Below are positions 1 through 64,000 of a DNA stretch of 64,000 nucleotides, piece by piece. A program made the translations under genes and the position numbers. The notes beneath the pieces are model-generated. The model saw only the letters and a program-made list of their open reading frames with translations. It ran no database searches and was not told where the DNA came from. Within the stretch, counting starts at the first letter, position 1. Each line of letters opens with the position of its first letter. The DNA lies in contig NZ_JAUSKL010000076.1 of assembly GCF_030646925.1 (NCBI RefSeq), forward strand, positions 1 through 64,000, read 5' to 3'. The DNA comes from Candidatus Binatus sp. Its GTDB lineage: Bacteria > Desulfobacterota > Binatia > Binatales > Binataceae.

Positions 1-213
1 GCGCTCGCCGTCATCGACAATTTTATCAAGCCGCTCGCGATGCGCCATGGCACCGGACTGCCGACGCTCGCGCTGTTTCTCGGAATTCTCGGCGGACTCG
101 AAGTTTACGGCCCGCTCGGACTGTTCGCGGGGCCCGCAATAATGGCGGTGTTCGCGGCGCTGGTGCGCGTATATCAGAAGTCGTATTCAGGCAGCCGAAG
201 CGAGATGGTGTGA
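1..213 (+). CDS. AI-2E family transporter, C-terminal end (partial)
   Basis: The window opens inside this gene; 70 codons and a TGA stop are visible. The stretch reading DNFIKPLAMRHGTGLP followed by LFLGILGGLEVYGPLGLF and a hydrophobic run is the typical last re-entrant and membrane region of AI-2E/PerM/YdiK family membrane proteins, which export small molecules or exchange ions across the inner membrane. The substrate cannot be told from this fragment. The last 23 codons of the gene and the first bases after the stop are repeated almost exactly at 2454-2528, so this 3' end seems to have served as the integration target of the adjacent islet. The reading frame is intact to the stop. Confidence 0.85.
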   Translation, partial: ALAVIDNFIKPLAMRHGTGLPTLALFLGILGGLEVYGPLGLFAGPAIMAVFAALVRVYQKSYSGSRSEMV

Positions 214-217
214 GCGC
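143..217 (+). repeat. 75-bp direct repeat, left copy (attL-like)
   Basis: This 75-base segment covers the 3' end of the AI-2E transporter gene and four bases past its stop. It recurs in the same orientation at 2454-2528 with a single mismatch (base 189 G versus 2500 C). The left copy is part of the full-length gene, the usual arrangement when an element integrates into a gene's 3' end and restores it. The direct match is seen in the sequence; the attachment-site role is inferred. Confidence 0.85.
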
Positions 218-363
218 CCGCGACTTTCGCAGGCGAAGATATCTCGACGCGGATGGTCGCGCTGTAGAAAGTTCAGGGGCGCCTTTCTCCTGCAATCCAG
301 CCGGCGGTTTAGGAGAAGAGATCTTTTGACTCCGGCAGCCTCCGCTCAAGATTGTATGGACTT

Positions 364-508
364 GGGAGATAGGTAACGGAACGTGCGGGGAGATAGGTAA
401 CACATTTTAGATTATTGATGAGCAGGTAGATCGAGGTCGATGACGGCGACCACCTGCTGGGGTTAGGTGTTACCCATGTCCTCGCACACCCGTTACCCAT
501 CTCTCGCG
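364..508. mobile_element. Miniature element or insertion-sequence remnant with terminal inverted repeats
   Basis: The left end (364-403) carries GAGATAGGTAAC twice, and the right end (467-508) carries the related GTTACCCAT twice on the opposite strand, so the two ends form imperfect inverted repeats of about 40 bp, each with an internal tandem repeat. A hairpin (AGCAGGT at 421-427, ACCTGCT at 452-458) lies between them. Repeated binding motifs at both ends resemble the termini of IS21-like elements. The interior (about 60 bp) cannot encode a transposase, so this is a remnant or MITE-like element. The assignment to IS21 is only a resemblance. Confidence 0.5.
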
Positions 509-668
509 CACATACAAAGATCACAGAGTGGGGCGAGGACGACGCTCCGTGTCATCCCGCGTGAGCGAAGCGAAGGAAATACGCGATCTCCGCCGGGCAA
601 AATACTCTTCTTCGCCGACCTTTCGCTTTCGCCGACGGTCCGCAGTGACTAGATTATTAGCTGGGTCT

Positions 669-1193
669 ATGTCCGCGATCATTTTCGGAGAATTTGGAGA
701 GAGAGATTTAAACGCCCTCAAACTCGAGACGCGACGAAAACGTCATATCCCAAATAGTCTCAGAGAAGAAATGGCTCCTGAGCAGTTGAAGGCGGTCATA
801 GCCCTAGATCGGAGCCTTTGCCCTGGAGCCGAGCTTAGAAGCATTACTGCCAAGTACAATTGCATGGGAATGGCCTTCGCTTCGCGTCGCACGAATATTG
901 ATATTCGCGATATCGACCTGATTTTTCAGGACGACGAATACGCCCGACTCAACAGCGAGGCCGATGCGGAAGTTGGAGACATTGTCGTGTACCATGGTCC
1001 CAACGACAAACGCTCACATGTCGGTGTCATTGTCGAGCTAAAGCAAGGACTGGTTGACCGAGGCGGACGACATAGGCTTTTAAAGGTATTGAGCAAATGG
1101 GGCGGACACGGAGAGTACGCTCACATGCTCGATCAGATTCCGCCGGACTACGGACGGCCGGCAGAGTTCTGGACGGACAGGAGGCTTCTTTGA
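669..1193 (+). CDS. Putative NlpC/P60- or CHAP-like cysteine hydrolase (uncharacterised)
   Basis: This encodes 174 residues. The C-terminal half has YNCMGMAFA (possible nucleophile Cys), GDIVVYHGP, then SHVGVIVE (possible catalytic His), and ends KWGGHGEYAHMLD...YGRPAEFWTDR. A Cys near the start of the domain followed by a GD-hydrophobic strand and an H-V-G-V strand is the layout of papain-fold NlpC/P60 and CHAP hydrolases, and small proteins with the SKWGG...FWTDR tail recur in bacterial accessory regions. No signal peptide is seen, so it probably acts in the cytoplasm, unlike cell-wall NlpC/P60 enzymes. ATG 669 is chosen because the open frame upstream of it runs through a truncated family B intergenic repeat. 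It overlaps the next gene by 4 bases. Catalytic activity is inferred only. Confidence 0.55.
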   Translation: MSAIIFGEFGERDLNALKLETRRKRHIPNSLREEMAPEQLKAVIALDRSLCPGAELRSITAKYNCMGMAFASRRTNIDIRDIDLIFQDDEYARLNSEADAEVGDIVVYHGPNDKRSHVGVIVELKQGLVDRGGRHRLLKVLSKWGGHGEYAHMLDQIPPDYGRPAEFWTDRRLL

Positions 1194-1762
1194 ATTTCTG
1201 GCAATGTATCCACGAAATCGAGAGTCCGAGGTTCTCGGCCCGCCTCAATTTAGCAAGCGACGCGAGGACGTTCTTCAGCATCGCTGAACGGCAGGAAGCA
1301 GTTCAAGAATGTTGGCGGGAGATGTCCGATGAGAGTCGGTACACGACAGTGCTAAGTCGCCTGCTGGACCTGTCACAGCAGAAAACCGACCTTAGATACG
1401 AGAATCCGAGCGACGTAGCCGTCGCTATCTACTTGTGGCTTTTGGCAGCGAAGAAAAAAGCTCTGGCGAGAGTTGGAGCACAGACGGTGTGGGAACTTCC
1501 ACGTTATTGGTGGGCGAAAGGGATGGCTCGCCAGATTTTATTCGGAGGAGAGAGCCAAGCTGGCTCTACAGCAGGGCAAGTGACGACTGGGGACGCCTAC
1601 GTCAGTGCCCGGAATGATGCCCCGGAGAGGCTGTTTCCTTTGACCTCAATTTTGGGTGGTCCGTTGTTCACAGAGCAGCCGGGATCATTGCACTCAGACG
1701 CGAGGGCGGATTCCTCCGGTACACAGCTTTTCTCTACGCACTCCGACTCGGTCACAATATGA
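1190..1762 (+). CDS. Uncharacterised accessory protein, second gene of islet 1
   Basis: The start is set at TTG 1190, which overlaps the TGA of the upstream gene and follows AGGAGG (1179-1184) at good spacing. The product is 190 residues. The first 115 look protein-like (NFWQCIHEIESPRFSARLN, a Trp/Leu-rich helix around LWLLAAKKKALARVG, then WELPRYWWAKGMARQIL). The last 70 or so are Gly/Ser/Thr-rich and may be disordered. It ends in an ATGA overlap with the third gene. I do not recognise a family. Coupled translation on both sides supports it being a real gene and functionally tied to its neighbours. Confidence 0.5.
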   Translation: MNFWQCIHEIESPRFSARLNLASDARTFFSIAERQEAVQECWREMSDESRYTTVLSRLLDLSQQKTDLRYENPSDVAVAIYLWLLAAKKKALARVGAQTVWELPRYWWAKGMARQILFGGESQAGSTAGQVTTGDAYVSARNDAPERLFPLTSILGGPLFTEQPGSLHSDARADSSGTQLFSTHSDSVTI

Positions 1763-2202
1763 TTCGTCACGTCTGGAGCGTGCTTTGCGCGCGTAGCATT
1801 ATCGACAACGAGTCGAACAACATAAGTCTGCTCGAAGTTCTAGAGCAACTTGCTGTCACCGCTCCTCCGGGCCAAGCTGCCCTTTCGCAGACCGACAAAA
1901 TTTCTGTCCCTTTGAACTCAGAACTCGTAACGCTTTGGACTCGGTCGGGCGACGTGCCTGAACAGAGTAGGGCGCGTATACGCATCGTCAATGCCGGTGG
2001 TGATGAACTGCATGTCTCGGAAATCGCGGTGGATCTCACAAAGCATGCACGGCTGCGGAGCCGCGCGCGGCTCAATGGTCTCGCCATCCGCGGTCCCGGC
2101 GTGCACGAGTTCCGCGTTTCACTCGAAGAGCAGGGTCGTTGGGAAGAAGTGGCAAGGATCCCTCTTCAAATCATTTTCGGACCGCCTCCCACGAGCCCTT
2201 AG
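1759..2202 (+). CDS. DUF6941 family protein
   Basis: This encodes 147 residues beginning MIRHVWSVLCARSIID, followed by NNISLLEVLEQL. That opening (VWSVLC, SIID, NNISLLEV) is the signature of the DUF6941 family of about 140-residue proteins with no known function. The rest is predicted beta-rich, with RARIRIVNAGGDELH and a closing strand near IPLQIIFGPP. There is no signal peptide or membrane segment. ATG 1759 overlaps the previous stop by 4 bases, so the three islet genes form one transcription and translation unit. Family assignment is from recognition of the N-terminal motif; function is unknown. Confidence 0.65.
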   Translation: MIRHVWSVLCARSIIDNESNNISLLEVLEQLAVTAPPGQAALSQTDKISVPLNSELVTLWTRSGDVPEQSRARIRIVNAGGDELHVSEIAVDLTKHARLRSRARLNGLAIRGPGVHEFRVSLEEQGRWEEVARIPLQIIFGPPPTSP

Positions 2203-2600
2203 TTATCATTTCCGCATCGCTGCCGCCTGTATGCGCGCCGTTGGACTCTGATCAAGTCGCCAGCCGGAAAGGGTCCGATGATGGGTTTATCATCGGGGCT
2301 GCGCCGAATAGAGCAAAGGTCGCGCGCAGCATTTTCCCAGATCATTTTTTCTACGAGCGCGCATCCGATCGCGACGGGAAGTTCCCTTCGACCGAACCTT
2401 CAGGGTAACTCCACCTGCGTGAGGTTTTCTGCGCTGTAACGTAATTCGCTTATTGGCGGTGTTCGCGGCGCTGGTGCGCGTATATCAGAAGTCGTATTCA
2501 GCCAGCCGAAGCGAGATGGTGTGAGCGCAGCGTAAGAATCGCCGCTCTCTTTTTCCAGTCTTTCTTTTCCGTCAGCCCGAGCGAAGGCGACCAGAGGGCC
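2203..2600. other. Gene-free end of islet 1 and right junction
   Basis: There is no supportable gene here. The segment holds the distal end of the islet, a possible decayed fragment of repeat family C (CGGGAAG near 2375 and ACCTGCGTGAGGTTT at 2413-2427), the right 75-bp direct repeat (2454-2528), and about 70 bp up to the stop of the next minus-strand gene. Confidence 0.6.
2454..2528 (+). repeat. 75-bp direct repeat, right copy (attR-like)
   Basis: This is the second copy of the AI-2E transporter 3' end, 2311 bp downstream of the first, with 74 of 75 bases identical. Here it is not attached to a coding frame: the bases before 2454 do not continue the transporter gene. It marks the right boundary of the islet. 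Confidence 0.85.
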
Positions 2601-2984
2601 TTAGCCGCGGGCGTAGGGATCGTCCAGCACGAAGCGCCAGGCGCCGTCGGGCTGACGACGCACAACCTCCAACGCGTGATGCTTGATTGAGACGGGCGAG
2701 CCATCCGTGGACTTTCCGAGCATGCTCCAATCGTTGTAGAGCACCGCGAGGTCATCGCCGGCTGGAACGACTCGCACTACGTTCATCGTGACTTTCGATT
2801 CCGACAATGCGGCAAACAGTCCTTGCAGCGTCTCGCGGATAGCCGCGGTTCCTTGAACGGCTATGCCGTCTTCGTTCACGAGACTTGCTTGCGGTTCGTA
2901 GAGCGCGATCAGTTGGTCGAGGTCGCGAGTATTGGCGTAGGCGCCGAAGAGCTCATCGCACTGTTCGGGAGTTTGCGCTGGCAT
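2601..2984 (-). CDS. SnoaL-like / DUF4440 (NTF2-fold) protein
   Basis: This encodes 127 residues. Motifs typical of the SgcJ/EcaC branch of NTF2-like proteins are visible: an N-terminal helix (FGAYANTRDLDQLIALYEP), the strand with ASLVNEDG, GTAAIRETLQGLFA, and a closing beta-sheet with W-R-FVLDDPYARG. Members of this fold are small cytosolic enzymes (isomerases, hydrolases) or ligand-binding proteins; the substrate is unknown. ATG 2984 follows GGAGG with 8-base spacing; a longer upstream frame lacks a ribosome site. The gene is monocistronic, just outside the islet. Confidence 0.75.
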   Translation of the reverse strand: MPAQTPEQCDELFGAYANTRDLDQLIALYEPQASLVNEDGIAVQGTAAIRETLQGLFAALSESKVTMNVVRVVPAGDDLAVLYNDWSMLGKSTDGSPVSIKHHALEVVRRQPDGAWRFVLDDPYARG

Positions 2985-3071
2985 AAGTTTAGGCCTCCAG
3001 GTTCTTTGGCACTCATCCATTCCGGGTGCGCACGTTGCGAAACGGCGTGGAACTCTTGACTAAGCTCAGGG

Positions 3072-4034
3072 CTAGTGAACCGGTCCCGTTGCACCTTTTG
3101 CCTGCTTGGTTACGGTGAAGGGAAACTTGAGGTTGCCACTCGAATTCCACAAGCCCCAGTGCGCTCCCCACGAGTCTTGCACGCTGAGCCAGGGCTGATC
3201 GAGTGCTATAAACACAAAAGTGGAGCCGAGCTTATTCGCGTTCGCGAAGATCGCCTTAGTAAAGGTGGCCTCATTGGCGACGCTCGGGACCGACGAGCCA
3301 TTGGTGGCGCCCGCACTGGGCCATCCGGTCTCACCGATTATAACCTGCTTGCCGTTGAACAGCTTGTTGAACATGGCATAAGCGCCGATCAGGTTTGCTA
3401 TCGCGCCACCGATCGGCACCTTCCCATAAAAGGGGTAGATGTTGATCATCATCGAGTCAACGTGGGGCTTCAGTTGAGCGCCGTAGGACACGGCGGCCTG
3501 ATAGCCGAGCGAGGTAGTGACCTGCACGTTGCCCTTGTTTTTAAGCCTGGTGCGGACATACTGCAAATCGGCGATTAGCTGGGCTACGGAAATCGGCTTC
3601 GAATTGACATCCGTGTCGAGGCATTCGTTACCGACCACAACGGCAATTACGGTCTGCGGGTAGTTGTTGGCAAGGCTAATCGCCGTATCGAGATAGGTAG
3701 TGTCGGCGGAGCTGTTGTAGTCGCTGTTCTCGAAGATGCCCTGGTAGATTTTGAGCTTCGGGAAATGGGTCTTGGCCAGAGGAACCACCTGGTCGAGGCG
3801 CGAATCCGCATCGTCGCCATAGGTCTTAATATAGGTGAACTTCTCGGAAATGATCCCCAGGTCCGAGAGGAACTGGCTATCAGTGATAGGAGTGCCCGGG
3901 TGCTGGCCGCTCTCATGAAACGGTCCGTAGTTGATTCCGAGGTACGGTCCCGCGAATGCGGAGCCCGAGGTCAAGAGGAGCATTAAGCCGGCTAACAGGC
4001 CAGGGACCGAGCGCATCTTTACAGTAATCCTCAA
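3072..4034 (-). CDS. Secreted glycoside hydrolase family 17 (beta-1,3-glucanase-like)
   Basis: This encodes 320 residues with a signal peptide of about 28 residues (VPGLLAGLMLLLTSGSAFAG). The mature domain begins LGINYGPFHESG. VVVGNECL carries the probable acid/base Glu and VIIGETGWPSAG the nucleophile Glu; both are hallmarks of GH17 (TIM-barrel endo-beta-1,3-glucanases and glucanosyltransferases of plants, fungi and some bacteria). It probably cleaves or transglycosylates beta-1,3-glucans outside the cytoplasm. TTG 4034 is preferred over ATG 4016 because AAGGAG lies 8 bases before it. The length is normal for a single-domain GH17, with no carbohydrate-binding module. Confidence 0.85.
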   Translation of the reverse strand: MRITVKMRSVPGLLAGLMLLLTSGSAFAGPYLGINYGPFHESGQHPGTPITDSQFLSDLGIISEKFTYIKTYGDDADSRLDQVVPLAKTHFPKLKIYQGIFENSDYNSSADTTYLDTAISLANNYPQTVIAVVVGNECLDTDVNSKPISVAQLIADLQYVRTRLKNKGNVQVTTSLGYQAAVSYGAQLKPHVDSMMINIYPFYGKVPIGGAIANLIGAYAMFNKLFNGKQVIIGETGWPSAGATNGSSVPSVANEATFTKAIFANANKLGSTFVFIALDQPWLSVQDSWGAHWGLWNSSGNLKFPFTVTKQAKGATGPVH

Positions 4035-4192
4035 TTGAGCGTCTCCTTCCGCGGCAGGTTCTTACTTCTCGCCGACAATTACTCATTGAATATTCAATAT
4101 TCCCTGTGTGTGAAGAAAATTTGCTCAGAAGGACTAAGTAAGTAGTCTCCAGAAAATCGCCTTCCGATTCGCCTGGATCAATCGGAAGCTAT

Positions 4193-5449
4193 CTACGAAG
4201 CAGCGGCGGCGGCCGCTTCGATTTCGCGACGACGACGGCCGGGACCGGTTTCAGGCAGCAGGTACATCGCGCCGATCGGCAGGAACTGCAACACCAGAAA
4301 TCCCAGCATCACGGCTCGCAGTCCGATTGCCGCGGCGATCGCGCCGCCGAGGAATGGCGCGACGAACGCGCCCGCGTAGCCGACCGACCATACGAAGGCG
4401 AGACCGGTGCCCATGCGGGCGGGCGTCATGCCCGGCAGTTCCATCAGCATCGTGACGATCGCGGCGAGCGATCCCGCGGCGCCGATTCCGACCAGCACCA
4501 GCGACAGGCGAATCATGATCGGTTCCTTGATCAGGATTGCGCCGGCGCATCCGACCAGTGTGAAAATCGCAACCGGCCATAAGAATGGTTTGCGCAGTCC
4601 CGTCATGCCGGTGCCGAGACCGCCGCCGACCGAGGCGAAGATTCCGGTGAGCGGCAGCACCGCCGTCATCGAAGAGGCATCGGAGAGGTTCATGCCGCGG
4701 ACGACGTGAAAATACTGAGGGAGAAACGCGGTATATAGCTGGAAGACCCACATGCCGCCGAAGAGGCCAATCGCGATCAGGCGCACGTCGCGCATCCGGA
4801 TCACTTCGCCGAGATTTGAGCGGCTCTCTTCCTGGCCCGGCGCCGGATCGACGGCCGCGATCGCGTGACGCTCGCGCCCGAGTATCGTCCACGCCAGTGC
4901 GACGACGGCAACCGCGATTCCGTATCTGAGCACGACCCGTTGCCACGATGATCCGAGCGCCAGGTAGAGCGGCGCAGTGATCGAGAACACCGCGGTCATG
5001 CCGATATACGAGCAGAGCGCGTTGATCATGTTGATGTAGGGCCACTCACCCTCGCCGAACCATTGCATCGTGAGCGTGCCGGGGGGAGCAATCATCACGC
5101 CGAAACCGACGCCCTCGATCACGCGGCACGCGAGCAACGGGCCGAACGAAGTGCAGAAGCCGCTGAGGATCTGCCCGATCGCGAGCAGCCAGATGCCGAC
5201 GAGAAACGCGCGCAGTGCGCCGAGGCGTTCGGAAATCAGCGCGCCCAGCAGCGAGAAGATCGAGATGCATAGCGCGATGATCGAGATGATCAGCCCGGCG
5301 GTGCCTAGCGAGATGTGAAGATCCTGGATGATCGGCTCGAGAATCGGCGCGGGCGCGAGCCAGGTAACGACCTGGCCGAGGAGGGCTAGAAAAATGAGGA
5401 CCTCGATCACCCATCGGTACGGCGACAACGTGCTTCGATCCATCGGCAT
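4193..5449 (-). CDS. MFS transporter
   Basis: This encodes 418 residues with about 12 hydrophobic segments. The cytoplasmic loop between segments 2 and 3 (ISERLGALRAFLVG) fits the MFS A-motif position, and ARMGTGLAF occurs in the second half. The general look is that of CynX/NimT-like or drug:H+ MFS carriers of the inner membrane. The substrate cannot be deduced. ATG 5449 is well supported by AAGGAG six bases upstream. The C-terminus is Arg-rich, then poly-Ala. It stands alone, but a second, unrelated MFS gene on the same strand lies just upstream (5784-7076). Confidence 0.85.
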   Translation of the reverse strand: MPMDRSTLSPYRWVIEVLIFLALLGQVVTWLAPAPILEPIIQDLHISLGTAGLIISIIALCISIFSLLGALISERLGALRAFLVGIWLLAIGQILSGFCTSFGPLLACRVIEGVGFGVMIAPPGTLTMQWFGEGEWPYINMINALCSYIGMTAVFSITAPLYLALGSSWQRVVLRYGIAVAVVALAWTILGRERHAIAAVDPAPGQEESRSNLGEVIRMRDVRLIAIGLFGGMWVFQLYTAFLPQYFHVVRGMNLSDASSMTAVLPLTGIFASVGGGLGTGMTGLRKPFLWPVAIFTLVGCAGAILIKEPIMIRLSLVLVGIGAAGSLAAIVTMLMELPGMTPARMGTGLAFVWSVGYAGAFVAPFLGGAIAAAIGLRAVMLGFLVLQFLPIGAMYLLPETGPGRRRREIEAAAAAAS

Positions 5450-5532
5450 CTGCGGCTCCTTATGGCGATCCCGATATAATCAGCGGCGCGGGGAAATTGC
5501 TACAGGAGAATGCGGATCGTGCGATGGCATTG

Positions 5533-5563
5533 CGCACGCGCGCGCGGAGTGCGCGCGCGTGCG
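5533..5563. repeat. Perfect 13-bp hairpin of alternating purine-pyrimidine
   Basis: CGCACGCGCGCGC (5533-5545), a 5-base loop GGAGT, then the exact complement (5551-5563). The arms alternate purine and pyrimidine throughout, so they could form a very stable hairpin or left-handed DNA. Confidence 0.8.
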
Positions 5564-5565
5564 AA

Positions 5566-5633
5566 TCACCCTCACCAGCCTCGTCGCGTTCCGCAACTTC
5601 GGCTCCCTCTCCCGTAACATAACGGGCGAGGGA
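5566..5633. repeat. Dispersed intergenic repeat, family A, copy 1
   Basis: The consensus seen in three places starts CACCCTCACC and ends in the stem-loop CCTCTCCCG-N-CGGGCGAGG. The other copies are at 7174-7240 and 60463-60531. All three are intergenic, and the hairpin end is the best conserved part. Confidence 0.75.
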
Positions 5634-5678
5634 AAGAGCGGCAGCCTCCGCGCAGGATGACGGAGGTGGCGCAGATGT

Positions 5679-5754
5679 TCCGTGTCGTCCCGAGTGAGCC
5701 TTGCGACGAGGGAACCCGGATCCGGGATTTCTCACTGCGTTCGAAATGACACGG
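5679..5754. repeat. Dispersed palindromic repeat, family B, copy 1
   Basis: This 76-bp near-palindrome has the outer ends CCGTGTCGTCCCGA and TCGAAATGACACGG (inverted copies) and the centre CCCGGATCCGGG (5715-5726). Copies are at 51811-51884 and 52401-52486, with a truncated half inside islet 1 (about 545-579). It resembles REP/BIME-type intergenic palindromes. Confidence 0.8.
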
Positions 5755-5783
5755 GGGGTGAGGCGCCTGCGCTGACACTCAGA

Positions 5784-7076
5784 TCAGAGACGTTGCTCGC
5801 CGCTGGCCCATCGCAGGTAGAAGAACATCCCCGCGCAGTACACGGCGGCGATCAGATAGAAGACAGCGCTGAAGGATTTGGTGGCCTGCACGATCAGGCC
5901 GGTCGCGGCGACGCCGATGATTCCCGGGATGGTCGCGACGGTGTTCGAGATCCCCATCAGGATGCCGGCATAGGTCGGCGCGACGTCGAGGTGATTGACG
6001 CCGAACGCGGCGGAGCTGATACCGTTGGCGGAGGCGGCCACGGTGAGCAATGCGACGGCGGTGGCGGGTGACCACGCGAATGGCACGAGGCATAGCGGGA
6101 TCGCGCCGATCGCGAAGGCGGCGGCCTGCATCGACTTGCGCACACTGCCGACTTCGACGCCGCGAGCAATCAGCAGATCGGAGAGCCAGCCGGCGGCGCT
6201 GACCGTGAAGAAGGTCGCGATCCATGGAATGATCGAATAGACGCCGACGCGCGCCAGCGGTACGTGAAAGGTGTGATTCAGATAAGTCGGCATCCAGAGC
6301 AGCAGGATGTTGTAGCCGAAGTTGCTGCAGAAGTGCGCGACGACGATCGCCCACACGGCTTTCTCGCGCGCGATTGCGGCCCACGGCACGTTGATCGCGA
6401 GCGGCTCGGCGGTGCGCGACGAGGTGATCAGCTCGAGTTCATCGGGGGAGATGCGCTTCGAGTTCTCCGGGCGATCCGACGCGAATATCATCCAGAACGC
6501 GACCCACACGCCGCCGAGTGCGCCCGAGATGTAGAACAGCGCGGGCCATCCGAGCCATCCGATGATGAGCGGACTCGCGCTCAGCGCGAGCACGGTGCCG
6601 ACGTACATCCCGCTGTAGTTGAATGAGAGGGCGCGGGCGCGCTCGGCTGGCAGCGTCCAGCGCGAAGTCAGGCTGTGAATCGAGGGGAAATTGACGCCTT
6701 CGCCGAGACCGAGGAGCACTCGCGCCGCGAGCAGAGCTGGAAACGTCGCGGCGGCGGCGATTGGGGTGACAAACGTCGCAAGCGACCAGATCGCGACGCC
6801 GGCGGCGAGCACGCGATGCCCGCCGAATCGATCCGCCATCCATCCGCCGAGCAGTTGCGTCCATATGTAGCCCCAGAACACGGCGGAGAGCACGAGTCCT
6901 TTGGCGGCGGAATCGTAACCGAACTCGCGCGCGAGCGGGATTATCGCAACCGAGATGCTGATGCGATCGATGTAACAGAGCGCCGTGCCGAGAAAAAATA
7001 ATCCGACGACGGTATAGCGCTGCGGCCATCCGATGCTGCGAACCGCGGCGACGCGCGCGATTGAAGGCTGAGCCAT
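5784..7076 (-). CDS. MFS transporter, anion:cation symporter (ACS/SLC17) type
   Basis: This encodes 430 residues with 12 predicted membrane segments. The first half has GLFFLGTALCYIDRISISVAI, GGWMADRFGGHRVLA (MFS A-motif) and LLGLGEGVNFPSIHSLTSRW, which are characteristic of the ACS family (hexuronate, glucarate, phthalate and organic phosphate symporters). It probably imports an organic anion together with H+ or Na+ across the inner membrane. No catabolic genes for a sugar acid or aromatic acid lie beside it, so the substrate stays open. The start ATG 7076 has only a weak ribosome site. Confidence 0.85.
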   Translation of the reverse strand: MAQPSIARVAAVRSIGWPQRYTVVGLFFLGTALCYIDRISISVAIIPLAREFGYDSAAKGLVLSAVFWGYIWTQLLGGWMADRFGGHRVLAAGVAIWSLATFVTPIAAAATFPALLAARVLLGLGEGVNFPSIHSLTSRWTLPAERARALSFNYSGMYVGTVLALSASPLIIGWLGWPALFYISGALGGVWVAFWMIFASDRPENSKRISPDELELITSSRTAEPLAINVPWAAIAREKAVWAIVVAHFCSNFGYNILLLWMPTYLNHTFHVPLARVGVYSIIPWIATFFTVSAAGWLSDLLIARGVEVGSVRKSMQAAAFAIGAIPLCLVPFAWSPATAVALLTVAASANGISSAAFGVNHLDVAPTYAGILMGISNTVATIPGIIGVAATGLIVQATKSFSAVFYLIAAVYCAGMFFYLRWASGEQRL

Positions 7077-7173
7077 GATTGCAGAGAAGCTTTATCTGCG
7101 TTGGGGATCAATCGCCAGCGGTCGCGGAGGCCACTGCGTCGGTTCACCGCGATTTTCTGCTCGCGACGACTGC

Positions 7174-7240
7174 ACCCTCACCCGCCGAATCCTCACTCTG
7201 TTCGGCTTCGGCGACCTCTCCCGCAGCCAAGCGGGCGAGG
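7174..7240. repeat. Dispersed intergenic repeat, family A, copy 2
   Basis: It begins ACCCTCACC and ends with the stem-loop CCTCTCCCGC-AGCCAA-GCGGGCGAGG. It matches the copies at 5566-5633 and 60463-60531 and lies upstream of the ACS-type MFS gene. Confidence 0.75.
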
Positions 7241-7260
7241 TATCAGAAAAGGGGCGAGGG

Positions 7261-7297
7261 AAAGAAAAAAAAGGCACGGAATTTTGTTCCGTGCCTT
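7261..7297 (-). terminator. Rho-independent terminator of the XRE regulator gene
   Basis: A perfect 11-bp stem AAGGCACGGAA / TTCCGTGCCTT (7271-7281 and 7287-7297) with a 5-base loop is followed, reading the minus strand, by a run of T interrupted once (complement of 7261-7270). It sits 31 bp past the stop of the regulator gene. Confidence 0.9.
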
Positions 7298-7327
7298 CGA
7301 CAATCCAGATGCGAAAGTTGCTGACCG

Positions 7328-7753
7328 CTAACGCCCGACCGCGTGACGAACGGTGTTCAGGATGTAAATGAAATCGCGCGGCGAGCGGACGTCGCCGAGC
7401 AGCGCGACCCGCGACAACATCTCCATCTCGTCGTTGGAGATATTGTGGATGCGCCGCAGTTGCTCGTTGTTGTGGAATTCCTGCCACGCGGAATTGGGCG
7501 CGCTATCGGCCTCGGGCGTGAGCAGAGCCTGCGCGCGCGGATTCGCGAGAAAAAACAAATCGCGGCGGTCGAGTCCCAGCACCTCGGCGAACCGGGTGAC
7601 GATCTTGTCAGACGGATGCCGCTTGCCCGATTCGAGGTGCCCGACGTAGGGCGTTGAAGTTTTGATTCGCTTGGCGACCTCTTCCTGAGTGAGGTCGAGT
7701 TGCCGCCTGCGATCGCGAATGACCTGTCCGAAATCCCTGTCCTTGCGTGCCAT
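7328..7753 (-). CDS. XRE-family helix-turn-helix regulator
   Basis: This encodes 141 residues. The N-terminal 65 form a Cro/cI-type HTH (FGQVIRDRRRQLDLTQEEVA, then TSTPYVGHLESGKRHPSD). The C-terminal part (about 75 residues: FFLANPRAQALL, NEQLRRIHNISNDEMEMLSRVA, then SPRDFIYILNTVRHAVG) is helical and may sense a ligand or mediate dimerisation. It presumably binds DNA near its own promoter; targets are unknown. ATG 7753 follows GGGGAG by 7 bases; a TTG one codon earlier is less likely. It is monocistronic with its own terminator. Confidence 0.85.
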   Translation of the reverse strand: MARKDRDFGQVIRDRRRQLDLTQEEVAKRIKTSTPYVGHLESGKRHPSDKIVTRFAEVLGLDRRDLFFLANPRAQALLTPEADSAPNSAWQEFHNNEQLRRIHNISNDEMEMLSRVALLGDVRSPRDFIYILNTVRHAVGR

Positions 7754-8014
7754 CAATGCACTCCCCTTATTTAGAAACTTCGCTCTGGGCCAGCCACATG
7801 CCCGCTTCCTACCAAACAGATGTTATTCGACACTTACAGTAAGTATCAGCAAAGCGTCACAAAGGCAAACGCAAAATCACGCAACGCTTCACGCATCGCC
7901 GTATGTCATCGCGCGCCGCATCCTACAGTGTGTATAGACTTTTCGCCATCAAAAAAATTCAACCGGCCGAGGGACGTTCCGCGGCGCCAATTTGTTTCAC
8001 CGATGCTACTACGG

Positions 8015-8368
8015 CTAGTTTCCGTAGGGGTTACGGCCGTGGTTCAGGTAGATCGAAAATTCGGCCGCGCCTTCGAGGCGGCGCGGGACGCTCCTGAACT
8101 TCGCGGTATCGCCATGTTTGAGGGAACTGATCGCGACGTTATCCCGCGCAATCGAATGGCCGCTGCGATCGAAGTAGCGCACCTCGACGTCGATTGCGCC
8201 GATATCCTCGCCGGTGTTGCGCAACTCGCCCTCGACCAATATCCGGTCGCCGCTGCGCACCATCCGGCTCTGCTCGACCTTCACCGGTTCCACGCCGAGG
8301 AGCGAATAAAACACGTATCCGGCGAAAACGAGCGCGCTGAGGAGGACGAGGAGCGCGCCTTTACGCAT
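8015..8368 (-). CDS. Membrane-anchored FxLYD-domain protein
   Basis: This encodes 117 residues: an N-terminal hydrophobic anchor (GALLVLLSALVFAGYVFYSL) and then a small beta-sandwich with VEGELRNTGED, IGAIDVEVRYFDRSGHSI and FSIYLNHG. The order G-x-L/V-x-N-x-(6)-V-x-V-x-F/Y-x-D is that of FxLYD domains, immunoglobulin-like periplasmic modules of unknown ligand. It follows the acyl-CoA dehydrogenase gene by 18 bases on the same strand, so the two are probably co-transcribed. The function is unknown. No good ribosome site was seen before ATG 8368. Confidence 0.65.
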   Translation of the reverse strand: MRKGALLVLLSALVFAGYVFYSLLGVEPVKVEQSRMVRSGDRILVEGELRNTGEDIGAIDVEVRYFDRSGHSIARDNVAISSLKHGDTAKFRSVPRRLEGAAEFSIYLNHGRNPYGN

Positions 8369-8386
8369 CGCGAGGCGAAAGCGCCG

Positions 8387-9553
8387 TCAGTACGAGCGCG
8401 GCAATCCGAGGACGTGCTCGGAAATCGAGTTCAGCACCATCTCCTGTGACACCGGCGCGATCTTCATCAGGCGGCATTCGCGGAAATAGCGCTCGACGTC
8501 GTAGTCGCGGATATAGCCGTAGCCGCCGAGCGTCTGCACCGCGCGATCGCAGGCCTCGAAGCCGGCGTCGGCGGCGCGCAACTTCGCGGTGTTGGCCTCG
8601 GGGCCGCACGGTTTTCGACTGTCGAACAGCCATGCCGCTTTGAGCATCATGAGATCGGCGGCCTCGAGCTTCGAGTACGAATCGGCGAGCGGATGCGCGA
8701 TCGCCTGGTTTTGTCCGATCGGACGGCCGAACACGACGCGCTCTTTCGCATACTTGACGGCCTTGGCGATCGCGGCGCGTCCGATTCCGATTGCTTCGGC
8801 GGCGACGAGGATGCGCTCCGGATTGAGACCGTCGAGCAGGCAGTGAAAGCCGCGTCCTTCGCCGCCGATCAGATCTGAAGCCGACGCTTTCAGGTTGTCG
8901 ATGAACACCATGTTGGTATCGACCGCGGCGCGCCCGAGTTTTTCGAGTTCGCGAACTTCGACCGCGGCCGGGTCGAGATCGGCAAAGAAGAGGCTCATGC
9001 CGTCGGTCTTTTTCTTGACCTGCTCGAAGGGCGTGGTGCGCGTGAGCAGGAGCATCTTAGTGGCCTCGCGCGCCTTGGTGGTGAATACCTTGCGGCCATT
9101 GATCACGTAATCATCGCCCACGCGCCGCGCCGCGGTCTTGATATGGGTGATGTCATTGCCGGCATCGGGCTCCGTCACCGCAAAGGCGACGTGCATCTCA
9201 CCGCTGATCACTTTTGGGAGGTAGCGGTGCTTCTGCTCCTCGGTGCCGTGAAAGACTAGCGGACTGACGCCGAAGATCGAGAGATGGATCGAGCTCGCCG
9301 CCGCCATCGCGCCGCCCGACGCTGCGACTTCGCGCATCACGAGGGCTGCTTCGGTGATTCCGAGGCCGCTGCCGCCGTATTGCTCGGGAATCGCGACGCC
9401 GAGGTATCCAGCCTTGGCGACGGCGTTGAAAAACTCGTGGGGGAACTCGGCGCGGCGATCGTGGTCGCGCCAGTATTCGTCGGGAAAATCCGCGCATAGC
9501 GCTCGGACCTGACGAACAATCTCTTCCTGCGACGGCGTCAAATCAAAATCCAT
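8387..9553 (-). CDS. Acyl-CoA dehydrogenase
   Basis: This encodes 388 residues. FAVTEPDAGNDITHIKT is the FAD/substrate loop, VINGRKVFTTKA the middle beta-domain, and TLGGYGYIRDYDVERYFR the C-terminal helical domain. It would oxidise an acyl-CoA to the 2-enoyl-CoA, passing electrons to ETF. At the position where short/medium-chain enzymes carry the catalytic Glu (EGT) this protein reads APVSQEM, so that base is absent. A Glu in LNPERILVA matches the helix-G Glu used by isovaleryl-CoA and long-chain dehydrogenases, suggesting a branched or long substrate. ATG 9553 has AGAGGA 8 bases upstream. An FxLYD gene follows in the same unit. Confidence 0.9.
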   Translation of the reverse strand: MDFDLTPSQEEIVRQVRALCADFPDEYWRDHDRRAEFPHEFFNAVAKAGYLGVAIPEQYGGSGLGITEAALVMREVAASGGAMAAASSIHLSIFGVSPLVFHGTEEQKHRYLPKVISGEMHVAFAVTEPDAGNDITHIKTAARRVGDDYVINGRKVFTTKAREATKMLLLTRTTPFEQVKKKTDGMSLFFADLDPAAVEVRELEKLGRAAVDTNMVFIDNLKASASDLIGGEGRGFHCLLDGLNPERILVAAEAIGIGRAAIAKAVKYAKERVVFGRPIGQNQAIAHPLADSYSKLEAADLMMLKAAWLFDSRKPCGPEANTAKLRAADAGFEACDRAVQTLGGYGYIRDYDVERYFRECRLMKIAPVSQEMVLNSISEHVLGLPRSY

Positions 9554-9873
9554 GGTGTGATTCCTCTGAAGGTTAAGTGCACAGCGCTGCGATCGTGGTT
9601 ATAGCCGCTCCGGCTTGTGCATACGAGCGATCGAGCACGCCGAGTGAGTGATAGGTGAGTGATTAACGAAAAGGCAGATGCGTCTCATACAGGCGTCAGG
9701 GTTTCTTTGCAAAATGGAATCAATCACGGTCCGACTCAAAGATCGCGGACGATAGACAACTATTACGCCGGTATGAATCTTGAAACCACGCCATCCGGTT
9801 CTATTCCACAGCCCGCTAGGTGCGGGCTCAAGAAGCCGCGTTTCGAAACAGCTCAAACCTGGAGGAGGAGAGA
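9554..9873. other. Divergent intergenic region, dehydrogenase / porin
   Basis: This 320-bp spacer between the divergent acyl-CoA dehydrogenase and porin genes must hold both promoters. I see no convincing gene, repeat or operator in it. It is visibly less GC-rich than the genes on either side. Confidence 0.6.
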
Positions 9874-11301
9874 GTGAACAGACGGAGAACGGCCCGGGCC
9901 GCGACCAGGACTAGCCTTATCGCCGGCGTCGCACTGATTTCGATGCTGTGTAACGCCAGCGCCTGGGCAGAAACCACGAAGAAGCATAAGCGGACCAGCG
10001 TCACTACAACCACGTCAACAGTCGTCGCGAGCACGTCCGAGCAGCAGCGCCTCAACGCGCTGGCCGGCCAGATGACCAACCTGCAAAAGCAGAGCGACGA
10101 CACGGTCAGCGAGGTGAAAAAGATCGAGCAGGCGATCACGGTGGCGCCGCCGGCGCAGGCTGATGCGAAGCCGCAGACGGTCGGCGAGCACGTCGGCGTG
10201 CTGGAAAAGAGCTTCGGCGATCTCAAAACCGATCTGGCGAACAATCTGGGGATCCACGTTCACGGCCTGGTCGACGCGGGCTACGAACACAACTTCAACC
10301 AGCCCAATCACAACACCAACGTGATTCGCGTCTTCGACCAAGACGGATTCCAGCTCACGCAGGGTAATATTCACATCGATCGGACCGTTGAGGGAGGAGT
10401 GGGCTTCGTCACTGATCTGAATTTCGGGCAAGTTGCCAACACGTTGTCATTCGCCACTCGTTACTCGAACGCTTTTCCCGTCGGTAACCAATGGTTTGAT
10501 CCGACGCAGTTGTATCTGACCTACACGGCGCCAATTGGATCAGGCATCAACTTTTCGGCCGGACGCTTCGTCACGCTGCTCGGAGCGGAAACGATCAATA
10601 CGTACAACAATCTGAATTTCAACGAGTCGAAGGGCATCATTTTCGGTTTCGGGATCCCCTTCACGCACACCGGAGTTCGGGGCGCATACACGTTCAACGA
10701 TTACGTTTCCTTCATCGGCGGTGTGAACAACGGATGGGACGATCCCGCCGCATTCAACAATGGAGGACCTAACTACGAGGGCGAGTTGGCGCTCAATAAC
10801 AAGGAGAAAACGGTCAGTCTTCTGATCAACGGTATCTGGGGACCAAACCTGGTCGGCAAGTCCAACTCCAATCTGGGCGCTATCGACCCGGTCGCGACCT
10901 GGAAACCGTGGTTCCTCCCCAAGCTGACGCTGCAATCTGAGTACGTGTACGGGACGCAGAGCGGACCGGTCATCAATGGGCATAGCGGAAGCTGGACGGG
11001 CGTGTCGGGCTATGTCGTGTATGATTGGACCGATCAGTTCGAGACAGCCACACGCGGTGAAATGTTCCAGGACAAGGACGGGTCGCGCACCGGCACTGCC
11101 CAGACGCTGTGGGAAGTAACCCAGACTCTTAGCTACAAGATACCGCAAGTGACGGGACTTCTGGGACGGTTGGAATATCGTCACGACAACTCCAGCCAGA
11201 ACGTATTCACTAACAATAACTTCGTCGACCCGGTGACCGGCGTACAACATTTGTGGCGCGGACAGGACACGGTGAGCGCTAACATGATCTACGCCTTCTA
11301 A
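9874..11301 (+). CDS. Outer-membrane beta-barrel porin (BBP2-like)
   Basis: This encodes 475 residues with a signal peptide (TSLIAGVALISMLCNASAWA) and then a coiled-coil-like segment (QQRLNALAGQMTNLQKQSDD, to about residue 105). The barrel has alternating strands: VHGLVDAGYEHNF, QLTQGNIHIDRT, NFSAGRFVTLLGAE, VRGAYTFNDYVSFIGGVNNGWDDP, and a final aromatic residue (MIYAF) as in outer-membrane barrels. It is likely a passive or nutrient-specific porin. GTG 9874 is chosen because GGAGGAGGAG lies just before it. It is upstream of glnA but separated from it by a terminator, so separately transcribed. Confidence 0.8.
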   Translation: MNRRRTARAATRTSLIAGVALISMLCNASAWAETTKKHKRTSVTTTTSTVVASTSEQQRLNALAGQMTNLQKQSDDTVSEVKKIEQAITVAPPAQADAKPQTVGEHVGVLEKSFGDLKTDLANNLGIHVHGLVDAGYEHNFNQPNHNTNVIRVFDQDGFQLTQGNIHIDRTVEGGVGFVTDLNFGQVANTLSFATRYSNAFPVGNQWFDPTQLYLTYTAPIGSGINFSAGRFVTLLGAETINTYNNLNFNESKGIIFGFGIPFTHTGVRGAYTFNDYVSFIGGVNNGWDDPAAFNNGGPNYEGELALNNKEKTVSLLINGIWGPNLVGKSNSNLGAIDPVATWKPWFLPKLTLQSEYVYGTQSGPVINGHSGSWTGVSGYVVYDWTDQFETATRGEMFQDKDGSRTGTAQTLWEVTQTLSYKIPQVTGLLGRLEYRHDNSSQNVFTNNNFVDPVTGVQHLWRGQDTVSANMIYAF

Positions 11302-11343
11302 TCGGGAGAGGAGTTTAACTCGCGCAGCGATGCGCGCTTAGCC

Positions 11344-11371
11344 GGCGGGTCCACGGGGGCCCGCCTTTTTT
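11344..11371 (+). terminator. Rho-independent terminator after the porin gene
   Basis: Stem GGCGGG (11344-11349) and CCCGCC (11360-11365) followed directly by six T. It lies 43 bp past the porin stop. Confidence 0.85.
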
Positions 11372-11788
11372 GATGCGCTTGGGATCGGTGGGGAGCCCAC
11401 GGCCAAAGCCGTCATCAAGATTGACCGTAGCGGGCCGGGCATCCATTTTGCTGTGATCAAAGCGCTCGGCTGATAGCCTAAGCATTGAGAAAAAATACAA
11501 GGCTAACAGGGTGAAATCCGACGGGCGACGCGATCGCGCGCCGGATGTGCTGTTCACTGGCGCGTCAGATGCTTATTTCATGAGCATTGCGTTTGGATGG
11601 GTTTCGTGACAAAAAACGGTGTCGGCTGCGATGTTTCGATTGCTGCGCGAGGCTTGCCGGCCGCTGTCGGGATCGATTCCAAAATCTGCCAATTGTCGGC
11701 CGAGGCGAATTTCGCGGCTTGAATTTCATTCAATCCACAATCATGGGACCGCCGCCCCATTCAAGCGGCGAGGAGGGATACGCGTTCG
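11372..11788. other. glnA upstream region
   Basis: This 417-bp gene-free region presumably holds the glnA promoter. I searched by eye for a sigma-54 motif (GG-N10-GC in a TGGCAC-N5-TTGC context) and for riboswitch-like structure and found nothing convincing. A GGAGGG lies at 11772-11777, about 11 bases before the glnA ATG. Confidence 0.5.
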
Positions 11789-13216
11789 ATGACGCCTAAA
11801 CAAGTTCTCCAAATGATCAAGGACAAGGGCGTAGTGATGGTCGATATTAAATTCATCGACCTGCTTGGCACCTGGCAGCACTTCTCTGCGCCGGTCTCCG
11901 AGTTCAAGGACGAAGCGCCCTTTGAAGAAGGGCTCGGCTTTGACGGTTCCTCGATTCGCGGATGGCAGGCAATCGATGCCAGCGACATGCTGGTGGTGCC
12001 GGATCCGGATACGGCGGTGATGGATCCTTTCATGAAGGATCCGACGCTGTCGCTGATCGCGAACATCTCGGATCCGATCACCCGCGCCGACTACTCGCGC
12101 GATCCGCGCAACATCTCGAAGAAGGCCGAGGCTTACCTGAAGTCCACGGGTGTCGGTGATGCTAGTTTCTTCGGACCCGAGCCGGAGTTCTTCATCTTCG
12201 ACGGACTACGCTACGACACGACGCAGAACTCGAGCTACTACTATATCGAATCGAACGAAGGTAACTGGAATAGCGGCCGTGAAACCAATGTCAAAGGCGG
12301 GCTGAATAGCGGCTACAAGGTCAAGAATAAGGAAGGTTACTTTCCAGTACCGCCGGTCGATACGCTGCAGGACATCCGCACCGAGATGGTGCTCGAGATG
12401 GAACGAGTCGGCATCCGTGTCGAGAAGCAGCATCACGAGGTAGCGACCGCGGGTCAGGCGGAAATCGACATGCGCTTCCAGACGCTCACCAAGATGGCGG
12501 ACTGGCTGACGTGGTACAAGTACATCGTGAAGAACGTCGCGGCGCGCCACGGGATGACGGCGACGTTCATGCCCAAGCCTATTTTCGGCGATAACGGCAC
12601 CGGGATGCATACTCATCAGAGCCTCTGGAAGGGCGATACGCCGCTCTTTGCCGGCAATGGCTACGCGGGGATGTCGGAAATGGCGATGCACTACATCGCG
12701 GGCATCCTGCATCACGCGCCTTCGCTGGCTGCCTTCACCAATCCGGGGACCAATTCGTATCGCCGGCTAGTGCCGGGCTTCGAGGCGCCGATCAACCTCG
12801 CATACTCATCGCGGAACCGGTCGGCATCGGTGCGAATCCCGATGTACTCGCCGTCGCCCAAGGCCAAGCGAATCGAGGTGCGGTTCCCCGATCCTACCGC
12901 TAATCCCTACCTCGCATTCTCCGCGATGCTGATGGCGGGGCTCGACGGAATCCAGCGCCGGCTCGACCCGGGCCAGCCACTCGACAAGGACATCTATGCG
13001 CTCACGCCGGCCGAGCTGGCGGAAGTGCCCAGCATGCCGGCGTCGCTCGAGGAATCGCTCGGCAACCTGAAGCGGGATCACGAGTTCCTGTTGAAGGGTG
13101 ATGTATTCACCGAGGACCTGATCGAGACGTGGATTGACTACAAAATGGCGAAGGAAGTGAGCGCGATTCGGCTCCGCCCGCATCCGTACGAATTCCACCT
13201 GTACTACGACGCGTAA
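11789..13216 (+). CDS. glnA: Glutamine synthetase type I
   Basis: This encodes 475 residues, the usual length for dodecameric GSI. It ligates ammonia to glutamate using ATP in the cytoplasm. Seen: [15 protein letters not shown] near the N-terminus, the metal-binding [21 protein letters not shown], the ATP-binding [18 protein letters not shown], the glutamate-binding NRSASVRIP and [24 protein letters not shown] near residue 400 keeps the Tyr that is adenylylated in GSI-beta enzymes, so covalent control by GlnE is plausible. It ends in its own terminator. Confidence 0.97.
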
Positions 13217-13250
13217 GCGACGCGGTTAGCTGCTAATTACTTATTAACAC

Positions 13251-13287
13251 AAAGGCGCTCCGTCATCCGGCGGGGCGCCTTTCTTTT
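13251..13287 (+). terminator. Rho-independent terminator of glnA
   Basis: Stem AAAGGCGC (13251-13258) and GCGCCTTT (13275-13282) with a 16-base loop, followed by CTTTTT. It lies 34 bp after the glnA stop. Confidence 0.9.
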
Positions 13288-13340
13288 TGCTTACTGTTCG
13301 CAGGCTGCTTCTGGACTTAGCCCTCGCGAGTTCTCGCTAC

Positions 13341-15995
13341 TCAGGTGGTCGGTGTTGCGGTTGGAGTTCTAGTCGCGGTTCTGGTAGCCGTTCTTGTTGC
13401 GGTTCTGGTTGCAGTCTTAGTCTGGGTCGGAGTTTTGGTTGCGGTCTTAGATACCGTCGTGGTGGCGGTCGGTGTTCGGGTTGCGGTCTTGGTAGAAGTC
13501 TTCGTCGCGGTCAGCGTCGAAGTCGGAGTTCGCGAGGCTGTCCGGGTCGCCGTTCTCGTAGCAGTTCTGGTCGCGGTCGAGGTGGGAGTCCGCGTAGCCG
13601 TCCTGGTGGCGGTCCTCGTCGAAGTCTTAGTCGCGGTTCGAGTTGCGGTCTTGGTCCCGGTTCTCGTTGCGGTCGAGGTAGGAGTTCGCGTTGCCGTACG
13701 AGTTGCAGTTCTGGTCGCTGTCCGAGTTGGGGTTCGGGTAGCTGTCGGAGTCCGGGTGGCCGTCCTGGATAACGTAGCAGTAGGTGTGCGACTCGCAGTT
13801 CGAGTCGCAGTACGGGTCGCGGTTCTGGTGGCGGTTCTCGTCGAAGTCCTGCTGGCCGTCTTGGTTGCAGTCTTGGTCGGCGTTCTCGTGGCGGTCCTAG
13901 TTGCGGTCTTGGTGGCGGTCCTGGTCGGGGTCCGAGTTGCCGTGCGGGTTGCGGTCTTGGTCGGGGTCCGGGTAGCCGTCCGAGTCGCGGTGCGGGTTGC
14001 CGTCCTGGTCGGCGTTCTGGTTGCAGTCTTGGTGGCGGTCCTGGTCGGAGTCCGGGTGGCCGTCCGAGTTGCGGTGCGGGTTGCAGTCCTGGTTACCGTC
14101 GCCGTAGCAGTCGGAGTCCGCGTGGCAGTCGCGCTTTTCGTGGAGGCGGCTACCGCGTTCCGCGCATCGACGATTCCTGCCCCGGAATTGACATCGACAC
14201 CCGTACCCTCGTTGTCGAGCGCGGTGGAACTCAAAATACTCTTGACCTGTGTGGGCGTGAGGGTTGACGCACGTGAGAGCATCAGCGCCGCGATTGCGGC
14301 GGCATGTGGCGCCGCCGCCGAGGTGCCAAAGAACGGGGCGAACCCGGGAGTCGCGGTCGTAACCCCGTCGGCAGCCGTGATGTCAGGTTTAGGCAAAAGC
14401 AGGCCACCGCTCGCAAGAAAATTCCCCGGAGTGATCGCCGTCCCGTCGGGGTTATAGAAAATCCTGCGCGGGCCATCGGAGCTGAAGTCCTCTACCGGGT
14501 TGGTCGCACCGCCAACGAAAGGCGCACACGAAGGACACCCTGTCGTAGCCACATCCACCGCGGCGACGCCGAGTGTGTTTTTGCCCGCGGAATGGCCACC
14601 GGTGTTGCCATTGGTGTTGAACTGAATCTGGCCACGCAAGGTATCCAGGTGAAGGAATCGGGGCGAACCCTGAAAAAGCACTATCGCGAGACGAAAGCCC
14701 GTTGCATTCCCACTGAAACCCAGTTGCTCGATAGGATCCTGGGTTCCGTTTTGAGAGTTGGTGCTCGACAGGACCACGCTTGTTCCGGCAGGGTTAAGCA
14801 AGAAAAGATCGTAGTCGTTGCTCGAGCCACCAAATAGGTCAGACCATTGTAAGACCACGGCTCCGAAGGGGGGATTTTTGGTGATGGGATTGGTGTTCTG
14901 TCCTCCGCCGAAATCGAGTGCCGATTTGTATACGGCGGAATCGAAAGGCGCCGGCAAGGTAGTGGCAACGTAGTTGCCTTCCCAGGTGCCTGACGTCCCC
15001 TTCTTCTTGCTACCGCCGTTGCCTGAGGAAGAGAAGTAAATTGTTCCGTTTGCGACCGCTGCGCTGATCGCTTGAGCGATGATGCCGTCCTGAAAAACCG
15101 GCTCAGCGAAGTAAAATACATCGTCCACAATCACCTTCGCTCCGGCCGTCTGGAGCGATGTGATGTTAGTCGCAAAGGCCGCTTGGCCTCCATTGGCAGT
15201 GGCAAATGCCAGATTCGCACCGGGTGCAAGATCAAAGACGATCTCCAGCATCGCGCTGCCCTCTGATCCGCTGCCAGCTTTTCCCGGCAGAACCTGCAAG
15301 CACGGCGGACCAGCCGGGCAGTTAGGCGGCAGATCCCCGGTAGCCTGTACTGTGCTCAACGGGTCCACTCCGTCAGACAGGACTCCAACCTTGATCCCCG
15401 AACCGTTAATGCTGAAGGTCGACCGGGCGGTGTTGGCGCGATGAGTGATGTCGCCTTCGCTGGTGTCGTCCTTATTAGTGCCAAATTCCTCGGCGGGCTT
15501 GATGAACTTGACGTCCGGCATCGCGGCCATATCTTCCAGTGCGTTGATCGGTATAGAAGCGCGCATCGCGTTGTACTGAGGAAAGCTGTTGATCACGGTC
15601 CCGCCAACCGCACTGATTTTGGCCAGTACGGCAGCGGTGACCTTCGCCTTGATGTCGACGATTGTCGTGCCGTCATTTTCGACCTGCACACCAGTTAGCA
15701 TTTCCGGCACACCAGGCGCGGGCGCGATGCCCTTGTGCTGCCGCGCTGCATCCAAGAGTCTGGAATCAATTTTCCGTTGCGCTGGAGTGCGCGCCTCTTT
15801 CGCGGCCATGATCGCCTCAATCTGCGCGATCGCATTTTTGCTGAGGGGTTCGGCTCTTAGCACGGGAGCAGTGATGACAACTACAGCTGCGACTAAAAGC
15901 CACAGCCGGGCGGCGCGACAGACGCTTTGATACTTTCCGGAATGGCCGTGGCTCGGATTGCGTGAAAGTTCTACTACTGATTCGGGAGAGGCCAT
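13341..15995 (-). CDS. Subtilase (S8/S53-like) serine peptidase with long Thr-Ala-Thr-Arg repeat tail
   Basis: This encodes 884 residues. A hydrophobic segment at 31-48 is a signal or anchor. The peptidase domain (about 195-615) has KVGVLSDGVD (Asp208), GSEGSAMLEIV (Glu245 where subtilisins have the His of HGTHV), FSSSGNGG (oxyanion Asn326) and FFGTSAAAPH (Ser559). The Asp-Glu-Ser set recalls sedolisins and a group of secreted subtilases with D/E-E-G-T-A-M. A domain of about 100 residues is inserted between the Asn and Ser motifs. Residues 618-884 are almost entirely T-x repeats (TATRTATRTPT), probably an extended, perhaps glycosylated stalk. ATG 15995 has AGGAAG just upstream; a TTG eight codons earlier is possible. 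It would be exported; the substrate is unknown. Confidence 0.8.
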   Translation of the reverse strand: MASPESVVELSRNPSHGHSGKYQSVCRAARLWLLVAAVVVITAPVLRAEPLSKNAIAQIEAIMAAKEARTPAQRKIDSRLLDAARQHKGIAPAPGVPEMLTGVQVENDGTTIVDIKAKVTAAVLAKISAVGGTVINSFPQYNAMRASIPINALEDMAAMPDVKFIKPAEEFGTNKDDTSEGDITHRANTARSTFSINGSGIKVGVLSDGVDPLSTVQATGDLPPNCPAGPPCLQVLPGKAGSGSEGSAMLEIVFDLAPGANLAFATANGGQAAFATNITSLQTAGAKVIVDDVFYFAEPVFQDGIIAQAISAAVANGTIYFSSSGNGGSKKKGTSGTWEGNYVATTLPAPFDSAVYKSALDFGGGQNTNPITKNPPFGAVVLQWSDLFGGSSNDYDLFLLNPAGTSVVLSSTNSQNGTQDPIEQLGFSGNATGFRLAIVLFQGSPRFLHLDTLRGQIQFNTNGNTGGHSAGKNTLGVAAVDVATTGCPSCAPFVGGATNPVEDFSSDGPRRIFYNPDGTAITPGNFLASGGLLLPKPDITAADGVTTATPGFAPFFGTSAAAPHAAAIAALMLSRASTLTPTQVKSILSSTALDNEGTGVDVNSGAGIVDARNAVAASTKSATATRTPTATATVTRTATRTATRTATRTPTRTATKTATRTPTRTATRTATRTATRTPTKTATRTATRTPTRTATKTATRTATRTPTKTATKTASRTSTRTATRTATRTATRTASRTPTATLSRTATRTPTATRTPTRTATRTATRTATRTPTSTATRTGTKTATRTATKTSTRTATRTATRTPTSTATRTATRTATRTASRTPTSTLTATKTSTKTATRTPTATTTVSKTATKTPTQTKTATRTATRTATRTATRTPTATPTT
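13344..14142 (-). repeat. 12-bp coding tandem repeat array (TATR units)
   Basis: About 800 bp of degenerate 12-bp units, each encoding T-A-T-R or a variant with P, S or K, make up the tail of the peptidase gene. The phase is kept throughout and substitutions concentrate on the R/K and A/P codons. The array is prone to slippage, so its length may differ between strains or be misassembled. Confidence 0.85.
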
Positions 15996-16197
15996 CGGGA
16001 CTTCCTCTGCGTCGGGCAAACATCATTGCTGAGCCATCAGCGCCGACCCGCGATTTTAGTCAGGAAAGTAATACAACATAGAATAACCTCATACAACGCA
16101 CGATGCGTCTTAAACTCATGAAATTGATGGCCGGAGCGTAGATAAGCTACGCTTCGTATAGGTAACTGCGGTTTGTTCGTCGATCGAGCAGGCTTGG

Positions 16198-17052
16198 TCA
16201 GTTCGCGTCTCGCGATGAAAGCGGGTGAGATTCCTTCCAGCTTCGCGCGACATTGGCCATCGTCGTGAACTCGATTCCGCGATGGCTCCCGATATGGCGG
16301 ACCAGCCGCTCGAGCATCAGCAATCGATGCCCACGGCCAATCACCTGCGGATGCATCGTGAGCGTGTACACGCCTTCGCCAAGTCGATCGTGGAGATAGT
16401 CGAAATCGCCGGCCCAGATGTCGTAGACCGCGTTGGGGGACGACAGGCCCTGCTGGATTCCGTTGCGGCTCGAGAAGTATTCGAACGCTGGAAAATCATC
16501 GAGGCCCCAGGTGAACGGAATCTCAACGACGTCGATATCCTTGCCGAAGATGTACGGGCCGTCATTCGAGGGGTTGTCGCCGGAGCGCAAATAGTAGGGC
16601 GAAAAATCGTCGCCCATCAGACTCGAGTCGTAGAGAAAGCCGCGGTCGTGGAGCAGATCGACCATGTTGTAACTGAGACCGGCGCCCGGCGATCGATGCC
16701 CCAGCGGACGATGCCCGGTCATCCGCGTCAGCACTTCATTGCCGCGATCGAGAATCTCGGCTTCGTCTTCAGCGTCCTTGGGGCGCGTGTGAAGGTAGCC
16801 ATGATTGCCGATTTCGTGGCCGTCGGTCATCAGCGCCTCGATGATATGCGGATAGGTTTCGGCGCTGTGGCCGGGGACGAACCAGGTCGATTTGATGCCC
16901 CATTCGCGGAGCATCGCGATCAGCCGCTCGGCGCCTACGCGGCCGAACTCGCCGCGGGAAATGGCGCTCAGTGAAGTCGCGTGAAAGCCGCCGAGCCAGA
17001 GCGAGATCGCGTCGAAGTCGAATGTCAGGCAGACTGAAATTTTCTTTTCCAT
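16198..17052 (-). CDS. Polysaccharide deacetylase (NodB family)
   Basis: This encodes 284 residues. NodB motifs are visible: CLTFDFDA (catalytic and metal Asp), HEIGNHGYLH (metal His pair), GHRSPGAG, and TMHPQ toward the end. The arrangement is closest to the HpPgdA/PuuE branch, which acts on peptidoglycan, chitin-like oligomers or allantoin-like substrates. No signal peptide is seen, which favours a cytoplasmic PuuE/HpPgdA-like enzyme over a secreted one. ATG 17052 has GAGG 9 bases upstream; a longer open frame overlaps the M1 peptidase gene and is rejected. It lies 10 bp after the M1 gene on the same strand, probably one operon. Confidence 0.85.
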   Translation of the reverse strand: MEKKISVCLTFDFDAISLWLGGFHATSLSAISRGEFGRVGAERLIAMLREWGIKSTWFVPGHSAETYPHIIEALMTDGHEIGNHGYLHTRPKDAEDEAEILDRGNEVLTRMTGHRPLGHRSPGAGLSYNMVDLLHDRGFLYDSSLMGDDFSPYYLRSGDNPSNDGPYIFGKDIDVVEIPFTWGLDDFPAFEYFSSRNGIQQGLSSPNAVYDIWAGDFDYLHDRLGEGVYTLTMHPQVIGRGHRLLMLERLVRHIGSHRGIEFTTMANVARSWKESHPLSSRDAN

Positions 17053-17062
17053 CGCCGTCGCC

Positions 17063-19657
17063 TCAGGATTGTTTGTCGCGCGCGAGCGCCTCCAACTTAT
17101 CGAGCCGCATCTGCAGCTTTTTGTTGTCGTCGCGCATTTTGTCGATATCCTCGCGAAGCCGCTGTCCTTCTTCGACGCGCGTGCGGCCTTCGTTGATCGA
17201 CGCGATCGCGTCGTTTGCATGGCGCTGCACTCTGCCATCCAAATCGCGATTGGCCAGGCGTTGCAAGAAAGGCAAAGCGCGCGCGTCTCCAATCTCAGCC
17301 AGAGCGCCCGAAATTCGCATCCGGACCATGAACTCGCGGTCGTCGCAGAGCGGCGTGAGCCAATCGAGAATTTCGAGTCGCCGATTTTCCTTAAGCGCTG
17401 CGAATCGCGCCAGAGCACCGATCGCGGCGACGCGGGCGCGCGGCGGCTGTCCATACTTCGTCCAGTCGCGCGCGATATCGATCGCGCGGTCGTCGCGCGC
17501 TTCAGCAAGACCGCCCAGCGCGTGCGCACGAATCACGTCGAGATACGATTCGCGCGTGAGCGCATCGTTCAGATGCTCGAATGCGCGCGCGTCGCGAGTC
17601 TTGCCGAGCGCGTGGGCAGCCTCGGCTTCGACGAAGTAGCTCTCGTCGCCCTTCCCCAGCACGTCGGAGAGCGCCGCAGCCGCGCGGCTATCGCCGCGGA
17701 AATTTCCCAGCGCTCGCACCACCGCGCGCCGCGCCTTGGGATGCGGCAACGTAAGGCCTTCGAGCAGCGCGTCGCGCGCTGCATCGGTGCGAATCGTGCC
17801 GAGCGCATTGGCCGCGTCGGCCTGCACGCCCCAGAACTTGTCACCGAGCATCGCGGTTCGCAGCGCCGCGGTGGCGTCGGGACTTCCCTCATTGCCAAGT
17901 TCGCGCGCGGCCGCCGCACGACCAATCGCCTCGGGGGCGTGGCGCAACTCGACGTCGAGCGCCTCGCGGCTCCGCTTATGCTTGAGCGTTTTCACGATGT
18001 CGTGCTCAGGATCGAAGCGCACCGCTTTGGGCGCCTTCTCGCAGATGAAATTGAACACCTGCTCGCGTTCCTTGATGTCCACGCGATGGCGAATCTCGTT
18101 TCCGTCGGCGTCCATCAGCGCGATCGTCACGGGGAACTTGAACACCGGCGTCATCTCGCTGGTCTTATGCGTTTGCTTGACAGTGACGCTGAGCAGCTTT
18201 CGCTTGTCGTCGAAGGAACTCGAGACTTCGATTTCCGGATGCCCTTCCTTGTACACCCATTGGTCGAAGAACCTGTCGAGATTGCGTCCGGTGGCGTCCT
18301 CGAAGGCGCGCTGCAAATCCTGCGTGATCACGTTGGCGCCGCGATGACGCGTGCAATAGAGATTCAGCGAGCTGAAGAATAGATCGTCGCCAACCGTGCG
18401 CCGCAGCATGTGCAGCACGAGACTGCCTTTCTCATACAGATGACGATCGAAAAGATCGATTGGCGTGCGATAGCGATGGCACACAATCGGCCGGCGGTAG
18501 CGATGCGAATCCTCGTCGAGGTAGCCCTCGCGATCCTGGCGGACGTTCCATGCGAACTCGTCGGCGCCGAGATTCTCCTCGCACCAGAGCGCCTCGAAGT
18601 AAGTCGCAAATCCTTCGTTCAGCCACGCATGCGCCCAATCACGGCAAGTCAGCAAATCGCCCCACCATTGATGCGCCAGTTCGTGTGCAACCAGCGGATC
18701 GCTCTTGAAATCGAGATGAGCGCGCGCGTCGTGCATCGTGTCGGCGGTCTGGGTCGTCGCCGAGGAATTTTCCATCCCGCCGAAAATGAAATCGCTGACG
18801 GCGACCTGCGCATATTTGGCGTAAGGATAGGGCACGCCGATTTTGCGCTCGAAGAATTGAATCATCTTCGGCGTGTTGCCAAAGGCGCGGCGCGCGTCGT
18901 CCTCGCGTCCCGGCGCGACGTAATACGTCACCGGCGTGTCACCTGCGCGTTCTTCAATCACAACGAACTCACCGGCCGCCAGCGTGATCAGATACGTGGA
19001 ATGCGGCACCTCGTGGCGCCAATGAAAGGTGCGCGTCTTCGCGGCGCGATTCGAGGTCGTTTCGACGAGCGCGCCGTTCGAGATCGCGGTGAATTTTTCC
19101 GGCACGGTCGCGATAACTTCGCTGGTGGTGCGATTGTTCGGGTAGTCGTAGCACGGAAACCAGTAGCGCGAATCTTCATCCTCGCCCTGCGTCCACGCCT
19201 GCACGGGTTTGTGCGGATAGCCGTCGTCGGGACCGACGAAATAAAGTCCGCGGCGCGGGCGCGCTGAATAATCGATCGCGATTTCGATTTCATCGCCGGC
19301 CGCGAGCGCGCGGGGCAGCGCAATTTGCAGCGTGCCATCGGCGTGCTCGAACGAAGCGGGTTCGTTCGCGACGCGCACCGCATCGATTTGCATTTCGAGT
19401 GCGTCGAATTCGAGCTTGTCGACGCCGCCTACGATCGCGGACAATCGATGCGTCGCGGTGCCGGCGATTCGTTTGTCGGCAAAATCGAGCGCGACTTCGA
19501 GCTTGATATGCTTGATGTTGGCGGCGCGATCGCGCGCCCATTTCTGTTCGACCTGATCGGGCTGAAACGCGCGGCGCCCGCGCGCGAAGGCGATCGTGAA
19601 TGCGTCGCGGTCGCCGATTTCGGATGCGAGTTGATCGAATAAACGCGGCTTGTGCAT
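17063..19657 (-). CDS. M1 family aminopeptidase with C-terminal HEAT repeats
   Basis: This encodes 864 residues. It has an N-terminal beta-domain (about 45-230) and a catalytic domain with GGMEN (293-297, N-terminal amine recognition) and HELAH (325-329) plus Glu348, the complete zinc site. There is no signal peptide, so it is a cytosolic peptidase releasing N-terminal residues. From about 590 to 830, helical repeats (DATAALRTAMLGDKFWGVQ, AARDALLEGLTLPHPKARRA and others) form HEAT-like units where classical PepN has its ERAP1-type domain. The end (RLREDIDKMRDDNKKLQMRL) is a coiled coil. ATG 19657 has AGGA 8 bases upstream. The deacetylase gene follows. Confidence 0.92.
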   Translation of the reverse strand: MHKPRLFDQLASEIGDRDAFTIAFARGRRAFQPDQVEQKWARDRAANIKHIKLEVALDFADKRIAGTATHRLSAIVGGVDKLEFDALEMQIDAVRVANEPASFEHADGTLQIALPRALAAGDEIEIAIDYSARPRRGLYFVGPDDGYPHKPVQAWTQGEDEDSRYWFPCYDYPNNRTTSEVIATVPEKFTAISNGALVETTSNRAAKTRTFHWRHEVPHSTYLITLAAGEFVVIEERAGDTPVTYYVAPGREDDARRAFGNTPKMIQFFERKIGVPYPYAKYAQVAVSDFIFGGMENSSATTQTADTMHDARAHLDFKSDPLVAHELAHQWWGDLLTCRDWAHAWLNEGFATYFEALWCEENLGADEFAWNVRQDREGYLDEDSHRYRRPIVCHRYRTPIDLFDRHLYEKGSLVLHMLRRTVGDDLFFSSLNLYCTRHRGANVITQDLQRAFEDATGRNLDRFFDQWVYKEGHPEIEVSSSFDDKRKLLSVTVKQTHKTSEMTPVFKFPVTIALMDADGNEIRHRVDIKEREQVFNFICEKAPKAVRFDPEHDIVKTLKHKRSREALDVELRHAPEAIGRAAAARELGNEGSPDATAALRTAMLGDKFWGVQADAANALGTIRTDAARDALLEGLTLPHPKARRAVVRALGNFRGDSRAAAALSDVLGKGDESYFVEAEAAHALGKTRDARAFEHLNDALTRESYLDVIRAHALGGLAEARDDRAIDIARDWTKYGQPPRARVAAIGALARFAALKENRRLEILDWLTPLCDDREFMVRMRISGALAEIGDARALPFLQRLANRDLDGRVQRHANDAIASINEGRTRVEEGQRLREDIDKMRDDNKKLQMRLDKLEALARDKQS

Positions 19658-20205
19658 GGCCGCGATCCTACGAACCGGGCCGCAGGTACGCAAACGCTCG
19701 CGCGATGCGCAAGCCGGCGGCATCGAGAAAAGAGAGAAGAAGAAAAATCGAAACCTCACGAGGTTTCGAGCTTCCCGTGGCGAAAGGATGCGGGCTCCGC
19801 CCTGTTAGTAGTGGGAGTGGGACAAAAAGAGGAACCGAAGAAGTTGGACGTGAGGCCGCCGCGATCTAGTGCCTAGCGTGATTTCGAACGGCCCATTATG
19901 TTTCGAGGAAAGGCACCAATGCTCTGCTCGAACCACGCCCGAGAAGCAGCGATATGAAGAGCGGTAAACGCGCGCAGATTCGTCATTCTCATTCAGTGGA
20001 TGCTGGCGTGTGTTCGGAAACCAGGTTCCCACTCCCGCCGGCGAGGATGGATCAGGGGTTCTTCGACTTTGTCGCGTCCGGCGACATACAAATGCGGGTC
20101 ATCGACTCGGCCTGTGGACCTAACGGACGAAGAAATCAACCCCGAGCGGTGTTTTTTTCATCGTGCAGGTGGTAAAAATCATTTCCCATTCGTAAGATTG
20201 AGGTT
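19658..20205. other. Gene-free left flank of islet 2
   Basis: This 548-bp region lies between the divergent M1 peptidase and the TIGR04255 gene. It carries the left family C repeat (19749-19811). A short plus-strand frame ending at 20209 in an ATGA overlap with the TIGR04255 start (its end reads VDLTDEEINPERCFFHRAGG) could be the remnant of an upstream gene, but its start is not convincing and I do not call it. Confidence 0.5.
19749..19811 (+). repeat. Family C repeat, left inverted copy flanking islet 2
   Basis: This 63-bp segment recurs in reverse complement at 22045-22108 with four substitutions and one single-base gap. Its start is itself a small hairpin (GAAACCT-CACG-AGGTTTC). The conserved core reads AAAGGATGCGGGCTCCGCCC. 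Confidence 0.85.
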
Positions 20206-21021
20206 ATGAGCGAACCAGATCGACACTTGGCGCACTATACCCGACCGCCGTTGGTCGAGACTGTTTGTGGGATACAATTCGGTTCGCTGGCAAAATTCTC
20301 GGCTGTTCACTTCGGCGAGTTCTGGGATGTTGTAAAGGGAGAGTATCCAGAAATCGAGGACCAACCGCCATTGATGGAGGTTTTTGAGGGGACGCCGCCG
20401 TCGATGCTAAAGCCGGCCGCCCAAATGCTTGAGAAACTTCCATTGCCGCGGGTGTTCTACAAGGACCGAACGGGCAACTTTCTTCTACAGGTTCAGCCGT
20501 CACGATTTCTGTCCAACTGGCGCAAGCAGAAGGAAAGCGACGAGTATCCTCGGTTTGGGGCTGCTCAGGAAAGGTTTCTCAAAGGTTGGAGGAATTTTTT
20601 GGAGTTCCTCAGCGCCTCAGGAATAGGGACGCCATCGGCGAATCAATACGAACTGTCTTACATCAACCACGTCACTGGAAGCGCCGGAACTTTCCCGTTA
20701 GCGCTCGCGGAATTTCTTCCGATGTTTTCGTGGATAACGCAAGAGGAGAAATTGCCATCGGTCTTAGAGACGGTAGTCTCTCGGGTCAAGTACGCTTTGC
20801 CAGAGTCGAAGGGAGCGCTTTACGTCTCCATCAGCCATGGCACGCGCACAACGGACGGTGCAGGCGTCGCTGTGATTGATTTAACGGCAAGGGGCCCAGC
20901 CAAGGCGGACTGGTCGGACTTGAAGGATTGGTTTGCGGTTGCTCACGAATGTGCGGTGCTGACCTTCACCGAGATGACATCTCTGAACGCGCATACTATC
21001 TGGGGGCGAGATCATGACTGA
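20206..21021 (+). CDS. TIGR04255 family protein
   Basis: This encodes 271 residues. The N-terminus HYTRPPLVETVCGIQFG, then FLLQVQPSRFLSNWRK, YELSYINHVTG and a C-terminal AHECAVLTFTEMTS...HTIWGR are hallmarks of TIGR04255, a sporadically distributed bacterial family of unknown function. No enzyme motif, signal peptide or membrane segment is visible, so it is cytoplasmic. It is the first of three overlapping genes (8-bp overlap with the next). The GC content is clearly lower than that of neighbouring operons. The sporadic distribution and repeat-bracketed location suggest accessory, perhaps defence-related cargo, which is inference only. Confidence 0.8.
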   Translation: MSEPDRHLAHYTRPPLVETVCGIQFGSLAKFSAVHFGEFWDVVKGEYPEIEDQPPLMEVFEGTPPSMLKPAAQMLEKLPLPRVFYKDRTGNFLLQVQPSRFLSNWRKQKESDEYPRFGAAQERFLKGWRNFLEFLSASGIGTPSANQYELSYINHVTGSAGTFPLALAEFLPMFSWITQEEKLPSVLETVVSRVKYALPESKGALYVSISHGTRTTDGAGVAVIDLTARGPAKADWSDLKDWFAVAHECAVLTFTEMTSLNAHTIWGRDHD

Positions 21022-21406
21022 AGTTTCTAACCGAACCGTCGAACCGGCCAACGGGGCGGAAGTCTTCGCTCAGAGCGCCGGCAGCGTGCGGATTGGTGAA
21101 GATGGTGATATCGAAAGACCCTTCAGGCTAAGGCCCTGGAGCAAGGTCGCTCTGGCGATCGCGATCGCTACGTTGCCTCCCTTCGCCGAGGAATTCCGCA
21201 ACTACGAGTTCAAGACGCAAGTTGCGATTTCGAATCGTGACGTCATTTTCGGTTCGGCTGAGTCTGAGGAGTCGGCGGAGTCAGATGTGTTTGTGATTTC
21301 GAGAAAGCGACCGGTTCTGTTTGCGATGAAAGATGTTTCGATTCGTGTAATTGGACCCCGGCGACCCTTCATCGTTGCCTCCGCTCCCGCGGATGATGAC
21401 GAGTGA
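21014..21406 (+). CDS. Uncharacterised 130-residue protein, second gene of islet 2
   Basis: The ATG at 21014 overlaps the end of the TIGR04255 gene by 8 bases. One moderately hydrophobic stretch (WSKVALAIAIATLPPF, around residue 42) could be an amphipathic or membrane-associated helix. The second half is predicted strands (TQVAISNRDVIFG, DVFVISRKRPVLFAM) and the end is acidic (APADDDE). I do not recognise the family. It ends in a GTGA overlap with the third gene, so its translation is coupled on both sides. Confidence 0.6.
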   Translation: MTEVSNRTVEPANGAEVFAQSAGSVRIGEDGDIERPFRLRPWSKVALAIAIATLPPFAEEFRNYEFKTQVAISNRDVIFGSAESEESAESDVFVISRKRPVLFAMKDVSIRVIGPRRPFIVASAPADDDE

Positions 21407-22002
21407 ACGAATATCCCTGGTACGAGGAAGTTTCAGTGACCGCCCCGTTGACGCAGGGCGACATAATCGAGTCCTGCCCGGTCTTAGTTTTCGACACCAT
21501 TTCCAACTTGGCGGAGATCCAAAACGACGACGAGTACGCGGAAAGGTTGAAAGAGTCTATCGCGGTCGAGACGGATCGCGTTATCGTGATGACGCAAGCC
21601 TGCGACCTCGAGCAAAATAAAGTACGAAACGTAATCCTTTGTCCTGCCTACATCGAGGCAACGTACCACTCCCAATGGAAAGAAGTGCAAGACAGGAATG
21701 GGCAGAAGTCGAACTCAGAAACTTGGAGAAGGTTTCTAAACGACGTCAAAAATGGCCACAAGTGGAATCTCGCACTGATTCAGAGTCGTTTCGAAGGCAA
21801 TGTTCAGACTCCGCTTCAAATCGTCGATTTTCACGAGGTCCTCAGTCTTCCCCGCGATTTCTTGGAGGCTTGGATTAGGAAATCGGGAAATGAACGATTG
21901 CGCGTGCTACCTCCATACAGAGAGCATTTATCTCAAGCGTTTGCGCGGTTTTTCATGAGAGTTGGTTTGCCGCAAGACGTGCAGATATCAAACCTATCGT
22001 AG
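21403..22002 (+). CDS. Uncharacterised 199-residue protein, third gene of islet 2
   Basis: The start is GTG 21403, overlapping the upstream stop by 4 bases. Motifs: YPWYEEVSVTAPLTQGDII near the N-terminus, then DRVIVMTQACDLEQNKVRNV, where the Q-x-C-D-L core looks like a conserved active or binding site, then ILCPAYIEA and a C-terminal helix with HLSQAFARFFMRVGLP. I have seen QGD(I/L)I...TQ(S/A)CDL proteins as hypothetical accessory genes, but no function is known to me. It is cytoplasmic by appearance and the last gene of the cassette. Confidence 0.65.
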   Translation: MNEYPWYEEVSVTAPLTQGDIIESCPVLVFDTISNLAEIQNDDEYAERLKESIAVETDRVIVMTQACDLEQNKVRNVILCPAYIEATYHSQWKEVQDRNGQKSNSETWRRFLNDVKNGHKWNLALIQSRFEGNVQTPLQIVDFHEVLSLPRDFLEAWIRKSGNERLRVLPPYREHLSQAFARFFMRVGLPQDVQISNLS

Positions 22003-22044
22003 GCCGATCTGCAAAGTGCTGGTGACGATTCTGGATCGTCTCAT

Positions 22045-22108
22045 CTACTAGCAGGGCGGAGCCCGCATCCTTTCACAACGGGAAGCCCGAAACCTGCGTG
22101 AGGTTTCG
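22045..22108 (-). repeat. Family C repeat, right inverted copy flanking islet 2
   Basis: This is the reverse-complement partner of 19749-19811, about 92% identical over 64 bp. It lies 43 bp past the last gene of the cassette and 28 bp past the cusA stop, so its hairpin (CCTGCGTGAGG) may also serve as a transcription end for both converging units. Confidence 0.85.
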
Positions 22109-22135
22109 GAAATCCTCTTCCGCTTTGTGTATCTG

Positions 22136-25100
22136 CTAGTGGCGTAGGCGCAAGGCGCGTTCTTTCATGATCGCGAAGAACACCGGCACTAGAATCAGCA
22201 CGTGGATAGTTGAAGTGACCATGCCGCCGACGATCGGCGCGGCGATCGGTTTCATCACATCGGAGCCGACGCCACTTTCGAACAGGATCGGCGCGAGACT
22301 GAGCATCACGACGGCGACCGTCATCAGCTTCGGCCGGAGGCGCTGCACGGCGCCCTCGACGGCGGCGTCGGCGATCGCGGACTTGTCGATCGGGCCTTCG
22401 GCGATGCGTCGATCGAGCGCTTCGTGCAGATAAATGACCATCACGACGCCGGTTTCGACCGCGATTCCGAACAGCGCGATATATCCGACCCAGACCGCGA
22501 CGCTGAAGTTGAAGCCCATGAAATATTGCAGCACCAGTCCGCCGGACATCGCGTAGAGGCACGGAAGAATCAGCACCGCGGCTTCGGCTGCCGACTCGAA
22601 CAGGATGTACAGCAAGATGAAGATTACGCCGAAGACGATCGGCACGATTAGCAGCAGGCGGCTCCGCGCGCGGAGTTGAAACTCGTACTCGCCGGACCAT
22701 TTGAGCGAATAGCCAGTGGGCAAATGCAGATCGCGCGCGAGCGTGCGCTGTGCGCGGGCGACGTAAGTGCCGTAATCGGTGCTGGCGAGATCGATATAAA
22801 CGTAGCCGGTCAGAAGCGCGTCTTCATCGCGAATCATGGTGGGCCCCGAGCCCAGCGCGATGCGCGCGACTTCGCCGAGCGGAATTTGCGCGCCCGACGG
22901 GGTCATCAGCAGCACGCGGCGCAGCTTGTCGAGATTGTCGCGATAGTCGGCGAGATAGCGGACGTTGATCGGATAGCGCTCGCGTCCCTGCACGGTGGTC
23001 GCGATATTTTCGCCGCCGATGCCGGATTTCACGGCGAGTTGCACGTCGCCGACGGTGAGACCGTAGCGCGCGGCCTCGGCGCGATCGACGTTGACGTCGA
23101 TGTAAAATCCTTGCGACACGCGTTCGGCGAACACGCCGCGAGTGCCCTCGACGCCGGTGAGGATTTCCTCGATCTCGGAACCGATCTTTTGAATCACGGT
23201 GAGATCGGGGCCCTGAATCTTTATTCCGACCGGGGTCTTGATGCCGGTGAGTTCCATGTCGAGACGATTCTCGACCGGCATCGTCCACGAGTTGGAAAGG
23301 CCGGGGAAATGGAGGCGCGCGTCCATCTCGGCGACCAGTTTTTCGTAGGTCATGCCGGCGCGCCAGAGGCTGCGCGGCTTCAGCATGATGGTGGTGTCGA
23401 ACATGTCCATCGGGGCGTTGTCGGTGGCGCTATCGGAACGTCCAACGGTGCCGAACACGGTTTCGACTTCGGGGAACGAGCGAATGATCGCGTCCTGCTT
23501 TTGCAGCAGCGCCGACGCCGAGGCAATCGAGATGCCGGGCAGCGCGGTCGGCATATAGAGACTCGCTTCCTCGTACAGCGGCGGCATGAACTGGCTGCCG
23601 ATGCGGAACATCAGCGGCACGGTCAAGGCGAGGAAAATGAGATTCGCGGCGATCGTGAGCGCGCGATGATCGAGGCACCAGCGGATCACCGGCCGATACA
23701 AGTTCTGAAAAAATCGCGAGAGCGGATTATCCTCTTCGGGACGCAGACGGCCGCGAATCAGCAGCACCATCAAAATGGGGACGATCGTGATCGCCAGCAC
23801 CGATGAAAATGTGATCGCAAAAGTCTTGGTGTAGGCGAGCGGACGGAACATCCGTCCTTCCTGCGACTCGAGCATAAAGACAGGCAGGAAAGACACGACG
23901 ATAATCATCAGCGAGAAAAAAATCGGGCGTCCGACCTGATTCGCGGCGGCAAACAGAATGCGATGGCGCTCAGGCTCGGAGATGGAAGTGCCCTGAGCGT
24001 CGGCATCGCGCATCCGTTCCGAGAGATGGCGATAGCCGTTCTCGACCATCACGATCGATGCGTCCACCAGCACGCCGACTGCGAGCGCGAGTCCGCCGAG
24101 CGACATGATGTTCGAGCTGACTTGCAGGAAATACATCGGGATGAAGGTTGCGAGGACGGCGAGCGGCAGCGTGAGGATCGGAATCAGGGCGGAGCGCACG
24201 TGAAACAGGAATATGATGATGACGAGGCTCACGATGATCGCTTCGGCAATCAGGTCGCGCTGGAGCGTGCCGATCGAGCCTTCGATTAGTCCTGCGCGAT
24301 CGTAGCCGGCGACGATTTCGACGCCCGGCGGCAACGTTTTGCGAACCTCGGCGATCTTCCGCTTAACGCCGTCGATAACGTTCAAGGCGTTCTGGCCGTA
24401 GCGCATCACGACGATGCCGCCGACGGCCTCGCCCTCGCCGTTCCATTCCGCGACGCCCTCGCGCAGATCGGGTCCGAAGCTCACGACGCCGAGATCCTTG
24501 ATTAGCACCGGCGTGCCGCCCTCGCTGGCGACGGCGATCTGCTCGAGGTCGGCGAGCGACTTGACGTAGCCGAGGCCGCGCACCATGTAATCCGCGCCCG
24601 ACATCTCGAGCACGCGCCCGCCGACTTCGGAATTGCTGTCCTGGATTTTTTCGATGACGGTTTTCAGTGGAACCTTGAGCGCGAGCAAACGGTTGGGATC
24701 GAGCTTGACCTGGTACTGCTTGACGAAGCCGCCGATAGTCGCGACTTCGGCCACGCCCGGCACGGTTTCGAGCGCGTAGCGGATGTTCCAATCCTGCAGG
24801 CTGCGCAAATCGGCGAGGCTCAGATTGTGGCGGCGATCAAGGATGACGTATTCGTAAACCCAGCCGGCGCCGGTGGCGTCGGGGCCGATCGCGGGATTCA
24901 CGCCGACTGGCAGTTTGCCGGCGATTTGCTGCAGGTACTCGAGCACGCGGCTGCGCGCCCAATAGATGTCGGTGCCGTCCTCGAACACGACGAACACGTA
25001 CGAATCGTTGGGCATCGTTTGCGCGCGAACGGCTTTGACATGCGGCGCCGCGAGCATCGTGGTGACAATTGGATAGGTCACCTGGTCCTCGATCAGGCTG

Positions 25101-25273
25101 GGCGGCTGACCCATCCACTGCGTATGCACGATCACTTGCACGTCGGAGATGTCCGGCAGCGCGTCGAGCGGGATTCGCCTGAGCGACCAGAGTCCGGCGA
25201 ATGCCAGCGCGGCGGTCGCGAGCAAAACGAGAAAGCGATTACGGCTGCACCATGCGATAGTTCGTTCAATCAT
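22136..25273 (-). CDS. cusA: Copper/silver efflux RND pump, inner-membrane subunit
   Basis: This encodes 1045 residues, typical of heavy-metal RND pumps, with 12 membrane helices and two large periplasmic loops. The N-terminus reads IPLDALPDISDVQVIVHTQW and AGWVYEYVI, standard for HME-RND. The three Met residues of the CusA metal site appear conserved (SLYMPTALPGIS, PMDMFDTTIM, NRLDMELTGIKTP), which favours Cu(I)/Ag(I) over Zn/Co/Cd. It uses the proton gradient to pass metal from the periplasmic adaptor to the outer-membrane channel. The gene is last in the operon, 9 bp after cusB. Confidence 0.93.
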   Translation of the reverse strand: MIERTIAWCSRNRFLVLLATAALAFAGLWSLRRIPLDALPDISDVQVIVHTQWMGQPPSLIEDQVTYPIVTTMLAAPHVKAVRAQTMPNDSYVFVVFEDGTDIYWARSRVLEYLQQIAGKLPVGVNPAIGPDATGAGWVYEYVILDRRHNLSLADLRSLQDWNIRYALETVPGVAEVATIGGFVKQYQVKLDPNRLLALKVPLKTVIEKIQDSNSEVGGRVLEMSGADYMVRGLGYVKSLADLEQIAVASEGGTPVLIKDLGVVSFGPDLREGVAEWNGEGEAVGGIVVMRYGQNALNVIDGVKRKIAEVRKTLPPGVEIVAGYDRAGLIEGSIGTLQRDLIAEAIIVSLVIIIFLFHVRSALIPILTLPLAVLATFIPMYFLQVSSNIMSLGGLALAVGVLVDASIVMVENGYRHLSERMRDADAQGTSISEPERHRILFAAANQVGRPIFFSLMIIVVSFLPVFMLESQEGRMFRPLAYTKTFAITFSSVLAITIVPILMVLLIRGRLRPEEDNPLSRFFQNLYRPVIRWCLDHRALTIAANLIFLALTVPLMFRIGSQFMPPLYEEASLYMPTALPGISIASASALLQKQDAIIRSFPEVETVFGTVGRSDSATDNAPMDMFDTTIMLKPRSLWRAGMTYEKLVAEMDARLHFPGLSNSWTMPVENRLDMELTGIKTPVGIKIQGPDLTVIQKIGSEIEEILTGVEGTRGVFAERVSQGFYIDVNVDRAEAARYGLTVGDVQLAVKSGIGGENIATTVQGRERYPINVRYLADYRDNLDKLRRVLLMTPSGAQIPLGEVARIALGSGPTMIRDEDALLTGYVYIDLASTDYGTYVARAQRTLARDLHLPTGYSLKWSGEYEFQLRARSRLLLIVPIVFGVIFILLYILFESAAEAAVLILPCLYAMSGGLVLQYFMGFNFSVAVWVGYIALFGIAVETGVVMVIYLHEALDRRIAEGPIDKSAIADAAVEGAVQRLRPKLMTVAVVMLSLAPILFESGVGSDVMKPIAAPIVGGMVTSTIHVLILVPVFFAIMKERALRLRH

Positions 25274-25282
25274 CGCGCGACC

Positions 25283-26794
25283 TCACATCGACATCGGGCC
25301 GGTGACCGACACGTTGAATTGATTGGTCGCGATCGCGCGGCCTTCCTTGGTCGCCACGATCGTCACCTGCCAGGTGCCGCCACTCGGCAGATCGAGCGAC
25401 ACCGAGTACGCGCCATCACCTTGATCGGATGCGGCAACTTGCGCGCGCATCGCCGCCATCCCCATCGCGGGCATCGCAGCCATGAAAAAGGTGATCGACA
25501 CTTTGGCGTTCGCGATCGGCTTTCCGGAGGCGTCGTGGAGCGCGATGCGAAGTTTGTTCGAGCCGCGCTTGGGTGGCGATGGATCGGTGGTCATTTCGAC
25601 TTTCGCAGCGCTCTGATTTTCCGCAGCCACCGGCGATTCAGAATTCGCGGCGATGCCCGGCGGCGGCGGAACATACGCGCCCGCGGCGGCTTGCAACTGG
25701 CTCTCCGAATCGATCAGGAAATTTGCGGAGCCGACGATGCGATCGCCGGGCTTGAGTCCCTTCAGCACGATTTGATCGGCGCCGACGCGCGGCCCCAGTT
25801 CAACTTCGGTCGGCGTCAGGTAGCCGTCGCCGCGATCGACGAATGCGACATTACGCAGCCCGGTGCGAATCACGCCGCTTTCGGGGATGACCACCTGAAC
25901 CCCGAGCGGCAGATGAATCGCGACCCTCGCGAACATCCCGGGCATCAGCATCCCCTTGCGATTGACAAATTCGCAGCGAACTTTAGCGGTGCGCGTCATC
26001 GGATCGATCTGCGGCTGAATGAAATCCACGCGGCCTTCGAATTTCTCGCCGGGGTATGCGTCCACGGTGACGATCGCGGGATCGCCGATGCGAAGCTTGC
26101 CGATCTGATCCTGGAACACGGCGGCGTAAATCCAGACGCGGGAGAGATCGATGATGGTGAAGAGGCGGGTCTCGGGCTGGACGTACATGTTGGGCTGAGC
26201 TGCGCGATCGGAGATGACGCCGGTCATCGGCGAGTCGATCGCGACTGCGCCGCCGACGGTGCGCTCGCGCTTCAGACGCGCAATCTCGCTCGGCGCGACG
26301 TTCCACTGGCGGAGGCGCTCGGCGGCGGACTCGACCAGCGAATTCGCGCCGTCGGCCACATCTTCGATATCGCTCGACTGCACGCGGCTCTGCTCTTTCA
26401 GCGCGAGCAGATATTCATGCTCAGTGCTGACCAGGTCGGGGCTGTAGATCGTAAACAGCGGCTGGCCCTTGCGCACTGATTGCCAGGTTTGATTCGCGAA
26501 TACTTTCTGAATCCATCCTGAAAAACGGGTCTGCACGTAGCTTTGCAATTTCTCGTCGGGCTCGATCGAGCCGGTGGTCTCGAGATGCTCCGAGACGTCG
26601 CGGCGCTCGACGGTCGCGAATTTCACCCCGATCAACTGGCGGCGTTCGGGCGTGAGTTGAATCGGCGCGAGCGTCGCGGGCACGGGGCCGGGCGGTTGCG
26701 CTCTCGCCGAATCGAGAGAAAAGATCGCGAGCATCGCAGCGAGAGCCGCGATCACAGCAGGGTTAACCATGCGATGAAATACGCGGGCAATCAT
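25283..26794 (-). CDS. cusB: Copper/silver efflux periplasmic adaptor with C-terminal FixH/YtkA-like domain
   Basis: This encodes 503 residues. A signal peptide (AALAAMLAIFSLDSARA) is followed by the adaptor core: QLIGVKFATVERRDVSEHLETTG, the lipoyl-like and hairpin segment, and the barrel domain with SRVWIYAAVFQDQIGKLRIGD. It bridges the RND pump and the TolC channel in the periplasm. About 90 C-terminal residues (from KVEMTTDPSPPKRGSNKLRI) form an extra beta-domain with a Met cluster (FFMAAMPAMGMAAMRAQ), typical of FixH/YtkA-like modules and plausibly a copper ligand site. ATG 26794 overlaps the TolC gene stop by 4 bases. Confidence 0.92.
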   Translation of the reverse strand: MIARVFHRMVNPAVIAALAAMLAIFSLDSARAQPPGPVPATLAPIQLTPERRQLIGVKFATVERRDVSEHLETTGSIEPDEKLQSYVQTRFSGWIQKVFANQTWQSVRKGQPLFTIYSPDLVSTEHEYLLALKEQSRVQSSDIEDVADGANSLVESAAERLRQWNVAPSEIARLKRERTVGGAVAIDSPMTGVISDRAAQPNMYVQPETRLFTIIDLSRVWIYAAVFQDQIGKLRIGDPAIVTVDAYPGEKFEGRVDFIQPQIDPMTRTAKVRCEFVNRKGMLMPGMFARVAIHLPLGVQVVIPESGVIRTGLRNVAFVDRGDGYLTPTEVELGPRVGADQIVLKGLKPGDRIVGSANFLIDSESQLQAAAGAYVPPPPGIAANSESPVAAENQSAAKVEMTTDPSPPKRGSNKLRIALHDASGKPIANAKVSITFFMAAMPAMGMAAMRAQVAASDQGDGAYSVSLDLPSGGTWQVTIVATKEGRAIATNQFNVSVTGPMSM

Positions 26795-28119
26795 GATTGC
26801 TCACCGATGATTTGCTTGAGTTTGGCGATCGCTGTTTCGTGATCCGCGATCGCGCGGTAGTACTCCTGGGTGAGACTATGCACATCGATCACGGCCGAGA
26901 GCAGCGTCTGAAAATCGACTTTGCCTGCGCTGTACGCACTGAAGGCGGCGGCACGAGTCGCGGTCGATTGCGGAATCAGGCCATCGCGGTAGAGCGCGAC
27001 GATGCGATCGGCGGTGCGAATCGCGACGATCTGGCGCTCGACCCCGGAATCGGCTTCGAGACGCGCGGCGCGCACCTGGTCGGTCGCGGCTTGTTTTTCG
27101 AGCGCGGCCTGTTCGACGGCGGGCGCCTGCTTGCGCCAGAAATAAAGCGGCACCTTGGCGCCGACTGAGAGCATGTAGTAGTCGCGCAGGCCGGGGCCGG
27201 CTTTCTGGTACATGTAGCCGAGCGAAAAATCGGGCCAGTAGTCGCGGCGCGCGAGTTCGAGCGAATCGCTGGAGCGCGCCGACATCGCAATCGCCATCCG
27301 CAATTCGGGCGACTCCGCCGCGACTAGGCTCCGAATCCGCGGCGCATCGAGATCGAAGCGCGAGGGCTTGAGGTCGCCGATCCGGATTTCGTGCGAATCG
27401 ATTTCGCGTCCAAGAATCGCCTTCAGCTCGGCTTGCTGCTGGTCGATTTGAAAACGATTCATTTCAATTTCGCGGAGCAGCGCGGTCATGTGAAGCTGCG
27501 CCTTGGTGACATCCTGCTGGATACCGCCGCCGACGCGGTAACCTTCTTCGACTATGCGTTCGATCCGTTGCAGCAGGGCGCGATTCTCGCGCAACACCGC
27601 CGAGGTCTTGGCGAGGTAGAAGAGATTAAAGCAACTCTCGCGCACTTTCTCGGCCACTGAACGCTGCGCTGCTTCGAAGGCGGCGCGCGCATAGTCGGCA
27701 TCCTTGTGCGCCTGCTTCGCGCGGAGGCTGAGCTTGCCCGGGCCCGGGATTTCCTGCGTCGCGCCGAAGCCGGTGTAGTAGAAGTCGCTGGTTTCGTAAC
27801 CCGAGAACGGCTGCGGACTGCCGACGGTGAAATGTTGCAACGCGATTTCCGGATCGGGCAGCGTCGAGACCTGGATCGGCGCCTTCTCTAGCGCGCGCCA
27901 ATGGCTTCTTGCCGCTGCGACGAGCGGGCTTTGGCGCATCGCCTCGGCGACCAATGCTTCGATATCGTCAGTGCCGGCGCGAACGGCGACGGGCGCCGTA
28001 TCGACGTCCGATGAATTGCTATCGGCAGCGCGCGCCGAGACCTCTTTTGCGATCGCGATCGTGTATAGCACGAGCATGATCGCGGCCAGCGATCGTCGAG
28101 AATAGAATTTCCGCGACAT
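26791..28119 (-). CDS. cusC: TolC-family outer-membrane efflux channel
   Basis: This encodes 442 residues with an N-terminal hydrophobic segment (LAAIMLVLYTIAIAKEVSA). The body is the long-helix TolC repeat: LVAEAMRQSPLVAAARSHW, GFGATQEIPGPGKL, AFEAAQRSVAEKVRESCFNLFYL in the first half and LLSAVIDVHSLTQEYYRAIADHE in the second. It forms the trimeric outer-membrane exit duct for the CusBA complex. It is translationally coupled to cusB. The start ATG 28119 has a weak ribosome site. CusC naming is from context; the channel itself is generic TolC-like. Confidence 0.88.
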   Translation of the reverse strand: MSRKFYSRRSLAAIMLVLYTIAIAKEVSARAADSNSSDVDTAPVAVRAGTDDIEALVAEAMRQSPLVAAARSHWRALEKAPIQVSTLPDPEIALQHFTVGSPQPFSGYETSDFYYTGFGATQEIPGPGKLSLRAKQAHKDADYARAAFEAAQRSVAEKVRESCFNLFYLAKTSAVLRENRALLQRIERIVEEGYRVGGGIQQDVTKAQLHMTALLREIEMNRFQIDQQQAELKAILGREIDSHEIRIGDLKPSRFDLDAPRIRSLVAAESPELRMAIAMSARSSDSLELARRDYWPDFSLGYMYQKAGPGLRDYYMLSVGAKVPLYFWRKQAPAVEQAALEKQAATDQVRAARLEADSGVERQIVAIRTADRIVALYRDGLIPQSTATRAAAFSAYSAGKVDFQTLLSAVIDVHSLTQEYYRAIADHETAIAKLKQIIGEQS

Positions 28120-28286
28120 TTCCGTACCTATCCAAAATTGGGATCCAGTGCCGCAAGTTCAGCGCGGCATTTCTGTTCCGATGCGATTTTTGGGCGCATC
28201 GGCGGCGTACGAATCGCGGCTAGATGAACGCCAACATTGGGCGCACCAAGGCTGCGATTCGCGCAGGCGAAATCGAAGGGGCGCGA

Positions 28287-28637
28287 TCAGATTTGCAACG
28301 AGCAGAGACGCGAGAGCGGGACTGCGGACGGAGGCGAACGGTCGGGCGCGAGAATATTAGCAATCCGATGCGACGCGAGGAGCGGTTGAATCGCGAGCAT
28401 CGACGAGAACGACGCGGGCCGCTCGAGTTGCGATGCGGTCGCGGTGCGAGGAGCAACTTCGACGGATTCGCCGCGGGCGGAAATCGTGCAGCATTGCGAT
28501 ACGTCGATGCGCGACGGCGGCGGGCATGACGAATCGCAGCAATCCGGCGACGCGGCGTCGGCAGGCGAACACTTGATCGCGTTCCATCCGCCGGCGACGA
28601 GCAGGAATGCCAGCACCAATGTCACGAGTCGCTTCAC
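28287..28637 (-). CDS. Small Cys-rich exported protein heading the cus operon
   Basis: This encodes 116 residues from GTG 28637, which follows GAGGG; a longer frame upstream has no ribosome site. A signal peptide (RLVTLVLAFLLVAGGWNAI) precedes DCCDSSCPPPS and SQCCTIS, a cysteine cluster well suited to bind soft metals such as Cu(I). The rest is low-complexity and ends in PLSRLCSLQI. Small CC-x-SSC proteins of this kind are often found ahead of cus-type efflux genes. A metal-sensing or scavenging role is inferred. Confidence 0.6.
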   Translation of the reverse strand: MKRLVTLVLAFLLVAGGWNAIKCSPADAASPDCCDSSCPPPSRIDVSQCCTISARGESVEVAPRTATASQLERPASFSSMLAIQPLLASHRIANILAPDRSPPSAVPLSRLCSLQI

Positions 28638-28746
28638 TTGGCCCTCAAGGCTACGCGGGCGAATCGCGCATGGCAACTGCGGAAATCGGATGGCGGAATC
28701 CGCACCTACTCGGAGCCTCCAGCTTGCGGTCGGCACAAACGATTAC

Positions 28747-29052
28747 CTATTTGCGATAACGAAAGGCTGTCTCCTTCAGCGCATGCTGCGACTGACGCTC
28801 CTGCTGCAAGCGTTCGGCAATAAAAATCTTAAGCAGCGACTGATACGGAACGTCGCGTTTATTGGCAATTAGCTTGAGTTCGTCGATCATCGCCTGTGGC
28901 AGACGAATCGATATGGCGTGGGCCGACGGCCGTAAGTCACTCAGAACCGCACGTTTACCGCGTCGCCAATCGATGTAATCGACTGAATCGTGGCTCGACC
29001 AAAACTTGCGTTCCTCGGCTTCGCTTTTGAACTTTGGAATTTTTCGATTCAT
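28747..29052 (-). CDS. BrnA-like CopG/RHH antitoxin
   Basis: This encodes 101 residues. The N-terminus (KIPKFKSEAEERKFWSSHDS, then DYIDW) is the CopG_antitoxin/BrnA toxin-binding segment, and the C-terminal ISIRLPQAMIDELKLIANKR with VPYQSLLKIFIAERL is a ribbon-helix-helix DNA-binding fold. It would neutralise the adjacent BrnT toxin and repress the operon. Its ATG overlaps the toxin stop (ATGA), the usual toxin-first order of brnTA. Confidence 0.85.
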   Translation of the reverse strand: MNRKIPKFKSEAEERKFWSSHDSVDYIDWRRGKRAVLSDLRPSAHAISIRLPQAMIDELKLIANKRDVPYQSLLKIFIAERLQQERQSQHALKETAFRYRK

Positions 29053-29342
29053 GATGAAAGGTAAATCTTCCTTTCCCTGCGGCTCATGTCCCGCGCCGAA
29101 ATTACGCGAATGAGTTTCTCTCGCACTGTGAAGGCAACAAACAATAGCCGGCCCGAGTCTGATTGGCCGAGCGCGTAAAAGCGAGCCTCGTTTGCGGAAT
29201 GCTTGTTGTCATCGGCAACGATCAAAGGGCTGTTGAAGAACGCTTGTTCGCATTCTGCGGGCGAAACACCGTGTCGTTCCGAAATCTTCGCCGAATTGCC
29301 GTCGTCCCATTGAAACCCTGCGCAGCCTGCGATTCGCTCCAT
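29049..29342 (-). CDS. BrnT family RNase toxin
   Basis: This encodes 97 residues from ATG 29342 (ATG 29360 also possible). BrnT features: FQWDDGNSAKISERHGVSPAECEQAFFN, DDNKHSANEARFYALGQSDSGRLLFVAFT, and the closing IRVISARDMSRRERKIY. BrnT toxins are RelE-fold ribonucleases that stop translation under stress. TATACAAT at 29359-29366 on the minus strand looks like a -10 box directly at the upstream ATG, so the transcript may be leaderless or nearly so. It pairs with the overlapping antitoxin gene. Confidence 0.82.
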   Translation of the reverse strand: MERIAGCAGFQWDDGNSAKISERHGVSPAECEQAFFNSPLIVADDNKHSANEARFYALGQSDSGRLLFVAFTVREKLIRVISARDMSRRERKIYLSS

Positions 29343-29579
29343 TGGCTTGTATTGAACCATTGTATACAGATTCGTCCATACTTGGAAACACCGCTGGTTA
29401 GGCACCCGCCTGATCGACGGATGCAACCGGTTCCGCGGAGCCTTGGCAGGACGAATGGAGCCCGGTACCGTGCGCTTCAGCCAATCTTGCAGCCAGACTG
29501 GTGTGGCGCGCGGCTTCCATTTGTTGGCGAAGTGGGTTACGTGTTGCCATACACATCATCAGAACTCGCGAGGATCGAA

Positions 29580-30770
29580 ATGGACTTTTCGCTCAGCCCG
29601 AAAGTACAAAAATTGCAGAAACGCGTCGCCGATTTCATGGACCAAAACGTGATGCCTATCGAGAAGGAAGTGCAACTCGCGATGGGCGAGAGCGGAAATA
29701 CGGAACCGCAAGTCCTGAAAGACGTCCGCAAGAAGGCCAAGGCCGAGGGATTGTGGAATCTTTTCCTGCCGGACGAAAAATTCGGCGGCGGCCTGTCGAA
29801 CCACGAATACGCTCCGCTGTGCGAATTGATGGGCAAAAGCGCCATCGGCGCGCGCGCGTTCAACTGCATGGCGCCCGATACCGGCAACATGGAAATCCTG
29901 ACCGAGTTCGGCACGCCCGAGCAGAAAAAGCAGTGGCTACAGCCGTGTCTCGACGGCGAAATTCGCACCTGCTTCTCGATGACGGAGCCCGACACTCCGG
30001 GATCGGATCCGACGATGCTGAAGACGCGCGCGGTGCGCGACGGCGACAACTACGTAATCAACGGGCACAAGTGGTTCACCTCGAACGCGATCGGCGCCAG
30101 CTTCGCGATCGCGATGGTGGTGACCGATCCCGACGCGGAACCGCATCGCCGCGCCAGCCAGATAATCGTCCCGATCGACGCGCCGGGCTTCAACCTGATT
30201 CGGCCGGTGTCGGTGATGGGACATACGGGCGGCGGCGGCCATTGCGAAGTCATCTATAAGGACTGCCGGGTGCCGGTGACGAACCTGCTCGGCGAAGAGG
30301 GCGGCGGTTTCGCGATTTCGCAGGCGCGGCTCGGCCCGGGACGCATCCATCATTGCATGCGCACCATCGGAATCGCGGAGCGCGCGATGGAACTGATGTG
30401 CAAGCGGGCGAACACGCGCTTCACGCACGGCAGCCTGCTCGCGGACAAGGCGAACATCCAGGAATGGATCGCGGACTCGCGCATCGAGATCGATTCGTGC
30501 CGCCTGATGGTGATGAACGCGGCGTGGAAAATGGACACCGAGGGCAAGCGCAACGCGCGCAACGAAATCGCGGAGATCAAGGTGATGTGCGCGAACATGG
30601 TGATGCGCGTACTGGATCGCTCAATCCAGGTCCACGGCGCGGCCGGCGTCAGCGACGATTTCCCGATGGCGCGGATGTGGCGCGACAGCCGCGCGCTCAG
30701 AATCGCGGACGGCCCCGACGAAGTGCATCGGATGACGATCGCGCGCCGCGAACTGCGCAAGTATCGCTAG
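29580..30770 (+). CDS. Acyl-CoA dehydrogenase, ACAD10/11-like
   Basis: This encodes 396 residues. FSMTEPDTPGSDPTMLKT and YVINGHKWFTSNAI form the FAD/substrate region; VMGHTGGGGHCEV and QVHGAAGVSDDFPMARMWRD the C-terminal domain. The motif ADGPDEVHRMTIARREL puts Asp where ordinary enzymes carry the EGT Glu, as in the ACAD10/ACAD11 subgroup. The neighbouring kinase-like gene (30856) completes the two-domain ACAD11 architecture in split form. In that pathway 4-hydroxyacyl-CoAs are phosphorylated and then converted to 3-hydroxy- or enoyl-CoAs; I infer that role here. ATG 29580 has AGGA upstream; a longer frame overlaps the brnTA region. Confidence 0.88.
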   Translation: MDFSLSPKVQKLQKRVADFMDQNVMPIEKEVQLAMGESGNTEPQVLKDVRKKAKAEGLWNLFLPDEKFGGGLSNHEYAPLCELMGKSAIGARAFNCMAPDTGNMEILTEFGTPEQKKQWLQPCLDGEIRTCFSMTEPDTPGSDPTMLKTRAVRDGDNYVINGHKWFTSNAIGASFAIAMVVTDPDAEPHRRASQIIVPIDAPGFNLIRPVSVMGHTGGGGHCEVIYKDCRVPVTNLLGEEGGGFAISQARLGPGRIHHCMRTIGIAERAMELMCKRANTRFTHGSLLADKANIQEWIADSRIEIDSCRLMVMNAAWKMDTEGKRNARNEIAEIKVMCANMVMRVLDRSIQVHGAAGVSDDFPMARMWRDSRALRIADGPDEVHRMTIARRELRKYR

Positions 30771-30855
30771 TCGAACCAATCACGCGGGCGCTCGTGCCGG
30801 TGCGGGCGCTTGCGCGATTATCGCGAAATTCACGACTCGTCGTATAATCGGGCGC

Positions 30856-31956
30856 ATGGCTGAAGTAACCCAAGTAGAAATCGTTCCAGAGTTCGGCGAC
30901 GTCCGCGAAGAAGAAGTGCTGGACTGGGACAAGCTCGCGAATTATCTGCGCGACAAAATCCCCGGCGCCGACACGCCGATGACGGTCAAGCAGTTTCGCG
31001 GCGGATCGTCGAACCTGACCTACCTGCTGCGCTTTCGCGATCGCGAGTGGGTGATGCGCCGGCCACCGTTCGGACCGCTGCCGGTGGGCGGGCACGACAT
31101 GGGGCGCGAATACCGGGTGCTCTCGCGGCTGTGGGAAGCGTTCAAGCCGGCGCCGCGCGGGATGCTCTACAGCGACGACCCGTCAATCGTTGGCGCACCG
31201 TTTTTCGTGATGGAGCGGCGCAACGGGTTCGTGATCAAGATGCGTCAGCCGTTGCCCGAGGAACTCGGCACCAAGCCCGAGACATACCGCGCGATCTCGG
31301 AGGGCTTCATCGATACGCTTGCGGATCTGCACAGCGTCGATTACGCGGCGATCGGACTCGGCGGACTCGGCAAGCCAGACGGATTCGTCAAGCGGCAGAT
31401 CACCGGCTGGATGGCGCGCTGGGAAAAAGCGAAAACGCGCGAGGTGCCACTGATGGAAAAGCTTGGCGCATGGTACCTCGACAACCTGCCGGACTCGCCG
31501 CCGCCAACGTTGATTCACAACGACTTCTACCTGCACAACATCATGCTGGGCGCGGATAATCCCGGCGAAGTGGTCGGCGTGTTCGACTGGGAGATGGCGA
31601 CGATCGGCGATCCGCTGATCGATTTGGGCACCTCGATGAACTATTGGCGCGAGCAATCCGATCCCGAGGAATTGCTCGCGACGTCGCAGGGCGAGGCGCA
31701 TACGATGCGACCGGGATTTCTAACGCGCGACGAACTATTGCATCGATACTCGAGTCGCACCGGCCGCGACGTGAGCCGGATCCCGTTCTACTGGTCGTGG
31801 GCGCACTGGAAAACCGCGACCGTCGTCGAGCAGATCTACGTGCGCTTCGTGCGCGGACAGACGACCGATCCGCGCTTCGAGCTGATGGGCCCGATGGCCC
31901 CGGCGCTTGCGATTGCGGCGGCGCGAGTCGCGTCGCGGATCGGGTTCAGGGATTAG
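30856..31956 (+). CDS. Phosphotransferase (APH/choline-kinase fold), ACAD11 N-domain-like
   Basis: This encodes 366 residues. The N-lobe has [16 protein letters not shown]; the catalytic loop is [13 protein letters not shown] (H-x-D-x4-N) and the metal site [17 protein letters not shown]. The order and spacing match the APH-like kinase domain fused to acyl-CoA dehydrogenase in ACAD10/11 and the LvaA-type kinases that phosphorylate 4-hydroxyacyl-CoA. With the dehydrogenase 85 bp upstream it probably forms a hydroxyacyl-CoA pathway. TATAAT at 30843-30848 sits only 7 bases before the ATG, so a separate, leaderless transcript is possible. The 3' end overlaps the convergent MaoC gene by 11 bases. 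Confidence 0.87.
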
Positions 31957-32404
31957 CCGGACGCTTGCGCATCAGCGCCGAGCGTTTGCAGTACGCAACT
32001 TCTTCACCGCGCTGATTGAAGCATCGATGCTCGAACAGCACGATTCCCGCGTCGGGGCGCGAACGGCTTTCGCGCTTCTCGCCGACGGTGGTCTCCGCGC
32101 GCAGCGTATCGCCAATAAAAACCGGGTGAGCGAAGCGCGTATCGGGCATCCCGAGGTTGGCGATGGTGGTGCCGAGCGTGGTGTCGCCGACCGACACGCC
32201 GATCATCAGGCCGAGCGTGAAGATGCTATTGACGATGCGCTGGCCGAACTCGGTGCCCTTCGCAAATTCGGCGTCGAGATGCAGCGGCTGCGGATTATGC
32301 GTCAGCGCGCAGAACAGCAGATTGTCGGTTTCGGTGATGGTGCGCGTGATCGCGTGCTTGAAGACCCGTCCAATTTCGAACTCTTCGAAATATAGTCCCG
32401 ACAT
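31946..32404 (-). CDS. MaoC-family hydratase
   Basis: This encodes 152 residues with a hot-dog fold: [21 protein letters not shown], then the (R)-hydratase motif [14 protein letters not shown] with catalytic Asn/His-type residues, [15 protein letters not shown] and [20 protein letters not shown]. MaoC enzymes add water across 2-enoyl-CoA. This is the mesaconyl/methylfumaryl-like branch (start SGLYFEEF, end RKRPANP), commonly beside ACAD10/11 genes. ATG 32404 has GGAAGG 6 bases upstream. It is convergent with the kinase gene, so in the same neighbourhood but a different transcript. Confidence 0.85.
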
Positions 32405-32478
32405 AATTAACCTTCCCGATTGATTTCAGCGTCGAGCATTTATCGCGCGTTCGCGACTGCGGCGACAAGCGTTCGCGA

Positions 32479-33468
32479 TCAGGCAATCGCGCCGGTGCAA
32501 CTGGAACCGGCGCCTGCGGTGCATCCAAAACAATGCGATGCGGTCGCGATCGCGCAGCCCGCGAGGCGATCGAGATCATCGAAGTCCCAGATAGTCGTCG
32601 GATGAAAGCGGTTGGCGCCGAGGGGGATTTCGAGCATCTGGTTGAAATCGCAATCGTAAATTTGGCCGTCCCATCCGACGCTGACGAGGGTTCGGCACAT
32701 CAGGCTCTCAAGCGTGGCGGGATTGAAGTGGTTCACCAGCAGGCTCATGTAGGCCGCGAAATCACCGGCAGAGTGCAGTTGATGCGCGAAGCGCGCAATC
32801 GGCATGTTGGTGATCGTGAGCAGGCGATCGAAGACGATGCCGAAATTGCGCGCGAGTTCGTCGCGATAGCGCGCCTCGAGTTCGGCTTGCGGCGGCGGCA
32901 GCGACGAGCCGCCCGGATTGTAAACGAGATCGAGCCGAAGAAGTCCGCGGCCGAAACCGGCGGAGTTGAGGTTCCGAAGCGCCGCGATGCTTTTTGCGAA
33001 GACGCCGCGGCCGCGCTGGCGATCGACATTGTCGGCGGTGTAGCACGGCATCGAGCAGATGAGCTCGACCTCGCTGCGGCGGTAGAAATCGACGAGCCAG
33101 TGCATCCCGGGTTCGAGCGTGACGGTGAGATTGCATCGCACGATCACGCGGCGATCGAGTGCGCGGGCCTGCTCGACGAGCATCGCGAAATTCGGATTCA
33201 GTTCGGGCGCGCCGCCGGTGATATCCATCGTATGCACGCGCGGACTCGCGGCCAGCAACTCGATCACGCGCGCGGCGGTCGCGCGCCTCATCGACTCGGT
33301 CCGGCGCGGGCCCGCATCGACATGGCAATGATGACAAGCCTGGTTGCAGAGTTTGCCGACGTTGATTTGCAGAGTGGTGGGAGAATCGCGGTGGAGGGCC
33401 GCAACGCCATGGCGCGCGATCGTGTGCTCGAAGCTGTGCTCTGGATGCGCGTCGGGAGTCGCGGCCAT
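32479..33468 (-). CDS. arsS: ArsS-like radical SAM enzyme (arsenosugar biosynthesis type)
   Basis: This encodes 329 residues. The radical SAM cluster site is C-x3-C-x2-C (Cys41, 45, 48; LCNQACHHCHVDAG), followed by MDITGGAPELNPNF and a C-terminal cysteine cluster (LMCRTLVSVGWDGQIYDCDFN, HCFGCTAGAGSSCTG). The C-terminus and GGAPE motif are those of the arsenosugar family (TIGR04167/ArsS), where dimethylated arsenic is joined to a 5'-deoxyadenosyl group. No arsM methyltransferase lies next to it, so the true substrate is uncertain. ATG 33468 is chosen; a GTG five codons upstream is possible. The divergent neighbour is a DUF1054 gene. Confidence 0.82.
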   Translation of the reverse strand: MAATPDAHPEHSFEHTIARHGVAALHRDSPTTLQINVGKLCNQACHHCHVDAGPRRTESMRRATAARVIELLAASPRVHTMDITGGAPELNPNFAMLVEQARALDRRVIVRCNLTVTLEPGMHWLVDFYRRSEVELICSMPCYTADNVDRQRGRGVFAKSIAALRNLNSAGFGRGLLRLDLVYNPGGSSLPPPQAELEARYRDELARNFGIVFDRLLTITNMPIARFAHQLHSAGDFAAYMSLLVNHFNPATLESLMCRTLVSVGWDGQIYDCDFNQMLEIPLGANRFHPTTIWDFDDLDRLAGCAIATASHCFGCTAGAGSSCTGAIA

Positions 33469-33535
33469 GCGGCAGTGTATCACGCATCGGGCGTTGCTGC
33501 GGAAGGAGTTTTTGCGGACGCGCGACCAATCGCAG

Positions 33536-34255
33536 ATGCCGTTGGCAGATCTTCCGCGATTGGCGTTGGCGGATTTTCGACGATACGCTGGCGTTGTTCA
33601 GGACATCGCGAGCACGCATCGGTGGGTAACGTTGTTGGCGACGTTGGGATTTTTCCGCGCGGATTTCGAAGTGTTTTCGATCGAGGGATTCAGCGCCCGG
33701 ATGGCGAAAATTTATGAACTGATTCGGCCGCGGCTGATTCGGCTGGGGAACGAATTGGCGCCGGAGCTATCGCGCAAACTGGACATGGAATTTTTCCCGC
33801 ACGTCGCGAAACACATGCGCCGCACCGCGAATCCGCCGGATGAAACGTGGACCGCATTCGGGCCGTCGCCACAGGGATACAAACGGTACGGCTATCTCGC
33901 GCTCTGCATCTCGGGCGCGGGAATTCAGGCGCGCGCGGTGGTGAAGCCGGGAGCAGACCTGCGTCCGGAGATTGGGCGATTGATCAAATCGAACAAGACT
34001 CAGCTCGAGAAATCGTTTCGCGGCGCGCGGATTCAGGATTACAAACGTTGGGACTTTCGCGCGCTGCCGAAACAGATTGCAGCGAGCGAGGATTTCTTTG
34101 AGCGGCTCGGCGATGCGCTCATCCAGAAAACCGGCGGAATCGACGTGGGCTTCGGATGGAAGGCGGCGCAGGCGCCGAGGCTCGATCGAGACGAGGTGCT
34201 CGACGCGTTCGGCGAATTGGCGCCGCTGTATCGCGTGATTCGATCCGTCGGTTGA
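33536..34255 (+). CDS. DUF1054 (YktB-like) family protein
   Basis: About 239 residues from ATG 33536. The family core is clear: FFRADFEVFSIEGFSARMAKI, LSRKLDMEFFPHVAKHMRRT, NPPDETWTAFGPSPQGYKRYGYLALCIS. DUF1054 is a cytosolic alpha/beta family of unknown function, best known from Bacillus YktB. The conserved domain begins only at about residue 33, so the real start may be a TTG near 33614-33641. The gene is divergent from arsS. Its presence in a high-GC Gram-negative genome is unusual. Confidence 0.75.
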   Translation: MPLADLPRLALADFRRYAGVVQDIASTHRWVTLLATLGFFRADFEVFSIEGFSARMAKIYELIRPRLIRLGNELAPELSRKLDMEFFPHVAKHMRRTANPPDETWTAFGPSPQGYKRYGYLALCISGAGIQARAVVKPGADLRPEIGRLIKSNKTQLEKSFRGARIQDYKRWDFRALPKQIAASEDFFERLGDALIQKTGGIDVGFGWKAAQAPRLDRDEVLDAFGELAPLYRVIRSVG

Positions 34256-34371
34256 AAGTGAAGAATCCGCCTCTATGAAGCGGATGGCGCAAGAACTATT
34301 GTAGGTGAATTGATCGGCCGCGAAGTTCGCACCAATCGCGCTCACGCGGCTTCCAGGAAGGGATTTCACGC

Positions 34372-34620
34372 ATGGCGAATAAAGGTAACTGCAAAGCAAC
34401 GGATTGCGCGCGCGAGGCGGTTGGCAAGGGCTACTGCCGCCAGCATTTTCGGCTGTGGAAAGCCGGCGAGATGCCCAAGGCGCGCTACAAGACCTGCACG
34501 TTCGAGAAGTGTCATAAGCAGCGCTTCCGCACGAGCAGTCTCTGCGAAGAACACTTCAACACCAAGCACGGCAAAACGGCTGCACCAACGCCCGCTCCGG
34601 CCGAGGCGCCCTCGGCCTAG
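34372..34620 (+). CDS. Small Cys/His zinc-binding protein ('vegetative protein'-like)
   Basis: This encodes 82 residues with two similar half-modules: C-x4-C-x8-C-x3-H (KGNCKATDCAREAVGKGYCR, then QHF) and C-x4-C-x9-C-x3-H (KTCTFEKCHKQRFRTSSLCE, then EHF). The spacing suggests two zinc sites. The layout, including the WKAGEMPKARYKTC linker, resembles small proteins annotated as 'vegetative protein' in myxobacteria and relatives; the function is unknown and may involve nucleic acid or protein binding. The C-terminus is a Pro/Ala tail. ATG 34372 has GGAAGGG upstream. It lies 29 bp before dapB on the same strand. Confidence 0.6.
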   Translation: MANKGNCKATDCAREAVGKGYCRQHFRLWKAGEMPKARYKTCTFEKCHKQRFRTSSLCEEHFNTKHGKTAAPTPAPAEAPSA

Positions 34621-34649
34621 CTATCAACGAGCGCGGCGAGCCCGAGTCG

Positions 34650-35447
34650 ATGGCAAACCTGATCATTGCTGGCGCGGCAGGCCGGATGGGGCGCCTGCTA
34701 ATCGCGATGTCCGCCAAAGACGCGACCCATAAGATCGTCGGCGCGCTCGAAGCCGCCGGCAACGCCACGATCGGCGCCGACGCGGGCGAAGTCGCAGGCA
34801 TCGGCAAGCTCGGCGTGAAGATCGTCGATGACTACGCCTCGATCGCGCGGCCCGACACAGTGACGATGGATTTTACGACCGCGGCGGCCTCGATGGAGCA
34901 TCTCGAGGTGGCGGCGAAAGCCGGCGCCGCGATCGTGATCGGATCGACCGGCTTCACCCCGGAGCTTGAAGCGCGCGCGAAGAAGCTCGCACAGCAGACG
35001 CGCACGGTGATCGCGCCGAACATGAGTATCGGCGTTAACGTGCTCGCGAAGATCGTCGCGGAGGTCGCGGCGATACTGCCGGACTTCGATGCCGAAGTTA
35101 TCGAGATACATCACCGGACGAAGATCGATGCGCCAAGCGGTACTGCGATCGCGCTCGGCAAAGCGATCGCGAATGCGCGCGGAACGGACTTCGCCGAGAA
35201 TGCGGTGTACGGACGCGAGGGCATTACCGGCGTGCGTCCCGATGGAAAAATCGCGGTGCTGGCGATGCGCGCTGGCGACGCGGTCGGCGATCACACGGTG
35301 ATTTTCGGCGGACAGGGCGAGCGCCTCGAATTGATTCATCGCGCGCAGAGCCGAAACTCCCTGGCGCGCGGCGCGATTCGCGCGGCGGCGTGGGTCGTCG
35401 CTCAGAAGCCGGGGCTCTACACGATGCGCGACGTGCTCGGAATCTAG
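34650..35447 (+). CDS. dapB: 4-hydroxy-tetrahydrodipicolinate reductase
   Basis: This encodes 265 residues. The N-terminal Rossmann motif LIIAGAAGRMGRLL binds NAD(P)H; EIHHRTKIDAPSGTAI is the catalytic and substrate loop (HH-x-x-K-x-DAPSGTA); RVRAGDAVGDHTVIF-like sequence follows (MRAGDAVGDHTVIFGGQGE). It reduces the heterocyclic intermediate of lysine and diaminopimelate synthesis in the cytoplasm. It belongs to the same pathway as dapL at 50002. The length is normal and all key motifs are intact. Confidence 0.95.
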   Translation: MANLIIAGAAGRMGRLLIAMSAKDATHKIVGALEAAGNATIGADAGEVAGIGKLGVKIVDDYASIARPDTVTMDFTTAAASMEHLEVAAKAGAAIVIGSTGFTPELEARAKKLAQQTRTVIAPNMSIGVNVLAKIVAEVAAILPDFDAEVIEIHHRTKIDAPSGTAIALGKAIANARGTDFAENAVYGREGITGVRPDGKIAVLAMRAGDAVGDHTVIFGGQGERLELIHRAQSRNSLARGAIRAAAWVVAQKPGLYTMRDVLGI

Positions 35448-35526
35448 GGCTTCCTCGGCTGCCGACAAAGTTCCTGGCTGAGATGAACGTGATCGAGACC
35501 GCACCGAATTGACGAGGCAATTTCCG

Positions 35527-36539
35527 ATGGATGCGGAACCAAGCGATGAAAAGATCGTCCGGGTCGCATTTGGCTTCATGGCGGCCAAGACGCTGCTGAG
35601 CGCGGTCGAGAGCTGGGCGTGTTCACTGAGCTGGCCAAGGGAACGCTTACTCTCGACGAATGCATCAAACGCTTCGGTCTCCATCGGCGTTCGGCGCGTG
35701 ATTTCCTGGACGCGCTGGTCGCGTTGGGGATGCTGGAGCGGCGCGAAAGCCAGTACGCGAACACGCCGGAGACCGATTATTTTCTTGATCGCGGCAAGCC
35801 GACTTACATGGGCGGCTGGCTGGAAATGTTCAACCAGCGGCTTTACCGATTCTGGGGGTCGCTGAGCGAGGGGCTGCGTACCGGTCAACCGCAGAATGAG
35901 ATTAAAGGCGGCGAGGATCTGTTTGACGCCATCTATAATCAACCTGAGCGGCTGCGGGCGTTTCTGCAGTCCATGACTGGACACAGCCGAGTCGCCGCCA
36001 GCGCGATCGCACGCAAGTTCACGTGGCAGAACTACCGGAGCTTCGTCGACGTGGGCACGGCACAGGGAGCTTTGCCGGTTGCAGTGGCGACGGCTAATCC
36101 GCATCTTGCAGGCGGCGGCTTCGATCTTCCGGTCGTGCGTCCCTTCTTCGAGCATTATGTAAGTTCGTTCGGACTGGAGCGACGACTGACGTTTTATCCG
36201 GGCGACTTCTTCAAGGATCCTCTACCCGCGGCCGATGTGCTGGTGATGGGAATGATCCTGCACGACTGGAATCTCGATGAAAAGCAGACGCTGCTGCGCA
36301 AGGCCTATGAGGCGCTGCCCAAGGGCGGGGCGCTGATTGTCTATGAACTTCTTATCGACGACGAGCGCGGTCGCAACCTGCTGGGTCTGCTGATGAGCCT
36401 GACCATGCTAATAGAAACCCAGGGCGGCTTCGATTACACCGGCGCTGACTGCTGCGGCTGGATGCGCGAGGCGGGATTCAGCCAGACCAAAGTGGAGCAA
36501 CTCACGGAGCGCGATTGGATGGTCGTCGGGATCAAATAG
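35527..36539 (+). pseudogene. Methyltransferase (acetylserotonin O-methyltransferase-like), frameshifted
   Basis: From ATG 35527 the frame reads [25 protein letters not shown], the normal family N-terminus. It then loses homology at 35611, while the next frame resumes exactly with [35 protein letters not shown] and runs to the stop at 36539. Two extra bases (GAGAG where GAG is expected, 35608-35612) explain the shift. The downstream part has the SAM site [17 protein letters not shown] and [15 protein letters not shown], all intact. Either a recent inactivation, a sequencing error, or (less likely) initiation at an internal GTG. The intact enzyme would methylate a hydroxyl group on a small molecule. 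Confidence 0.8.
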
Positions 36540-36615
36540 AAGCGAAAATCAGGGTGATCGTCTCGACCAAGATCGCACGCGACATCTTTCGTGTCAGCAT
36601 CTCGGTCAAGCCGGC

Positions 36616-37653
36616 TTAGAAATGCAGGCGTTCCGGGCGGCGCTCGACTGGCGGCGGCGTCGGCGCATCACCCATCTCTTCGCCTTCGCTATCGAGCATC
36701 GCCCACCGTTCGACCAGCTTGATATGCAGTCCGCGATGCACGCGCATGAAGTATGCGATCATCGCGATCAGCGCGAGGATGTTGCCCGCGATGATCTTCC
36801 ACCAGCCGAGCACTTCCAGCGCCGATTGATCCAGCAACGAGACGAAGCCGACAAAGAAGACCTCGAACACGGCCAGCAGCAGCAGCGCGCCGAGCGTCAT
36901 CAACGGTTCCCACTCCGACGCGGCGAGCATCACTGCCAGCACCAGGCCGAACGCGACGAATGCGAAGAAATGCAGAATCGTGTAACCGAGCACGAGCGGC
37001 AGGGTCGCGCGGATGCCATCGCCAACGCTGGCATCCTGAAACACCATCGCGCCTAGTAAGGCGGGCGTGTGAAATGGATCGCGCGAGGCGAAGTCGTAGC
37101 AGAGGAACCAGACGGCGACGACGGTCGCGCCGATGAGGCCTGCCTTGACGCCTTCCATCGCGACGCTGATCCACGCGCCGAGCAGGTTTCGCGCGAGCCG
37201 CGGATGCTGCCAGAAAAAGTATGAGAGCATCGCGGCGGTCGCGAGCAGGTTGCCGATGATGATGCCCCACCATGTCAGTTGCGCCATCGCATTGGGGCCG
37301 AGGAACAGCACGACCGCGATGAAAAATACTTCGAACGCGACGAAAAAGATCACCAGCGAGAACAGCAGCGACTGCTCGGTCTCGCAGGTCTCGAGCAGCA
37401 ACGCGCCGGCGATGCCGAACGCGATAAACGCGGAGAAATGGATCAGCGAATACTCGAGCGCGAGTTGAACGAGACCGCGATGCACCTCGGGAGTGCGCAC
37501 GCCGTGGAGCAGCGTCGCGGCGAGCAGCGATGGAGTTTCGAGCGGATGGCCGCGAATCGTATCCGAGATGAGGAACCAGAGTGCGACCACGACCGCGCCG
37601 ATGATGCCGGCGATCGCGCCGTCCATGATGATCCGCGTTCTGGCGTGGCGCAT
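36616..37653 (-). CDS. Internally duplicated 8-helix membrane protein
   Basis: About 345 residues from ATG 37653. It is made of two copies of a roughly 150-residue, four-helix unit: first GAIAGIIGAVVVALWFLISD...YSLIHFSAFIAFGIAG...FEVFFIAVVLFLGP...WWGIIIGNLLATAAM, then GLIGATVVAVWFLCYD...YTILHFFAFVAFGLVL...FEVFFVGFVSLLDQ...WWKIIAGNILALIAM. The shared VVALWFL, LIHF-AF-AFG, FEVFF and WW-II-GN-LA motifs show duplication by eye. The C-terminus is cytoplasmic, Pro/Glu-rich. I do not recognise the family. It is divergent from the nitroreductase gene. Confidence 0.65.
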   Translation of the reverse strand: MRHARTRIIMDGAIAGIIGAVVVALWFLISDTIRGHPLETPSLLAATLLHGVRTPEVHRGLVQLALEYSLIHFSAFIAFGIAGALLLETCETEQSLLFSLVIFFVAFEVFFIAVVLFLGPNAMAQLTWWGIIIGNLLATAAMLSYFFWQHPRLARNLLGAWISVAMEGVKAGLIGATVVAVWFLCYDFASRDPFHTPALLGAMVFQDASVGDGIRATLPLVLGYTILHFFAFVAFGLVLAVMLAASEWEPLMTLGALLLLAVFEVFFVGFVSLLDQSALEVLGWWKIIAGNILALIAMIAYFMRVHRGLHIKLVERWAMLDSEGEEMGDAPTPPPVERRPERLHF

Positions 37654-37774
37654 CGTGTTTCCCGCGATCAACAACTAACGCATAAGCCGAGAAGCGGGCA
37701 AGCATCCGGTCTTGGCGTGGGCATGGCGCAATTGCTACGAGATGAGAGCCAGCGGAATCGCAGGAGATATGACG

Positions 37775-38416
37775 ATGGATTTGATCGAAGTGATGGAGAG
37801 CAACGCGACTTGCCGGTCCTACAAGCCGGACCCGGTGCCCGATTCGGTTCTGCAAGCAGCGTTCGACGCCGCGCGCTTCGGTCCGCAGGGCGGCAATCGC
37901 CAGCCGATTCGATGGGTGGTGGTGCGCGATCCGAAGACCAAGAAGCAACTGAAGGAGTGGTACCTCGGTCCGTGGACCGCGTACATCGCAAACGCGCGCA
38001 AAGGTGCGATCAATATTGGCGCATCGTCGCGGCTGCTCGATCGGGCCGACAATTTTGCGCATCATCTCGACGAAGTACCGGCGATCGTCGTGGTCTGTGC
38101 GCATATCGCGTCGCTGCACGTGACCGATCCTGACTTCGATCGGCCGAGCGTGGTAGGCGGCGCATCGATTTATCCGTGCGTGCAGAATTTTCTGCTGGCG
38201 TGCCGCAATCTCGGCCTCGGCACCGCGCTGACTACCTTGCTGTGCGCATTCGAGCCGCAGGTGAAGGAGTTGCTCTCGATACCGGCCGATTTTCTAACGG
38301 CGGCGCATATCGCGGTGGGCTATCCGGCGGAGCCATTTCCGAAAAAGCTCAAGCGGCGTCCGGTCGAGGAGATCGTTTTCGCCGAGCGATTCGGCGTGCC
38401 GATGCTGGGGCGATAG
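37775..38416 (+). CDS. Nitroreductase family protein
   Basis: This encodes 213 residues. The FMN-binding motif CRSYKPDPVPDSVLQ, the ARFGPQGGNRQPIRWVVV strand, and the C-terminal NFLLACRNLGLGTALTT (second FMN contact) are typical. Such flavoproteins reduce nitro compounds, quinones or enones with NAD(P)H. The physiological substrate is unknown. The ATG at 37775 follows AGGAG by 8 bases; an ATG two codons earlier is too close to the ribosome site. It is convergent with the end of the cox operon. Confidence 0.8.
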   Translation: MDLIEVMESNATCRSYKPDPVPDSVLQAAFDAARFGPQGGNRQPIRWVVVRDPKTKKQLKEWYLGPWTAYIANARKGAINIGASSRLLDRADNFAHHLDEVPAIVVVCAHIASLHVTDPDFDRPSVVGGASIYPCVQNFLLACRNLGLGTALTTLLCAFEPQVKELLSIPADFLTAAHIAVGYPAEPFPKKLKRRPVEEIVFAERFGVPMLGR

Positions 38417-38447
38417 TTTTGGCGCGCGCAGCGCGATCAAAGCGCTG

Positions 38448-39275
38448 TCAGTGAAGGATCGAGCGTGCCGGCCGCGTTTGCGACGCGACGACGCGGAACT
38501 CGGAACGCGCGGAAAGAGAAACCGCCGGGATGTCGCGATCGTCGAGCCTCGACCATCTGAAGAAAATCAGCGTGAACACGATCATCAGGTAGGAGCCCTG
38601 CCCGATCCACATCAGCAAGCCGCCGAGCACCTGATCGTCCATCGGCGCAAGGCCCCATCCGTGCGCGCCTTCGGTGTACCAAGGATAAATGACCGTGCTC
38701 GCGAGCGTGATTGGCGCGGCGACGGCGGTCATCGGGATCATCAACAGAAACAGATACAGAATTTGCGCGGGATACGAGAGGCGAGGCATCTCGGGGATCG
38801 GGCTCAGGATCGGCCACCACATCAGCACTCCCGCCGCCATGAACACGAGGTGCAGAACGATGTGAAAACTTTCGTCGCGGCACATCCGCTCGAAAATCAC
38901 GGGGAAGTGCGCAGTGACGAAGACCGCGGAGAATAGCAGGAAGGCGATCACGGGCTGAGTCAGCAGTGCGAAGATCGGTTTCAGCGGACGCGCCAGCACG
39001 ATCGGACGCAGCATCCAGCCCGGCGTTCCGAGCAGCAGCAGCGGCGGGATCACGAAGGTCTGCATCAGATGCTGCAACATGTGCATCGTGAAGATGCGCG
39101 CGTCGGCGAGTTCGTCGAGTTCGGTGTGCGTGTAGAGAATCGCGGCCATCGCGGCGGCGAACCACATCACCTGCCGGCGAGTCGGACGGCGACGCATTGC
39201 GCGCGACGCGCCCAGGTAGAGCGCGATCAGCGCGGCGACGCCTAGCGGTACGCTTGGATGCTCGAAGAGTTCCAT
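38448..39275 (-). CDS. ctaG: CtaG-type cytochrome c oxidase assembly protein
   Basis: This encodes 275 residues with about seven membrane helices. HMLQHLMQTFVIPPLLLLGTPG and HIVLHLVFMAAGVLMWWPIL are the signature of the caa3_CtaG family, which helps insert copper into caa3-type oxidases of bacilli and others. It is last in the act-cox operon and overlaps the subunit IV gene by 34 bases, consistent with an assembly role for this oxidase. The His-rich motifs may bind copper. Confidence 0.85.
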   Translation of the reverse strand: MELFEHPSVPLGVAALIALYLGASRAMRRRPTRRQVMWFAAAMAAILYTHTELDELADARIFTMHMLQHLMQTFVIPPLLLLGTPGWMLRPIVLARPLKPIFALLTQPVIAFLLFSAVFVTAHFPVIFERMCRDESFHIVLHLVFMAAGVLMWWPILSPIPEMPRLSYPAQILYLFLLMIPMTAVAAPITLASTVIYPWYTEGAHGWGLAPMDDQVLGGLLMWIGQGSYLMIVFTLIFFRWSRLDDRDIPAVSLSARSEFRVVASQTRPARSILH

Positions 39276-39640
39276 GACGCCGGACCGGTGCGCGATGAGT
39301 TCAGCCCAAGGCGGGGCGATTCGTGATGCGACAAATATCCGAACAGGCCGATCAGCGAGAGCAGCAAGACGGTGGCGATCAGCAGCGGGAAGACGAAGAC
39401 GCCGCTCAGCAGCCAGCCGTCGTACTTGAGGTGCATGTAGAACATCGCGACCAGCGCGAACTTGGCCGCGGCGAGCACGATCAGCACGGGCACCAGCACC
39501 GGCCGGAGCGCATGCACATAAAAGACGGTCACCTCCATCGCAGTCAGCACGAGCAGGAACGCCGCGATGATCAGATAGGTCGCGGCGCCGGGCTGATGCG
39601 CCTGGTCGTGTTCGTCGTGGGCCAGCAGGATTTCGCTCAT
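39242..39640 (-). CDS. coxD: Cytochrome c oxidase subunit IV (caa3-type)
   Basis: This encodes 132 residues with three membrane helices: YLIIAAFLLVLTAMEVTVFYV, LVPVLIVLAAAKFALVAMFYMHLK and FVFPLLIATVLLLSLIGLFG. The AMEV...AKFALVAMFYMHLKYD pattern is that of the small subunit IV family of prokaryotic haem-copper oxidases, which stabilises the complex. ATG 39640 overlaps the CoxAC stop by 4 bases; a longer upstream frame is a shadow. The C-terminal tail is soluble. Confidence 0.85.
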   Translation of the reverse strand: MSEILLAHDEHDQAHQPGAATYLIIAAFLLVLTAMEVTVFYVHALRPVLVPVLIVLAAAKFALVAMFYMHLKYDGWLLSGVFVFPLLIATVLLLSLIGLFGYLSHHESPRLGLNSSRTGPASWNSSSIQAYR

Positions 39641-42108
39641 GCGTTCTTCACCGTTTGCATCAGGTACACCAGCGTAAAAATTATGATCCAGACCACATCG
39701 ACAAAATGCCAGTAGAGGCCCGCAAGCTCGAGCGCGAGCGCACGCGATTTTCCGAGCCTTCCCGCAATCGCGGCGCATAGCAGCACGGTCAGCCACAGCA
39801 CTCCGATCGCGACGTGCGCGCCGTGGAATCCGACCAGCGCGAAAAATGATTGCGAGAACAGGTTGGTCGTGAGGCCCATCCCTTCATTGTAGAAGCTTAA
39901 GAATTCGTAAACCTGGCCGCCGAGGAAAATCAGGCCGAACGACACCGTTCCCGCGAGCCAGATTTTTTCCCAGCGCGAATCACCACGCTGCGCCGCCGCG
40001 AGTGCGAGCACCATCAGGAGTGAACTCATCAGCAGGATGAATGTACTGACGGAGGTGAGCGGGATGTTGAGAATTTCGGGGCCAGGGCCGCCGATACTGC
40101 GCGATTTGTAAACGATGAAGGTCGAGATCAGGCTCGCGAAAAATACGCACTCGGAACCGATGAAGGACCACACGCCGATCTTGCGCACGTCGATACCGCC
40201 GGACGACGGCGCGTGCTCAGGGTCGTGGAATTCCTCGCCGAAGCCGGGATACTCGAAGCTCATGCCAACGATCGACACGATCGTAGCGAGCGCGCCGATC
40301 ACGACGACGCGATACCAATCGATGATGAGGCCGAGGCCCATCACGCCGATGGCGAGACTCATCACCAGCGGGAAGATCGAAGGTGCGGGCATGTGGATGC
40401 GCGAGGTATCGGCGAATTGCTCGGTTCCTGGCTGCGGCGATTGCGCCGCCATGAAGGCCGCGACGCCGCGCGATCCGGCGCGGCCATACTTGACGATCCA
40501 CCACGCGTCGCGGCCGCGGACTTGCGGAATCGTCGCGAAGTTGTAGGCGGGCGGCGGCGACAACATCGACCACTCGAGACTGCGCCCGTCCCACGGATCG
40601 CTCGGCGCCTTTTCGCCGACCGCTAGGCTCCTGAAAATGTTTATGTACATCAGCAGGAAGCCGAGCCCGAGTACGAACGCGCCGACGGTTTCGACCTGGT
40701 TCAGATACGTCCAGCCCATGTCGGCGCCGTAAGTGTAGATGCGGCGCGGCATCCCCCACATGCCGAGATAGTGCATCGGAAAGAACGTGACGTTGAAGCC
40801 GACCACGGTGAGCCAGAATTGCCACTTGCCGATTTTTTCGCTGAGCATCGCGCCGGTGATTTTCGGCCACCAGTAGTAGAAGCCCGCCATGATCGCGAAC
40901 ATCACGCCGCCGAACAGCACGTAGTGAAAATGCGCAACGACGAAGTACGAATCGGTCTGCTGCAAATCGATCGGCGCGCTCGCGTGCATCACGCCGCTCA
41001 AGCCGCCGACGGTAAATTCGAGAATCATGCCGAGCGCGAAGTAAAATGCGGTGGTCATCCGGAGCGAACCGCCCCAGATGGTCGCGATCCAGCTAAAAAT
41101 TTTGACGCCGGTCGGAATCGCGATGAGCATCGAGGTGATCGCGAACGCGGAATCCGCCACCGGGCCCATGCCGGTCGCGAACATGTGATGACCCCAGACG
41201 CCGTAGGAGAGAAACGCGATCAGCACGATCGAGTAGGCCATCATCGGGTAGCCGAACAGCGGCTTGCGCGAATGAGTCGGCACTACTTCGGAAATAATCC
41301 CGAAGGCGGGCAGCGCCATGATATACACTTCGGGATGGCCGAATAGCCAGAAGAGATGCTGCCATAGTATAGGAGTCGCGCCAGCACTGACTATGTAGAA
41401 ATGCGTATTGAAGAAACGGTCGAGAAGCAGAAATATCAGTCCAATAGTCAGTGGCGGAAATGCGATCAGAATGAGTATTGAAGTGACCAGCATCGCCCAG
41501 ACGAACATGGGCATCCGCATGTAGGTCATGCCGGGCGCGCGCATCGCGACGATCGTCGTGAAAAAATTAAGCCCGGTCAGAACGGTCGAGGTGCCGGAGA
41601 CCAAAAGGCCGATAACCCACCAATCGATCGAGAGCGTTGGCGAGAAATAGCGCTCGGTCAAGTTCGCGTAGCCGAACCATCCGGCGTCGGGCAGGCCGCC
41701 GCGAATCCAGCCGAGATGAAGCAGGACGCCCGCTACCAGAGCCATCCAGAAGCTGAGCGCATTGAGGCGCGGGAAGGCGACGTCGCGCGCGCCGATTTGC
41801 AGCGGGATCAGGAAGTTGCCCATGAAGCCGAGCAGCAGCGGCATCACGACCAGGAAGACCATCGTGGTGCCGTGCATCGTGAAAAACGCGTTGTAGGTCG
41901 CGGCGGACAGCACGTGATTGTCGGGGCTCCAAAGTTGCGCGCGAATCGCCATCGCTTCGAGGCCGCCGAGCGCCATGAAGACTAGCGCGCTGACCGCATA
42001 CATCACGGCGACGCGCTTGTGATCGATCGTCATCAGCCAGCCGAGCACGCCGCCGCCTTCGAGATAGCTCGGTTGCAGTGTGGGCAATGGTTTGGGCTGG
42101 GCGGCCAT
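39637..42108 (-). CDS. coxAC: Cytochrome c oxidase, fused subunits I and III
   Basis: This encodes 823 residues. The first 560 or so are subunit I: TMHGTTMVF (low-spin haem His), WLFGHPEVYI (CuB His and the cross-linked Tyr), GVWGHHMFATGM (CuB His pair) and VAHFHYVLFGG (haem a3 and a His). The last 200 or so are subunit III: VWSFIGSECVFFASLIST, QVYEFLSFYNEGMGL, GFHGAHVAIGV and YWHFVDVVWIIIF. Fusion of I and III is known in caa3 oxidases such as that of Thermus. This is the proton-pumping, oxygen-reducing core. It is translationally coupled to subunit IV downstream. Confidence 0.93.
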   Translation of the reverse strand: MAAQPKPLPTLQPSYLEGGGVLGWLMTIDHKRVAVMYAVSALVFMALGGLEAMAIRAQLWSPDNHVLSAATYNAFFTMHGTTMVFLVVMPLLLGFMGNFLIPLQIGARDVAFPRLNALSFWMALVAGVLLHLGWIRGGLPDAGWFGYANLTERYFSPTLSIDWWVIGLLVSGTSTVLTGLNFFTTIVAMRAPGMTYMRMPMFVWAMLVTSILILIAFPPLTIGLIFLLLDRFFNTHFYIVSAGATPILWQHLFWLFGHPEVYIMALPAFGIISEVVPTHSRKPLFGYPMMAYSIVLIAFLSYGVWGHHMFATGMGPVADSAFAITSMLIAIPTGVKIFSWIATIWGGSLRMTTAFYFALGMILEFTVGGLSGVMHASAPIDLQQTDSYFVVAHFHYVLFGGVMFAIMAGFYYWWPKITGAMLSEKIGKWQFWLTVVGFNVTFFPMHYLGMWGMPRRIYTYGADMGWTYLNQVETVGAFVLGLGFLLMYINIFRSLAVGEKAPSDPWDGRSLEWSMLSPPPAYNFATIPQVRGRDAWWIVKYGRAGSRGVAAFMAAQSPQPGTEQFADTSRIHMPAPSIFPLVMSLAIGVMGLGLIIDWYRVVVIGALATIVSIVGMSFEYPGFGEEFHDPEHAPSSGGIDVRKIGVWSFIGSECVFFASLISTFIVYKSRSIGGPGPEILNIPLTSVSTFILLMSSLLMVLALAAAQRGDSRWEKIWLAGTVSFGLIFLGGQVYEFLSFYNEGMGLTTNLFSQSFFALVGFHGAHVAIGVLWLTVLLCAAIAGRLGKSRALALELAGLYWHFVDVVWIIIFTLVYLMQTVKNA

Positions 42109-42118
42109 GTGAAGTTTC

Positions 42119-43129
42119 CTATTTCAGACTTTCGAGGTAAGCGACGAGCGCGTCGCGCTTCGGCCCGGCGAGGATCAGCGGCGGCATGTTCGCTCCGGGC
42201 TTGATGCTCTGCGGATCGGTGATCCATTTCGCGACGTTGTCAGGAGTGTTCGCGAGAACGCCGGCGGCAAGCGTCGAGCGCGAACCAAAATGCGTCAGCT
42301 CGGGACCGAGGTAACCCTTCGACACGCCCTGGATCGTGTGACAAGTCGTGCATGGGCTGTTGGCGAAAACCTTCGCACCGTCGGCGGCGAGATGATCGTC
42401 GGGTGGCGCGGCGGCTGGTCCCGCGATTTCGGCGGCCTGCCACTTCGCAAAGTCGGCGGGCGAATCGACGAAGACGCGAAACCGCATGTTCGCGTGCGAT
42501 AGTCCGCAGAACTCCGCGCACTGACCCGGATACATCCCGGGCGTCGTGGCGACCAGCGCGATCTCATTTACCTGGCCCGGCACCAGATCGCGTTTGCCGC
42601 CCAATTGCGGCACCCAGAAACTGTGAATGATGTCGTCGGACTCAAGCTTCAGGCGCACCGCGCGTCCGCTCGGAATGTGCAATTCGTTCGCCGTTTTGAT
42701 TCCGTCGGGATACTGAAAATCCCACCACCATTGATGTCCGATGACTTTGATTGCGAGCGCGTCGGCCGGCGCGCGCGCCGTCTGCGAGCGAAAAATAGTG
42801 CGCACGGTCGGAATCGAGATCATCAGCAGGATCAACGCGGGCCCGAGCGTCCATGCGACCTCCAGCGACAGATCCGATGATGCGGTGGAGGACGGCGCCG
42901 CTTCGCCAACGCGGCTGGAAAAAACGAACACCGCGAGGATGAACGCGACGACGACGATCGCGAGGATCGCGGCGTCCCACAGCGTGACCCGGATGAACAG
43001 CCGATAGATCCATTCCGCGAGATCGGACTTGGGCGCGAGCGTCGTCATCGGCTTGTCGGCGGAGCCACATCCGGCCAGCGTGGACGCTGCGAAAACCGCA
43101 AATCGAAGTGTTGAACGACTTCGCATCAT
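42119..43129 (-). CDS. coxB: Cytochrome c oxidase subunit II with C-terminal cytochrome c domain (caa3 type)
   Basis: This encodes 336 residues. The start overlaps the ActF stop (ATGA). It has a lipoprotein-like signal (FAASTLAGC), two membrane helices, and then the CuA domain with IGHQWWWDFQYP, DIIHSFWVPQLGGKRD and the ligand cluster CAEFCGLSHANM. The last 100 or so residues are a haem c domain: CTTCH, and NMPPL providing the axial Met. The soluble domain faces the periplasm and takes electrons either from ActA/ActB directly or from a soluble cytochrome. Confidence 0.93.
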   Translation of the reverse strand: MMRSRSTLRFAVFAASTLAGCGSADKPMTTLAPKSDLAEWIYRLFIRVTLWDAAILAIVVVAFILAVFVFSSRVGEAAPSSTASSDLSLEVAWTLGPALILLMISIPTVRTIFRSQTARAPADALAIKVIGHQWWWDFQYPDGIKTANELHIPSGRAVRLKLESDDIIHSFWVPQLGGKRDLVPGQVNEIALVATTPGMYPGQCAEFCGLSHANMRFRVFVDSPADFAKWQAAEIAGPAAAPPDDHLAADGAKVFANSPCTTCHTIQGVSKGYLGPELTHFGSRSTLAAGVLANTPDNVAKWITDPQSIKPGANMPPLILAGPKRDALVAYLESLK

Positions 43130-44361
43130 TCCTCGCCAGCGCCTTCTTCGTCGTCGCCTACGGGCTCGCCGGAGGTTGCTGCCTGCGCGACAAGATTCAA
43201 TCCCGGAACACTGCAGAGCAGGAACGCGCCGAGAAATCCGAGCGATATGAGCAGTTGAACAAGGCCGAACGGAATCGCATCGAGCGAAAGCGACGGAACG
43301 ATCAATACATAGCGCTCGAGCCAGATTCCGATCAGCAAGAGACTCGAAACGATGCCGAGCACGAGCGGGTTTTTCTTCGCGCGCACGCTCATTAGAACGA
43401 TGAACGGAATCAGCCAGATCAATACCAGGCAGGCGATCGAAAGCGGGCGCCACGGCATGTGATGAACCCGCTGGACGATAAAGAACGTCTCGACCGGCAG
43501 GTCGCCGTACCAGATGACTATATATTGGGCGAATAGCAAGTACACCCAGAACACCGAAAACGCGAATACTAACTTGCCCAAATCGTGCATTATAGTTTCG
43601 TTAGTGAAGAGATTGCGCTCACCGAGGCGTCCGCGCAGGATCGCCGCGACCAAAGCCATCGCAGTGACCGCACTGAGAAAGCACCCTGCGAAGAAGAACC
43701 ATCCGAACAGAGTGCTGCGCCAGACCGGCGCGAGCGACATGATCAAGTCGAAAGCGAGCAGCGAATAGATGAACACGTAGAGCACGCCAAGCAGCGGCGC
43801 GAGCACGCGAACCGAATGCGGCGGCAGTTCGATATCGCTCACGGCGACGGACCATGCGCGGGCCTGATCGCTGCGAGACATTCGGATGAAGGCGTAGCTG
43901 GCGATCGCCATGATCGCGAGTGCGATTCCGTCGCGCGCGAAAAGAAACGGAACGTTCAACCATGCCGATTTTTGCGGAATCGGATGCAGCACCCATGGGA
44001 ATATCAGCGTGCGGCCGAAATAGAGCCCGACAAACAGAACAACTCCGACCGCCAGAAACGGTGCGAACGCCTCGCAGAGGCGATACGGAGTCGAGCCGCC
44101 CCACTTTGCCTGCGTGAGATAGAACGACGCCGACGCGACGACGCCGCCCTGCGCGATACCGAGGAAGAAGAGCAAATTAACCAGGTAGGCTTGCCACGCA
44201 ACGCCGGCATCGCCGCGCGCGAGTGCGACGGCGAACGCGAACACGCCGATCGCGATCAGCACGGCGGCAACAGCCATCGTCGTCGCGCCGGCGACTGCTT
44301 CGATTGGACGCGGCCCCGTTCGCGAGTGGCGACCGCGAATCGCCTTCGGACTGCCACTCAT
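43126..44361 (-). CDS. actF: Alternative complex III membrane subunit ActF
   Basis: This encodes 411 residues with about 10 membrane helices, NrfD/PsrC-like. It has LFFLGIAQGGVVASASFYLTQAKWG, FLAVGVVLFVGLYFGRTLIFPW, HDLGKLVFAFSVFWVYLLFAQYIVIWYGDLP and GIWLERYVLIVPSLS. With ActC it forms the quinol-oxidising membrane part of the complex. It follows ActD by 39 bp, and the monohaem ActE gene normally found between these two is not there. It overlaps coxB by 4 bases. Confidence 0.9.
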   Translation of the reverse strand: MSGSPKAIRGRHSRTGPRPIEAVAGATTMAVAAVLIAIGVFAFAVALARGDAGVAWQAYLVNLLFFLGIAQGGVVASASFYLTQAKWGGSTPYRLCEAFAPFLAVGVVLFVGLYFGRTLIFPWVLHPIPQKSAWLNVPFLFARDGIALAIMAIASYAFIRMSRSDQARAWSVAVSDIELPPHSVRVLAPLLGVLYVFIYSLLAFDLIMSLAPVWRSTLFGWFFFAGCFLSAVTAMALVAAILRGRLGERNLFTNETIMHDLGKLVFAFSVFWVYLLFAQYIVIWYGDLPVETFFIVQRVHHMPWRPLSIACLVLIWLIPFIVLMSVRAKKNPLVLGIVSSLLLIGIWLERYVLIVPSLSLDAIPFGLVQLLISLGFLGAFLLCSVPGLNLVAQAATSGEPVGDDEEGAGEE

Positions 44362-44400
44362 CGCGGAGCCGCTCCTGGAGCCATCGCGGCGGCGTGTTTC

Positions 44401-44910
44401 CTACGCGGCGTCACACAACACCTCTTCCGCGCCGGCCTCTTTCAGCATCGATTCGACGCGGGCCGATTGACCGTCGTCGCATCGCACCACCAGTCCGAAA
44501 CGATCCGCGGAAAAGCGCGCACGATATCCGCGATTGGCCTCGAGCGCCGGCAGACCCGCGAGGAAAAGCACTCCGAAGAAGCTGAAAATGCCGCCCAGGA
44601 GAATCATCATCTCGAACGTAATGACGATGAACGGCGGCCACGAGAGCAGCGGTCGGCCGCCGGCGTTGAGACGCCATTCGTAAGTCGTGCCGATCGTGAT
44701 CGCGAGTCCGGCGAGAACACCTAAGATTCCGCCCGCCAGCGCGATCCATCGCACGGGACTGCGCGAACGTCCCAACGCGTGCTCGATACGATGACTCGGA
44801 ATCGGCGAAAAGGTGCTGAAGTCCATGATACTCGCATCGCGCAACGCTTCGATCGCGTGCGCGCACAACTCGTCGTCGGTGAACGATCCTATGACAGTAA
44901 CGGTGCTCAT
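44401..44910 (-). CDS. actD: Alternative complex III subunit ActD (DUF3341)
   Basis: This encodes 169 residues with two membrane helices: IALAGGILGVLAGLAITIGT and PPFIVITFEMMILLGGIFSFFGVLF. The soluble N-terminal part has FTDDELCAHAIEALRDASIMDFSTFSPIPSHRIEHALG, and the C-terminus ARFSADRFGLVVRCDDG...AGAEEV, both standard for ActD. The subunit contributes to the membrane sector; its exact role is unclear. ATG 44910 overlaps ActC's stop by 4 bases. Confidence 0.9.
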   Translation of the reverse strand: MSTVTVIGSFTDDELCAHAIEALRDASIMDFSTFSPIPSHRIEHALGRSRSPVRWIALAGGILGVLAGLAITIGTTYEWRLNAGGRPLLSWPPFIVITFEMMILLGGIFSFFGVLFLAGLPALEANRGYRARFSADRFGLVVRCDDGQSARVESMLKEAGAEEVLCDAA

Positions 44911-46265
44911 GCGGCTTTCGCGACTTCTCTCTGCAGCGCCTTGCGGAGCCAGATGATTCCTTCCTTGAGTTCCGTCATCGAGACGATTGGCAGAAATTTC
45001 GTGAATAGAGAGAAGAGGCCGAGGAACCACGCGAAGCTGCCGATCGTGATCGCGATCTCGGTGATCGAAGGATGATAGCCAGCCCATTGCGACGGTTCGA
45101 AATTGACCGTGAGCGAGCCCGCGATGATCACGAAGCGCTCAAACCACATGCCGATATTGACGAAGATAGTGATTATCCAGAGCGCGGTCAGGTTAACGCG
45201 GATGCGCGGCGAGAATAGCAACAACGGGATTAGGCAGTTGCAAAGCACCATTACCCAGTACATCCATCCCCACGCGCCGAAGTAGCGCATGTGAAATGTC
45301 ATTTGCTCGATCGGATCGCCCGCATACCAGGTCATGAATGCTTCGGTGACGTAGGCGTAGGAAACCACCAGCGACGTCAGCAGTACGACTTTCGCGAGAT
45401 TGTCGAAATGCCACGGAGTCAGCAAATCCTCGATTCCGAGCCATTTTCGCATCGGAATCAGCAGCGTTAACACCATCGCGACGCCGGAGAAAATCGCGCC
45501 GGCGACGAAATAGGGAGCGAAGATAGTGCTGTGCCAGCCGGGCAATTGCGCCATCGCAAAATCCCATGACACTACTGAATGAACCGAAATGACTAATGGA
45601 GTAGCTAATCCCGCGAGTAGCAAGTAGGCCATCGAGTAATGACGCCACTGGCGGTCGGTCCCCTGCCATCCCATCGCGAGCGCGGTGTAAAACTTCTTGC
45701 GCCATCCGCTCGCCGCCTCGCGCGCGTTGGCGATATCGGGCAGCAAGCCCATTGTCCAGAAGAGCGTGCTGGTCGTTAGATAGGTACCGACTGCAAAGGC
45801 GTCCCACACCAGCGGCGAGCGGAAGTCTGGTTGCAGATAGCGCTCGTTGGGGTAGGGCAACAGCCAGTAGAAAAACCAGACGCGGCCCAAATGGATCAAC
45901 GGGAACAGGCCCGCGGTCGCGACTGCGAAGATCGTCATGGTCTCGGCGGCGCGATAAACGGCGGTGCGCCACTTGGTGCGGAACAAAAACAGGATCGCCG
46001 AGATGAGCGTGCCGGAGTGCGCGATGCCGACCCAGAAAACAAAGTTCGTAATGTACACCGCCCACATCACGGGCTGGCGCAGGCCGGTCACGCCGAGGCC
46101 CGAATAAATTTGGCGCGCCCACATCGCGCCCGCGATCGCGACCAGCGTGAAGCAGAAGCCGACCCATATCCAGTAGGCGCGGCCGGCCGCTTCCATCACG
46201 CGCAGCACGCTGCGATCGATATCGCCGAAGTTCGGTGCGACCGGTTGCTTGAGCGCGGCGGCCAT
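44907..46265 (-). CDS. actC: Alternative complex III membrane subunit ActC (NrfD-like)
   Basis: This encodes 452 residues with about 10 helices. VMWAVYITNFVFWVGIAHSGTLISAILFLFRTKWR, IHLGRVWFFYWLLPYPNE, SVHSVVSWDFAMAQLPGWHSTIF and WFERFVIIAGSL are typical ActC/PsrC-like quinol-site and helix motifs. ATG 46265 has AAGGA upstream, and the TAA of ActB overlaps it (TAATG). Together with ActB and ActA it oxidises quinol and passes electrons to the iron-sulfur and haem subunits. Confidence 0.92.
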   Translation of the reverse strand: MAAALKQPVAPNFGDIDRSVLRVMEAAGRAYWIWVGFCFTLVAIAGAMWARQIYSGLGVTGLRQPVMWAVYITNFVFWVGIAHSGTLISAILFLFRTKWRTAVYRAAETMTIFAVATAGLFPLIHLGRVWFFYWLLPYPNERYLQPDFRSPLVWDAFAVGTYLTTSTLFWTMGLLPDIANAREAASGWRKKFYTALAMGWQGTDRQWRHYSMAYLLLAGLATPLVISVHSVVSWDFAMAQLPGWHSTIFAPYFVAGAIFSGVAMVLTLLIPMRKWLGIEDLLTPWHFDNLAKVVLLTSLVVSYAYVTEAFMTWYAGDPIEQMTFHMRYFGAWGWMYWVMVLCNCLIPLLLFSPRIRVNLTALWIITIFVNIGMWFERFVIIAGSLTVNFEPSQWAGYHPSITEIAITIGSFAWFLGLFSLFTKFLPIVSMTELKEGIIWLRKALQREVAKAA

Positions 46266-49222
46266 TAAGCATTTCCTTTCTCGCGATACAGATCGCGCAG
46301 ATATGTGATGGCGGGGAGCGTGTTGATTTCGTCGAGCGAGCGATAGTTGCGCAGCTTGTTGTCGTCGCGGCGGCGCATCATCGCGCTCGCGGGATCGTTG
46401 ATATCGCCGAACGTGATTGCTCGCGTCGGACACGCCTGCGCGCAGGCCGTCACGATCTCACCGTCGCGCAGTTGTCGATCTTCGGTTTTGGCGTTGAGCT
46501 CGCCGAACTGGATGCGCTGGACGCAAAAAGTGCACTTCTCCATCACTCCGGCGCCGCGCACCGTCACGTCGGGATTGAGCTGCAGGTTCAGCGGCGCAGG
46601 CCATTCGGGCACGAACCAGTTGAAGCGCCGCACCTTGTAAGGACAGTTATTTTCGCAGTATCGCGTACCGACGCATCGATTGTAGATCTGCCCGTTGAGG
46701 CCCTCTTCGGTGTGATACGACGCGAACACCGGACAGACCGGCTCGCACGGCGCGTGGTCGCATTGCTGGCATAGCATCGGGGCGAGATAAAGTTGCGGCG
46801 CTTTCAATTGATCTTCTAGCGACTCGGCCCTGCGGCCCGAGGTCGGCTTCGCGTTCACATGCTGCGCCGACGGAAAATAGCGCTCGATGCGAATCCACGA
46901 CATGATGCGCCCGCGATCGACGCCCTCCTTGCCGACGACCGGCACATTATTCTCCGCGTAGCAGGCGGTGACGCACGCGCTGCATCCGGTGCACGCGTTG
47001 ACGTCGATCGTCATGCCCCATTTGTGCCCCGGATATTTCCACGGCTCGTACATTTCGTAGGGGCCGGTGACTTGCTCGGCCTCGCTCTCCGGGGTTTTTC
47101 CGGCGGCAAGCTGCTCGATACTCATCGCTTCGACGATCGAGCGGCCCATCATGTCGCTCTTGCCGAGCGGAGTGACGAGCTTGCGGCTGCGGCCCGTGAC
47201 GTGGACGCTCAACTCGGCGTTGTTTGCGCGAGCGGGGAGAATCGCCCACGCATTTGCGCCGACGCCTTTGGCGTAGCGGCCGTATGCGCTGTGGCCCTGC
47301 CCAATTGGAATCGCAATAACGCCGGGATGCACCGTGCGCTGAATCAACGCGGGCACTTCGATGATGCCGTGGCCGGTCTTGACTTCGATCAGGTCGTCGG
47401 TCGCGACGCCCAACTGGCGCGCGGTGTCGGGATGAATCTCCGCCCAGCTATCCCACACGATTTGCGTGACCGGCTCGGGAAGTTCCTGCAGCCACGGCTT
47501 GTCGGCGCCGCGCCCGTCGTAGAAAAAAATATGCGGATAGGCGAAAACGGAAAGCTGCGGCTGCACGGATGCCGGCGTCGCGAGCTTAATCGCGAAAAGG
47601 TTCGGCTTGACGTTCGATACGTGCTGGTCTTCGAATAGTCCACCTTCGCGGCGCACCTTCACCCAGAAATCTTCGGATGATACATCGTTGGCTTTGGGAG
47701 CCATCGCGAGCCATTCGACCTTGATCGCGTCCGCAGTAGTTTTCCACGGCAGACTCGCGTTATTGGCAGCCGCCGACGCAAGCAAAATATCGCCGATCGG
47801 CTTGCTATCGAACACCGGTTGCATCACCGGCTGCCCGAGCCCGCGAATTCCTGCGCGCGGCGCGGAGTCGCGCCACGATTCGAGCGGATGATGCGCCGGC
47901 AGCAGCAGACTCGCCATCGCGGCGGTTTCATCCGGCACGCCGCCCGCCCACACGACGAACGACACTTTCTGCAGCGCGGCGGCGACGCGCAACGCCGGCG
48001 GCATCGTGAAGACCGGATTGCTGCCGGCGATCACCACGACGTCAATTTGTCCCTCGCGCATCGCATTGATTGCGGCATCGACGTCGTCCGCAGTGCTCGC
48101 ATCGACGGCCGGGGCGCCATCGAGAAACATCACGGTTTTGCCGAAGCTGCCGGCGATCGAATTCATCAGCGCGACCGCGACATGCGCGGCGGGATCGTCG
48201 TTGCCGGCGATCGCGAGCGCACCCTCGCCTTTGACGAATGCGTCGGCGATTTGCGCGATTGCCGCGGCCGGCACTTTGGTGCGAGCGCTCACGGCGGCAG
48301 GATCGTAGTTGGCCGCGAGGTTCTTAACCGCGCCGACGTCGATCGCGGAATTTTGCGCGAGCGCCGGATGCTTCAGCATCGCCTGCAGCACGCTCCAGGC
48401 GACATCCGTCATCGCGCTCGGCGCGACCGGAATCCATTCGTCGCACTTGGATGCCGTCATGCTGAGGCGCGGACCGACATAAATCGAGCGGCCGATCGTG
48501 AGTGCGCCGCGCCGTTCTTTCGGCGTGCGAAATAGTGCGTACTGGCGCGCAAGTTCGACCGGCGATTCCCAAGTCTCGAGAAAATCTGCGCCGAACGAGA
48601 CCAGCACCTCGGCTTGATCGATTCGATAAACCGGCAGATCGCGGCGGCCGAACAGGGACTCCGTAGCGAAGCGCGCGGGTTCGTTGTTGATGGCTTCGTA
48701 AAAGATCGCGCGCGACGAATTGTGCGCGCCGAGCCACGCGAGCACGATCTTTTTGAACGTCGGGCCTGCCGGAGCGCCGAAATATGCGACGCGATCCTTG
48801 CCAGCCTTCGACGCCGCCGCGAGCTTCGCCGCGAAAAGTTGCTCAGCCGACTGCCACGAGATTTGCGCGAGCGCGCCGCGTTCTCCGCGCAACTGCGGAT
48901 GCGCCAGCCGGTCGGGATTGTACAGGCCCTGCAGCGCCGCCTGCCCGCGCGCGCACAGCGAGCCCCGGCCGATCGGATCACTGGGATTGCCTTCGAGCTT
49001 GATAACGCGGCCTTCACGAATGCGCGCGATGACACCGCATCCGGCCGGACACTCCGAGCAGGTGGTCGCGAAAAAGCTCGGCACGCCCGGCACCACGTTC
49101 TCGTCGGGAACAACGTACGGGATCAGCTTGCGTGCAGCGGGCTCGCATCCGGGGATCGCGGCGGCGGCGCTGGCCGTCGCGGCAAGCTTCAGAAAACTGC
49201 GTCTCGATACGCGCTCTGCCAT
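46265..49222 (-). CDS. actB: Alternative complex III iron-sulfur subunit ActB
   Basis: This encodes 985 residues. A twin-arginine signal (SRRSFLKLAATASAAAAIPG) exports the folded protein. The first 700 or so residues resemble molybdopterin oxidoreductases (CSECPAGCGVIARI, GNPSDPIGRGSLCARGQAAL), but in this family no cofactor is bound. The C-terminal third is a ferredoxin-like module with four cysteine clusters: CTGCSACVTACYAEN, CQQCDHAPCEPVCP, CVGTRYCENNCPYK and CTFCVQRI...CAQACP. It lies in the periplasm, bridging the quinol site and ActA. ATG 49222 has GAGGG upstream. The gene order and length are standard. Confidence 0.93.
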   Translation of the reverse strand: MAERVSRRSFLKLAATASAAAAIPGCEPAARKLIPYVVPDENVVPGVPSFFATTCSECPAGCGVIARIREGRVIKLEGNPSDPIGRGSLCARGQAALQGLYNPDRLAHPQLRGERGALAQISWQSAEQLFAAKLAAASKAGKDRVAYFGAPAGPTFKKIVLAWLGAHNSSRAIFYEAINNEPARFATESLFGRRDLPVYRIDQAEVLVSFGADFLETWESPVELARQYALFRTPKERRGALTIGRSIYVGPRLSMTASKCDEWIPVAPSAMTDVAWSVLQAMLKHPALAQNSAIDVGAVKNLAANYDPAAVSARTKVPAAAIAQIADAFVKGEGALAIAGNDDPAAHVAVALMNSIAGSFGKTVMFLDGAPAVDASTADDVDAAINAMREGQIDVVVIAGSNPVFTMPPALRVAAALQKVSFVVWAGGVPDETAAMASLLLPAHHPLESWRDSAPRAGIRGLGQPVMQPVFDSKPIGDILLASAAANNASLPWKTTADAIKVEWLAMAPKANDVSSEDFWVKVRREGGLFEDQHVSNVKPNLFAIKLATPASVQPQLSVFAYPHIFFYDGRGADKPWLQELPEPVTQIVWDSWAEIHPDTARQLGVATDDLIEVKTGHGIIEVPALIQRTVHPGVIAIPIGQGHSAYGRYAKGVGANAWAILPARANNAELSVHVTGRSRKLVTPLGKSDMMGRSIVEAMSIEQLAAGKTPESEAEQVTGPYEMYEPWKYPGHKWGMTIDVNACTGCSACVTACYAENNVPVVGKEGVDRGRIMSWIRIERYFPSAQHVNAKPTSGRRAESLEDQLKAPQLYLAPMLCQQCDHAPCEPVCPVFASYHTEEGLNGQIYNRCVGTRYCENNCPYKVRRFNWFVPEWPAPLNLQLNPDVTVRGAGVMEKCTFCVQRIQFGELNAKTEDRQLRDGEIVTACAQACPTRAITFGDINDPASAMMRRRDDNKLRNYRSLDEINTLPAITYLRDLYREKGNA

Positions 49223-49230
49223 TGAATCCC

Positions 49231-49752
49231 TCAGTGATGACACGCGACGCAATCGAGCGTGGCTTTCCTTTCAGTGTGGCAATCGACGCAGAAGCCCATG
49301 TTGATTTCCTTCACCGGCACGACGCGATCCATCGTTTGTACCGGACCGTGACAGCTTTGGCATTCGATGCCGGCGTGGATATGAGGCCTATGCGTGAATC
49401 GCACAAAGTCGGGAAGCGTGTAAACGCGGTTCCATCGAATCTCGAACGGAGGCTCGGCGGTGTCGGTCCATGGCCGCGTGACGGGTTCGATTCCTCCGCC
49501 GGCGATTCCGCTGCCATGGCATCCGACGCATCGCGCGACCGCCGGGATACCCGGTTCCGACGAACGGCCTGCGTAAGCATGGCAGTACTGGCAGGGGATT
49601 TTGTTCACGCCGGCGTGGACGCGATGACTGAACGGAATTGGCTGGACGACATCGGCGCGCGGCAACCACGGACGCTCGGAAACGCCGATCGAGGCGATGC
49701 CCAGGACAATCAGCATCAGAGCGAGCGGCAGCATTATGCGGTTGAGGTTCAT
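49231..49752 (-). CDS. actA: Alternative complex III pentahaem cytochrome ActA
   Basis: This encodes 173 residues with one N-terminal membrane anchor (IMLPLALMLIVLGIASIGV). There are five C-x2-CH haem sites: CQYCH, CVGCH, CQSCH, CVDCH and CVACH. The FSHRVHAG and FTHRPHIHAG motifs supply axial His residues. This is the periplasmic electron exit of the complex and the first gene of the nine-gene act-cox operon. A 249-bp divergent spacer separates it from dapL, with AT-rich runs suited to promoters. Confidence 0.93.
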   Translation of the reverse strand: MNLNRIMLPLALMLIVLGIASIGVSERPWLPRADVVQPIPFSHRVHAGVNKIPCQYCHAYAGRSSEPGIPAVARCVGCHGSGIAGGGIEPVTRPWTDTAEPPFEIRWNRVYTLPDFVRFTHRPHIHAGIECQSCHGPVQTMDRVVPVKEINMGFCVDCHTERKATLDCVACHH

Positions 49753-50001
49753 GACAGATCCGCCCCGGTATCCAGAGCCGCTTAATACAAAACAGGACCG
49801 CGCGCCACGCGGGTCATGTTAAAATTTCTAACAATACGATCGATCTGATTCAATCAAATTTAATACTTGGGGTCCTGAGTTCAAGCTTGACCAGCGAGAG
49901 CGGAAATCATGCTCGCAGAGAATCACGAGGGCGGGTGGTTTCGACCGGTCTAAAATTATGTTATGTAAGTGCGAATTACCCATCGAGGCTCTTTCGACAA
50001 G

Positions 50002-51171
50002 GTGCAAATCAAAACTGCCTCCCGGCTCGACCTCCTGCCGCCGTACCTGTTTGCGGAACTCGACCGCCTGAAAAAAGAGGTCGCGCAACGGGGGATCGAC
50101 GTTATCAGCCTCGGAATCGGCGACCCCGACCTGCCGACGCCGCAACACATTATTGCGAGTCTCAAGCGCGCTGCCGACGATCCGAAGAATCATCGCTATC
50201 CCGACTACGAAGGTCTCGAGCAGTTTCGCAACGCTGCCGCCGACTGGTACCGACGCCGCTTCGGCGTGAGCTTCGATCATCAACGCGAAGTGTGCGCGCT
50301 GATCGGATCGAAGGAAGGCATCGCGAATTTTTCGACCGCGATCGTCAATCCGGGCGATATCGTGCTGATCCCTGACCCAGGCTATCCGGTTTACTACTCG
50401 GGGTGCGTATTCAATGGGGGCGAGCCGTATTTCCTCACCCTGAAGAAGGAAAACGGTTTCATGCCCGACCTGGCTTCGATTCCGCCGGAAGTCGCGCGGC
50501 GCGCGCGGATGCTCTGGCTGAATTATCCGAACAATCCGACGGCGGCGACGGCCGAGTTATCGTTCTTCGAGAATGCGGTCAAATTTTGCTTGAAAAACGA
50601 CATCATCCTCGCGCATGACAGCGCCTATTCCGAGATCGCATACGACGGTTATCGATCGCCGAGTGTCTTCCAGGCCGCAGGCTCGCGCGAATGCGCGATC
50701 GAGTTCCACTCGTTGTCGAAGACCTTCTCGATGACGGGATGGCGGGTCGGGTTCGCAATCGGCAACGCGCAACTGGTCGGCGCGCTCGGTAAGGTCAAGA
50801 CCAACTGCGATTCAGGCGTGTTCCAGGCGGTGCAGGAAGCGGCAATCACCGGCCTCGAGGGCGGCGACGGCGACAGACTCGCGGAGTATTGCGCGATCTA
50901 CAAGGAGCGGCGCGACGTGCTGGTCGGCGCACTGCGCAGGCTGGGGCTCGAGTGCGACTCGCCGCGCGCAACCTTCTACGTCTGGACCAGGGTTCCCCAG
51001 GGCTACACCTCCGTGTCATTCACTGAACGCATGTTGAAGGAAGCCGGCATCGCAATCACGCCAGGTTCCGGTTTCGGTAAGGGTGGTGAGGGATACGTTC
51101 GCTTCTCGCTGACGGTGTCTAGCGAACGTTTGAGAGAGGCAGTGGACCGACTAACAGCGCTTCGGTTTTAA
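50002..51171 (+). CDS. dapL: LL-diaminopimelate aminotransferase
   Basis: About 389 residues from GTG 50002 (GTG 49969 is an alternative; the conserved family start SRLDLLPPYLFAELDRLK favours the inner one). PLP-fold type I: LGIGDPDLPTPQHI, NYPNNPTAATA, HDSAYSEIAYDGYRSPS, and HSLSKTFSMTGWRVGFAIG with the PLP Lys. It converts tetrahydrodipicolinate directly to LL-diaminopimelate, bypassing the DapD/C/E steps, and pairs with dapB of this window. It is 8 bp ahead of folK. Confidence 0.88.
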   Translation: MQIKTASRLDLLPPYLFAELDRLKKEVAQRGIDVISLGIGDPDLPTPQHIIASLKRAADDPKNHRYPDYEGLEQFRNAAADWYRRRFGVSFDHQREVCALIGSKEGIANFSTAIVNPGDIVLIPDPGYPVYYSGCVFNGGEPYFLTLKKENGFMPDLASIPPEVARRARMLWLNYPNNPTAATAELSFFENAVKFCLKNDIILAHDSAYSEIAYDGYRSPSVFQAAGSRECAIEFHSLSKTFSMTGWRVGFAIGNAQLVGALGKVKTNCDSGVFQAVQEAAITGLEGGDGDRLAEYCAIYKERRDVLVGALRRLGLECDSPRATFYVWTRVPQGYTSVSFTERMLKEAGIAITPGSGFGKGGEGYVRFSLTVSSERLREAVDRLTALRF

Positions 51172-51179
51172 CGGCGAGG

Positions 51180-51731
51180 ATGCCCAATCGGGCTTTCATC
51201 GGAATAGGCAGTAACCTAGGCGATCGAGCCGCCAATTACCGCGAGGCGATTCACCGGATCGCAGCGATCCCGGAAACGAGGGTTGTGCGCCAATCCTCGA
51301 TCTACGAAACGGAACCGGTCGGCGATCTGAAGGGCGCGTTCTTGAACGGCGTGATCGAAGTCGAGACCGAGTTGCCGGCCGAGGCGATGATGCGGCGGCT
51401 GCTCGCGATCGAGAAAATCATGGGCCGCAAGCGTGTCAAGGGCAACAAGCCTACGCGCGCAAAGTACCGGCCCCGTATAATCGATCTCGACCTGCTGTTC
51501 TTCAACAAGGAAACGATCGATACGCGACTCGTCAAGGTGCCGCATCCGCGGCTGCACGAACGGCGCTTCGTGCTCGCGCCGATGAGCGAACTCGCGCCCG
51601 CATTGATTCATCCGAAGCTGAACGCGTCGATTTCGGAGATGCTCGCGGGACTGAAATCGCCATTCCGCGTCACGCTGGCGCGCGCGGATCTGCTGCGGCC
51701 GCAGCCCAAACGCGGCGAAACCGTGAAGTGA
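51180..51731 (+). CDS. folK: 6-hydroxymethyl-7,8-dihydropterin pyrophosphokinase
   Basis: This encodes 183 residues. AFIGIGSNLGDRAANYREA, QSSIYETEPVGDLKGAFLNGVI, YRPRIIDLDLLFFN and VPHPRLHERRFVLAPMSELAP are the HPPK signatures for pterin and ATP binding. It makes the pyrophosphorylated pterin for folate synthesis in the cytoplasm. The C-terminus is about 20 residues longer than usual, with an Arg/Lys tail. It follows dapL closely and is probably co-transcribed. Confidence 0.92.
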   Translation: MPNRAFIGIGSNLGDRAANYREAIHRIAAIPETRVVRQSSIYETEPVGDLKGAFLNGVIEVETELPAEAMMRRLLAIEKIMGRKRVKGNKPTRAKYRPRIIDLDLLFFNKETIDTRLVKVPHPRLHERRFVLAPMSELAPALIHPKLNASISEMLAGLKSPFRVTLARADLLRPQPKRGETVK

Positions 51732-52067
51732 TCGGATCGGATTGATGCGTCGGGGTAGCCGATTCGCGCGTTGCATTCGATCGACACCCACTGTCTGCGG
51801 CCAGGCCATCTCCGTCATTTCGAGCGCAGCGAGAAATCCCGGATCCGGGTTCCCTCGTCGCAAGGCTCACTCGGGATGACACGGAACGACCGCCGTCAGC
51901 GCATCCATCAATCGAGCGCCGCAGAGGGTGCTCGCGCTGAAAAGAGTAAGTTGCTCCGATGAAAAAGCGCGATGCGGAAAAGACCGCGATCGTTACCGGA
52001 ACCAGCCGCAAAATCGGAATCGCCGCATTCTTGCGCGACTGAATTTCGACTTGTCCGGTTTCCGCAA
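51732..52067. other. Intergenic region with family B repeat
   Basis: There is no gene in this stretch after folK. It contains the second family B palindrome (51811-51884) and the upstream region of the broken GIY-YIG gene. Confidence 0.6.
51811..51884. repeat. Dispersed palindromic repeat, family B, copy 2
   Basis: It shares the CCCGGATCCGGG centre and the end GGGATGACACGG with the copies at 5679-5754 and 52401-52486. It lies 80 bp past the folK stop and may act as an mRNA 3'-end stabiliser or transcription end. Confidence 0.8.
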
Positions 52068-52357
52068 GTGTCGAAGGCCGCCAGAAGTTACTTCGTGTAC
52101 ATTTTGTCGAGTCCGTCCCGCACGCTTTACGTCGGCGTCACCAATAGTCTCGAGCGACGAGTCTTCGAACACAAGGACAAAGCCGTGCGTGGCTTCACGG
52201 CGCGCTACAACATCAGCCGTTTGGTGTATTTCGAAGAGTTCTCCGACCCCGGGAGTGCGATCAGTCGCGAGAAGGAGATTAGAGCTGGCGGCGGGAGAAA
52301 AAGATAAACCTGCTCGAGGCGATGAATCCGAATTGGGATGATCTCGCCGCGGAATGA
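52068..52357 (+). pseudogene. GIY-YIG (UPF0213-type) nuclease-like gene, frameshifted near its end
   Basis: From GTG 52068 the frame reads YFVYILSSPSRTLYVGVTNS, ERRVFEHK, FTARYNISRLVYFEEFSDP and SREKEI: the GIY-YIG fold (here YVY...LYVG) of small excision-type nucleases. At 52284 the expected W-R-R motif is lost. One missing base puts WRREKKINLLEAMNPNWDDL in the next frame, ending at 52357, exactly the normal family C-terminus. Without the shift the protein would be about 96 residues. As read, it ends early (stop at 52307) with about 20 wrong or missing residues. Its function in life is unknown; it may still fold. The gene is flanked by two family B repeats. Confidence 0.75.
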
Positions 52358-52400
52358 ATTGCGAAGGTGACCCTCGATCGCAGTTCACCCGCGCGGCATA

Positions 52401-52486
52401 TCCGTGTCATTCCGAGCGACGTCTTCACAGCGAGGAATCCCGGATCCGGGATCCCTCGTCGCTTCGCTCGCTCGGGATGACACGGA
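52401..52486. repeat. Dispersed palindromic repeat, family B, copy 3
   Basis: Ends TCCGTGTCATTCCGAGCG and GGGATGACACGGA, centre CCCGGATCCGGG (52439-52450). It is the longest copy here, 86 bp, and lies between the broken GIY-YIG gene and the 3' end of the amidohydrolase gene. Confidence 0.8.
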
Positions 52487-52547
52487 GGTGTTCGTGGACC
52501 CTTCGCGGCTCTCGATCAATGTCTGGCTCAGAATCAGCAGTTCCGAA

Positions 52548-53942
52548 TCAGGCGAGGTTCGGCGAAGAGCGCCAGGCGGGCGAGAAGCGTGCGCGATGCA
52601 TGAATTTGCCGCGGCCGCGGCGCGCCTGCTCCTTGCGATCGACGACGATCGTCTCGCCGCGCGACAGTGTCATCGTGGGCCAGCCTGTGATTTCGAATCC
52701 TTCAAATGGATCGTAGTCGGATCGCGAATGCATCTCGCCGCTCTTGATGATGACCTTGCGATTCGGATCGAAGATCACCAAATCCGCATCGGCCTGTTCG
52801 ACGATCGCCCCCTTCTGCGGATACATCCCAAAGATTTTGGCGGGATTGGTCGCGACCAACTCGACCATGCGCGCGAGAGTGATTCGTCCTTTAACCACAC
52901 CCTCTGAAAAAAGCATCGGCACCAGCGTTTCCAGGTTCGACATGCCAGGCACGATGCGCGTGAAGCGATCCGCGGCGAGTTTGCGCTCGAGCTTCCAACT
53001 GCAATGATCGGTCGCGACGACATCAACGCTGCCGTCGGCGAGCGCGGTCCAAATCGCGTCGCGATTCGCGGCGTTGCGCAGCGGCGGATAGCCGACATAC
53101 TTGGCGCCTTCGGGTTCGAGGAAGCGCTCCTCGGTCAAATACAAATAGATCGGTCGCGTTTCCGTGAGCACAACTTGGCCGTTCGCGCGCGCGCGCCGGA
53201 TGTCGGCGATCGCGTCGCCGCTCGACAGGTGAACGAAGTAGGCCGGCGCGTTCGCCAGTTCGGTCATCGCGAGCGCGCGACGCACGGCGGCCGACTCGGA
53301 GAGCGGCGGACGGCTCGCACCGAAATGCGCAACGCCACTTTTGCCAGCCGCGAGCAGGCGCTCGGTGCAGAATCCAATCAGATGCTCGTCCTCGGCATGG
53401 ATCGCGAGCAGCGCCCCGCTTTCGCCGGCGACCCTGAACGCGCGCAGGTAGTCGCGCGCGCGAGCCTCGAATCCCTGCATCATGAAAATTTTGAAGCTGG
53501 TGACGCCGCGTTCGACCGCGCGCGGTATTTCGGCGATCGCCTCGGGCGAGGGATCGAGCAGGGCAATATGAAATCCGTAATCGATGATCGCCTTGCCTGA
53601 TGCCTTCGCGCGCCATTTCTCGACCGCCTGCTCGAGCGTGCCGCCGGCCGCCTGAAATGCGTAGTCCACGATCGTGGTGACGCCACCAGCCGCCGCGGCG
53701 ACAGTTCCCGACTCGAAATCATCGATCGTGCTGGTATTGAACATCTCGGCGTCGAGATGCGTATGCGGATCGACGGCGCCCGGCAGCAGCAGCATCCCGC
53801 GCGCATCGATCGTGCGCGCCGCCGGCTCGAGCGTTCCGCTCGGCGCTATCTGCGCGATTTTGCCGACGCGGACGCCGACGTCAGCCGGCCCTACGCCCGA
53901 CGGTGTGACCGCAGTTGCGCCGACGATCGCGAGATCGAGCAT
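52548..53942 (-). CDS. Dihydropyrimidinase/hydantoinase-type amidohydrolase
   Basis: This encodes 464 residues. Binuclear-zinc amidohydrolase motifs: PGAVDPHTHLD (metal His pair), TSFKIFMM (bridging carbamylated Lys), LAIHAEDEHL, YFVHLSSGDA and VVATDHCSW (catalytic Asp). The closing region, GEMHSRSDYDPFEGFEITG and RGKFM, is typical of dihydropyrimidinases and D-hydantoinases (cyclic-amide ring opening), though allantoinase cannot be excluded. The protein is cytoplasmic. No other pyrimidine-catabolic gene is adjacent. A metallophosphoesterase gene lies 15 bp upstream on the same strand. Confidence 0.88.
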   Translation of the reverse strand: MLDLAIVGATAVTPSGVGPADVGVRVGKIAQIAPSGTLEPAARTIDARGMLLLPGAVDPHTHLDAEMFNTSTIDDFESGTVAAAAGGVTTIVDYAFQAAGGTLEQAVEKWRAKASGKAIIDYGFHIALLDPSPEAIAEIPRAVERGVTSFKIFMMQGFEARARDYLRAFRVAGESGALLAIHAEDEHLIGFCTERLLAAGKSGVAHFGASRPPLSESAAVRRALAMTELANAPAYFVHLSSGDAIADIRRARANGQVVLTETRPIYLYLTEERFLEPEGAKYVGYPPLRNAANRDAIWTALADGSVDVVATDHCSWKLERKLAADRFTRIVPGMSNLETLVPMLFSEGVVKGRITLARMVELVATNPAKIFGMYPQKGAIVEQADADLVIFDPNRKVIIKSGEMHSRSDYDPFEGFEITGWPTMTLSRGETIVVDRKEQARRGRGKFMHRARFSPAWRSSPNLA

Positions 53943-53957
53943 GGTGGAAGCTCCAGG

Positions 53958-54950
53958 CTATGAACGTTTGCGACGAAGGCGCGGGGCGGCGCGACGTTTG
54001 ATGCGGCGTCCGCGAACGCCTTTCAGCGGGCGCAGCTTTCTTGGCGCCGGAGATTCGACTTCAACGTGATCGCCGAGCGCCGCCAGCGTAAAGCGCGAAA
54101 CTTCGGGCGGGCAGTTGATTCGAATCCGCACCCAGAACGTGCCCAGTCCGCGATTCGTGTAGATGAAAAAATCTTCGTAGCGGTTGAGGCCCGAATAGAA
54201 CTGCTTGCCGATGCGCAGTATCGATTTGAGCGGCGAGCCATAGTACGGAATCCGCACAACGCCGCCGTGCGTATGCCCCGAGAGCATCACGCCCGGCTTC
54301 AGATGACGCGTGTAGAGCGCCGTATCGGGATTGTGCGCGAGCACGATCGAGCAATCGCCGGTTCTTACGTCGGCGAACGCGCGCGCGGGTTCGGCGCGGC
54401 GCGACCATAAATCGTCGATGCCGACGACGACGATTTTTTCACCGCGCAGCGCCAGGCGGCGGCTTTCATTCGCAAGCACGTCGGCGCCGGCGCGCTTCAG
54501 CGCGATCGTGATTCGCTCGGCCGACGACCAATGATCGTGATTGCCGAGAATCGCGTACACGCCAAGCTGCGGGCTGAGATCTTTCAGCGCGTCAGTGAAT
54601 GCGCCGAGATAGCGATGCATCGTGTCGGGGCCGGAAAAATAGTCGCCGGTCAGGAACACGAAATCGGGCTGCTGCTGATTTATACAATCGACCGCGGCTC
54701 CGAGGCGTTCGAGGTCCTCGTCGCGATCGACGTGGAAGTCGCTGATCTGGCACGCGACCATGCCGGCCATCGCAGTCGGCAATCCGCGCACCGGCAGCGA
54801 TACTTCGGAGACCAGAATATTGTCGATGGTTCGCCGCCACATCCGATGGAGTGGGCGAAGCGCAAATGGCGGCTTCGCGCGCGCGATCGGGTCGAGTTCT
54901 GGCAACGGAGCGTCGTTGCTTGATATTTCGATTAACTCGGCCGTGGACAT
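53958..54950 (-). CDS. Metallophosphoesterase (YkuE-like)
   Basis: This encodes 330 residues from ATG 54950. All calcineurin-like motifs are present: CQISDFHVD, FLTGDYFSG, AILGNHDHW, LAHNPD and LSGHTHGGVV. The residues after about 290 are Arg/Lys-rich (RRIKRRAAPRLRRKRS), perhaps for membrane or nucleic-acid contact. YkuE-like enzymes cleave phosphodiesters, in some cases UDP-linked lipids; the substrate here is unknown. A longer upstream frame overlaps the HAD gene and is not supported. Confidence 0.85.
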   Translation of the reverse strand: MSTAELIEISSNDAPLPELDPIARAKPPFALRPLHRMWRRTIDNILVSEVSLPVRGLPTAMAGMVACQISDFHVDRDEDLERLGAAVDCINQQQPDFVFLTGDYFSGPDTMHRYLGAFTDALKDLSPQLGVYAILGNHDHWSSAERITIALKRAGADVLANESRRLALRGEKIVVVGIDDLWSRRAEPARAFADVRTGDCSIVLAHNPDTALYTRHLKPGVMLSGHTHGGVVRIPYYGSPLKSILRIGKQFYSGLNRYEDFFIYTNRGLGTFWVRIRINCPPEVSRFTLAALGDHVEVESPAPRKLRPLKGVRGRRIKRRAAPRLRRKRS

Positions 54951-54963
54951 CGGATCATTGATA

Positions 54964-55671
54964 CTAGAATACTTCCACGAGCCTGCGAAAGGTGGGCAAC
55001 TCGATAATTCGATCCTTGGCGTCGAGGAGTTCCTCGTCCTCGAGATCCCATGTGTGCGCGTGCGGAATAAAGACCGCGCGCAAGCCCGCCCGCACCGCCG
55101 GATTGATGTCCGAGCGCGGGCTGTTGCCAATCATGAACGTCGCCGACGAATCGAGTTCGGCGTCGCGCACCAGCCGCAGATAGGCGTCCACGTCCTTTTC
55201 GCGCGGCGTCTCGACCCGCTCGAACAGCGGCGCGAGTCCTGAGCGATGCAATTTTCGCAATTGCTCATCGCGCTGCCCCTTGGTGAACATCATGATGCGA
55301 TGCCGCGCGGCGAGCTGCTGCAGAGTCGGCCCGACATCCGGCAGCAATTCACAGTGGCGCTCGATCAAATGAGTGCCGATACGGTCGAGCGCTATCTGGA
55401 GGCGATGGTGGCCGCGCGGAGCGAGCTCGGCAACCGCGTCCTGCAGGGCGACCATGTAGGGTTTGCGCCCGTAGCCGTGAGTCTGGATACGCTTCAGTTC
55501 GGCGGTACGGACTGCCGCATGAATTTCTGCGCGCTCCAGGATCAGGCCGCTGTCGCGGAGCGCATCGCAAAACGCGTCGAACGCTTCGAGAAAATGAATA
55601 TTCGAATCCCAGAGCGTGTCGTCGGCGTCAAAGATGAGATTCAGAGTTTGTCCCGGTTCAACAAGCACCAT
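54964..55671 (-). CDS. HAD-superfamily hydrolase
   Basis: About 235 residues from ATG 55671 (a start nine codons earlier is possible; no good ribosome site for either). HAD motifs: LIFDADDTLWD (nucleophile and acid Asp), MMFTKGQ (motif II Thr), PREKD (motif III Lys) and IGNSPRSDINPAV (motif IV). The cap helix region between motifs I and II is 85-90 residues, as in phosphoglycolate-phosphatase-like C1 caps. It is a probable small-molecule phosphatase, 13 bp upstream of the phosphoesterase gene. Confidence 0.82.
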   Translation of the reverse strand: MVLVEPGQTLNLIFDADDTLWDSNIHFLEAFDAFCDALRDSGLILERAEIHAAVRTAELKRIQTHGYGRKPYMVALQDAVAELAPRGHHRLQIALDRIGTHLIERHCELLPDVGPTLQQLAARHRIMMFTKGQRDEQLRKLHRSGLAPLFERVETPREKDVDAYLRLVRDAELDSSATFMIGNSPRSDINPAVRAGLRAVFIPHAHTWDLEDEELLDAKDRIIELPTFRRLVEVF

Positions 55672-55713
55672 TCGGCTTTTAGAATATGCGCCCGCCACAG
55701 AGCGGGCAATTGA

Positions 55714-56544
55714 CTACTCACTGAGGTTTCGCGCGGTAGCGGCCATCGCGGCAGGCAGAATCATCAGCGCGCCGGTCGAAGGATTGCGCCCGACATACAC
55801 CTCGGTTTCGTAAACGCGCCGCAGATGATCGGCGGTCAGAACTTCGGCGGGCGTGCCGTAGGCGACCGTCGCGCCATCCTTCAGCAGCAAGACGCGGTCG
55901 GCATAGAGCGCCGCGGCGTTCAGATCGTGCATCGTGGCGACCACCGCCATCCGGCCTTCGCCGCACAGCTCGCGAAAGCGCGTGAGAATTTCGGCGACAT
56001 GCTTGAGATCGAGAAACGCGGTCGGCTCGTCGAGCAGCGCGACGCGCGGCTGCTGCGCCAGCGCTCGCGCGAGAAAAGCACGCTTGCGTTCGCCACCCGA
56101 GAGTTCCTGGATGTGGCGGCCGGCCAGATGCGCCAAGCCGAAGCTATCGAGCGCGGCGGTTGCGATTTCAAGATCGCGCGGACTCTCGAAATGGAACGCG
56201 CCAAGATGCGGCGCGCGGCCCATCAGCACAATCTCGAGCACCGTGAATCGGAACGCGACGGCATTTTCCTGGCCGACCGACGCGATCGTGCGCGCCAGTT
56301 CGCGGCGATTCATCGATGCGATCGGACGGCCGAACAGCTCGACGCTGCCCGAGGCCGGAAGCATCGAGCCATTCAGCACTTTGAGCAGCGTTGATTTGCC
56401 CGCGCCGTTGGGACCGACGATCGCGAGCATCTCGCCCATCGCAACTTGCAGCGATACTCCGTGCAGCACCGGCACGGCTGGGTATCCCGCATGAATCGCG
56501 CTGGCTTGCAGCGCGATTGCGGATGCATCGGAATGCGCGCTCAT
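55714..56544 (-). CDS. btuD: ABC transporter ATP-binding protein, cobalamin/siderophore type
   Basis: This encodes 276 residues. Walker A GPNGAGKST, Q-loop VGQENAVAF, signature ELSGGERKR, Walker B RVALLDEPTAFLDLKH and the switch His in VATMHDLN are complete. It energises uptake through the FecCD-type permease encoded just upstream. ATG 56544 overlaps the permease stop by 4 bases. Vitamin B12 is the likeliest substrate from the binding-protein similarity, but iron chelates cannot be excluded. Confidence 0.88.
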   Translation of the reverse strand: MSAHSDASAIALQASAIHAGYPAVPVLHGVSLQVAMGEMLAIVGPNGAGKSTLLKVLNGSMLPASGSVELFGRPIASMNRRELARTIASVGQENAVAFRFTVLEIVLMGRAPHLGAFHFESPRDLEIATAALDSFGLAHLAGRHIQELSGGERKRAFLARALAQQPRVALLDEPTAFLDLKHVAEILTRFRELCGEGRMAVVATMHDLNAAALYADRVLLLKDGATVAYGTPAEVLTADHLRRVYETEVYVGRNPSTGALMILPAAMAATARNLSE

Positions 56545-57608
56545 AGCGAGAGCGGGCGCCGTCCTTCGCGCCGCAGCATGAAGATAAAAAATGGACCGCC
56601 GCACAGAGCGGTGATCGCGCCGACCGGAATTTCAGCCGGCGCGATTGCGACGCGCGCGACGAGATCGGCCGCAACCATGAACGCCGCGCCGCCGATCAGC
56701 GAAGCAGGCAATAACAATCGATGGTCCGCGCCGAACGCGAGGCGCAGCATGTGTGGAACGATCAGTCCGACAAACGAGATGATTCCGCTGACCGACACCG
56801 CCGCGCCGATCATCACCGAGGTCGCGATGAAAATCGTGCGCCGCAAACGATCGACGTCAACGCCAAGTTCCGCCGCCGATTCATCGCCGAGGCTCAGCAG
56901 GTTCAGGTCGCGCGCGTGAAGCATCAAGACCGCAAATCCGGCGAGGCCGAGGCCGGCGACGATTTCGACTTCGCGATACGTCGGCGCTTCGAGACTGCCC
57001 ATCAGCCAGAACAGGATGCTGTGCGCGTAATAAAAATTGACGACGCTGTTCACCAGCATGATCGCGGCGCCCCAGAAGGCGTTGAAGATCACGCCGACCA
57101 GCAGCAGCGTGAACGGCTCGAGTTGTCCATCGACCAGCGCGAGCCGATACACCGCGACGGTCGAGAGCAGCGCGGCGCCGAATGCGCATAGCGGGACCGT
57201 CGCTTCGCCGCCACCGATTTGCGCGAACATCACGAGCGCCACGATCGCGCCAAGTGCGCCGCCGCCCGAGATGCCGAGGATTCCGCCCTCGGCGAGCGGA
57301 TTGCGCACCAGCGCCTGCAGCGCCGTGCCGACCGCGGCGAGCACCGCGCCGACCGCGATTCCCATCAGCACTCGCGGCAAGCGTGCCCCGTAGAAGATTG
57401 CGTGATCGGGACTAGCGGAATCGCCGAACGCGCGAATCAAGCTGATATGTGCGCTGCCGAACGATACCGCCACCAGCGCGGATACGATCAACAGGATCGC
57501 GAGCGCGGTGAGCACCGATACGAGGCGCGCGCGCGTGAGATGCGCCGGCTCGACGCTCGCCGAATCGCGGCGGAGTGGCGGCGTCGTCGATGCGCTCGTC
57601 GCGCTCAC
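56541..57608 (-). CDS. btuC: FecCD/BtuC-type ABC permease
   Basis: This encodes 355 residues with about ten membrane helices. RLPRVLMGIAVGAVLAAVGTALQALVRNPLAEGGILGISGG is the hallmark of the family, followed by LLVGVIFNAFWGAAIMLV, FWLMGSLEAPTY, and VSVSGIISFVGLIVPHMLRLAFG. It forms the inner-membrane channel of the uptake system. GTG 57608 overlaps the stop of the binding protein gene by 4 bases. Confidence 0.9.
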   Translation of the reverse strand: MSATSASTTPPLRRDSASVEPAHLTRARLVSVLTALAILLIVSALVAVSFGSAHISLIRAFGDSASPDHAIFYGARLPRVLMGIAVGAVLAAVGTALQALVRNPLAEGGILGISGGGALGAIVALVMFAQIGGGEATVPLCAFGAALLSTVAVYRLALVDGQLEPFTLLLVGVIFNAFWGAAIMLVNSVVNFYYAHSILFWLMGSLEAPTYREVEIVAGLGLAGFAVLMLHARDLNLLSLGDESAAELGVDVDRLRRTIFIATSVMIGAAVSVSGIISFVGLIVPHMLRLAFGADHRLLLPASLIGGAAFMVAADLVARVAIAPAEIPVGAITALCGGPFFIFMLRREGRRPLSL

Positions 57609-58471
57609 TTGCCATTCTCCGCGACGCTGCCAAACGCCTCGGGATGAATCATCCGCGCGATCATTTCGAGCGAACGCCCGACGCGCGGCCCCGAATGCAG
57701 AATCGGATCTTGCGGATATCCAAACACGCGATGCCCGCTGACGGCGGGGATCGTCTGGTACTTCTCCCAGAAGTGGCTCGGCGACCTGGGGTCGTTACCC
57801 ATCGAACCGTCGAGAATCACTTCGGGGCGCATCGCGATGATGTATTCGAGGCTCAGTTGCGGCCATTCCTGACCCGAGACCGCCGCAATATTGTCGGCGC
57901 GCGCGAGCTGGAGCAGTTGATTCAGAAACGTGCCGCGACCGACCGCGACGATCGGCTGATGCCCCACCAGCATCAGCGCCCGCACAATCCGCGACGACGC
58001 GAGACGATCGCTGACCAGCGCAACCTGCGCGCGAATCCGCGCGACGAGATCGCGAGCCTCGTGCTCGCGGCCAACTCGTGCGCCGACCGCATCGATGCTC
58101 TTTTCGATTTCACCAAGCGAAGCGTCGCTCACCAGCAGCACCGGATAGCCCATCGAATTGAGCGCGCGGATTTCGCGTTGATCCGACGACAATCCAAGAC
58201 CGATCACCAGCGTGGGACGTAGCGCGATAATCGCTTCAAGATTTGGCGTCAGGAACGAGCCGACGCGCGGGAGCTTTCGCACTTCGGCGGGATAATCGCA
58301 ATACTGCGAGACGCCGACGACCTCGGGGCCCGCGCCCAGCGCGAACAGCGTCTCCGTGACCGATGGCGCGAGCGACACGATTCGCCGCGTCGCGGCGGCA
58401 TCCGCCGACGCCGCGAACGATAGTGTGCAGGCAATAATCGCGGACACGCCCGCGGCTCGAATCCAGGTCAC
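57605..58471 (-). CDS. btuF: Periplasmic cobalamin-type binding protein
   Basis: This encodes 288 residues with an N-terminal signal peptide (AAGVSAIIACTLSFAASADA). The mature part starts RRIVSLAPSVTETLFALGAG, then VVGVSQYCDYPAEV and IIALRPTLVIGLG, which are typical of BtuF and related class III binding proteins. It delivers the ligand to the permease. GTG 58471 is assumed; the ribosome site is weak. I saw no cobalamin riboswitch in the 106-bp spacer upstream. Confidence 0.85.
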   Translation of the reverse strand: MTWIRAAGVSAIIACTLSFAASADAAATRRIVSLAPSVTETLFALGAGPEVVGVSQYCDYPAEVRKLPRVGSFLTPNLEAIIALRPTLVIGLGLSSDQREIRALNSMGYPVLLVSDASLGEIEKSIDAVGARVGREHEARDLVARIRAQVALVSDRLASSRIVRALMLVGHQPIVAVGRGTFLNQLLQLARADNIAAVSGQEWPQLSLEYIIAMRPEVILDGSMGNDPRSPSHFWEKYQTIPAVSGHRVFGYPQDPILHSGPRVGRSLEMIARMIHPEAFGSVAENGK

Positions 58472-58577
58472 CTCGCGAAACTACCTGATCGCGTCTGCGC
58501 GGTTAAGCATCCGCGGCCGAGTTGCATCGGCGCGCCGCGCTCAACTAGCCTCGTGAGCCAGCAAAGGAGCACGAACC

Positions 58578-60401
58578 GTGTTGAAAATTGCCGTGTGCAT
58601 AAAGCAGATCCCGCTCGTCGAGGAAGCGAATTTCGACGCTGCGACCAAAACTATCAAGCGCGACGGGCCGAACGTGATCAGCGCGTTCGACTTGCGCGCG
58701 GTTTCGCTCGCGATGGAATTGAAGGGGCGCCACGGGGCCGAGAATACCGTCATCACGATGGGACCGCCGCAAGCGCGCGACGCGCTGAACGACGCGCTCG
58801 CGATGGGGATGGATCGCGCGGTGCATCTCGAGGATCGCGCGTTCGCCGGCGCGGATACCCTCGCGACTGCGCGCGCGCTGGCGCTCTTTATCAAACGCGA
58901 AAAATTCGATCTCGTCCTGCTCGGCAAATATTCGCTCGACGCGGAAACCGGACAGGTCGGCCCGGAAATCGCCGAACTGATCGGCGCGGCGCAAATCACC
59001 GGTGCGCGCAAACTCAATATCGACGGGCAAATCGTGACGGCCGAGCGCGAAAGCGACGAAGGTTTCGATGAAGTCGAAGCAGCGTTGCCGGTCGTGATCA
59101 CGTGCGCCGAGCGCGTCGCGCAACCGATCAAGGTCAAGCCCGGCGCGTCCGATGAAGCCAAGAAGAAAACCATCTTCGCCGTGCGAGCGTCGGAGTTAAG
59201 CGGCGATCCGAAGGAGTTCGGACTCGCGGGATCGCCGACCTGGGTGCAGGAAGTTCGCATCGTCGAGACGCCAAAGACCGAATGCAAATTTATCGACGCG
59301 AGCGATCCGGAGCGCGCGGCGGCCGAGGTGATCGCGGAACTCGAAGCGCTCGGCGCGCTCAGTCATCGCGAGCACAAACGCCGGCCAGTCCAGGCGATTC
59401 GGCGCGCGGACAAGCGCGGCGCGGATCTGTGGGTCGGATGCGAGATCGATCTCGAAGGACGCATCACGCGCGGCACGCTCGAATTGCTCTCGCGCGGCGA
59501 CGAGATCGCGTCGCGGCTCGGCGGCGCGCTTATCGCGTTCGGTTTCGGCGGGGCGATCGTTCGCCACGCCGGATTGCTGACGAGTTTCGGCGCCGACAAA
59601 GTGCTCGCGATCGAGCATCCGGCGCTCGAGCCATACACGCCGGAAACCGCGGCCGAAGCCGCGGCGACGCTCGTCAAGCTGCACGCGCCGTGGGGAATTT
59701 TGCTCGGCGCGACGGAGCGCGGGCGCGATTGGGGACCACGGCTGGCGGCCCGGCTCGGACTCGGGCTTACCGGCGACGCGATCGATATCGAACTCGACGC
59801 GGAGAATCGGATGGTCGCGCTGAAGCCCGCCTTCGGCGGCAATATCGTTGCGCCGATCTATTCGAAGACTTTTCCGCAGATGGCGACCGTGCGGCCGGGC
59901 GTGCTCGAACTCGCGGCGCCGTCGGAAAAAAAAGAAGCCGAAGTCGAAATCGCGCGGCCGGAAATCAGCGCGCCGAAAAGCCGGCTAATCAAGGCGCACT
60001 CGCTGCTCGATACCTCGATCGTTCCGCTCGAAGGCGCCGAAGTGGTGGTCGGAATCGGCACCGGCGTCGGCGGTCCCGAAGGCGTCGCGCAGGCGTCGGC
60101 GTTTGCGCGAGTGCTCGGCGCCGGGATGTGCGCGACGCGGCGCGTGACGGATCAGGGTTGGGTGCCGCGCCAGTTGCAGGTCGGGCTCACTGGCAAGTCG
60201 ATCGATCCGCGGCTGTATATCGCGATCGGCGTGCGCGGTGCGCCCAATCATACCTGCGGACTGAAGCGCGCGCAGACAATCGTCGCGATCAACAACGATG
60301 CGGATGCGATGATTTTCGCGCGCGCCAATATCGGACTCGTCGCCGATTGGAACGCGGTGCTGCCCGCGCTCCAGGATGCGTTCCAGCGCCGGTTGGAGTA
60401 G
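58578..60401 (+). CDS. etfBA: Fused electron transfer flavoprotein, beta then alpha subunit
   Basis: This encodes 607 residues. The first 250 or so are EtfB: IAVCIKQIP, RDGPNVISAFDLRAVSLAMELK, GKYSLDAETGQVGPEIAEL and the ADP-moiety site. The rest is EtfA, ending with the FAD-binding RRVTDQGWVPRQLQVGLTGK and APNHTCGLKRAQTIVAINND. Normally these are two adjacent genes; here one uninterrupted frame joins them. The protein takes electrons from acyl-CoA dehydrogenases (two are encoded in this window) and passes them to quinone through ETF-QO. GTG 58578 has AGGAG 8 bases upstream. Confidence 0.9.
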   Translation: MLKIAVCIKQIPLVEEANFDAATKTIKRDGPNVISAFDLRAVSLAMELKGRHGAENTVITMGPPQARDALNDALAMGMDRAVHLEDRAFAGADTLATARALALFIKREKFDLVLLGKYSLDAETGQVGPEIAELIGAAQITGARKLNIDGQIVTAERESDEGFDEVEAALPVVITCAERVAQPIKVKPGASDEAKKKTIFAVRASELSGDPKEFGLAGSPTWVQEVRIVETPKTECKFIDASDPERAAAEVIAELEALGALSHREHKRRPVQAIRRADKRGADLWVGCEIDLEGRITRGTLELLSRGDEIASRLGGALIAFGFGGAIVRHAGLLTSFGADKVLAIEHPALEPYTPETAAEAAATLVKLHAPWGILLGATERGRDWGPRLAARLGLGLTGDAIDIELDAENRMVALKPAFGGNIVAPIYSKTFPQMATVRPGVLELAAPSEKKEAEVEIARPEISAPKSRLIKAHSLLDTSIVPLEGAEVVVGIGTGVGGPEGVAQASAFARVLGAGMCATRRVTDQGWVPRQLQVGLTGKSIDPRLYIAIGVRGAPNHTCGLKRAQTIVAINNDADAMIFARANIGLVADWNAVLPALQDAFQRRLE

Positions 60402-60462
60402 GGGTCGCGCGTTGCTGATTCAGACTTCCGTCGCGCCGTTCGGATGAAATCCGGCCGGCGCG

Positions 60463-60531
60463 ACCACCCTCACCTGCCTCGTCGCGTGCCGCGGCTTCGA
60501 CTTCCTCTCCCGCAACAAAGCGGGCGAGGGA
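60463..60531. repeat. Dispersed intergenic repeat, family A, copy 3
   Basis: It begins ACCACCCTCACC and ends in the stem-loop CCTCTCCCGC-AACAAA-GCGGGCGAGG. It matches the copies at 5566-5633 and 7174-7240 and lies between the convergent etfBA and methyltransferase genes, where the hairpin could end transcription. Confidence 0.75.
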
Positions 60532-60562
60532 AGATCGGCGGGCGCCGGAGATGTTGATATCG

Positions 60563-61636
60563 TCAGACCTGGATTTCGTAGAGCACTGAAAACGCGTCGT
60601 CGATCGGCAATCGCCGGAATTTCGAGAAGCCCGCCGCCGCGACCAGTTCGCGCGCCTTCGCTTCGCCCATGCACGCGCCGATTCCCGCGCCGCCGTGCGC
60701 GAGCGACACCGTCATGCAGTAGAGCGTGCTCATCGAGTACATCATGCGCCCCATCGGGTTGATGTTGTCCTCGAGATTCGACGACACGTTCACTTCGACC
60801 ATCAGGTAGGTGCCGCCCGGCTTGAGCGCGCGCCGGATCGACGCGAGCAGCGCGCCCGGATCGACCGAATCATGCACCACATCGAAGGTTGAGATGAAAT
60901 CGAATTTGGCCTCGGGCAGTTTCGTGCAATCGACGACGTCGAACTTGATGCGCTCGCCGACGCCCGCAGCTTTGGCATTGGCGCGCGCGCGCTCGACCGA
61001 TCCCGGATGCGCATCGAAGCCGTGCGCCTCCGTCTTGGGGAACGCCGACGCGATCGCGATTGCCGCGCGGCCGCTGCCGCATCCAACGTCGAGCGCCGTG
61101 CCGCCCTCGGTTAATTTCGCGACGACTTGCGGCATCGTCGGCAGCCATTTCCGCACCAGCCGATCGCGATACATCGAAGCCGACGATCGCTCCATCGCCT
61201 CCCAGGTCTCGGCCGGATATTCGCTTTGTGGAACACCGCGGCCGTTCTTGAACGATTGCATCACCTTGGGCGCGATCGACATCTGCGGCACGATCATCTC
61301 CATAAAGCCGCCAGCGAAGAATGGCGACTCTTCCCGCGCCAGCACCATCGCGTGCTCCGCCGGCATCGTGTAGGTCTTCGCCGCCGCGTCGTAGATCACG
61401 TAGCCGGCCGCCGACATCGCGCTCAGCCACTCGCGCAGATAGCGTTCGCTGAGTCCGGTGCGCTCCGCGAGCCCCGCGCTGGTCACGGCGCCGGCGTCGG
61501 CGAGCGTCTTGAAGATATCCAATCGATCGCCGATGTAGCTGAGCGCTCCAAACATCGCGGCGCCGATATCGGTGGACACCTGCTGCGAGAAGTTTTTTAT
61601 TTTGCCCCAATCGAGCTGCGATTTTTCGTCGGCCAT
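60563..61636 (-). CDS. Class I SAM methyltransferase with N-terminal winged helix (Rv2258c-like)
   Basis: This encodes 357 residues. An N-terminal winged-helix domain (VTSAGLAERTGLSERYLREWL) precedes a Rossmann domain with the SAM motif TALDVGCGSGRAAIA, then FDFISTFDVVHDSVDPGALL and LKPGGTYLMVEVNVSSNL. The architecture matches small-molecule methyltransferases such as mycobacterial Rv2258c. The acceptor is unknown. ATG 61636 has AAGGAG 8 bases upstream. It stands apart from the frameshifted methyltransferase at 35527, with a different family motif. Confidence 0.82.
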   Translation of the reverse strand: MADEKSQLDWGKIKNFSQQVSTDIGAAMFGALSYIGDRLDIFKTLADAGAVTSAGLAERTGLSERYLREWLSAMSAAGYVIYDAAAKTYTMPAEHAMVLAREESPFFAGGFMEMIVPQMSIAPKVMQSFKNGRGVPQSEYPAETWEAMERSSASMYRDRLVRKWLPTMPQVVAKLTEGGTALDVGCGSGRAAIAIASAFPKTEAHGFDAHPGSVERARANAKAAGVGERIKFDVVDCTKLPEAKFDFISTFDVVHDSVDPGALLASIRRALKPGGTYLMVEVNVSSNLEDNINPMGRMMYSMSTLYCMTVSLAHGGAGIGACMGEAKARELVAAAGFSKFRRLPIDDAFSVLYEIQV

Positions 61637-61687
61637 TCTTTTCTCCTTCGCGAACGGTCGCAGTATCGCGCAAGATTCGCGGATTCG

Positions 61688-64000
61688 CTACTGGATCGGA
61701 TCGGCGTCCGGCTCTTCCACGAGAGCATCGGCGTCGTCCGGCAGCTCGTCGGCGGGCTCCTCCGATTGCTCGACGTCGGGCGTTTTCGGTTCCGCTTCGC
61801 GGCGATCGAAAAGGCCGAGTTGTTGCGGCGGGACCGGCTCCGGATCGGGCACGAACAGGCCCGGCCGCGCGATGAACGGCCGGAATTTCTCGAGCAGGTC
61901 GGCCAGCTTCAACTGGTAGTACTCGATGTTTTCGTCGGGTTGCGCCGGGTCGTATTCAGTCGCCATCTTCGCCGCGATATTCACCGGTACGCGCGGCCCG
62001 CGCCCGCTCACGTAGTAGGAAATCTGATCTCCCGCCAGGTACGGACGCTCGGCTTTCATCGCGAGTTCGTAGGCGGCAGAGAGATTGCGCTGCTTGCCGC
62101 CGATTTTTCCGCGATACACCTCGAGCGAGTCGCGCAGCGTCTCGGTTTTCATCAGGTCCGCGATTCCGATCTCGCGCCGCGCGAGCCGCTCGCGATAATC
62201 GTCATGCAGTTTGACGATCTCGCCGCGACGATCTTCGAGCAGATAGTGAAACGTCTCTTCCATGAAGCGGCGCTGAAAACGTTCGAGCCCGCGCGAGCGA
62301 AGGCCCGAGCCGCGCACCGTCATCTCGCCCGACGCGTCCTGCAGGACGTAATTTTTCATTTTGTACGAGAACATCGCAGCGTAGCGGCCGTCGATTTCGA
62401 GCTTGATCCCCTCGGGCATGATCGCTGCGACCCGCTCCAGGAGCGCATCTGCGCCGTCGTCGCCGGCGGCGTCGGCCGGCGGCACGAAGTAGATTCCGTC
62501 GGTATCGACTTCGATCACCTGCGCGCCCTGCTCTTCCAGTTTCGCGACCGCAAGCTGGATCAATTCGCGTCCGCGCCGCGTTACCGCGTTGGCCTGCTCG
62601 AAATCGTTGAAGTGCCCGAGCGAAAAACCGAGATACCCATAAAATGAATTGATCAGAATTTTGAAAGTCTGCTGCAGCGCATCCGCGTTGCGCTGCTCGC
62701 CGCCACTCAACGTTCGCGCGAGCGCCTTGGCCTGCACCCGAAAGCTCCGCAAATCGCCGAGCAGCTTGAGAAAAACCACGAGCCGGTCGGCCGCCGGCGC
62801 GTGCCGATAAAGCAGCATCAGCGATGGATACAGCGACGTGACGTCGCAGTGCAGTACGCCGCGCGCGACGCCGCATCGCTTCATTTCGGTATAACCGCCG
62901 AGCACCGGCGCCGGCGCTGACGGACTCGGGATCGAATGTCCCGCATCGAGGTACGCGCGCATCATAAGCGCGTCGATCTTGGTCGCGTTCCCGCGCAGCA
63001 CCGCGTTCTGGTACGAGTACGGAAAAATCTGCGCCTGCACGAAGTAGCTGGGCGAGAGCACTTCCGCGAGCGCGCGGGTCTCGCGCGCGTCGTCGAGCGC
63101 GTACTCGTAGAGCTTGTCCGGCTCGTGCTCGAAGTACTCACTGATTTTCGACGCGTCGATATAAACGCGATCCTTGCGCGCGAGGCCGAAGTGCAGAGCT
63201 AGTTGCTTGAGCCCCAGGCTCTCGAGCTTGCGGCTCGAAATGTCGTAGTGCTGCGCGAGGATCCACGTATCGATGATGTTGCGGCCGGGAATTTCGTAGC
63301 GCCGATACGCGATCGATCGTTCCGCGATTTGCAGCCGCGACGCCCGCGCCCGCAGTTCCTTGCCCTCGCGCCCCAGCGCGAGCCGCACGCGATGACGCCG
63401 CGCGCGAGTCTCGAGATATTCGAGGTCGAAGCGAAAGAGATTGTGCCCCTCGACCACGTCGGGGTCGCGCTCGCGGAAGATGCGCACCATCTCTTCGAGC
63501 ATCGCGCGCTCGTCCAGTTCCGTTCCTTTCAGCAGCCGCTCGAAGCCAAGCGAGTCGGTGATTGAAATCGCAATGATGCGATCGCCTTCGCGCGCCGCCG
63601 ACGGAAATTCAAAGCCGGGCGAAATGTACGTTTCGATATCGACCTGCAGCCGATGCAGTTCGCTGAAATCCATCCCGATGAAGAACGTCGTGCCGGTGAG
63701 CATCAGATGCTGCTCGATTGGATCGGCGAGCACGAGGTACGGCGCGTCGGGAGCGTTGGCCGCCTGGTTGGTTACGCTCCGCAGATGGCGCTTGGCCGCC
63801 TCCAGCGCGTCGAGCGAATCGAAAGTCACAAGCGTGCGATAGCGGAAGTCGCCGTCGAGTGCGCGCATCTGATGCGGTGGTCTGAGGCCATTCATCAGCG
63901 CGGGATTTTCGACGAGCAGAAAGAGCTTCAGCGGACGCCGCTCGCGAATCAGCTTGCCGCCGAGACGGCGGTAGATATCGATCGCATTTTTCGAATCGAT
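61688..64000 (-). CDS. polB: Family B DNA polymerase, 3' part of gene (partial at window edge)
   Basis: This encodes 770 visible residues; the frame is open to the window edge at 64000, so the N-terminus is missing. Proofreading motifs: QVDIETYIS (Exo I), EGHNLFRFDLEYL (Exo II) and YEYALDDARETRAL (Exo III). Polymerase motifs: LHCDVTSLYPSLML (A), KILINSFYGYLGF (B) and IEVDTDGIYF (C, both metal Asp). All catalytic residues are kept. The exonuclease and palm layout is closer to archaeal/Pol II-type enzymes. The C-terminus is an acidic tail containing LGLF, resembling a sliding-clamp-binding motif (QQLGLFD). Probably a repair or translesion polymerase. Confidence 0.9.
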   Translation of the reverse strand: MDSKNAIDIYRRLGGKLIRERRPLKLFLLVENPALMNGLRPPHQMRALDGDFRYRTLVTFDSLDALEAAKRHLRSVTNQAANAPDAPYLVLADPIEQHLMLTGTTFFIGMDFSELHRLQVDIETYISPGFEFPSAAREGDRIIAISITDSLGFERLLKGTELDERAMLEEMVRIFRERDPDVVEGHNLFRFDLEYLETRARRHRVRLALGREGKELRARASRLQIAERSIAYRRYEIPGRNIIDTWILAQHYDISSRKLESLGLKQLALHFGLARKDRVYIDASKISEYFEHEPDKLYEYALDDARETRALAEVLSPSYFVQAQIFPYSYQNAVLRGNATKIDALMMRAYLDAGHSIPSPSAPAPVLGGYTEMKRCGVARGVLHCDVTSLYPSLMLLYRHAPAADRLVVFLKLLGDLRSFRVQAKALARTLSGGEQRNADALQQTFKILINSFYGYLGFSLGHFNDFEQANAVTRRGRELIQLAVAKLEEQGAQVIEVDTDGIYFVPPADAAGDDGADALLERVAAIMPEGIKLEIDGRYAAMFSYKMKNYVLQDASGEMTVRGSGLRSRGLERFQRRFMEETFHYLLEDRRGEIVKLHDDYRERLARREIGIADLMKTETLRDSLEVYRGKIGGKQRNLSAAYELAMKAERPYLAGDQISYYVSGRGPRVPVNIAAKMATEYDPAQPDENIEYYQLKLADLLEKFRPFIARPGLFVPDPEPVPPQQLGLFDRREAEPKTPDVEQSEEPADELPDDADALVEEPDADPIQ

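Follow-up and report, generated by a model that had tools for sequence, protein, structure and literature searches.

A transporter gene end repeated around an integrase-less islet in Candidatus Binatus, a possible case of homology-anchored DNA acquisition

Introduction

At CDI and Rhs loci, replacement of a toxin end leaves orphan 3' ends behind. The entry of integrase-less genes into chromosomes is known mostly from laboratory crosses. Linear DNA fragments homologous to the chromosome at one end only were found to integrate into E. coli mainly by recircularisation and a single crossover, a route that gives rise to partial gene duplications (PMC3240628). In that study, a PCR product (a duplication) was obtained from 56 of 60 clones, the 14 that were sequenced measuring 109-950 bp, and 4 of the 60 integrants represented true homology-facilitated illegitimate recombination (HFIR; Prudhomme 2002, de Vries and Wackernagel 2002, as cited in PMC3240628). 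Our literature searches found no precedent in the phylum studied here, nor any for integrase-less islets of the form described below.

Here we analyze a stretch of 64,000 nucleotides from Candidatus Binatus sp. (GCF_030646925.1, contig NZ_JAUSKL010000076.1, positions 1 to 64,000 of the forward strand; hereafter the window). An earlier note, made from the sequence alone, had read the 3' end of an AI-2E family transporter gene in this window as the footprint of an integrated element.

Results

The transporter gene end is present twice

The first base of the window is the first base of its contig (C76) in an assembly of 4.58 Mb and 126 contigs, and the 5' part of the AI-2E gene lies on a second contig, C28, with which it shares a perfect overlap of 135 bp (window 1-135 = C28:1-135). 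Contig ends elsewhere in the assembly overlap by 141 bp, and the overlap of 135 bp rather than 141 bp suggests a branch just upstream of the repeat. Bridged across C28 and C76, the AI-2E frame is intact at 357 aa; its orthologue in the related genome G003 (L029) matches PF01594.

The final 71 nt of this frame, including the TGA stop codon at 211-213, together with 4 further nt make up a 75-bp core that recurs in the same orientation with one mismatch and a start-to-start spacing of 2311 bp (Table 1), exactly as the earlier note had described. The repeat search returned this pair as 140-217 / 2451-2528, 78 nt at 97% identity and with the same spacing. The copies differ at position 142 (A/T, beyond the 75-bp core) and at 191/2502 (G/C), and the longest exact stretch common to both is 48 nt. 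The left copy reads in frame with the AI-2E gene and the right copy is an orphan, with nothing of the transporter gene preceding 2451; the intact frame on one side and the lack of a gene upstream of the copy on the other bear out the claim that the left copy completes the gene and the right one is orphaned. A whole-genome search found no third copy of the 75-bp repeat, and chance is excluded as the origin of the pair. We also considered the second copy as part of a tandem transporter paralogue and rejected this, given that there is no transporter sequence upstream of 2451.

Table 1. Features of the window and repeat pairs at other loci of the same genome. Positions without a contig name are those of the window.
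Feature	Position	Strand	Basis	Islet between the copies
AI-2E family transporter, 3' part, last 70 codons and stop	1..213	+	ORF; C28 overlap; 357-aa frame; PF01594 on orthologue	
Left repeat copy, last 71 nt including TGA and 4 nt	143..217	+	repeat search	
Dispersed short repeat, many copies in genome and relatives	318..352		genome searches	
MITE-like hairpin, nested inverted ends ggagataggtaac ... gttacccatctct	364..515		sequence; predicted fold	
Cargo gene 1, 174 aa, weakly CHAP/DUF7689-like (cysteine hydrolase-like)	669..1193	+	match below gathering cut-off	
Cargo gene 2, 190 aa, overlaps stop of gene 1, no family	1190..1762	+	profile and homologue searches	
Cargo gene 3, 147 aa, weakly DUF6941-like	1759..2202	+	match under curated cut-off	
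Copy of dispersed intergenic repeat of the genus, left of right repeat copy	2355..2427		genome searches	
Right, orphan repeat copy, one mismatch (Gly to Ala codon)	2454..2528	+	repeat search	
SnoaL-like gene, right flank; not beside transporter or MFS genes in relatives	2601..3020	-	family match; relatives compared	
GH17-like gene, at this place only in source genome	3072..4034	-	family match; relatives compared	
MFS gene, start of block conserved in relatives	4193..5449	-	relatives compared	
icd 3' end, 100 bp ending exactly at stop	C20:33894-33993 / 39148-39247 (L184)			5.3 kb
Methyltransferase 3' end, 119 bp	C66:113961-114079 / 115730-115848 (L144)			ADP-ribosylglycohydrolase
SDR 3' end, 238 bp	C122:46921-47158 / 49390-49627 (L134)			mobile mystery proteins A and B
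Small gene 5' end	C46:42431-42639 / 44723-44931 (L159)			berberine-bridge-type (BBE) oxidase
leuD 3' end, 32 bp	C84:33333-33364 / 39777-39808 (L181)			RND efflux operon
Alpha/beta hydrolase 3' end, 41 bp	C122:10422-10462 / 14419-14459 (L132)			CHAT-domain protein
Nmad3 3' end, 55 bp	C4:9454-9508 / 10608-10662 (L162)			further islet

Contents of the islet

Between the two copies lie, in order, a dispersed 35-bp repeat, a MITE-like hairpin, three ORFs on the same strand and a dispersed repeat of the genus, which ends 26 bp before the right copy. The three cargo ORFs overlap at their ends in an operon-like arrangement. The predicted fold for 356-530 is -74.4 kcal/mol; the hairpin resembles insertion-sequence ends, and no other copy of it was seen in the same genome. 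Both dispersed repeat families have many copies here and in G003 and few in other members of the genus.

The cargo genes are almost unknown in the phylum, and among 395 of its genomes gene 1 has one distant homologue and gene 2 has none. The absence of an integrase inside the islet, already reported in the earlier note, holds for the wider search: none of the three ORFs matched a recombinase, a transposase or a reverse transcriptase. Searches with the cargo against defence and NCBI families gave no match, and those against plasmid, phage and viral collections gave no meaningful one. Elsewhere, relatives of the DUF6941-like gene sit directly 3' of HicB-type genes. At three loci (L107:1456-2789, L108:998-1953 and L109:1483-2585), DUF6941-like proteins come after HicA/HicB or HicB-like genes, the identity of HicA/HicB being confirmed for L107; L109 also has a CPCC-like ORF and a small ORF of no assigned family. 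It is possible that DUF6941-like proteins are the third gene of toxin-antitoxin-like loci, and these observations at most hint that the cargo belongs in a toxin-antitoxin or defence setting.

Neighbourhood of the transporter in relatives

The relatives used for comparison, Candidatus Binatus soli and further Binataceae, were all assembled from metagenomes. In the 27 loci that we examined in them (some of which are the same locus fetched twice), the AI-2E end is single-copy, no repeat of it occurs downstream of the transporter and, in most cases, an SDR gene follows; beyond the SDR gene, G003 and G001 carry a CCA-type nucleotidyltransferase (neighbour names were read from sequence). The source genome carries its SDR block on contig C46, next to a methyltransferase-like gene. 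The earlier note had looked to relatives for a site that is uninterrupted and has the repeat once, and one copy is indeed what they have, with the SDR gene next to it rather than window 2529 onwards; the latter arrangement was found in none of the 58 genomes searched, source genome included. A donor genome in which the islet follows AI-2E was not found among the relatives searched, and neither were the larger versions with a tyrosine recombinase that the note had envisaged.

The flank at 2529-4200 is likewise absent from relatives, and the stretch 218-4200 as a whole is specific to the source genome and lower in G+C. The MFS block that comes next (from 4203) is kept in five members of the genus, where it adjoins an IMPase/cmk/pgpA/cinA block that the source genome carries on contigs C61 and C10. 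Judging from gene order, we take the AI-2E locus to be rearranged, a rearrangement breakpoint, since its usual SDR neighbour lies on another contig.

A class of direct repeat pairs in the same genome

We scanned 1.18 Mb of the same genome's 4.58 Mb, about a quarter, for repeats of 30-1500 bp that are at least 85% alike, less than 20 kb apart and present exactly twice. The scan of this one genome yielded 11 unique direct pairs and no inverted pair, with repeats of 32-238 bp that lie 0.4-6.4 kb apart. If both orientations were equal, the chance of an 11:0 split would be about 0.0005, although tandem duplication also favours direct pairs. About 7 of the 11 pairs are at gene 3' ends and consist of a complete gene and an orphan end, the targets being AI-2E, icd, leuD (named from its own sequence), SDR, methyltransferase, alpha/beta hydrolase and Nmad3 genes (Table 1). 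Each repeat pair matches itself alone in the 1.18 Mb, and there is no core common to the sites. The right boundary falls at +4 nt from the stop in AI-2E, at 0 in icd and at +2 in the alpha/beta hydrolase, and left boundaries lie inside genes. In the methyltransferase and Nmad3 genes, the complete gene is kept with its last codons changed.

The islets differ in content. For instance, the icd islet holds DedA/rhodanese-like, ArsR-like, GST-like and TetR-like genes; in the SDR islet, mobile mystery protein B (Fic) passes the cut-off and a zinc-ribbon protein is also present. One pair lies upstream of a gene and comes with a DUF4160/DUF2442 pair, two more pairs fit no category, and some of the 11 may be tandem paralogues of old date. 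In 495 kb of relatives there were three direct pairs (one at a tRNA, two of them dispersed-repeat copies) and no inverted pair. A tRNA-Leu 3' end repeated in G003 (G003:C86:52516-52550 / 54750-54784, L227) encloses a 2.2-kb islet with no integrase.

Insertion and copy divergence at other loci

At the methyltransferase locus on C66, an islet-free counterpart is available. G003 has a single repeat copy, followed after about 120 bp by a SnoaL-like gene (empty site L203), and the same SnoaL-like gene follows the orphan copy in the source genome. Because the collinear, islet-free site of G003 shows the same end and flank, the orphan and its flank on C66 can be regarded as native, and we take this comparison as proof of insertion at the locus. 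In a second example, the C46 oxidase islet is absent from G003 (L196), where the left flank, the upstream gene and the gene are otherwise collinear, which supports an apparent insertion on C46. The 356 kb of G003 gave no informative empty site for the pairs on C122, C84, C4 and C20, and six relatives gave no donor evidence 3' of icd.

The copies differ from each other by synonymous third-position changes in 6 of 6 cases for icd, in 5 of 5 for the methyltransferase and in 5 of 7 for the C46 pair. Given that all differences are synonymous in the icd and methyltransferase pairs, these point to a diverged functional donor allele; synonymous-only differences are not what copying within the genome and subsequent neutral decay would produce. 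The SDR orphan carries a nonsense codon and the AI-2E orphan a missense change, as expected for later decay of orphans. To tell the native copy from the donor one, we compared both with relatives; the two were about equally far from G003.

The integration footprint proposed in the earlier note survives in part. The restored gene end, the orphan copy and the foreign-looking cargo are all present, the pattern recurs in the genome, and the C66 locus has an islet-free relative. Nothing was found that points to a site-specific recombinase: the islet encodes none, the sites have no core in common, and a 5' end is the target once.

Origin of the islet

Based on these data, we tentatively propose that the AI-2E islet is DNA acquired by a homology-anchored, recombinase-free route. 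We infer that the islet DNA may have arrived joined to a copy of the transporter 3' end from a close relative. A single homologous crossover in the AI-2E gene would have linked the donor end and the islet to the chromosome, and the other end would have been closed by a non-homologous join inside the resident gene; alternatively, the fragment might have circularised first and entered by a single crossover. Either route would give a complete gene, then the islet and then, orphaned, the former end of the resident gene, and the repeat would be the overlap from an arbitrary join (143) to the end of the likeness between donor and resident (217), just past the stop codon. One homologous and one non-homologous join together explain the boundary at the gene end, the arbitrary other boundary, the unrelated targets and the 5' version on C46, a case that a 3'-end integrase does not predict. 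At the AI-2E locus, where the copies differ at one base only, a foreign allele is not visible. The 32-bp repeat on C84 offers little homology for a single crossover, and the circle route would not suit that locus. We hold this reading of the AI-2E locus tentatively because the evidence there does not separate homology-anchored entry, site-specific integration and duplication at a breakpoint.

Site-specific integration, which we consider unlikely, would make the islet an integrase-less satellite or a decayed element, with a tyrosine recombinase that acted in trans or has since been lost and with the 75-bp repeats as attL and attR. With the gene end restored on one side and a displaced copy on the other, it explains the 3'-end cases equally well. 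Its targets would include icd, which is also a well-known phage attachment gene; the tRNA-Leu-bounded islet of G003 is also without an integrase, and the genome has four tyrosine recombinase matches, one of which, on C3, stands beside a conjugation-like ATPase ORF in what we read as a setting that is not Xer-like. However, the islet contains no recombinase and had no meaningful match in plasmid, phage and viral collections; the pairs sit at sites unrelated to one another and without a core in common, their repeats are anywhere from 32 to 238 bp long, and one case is at a 5' end. Site-specific integration needs a separate specificity per site in addition to an absent enzyme. Because the targets differ, share no core and in two pairs show synonymous-only differences, we favour homology-anchored entry.

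It is rather improbable that the repeat is a rearrangement scar, formed when copying or tandem duplication placed the 75-bp gene piece in the new junction as the AI-2E end left the SDR gene, the islet being the sequence between breakpoints. Both sides of the locus are rearranged, with the SDR and IMPase blocks on other contigs, and the absence of 218-4200 from relatives, its lower G+C and the single-base difference between the copies fit such a scar; so do the dispersed genus-specific repeats inside the islet, which imply that this DNA has been resident in such genomes for some time. The end of the repeat 4 nt past the stop codon would nevertheless be a coincidence, and an outside donor is needed to account for the other pairs that have an empty site or copies diverged at synonymous positions.

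An assembly artefact, in which strain variants of the metagenome were chained into a false direct repeat, is very improbable. The window does start at a contig end, and its overlap with C28 has an unusual length. However, the 141-bp overlap of other contig ends means that the final k-mer was far longer than the 48 identical bases that the copies share at most, which makes a false repeat pair unlikely; moreover, the junction between the islet and the right copy has no homology able to create such a join, and the C66 insertion is confirmed by G003. Diversity-generating retroelements also have a gene 3' end repeated downstream, so that a variable repeat at the gene end with a template repeat downstream would fit the geometry, but the islet has no reverse transcriptase and the core mismatch is G/C rather than at adenine, and we give this explanation practically no weight.

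Discussion

Turning back to homology-anchored entry, we regard it as quite conceivable, though with less assurance than for the single locus, that this lineage gains small islets, several of them with toxin-antitoxin or defence-like genes, without a recombinase by using conserved gene ends as landing pads, and that each genome holds tens of scars able to date and orient acquisitions. If this is true, the scar delimits the acquired DNA on either side and shows the donor gene end, and with recurrent scars one could count gene captures in natural populations, apart from phage and integrase islands. The ratio of direct to inverted pairs (11:0) is a simple screen that can be used on any genome, with a baseline that comes from one genome here.

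Of the systems already described, HFIR and the single crossover of a recircularised fragment share with the proposed route one homologous end and one non-homologous join, and the E. coli products carry partial gene duplications. These processes are known from laboratory selections, whereas here the route is deduced from footprints that occur naturally in a soil bacterium not in culture. In addition, classical HFIR leads to a deletion, not a duplication, and the repeats here are often shorter than the E. coli ones. Tyrosine-integrase islands (Islander, PMC4383910) are alike in that the target gene is restored and a displaced fragment marks the other end. In contrast to them, the loci described here have no integrase, many unrelated targets, no common core, a 5'-end case and, in two pairs, synonymous-only differences between copies. 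The CDI and Rhs loci resemble C66 and C4, where a new gene end and cargo are followed by the displaced old end. Unlike those loci, the targets here are ordinary metabolic genes whose end is mostly restored, not changed.
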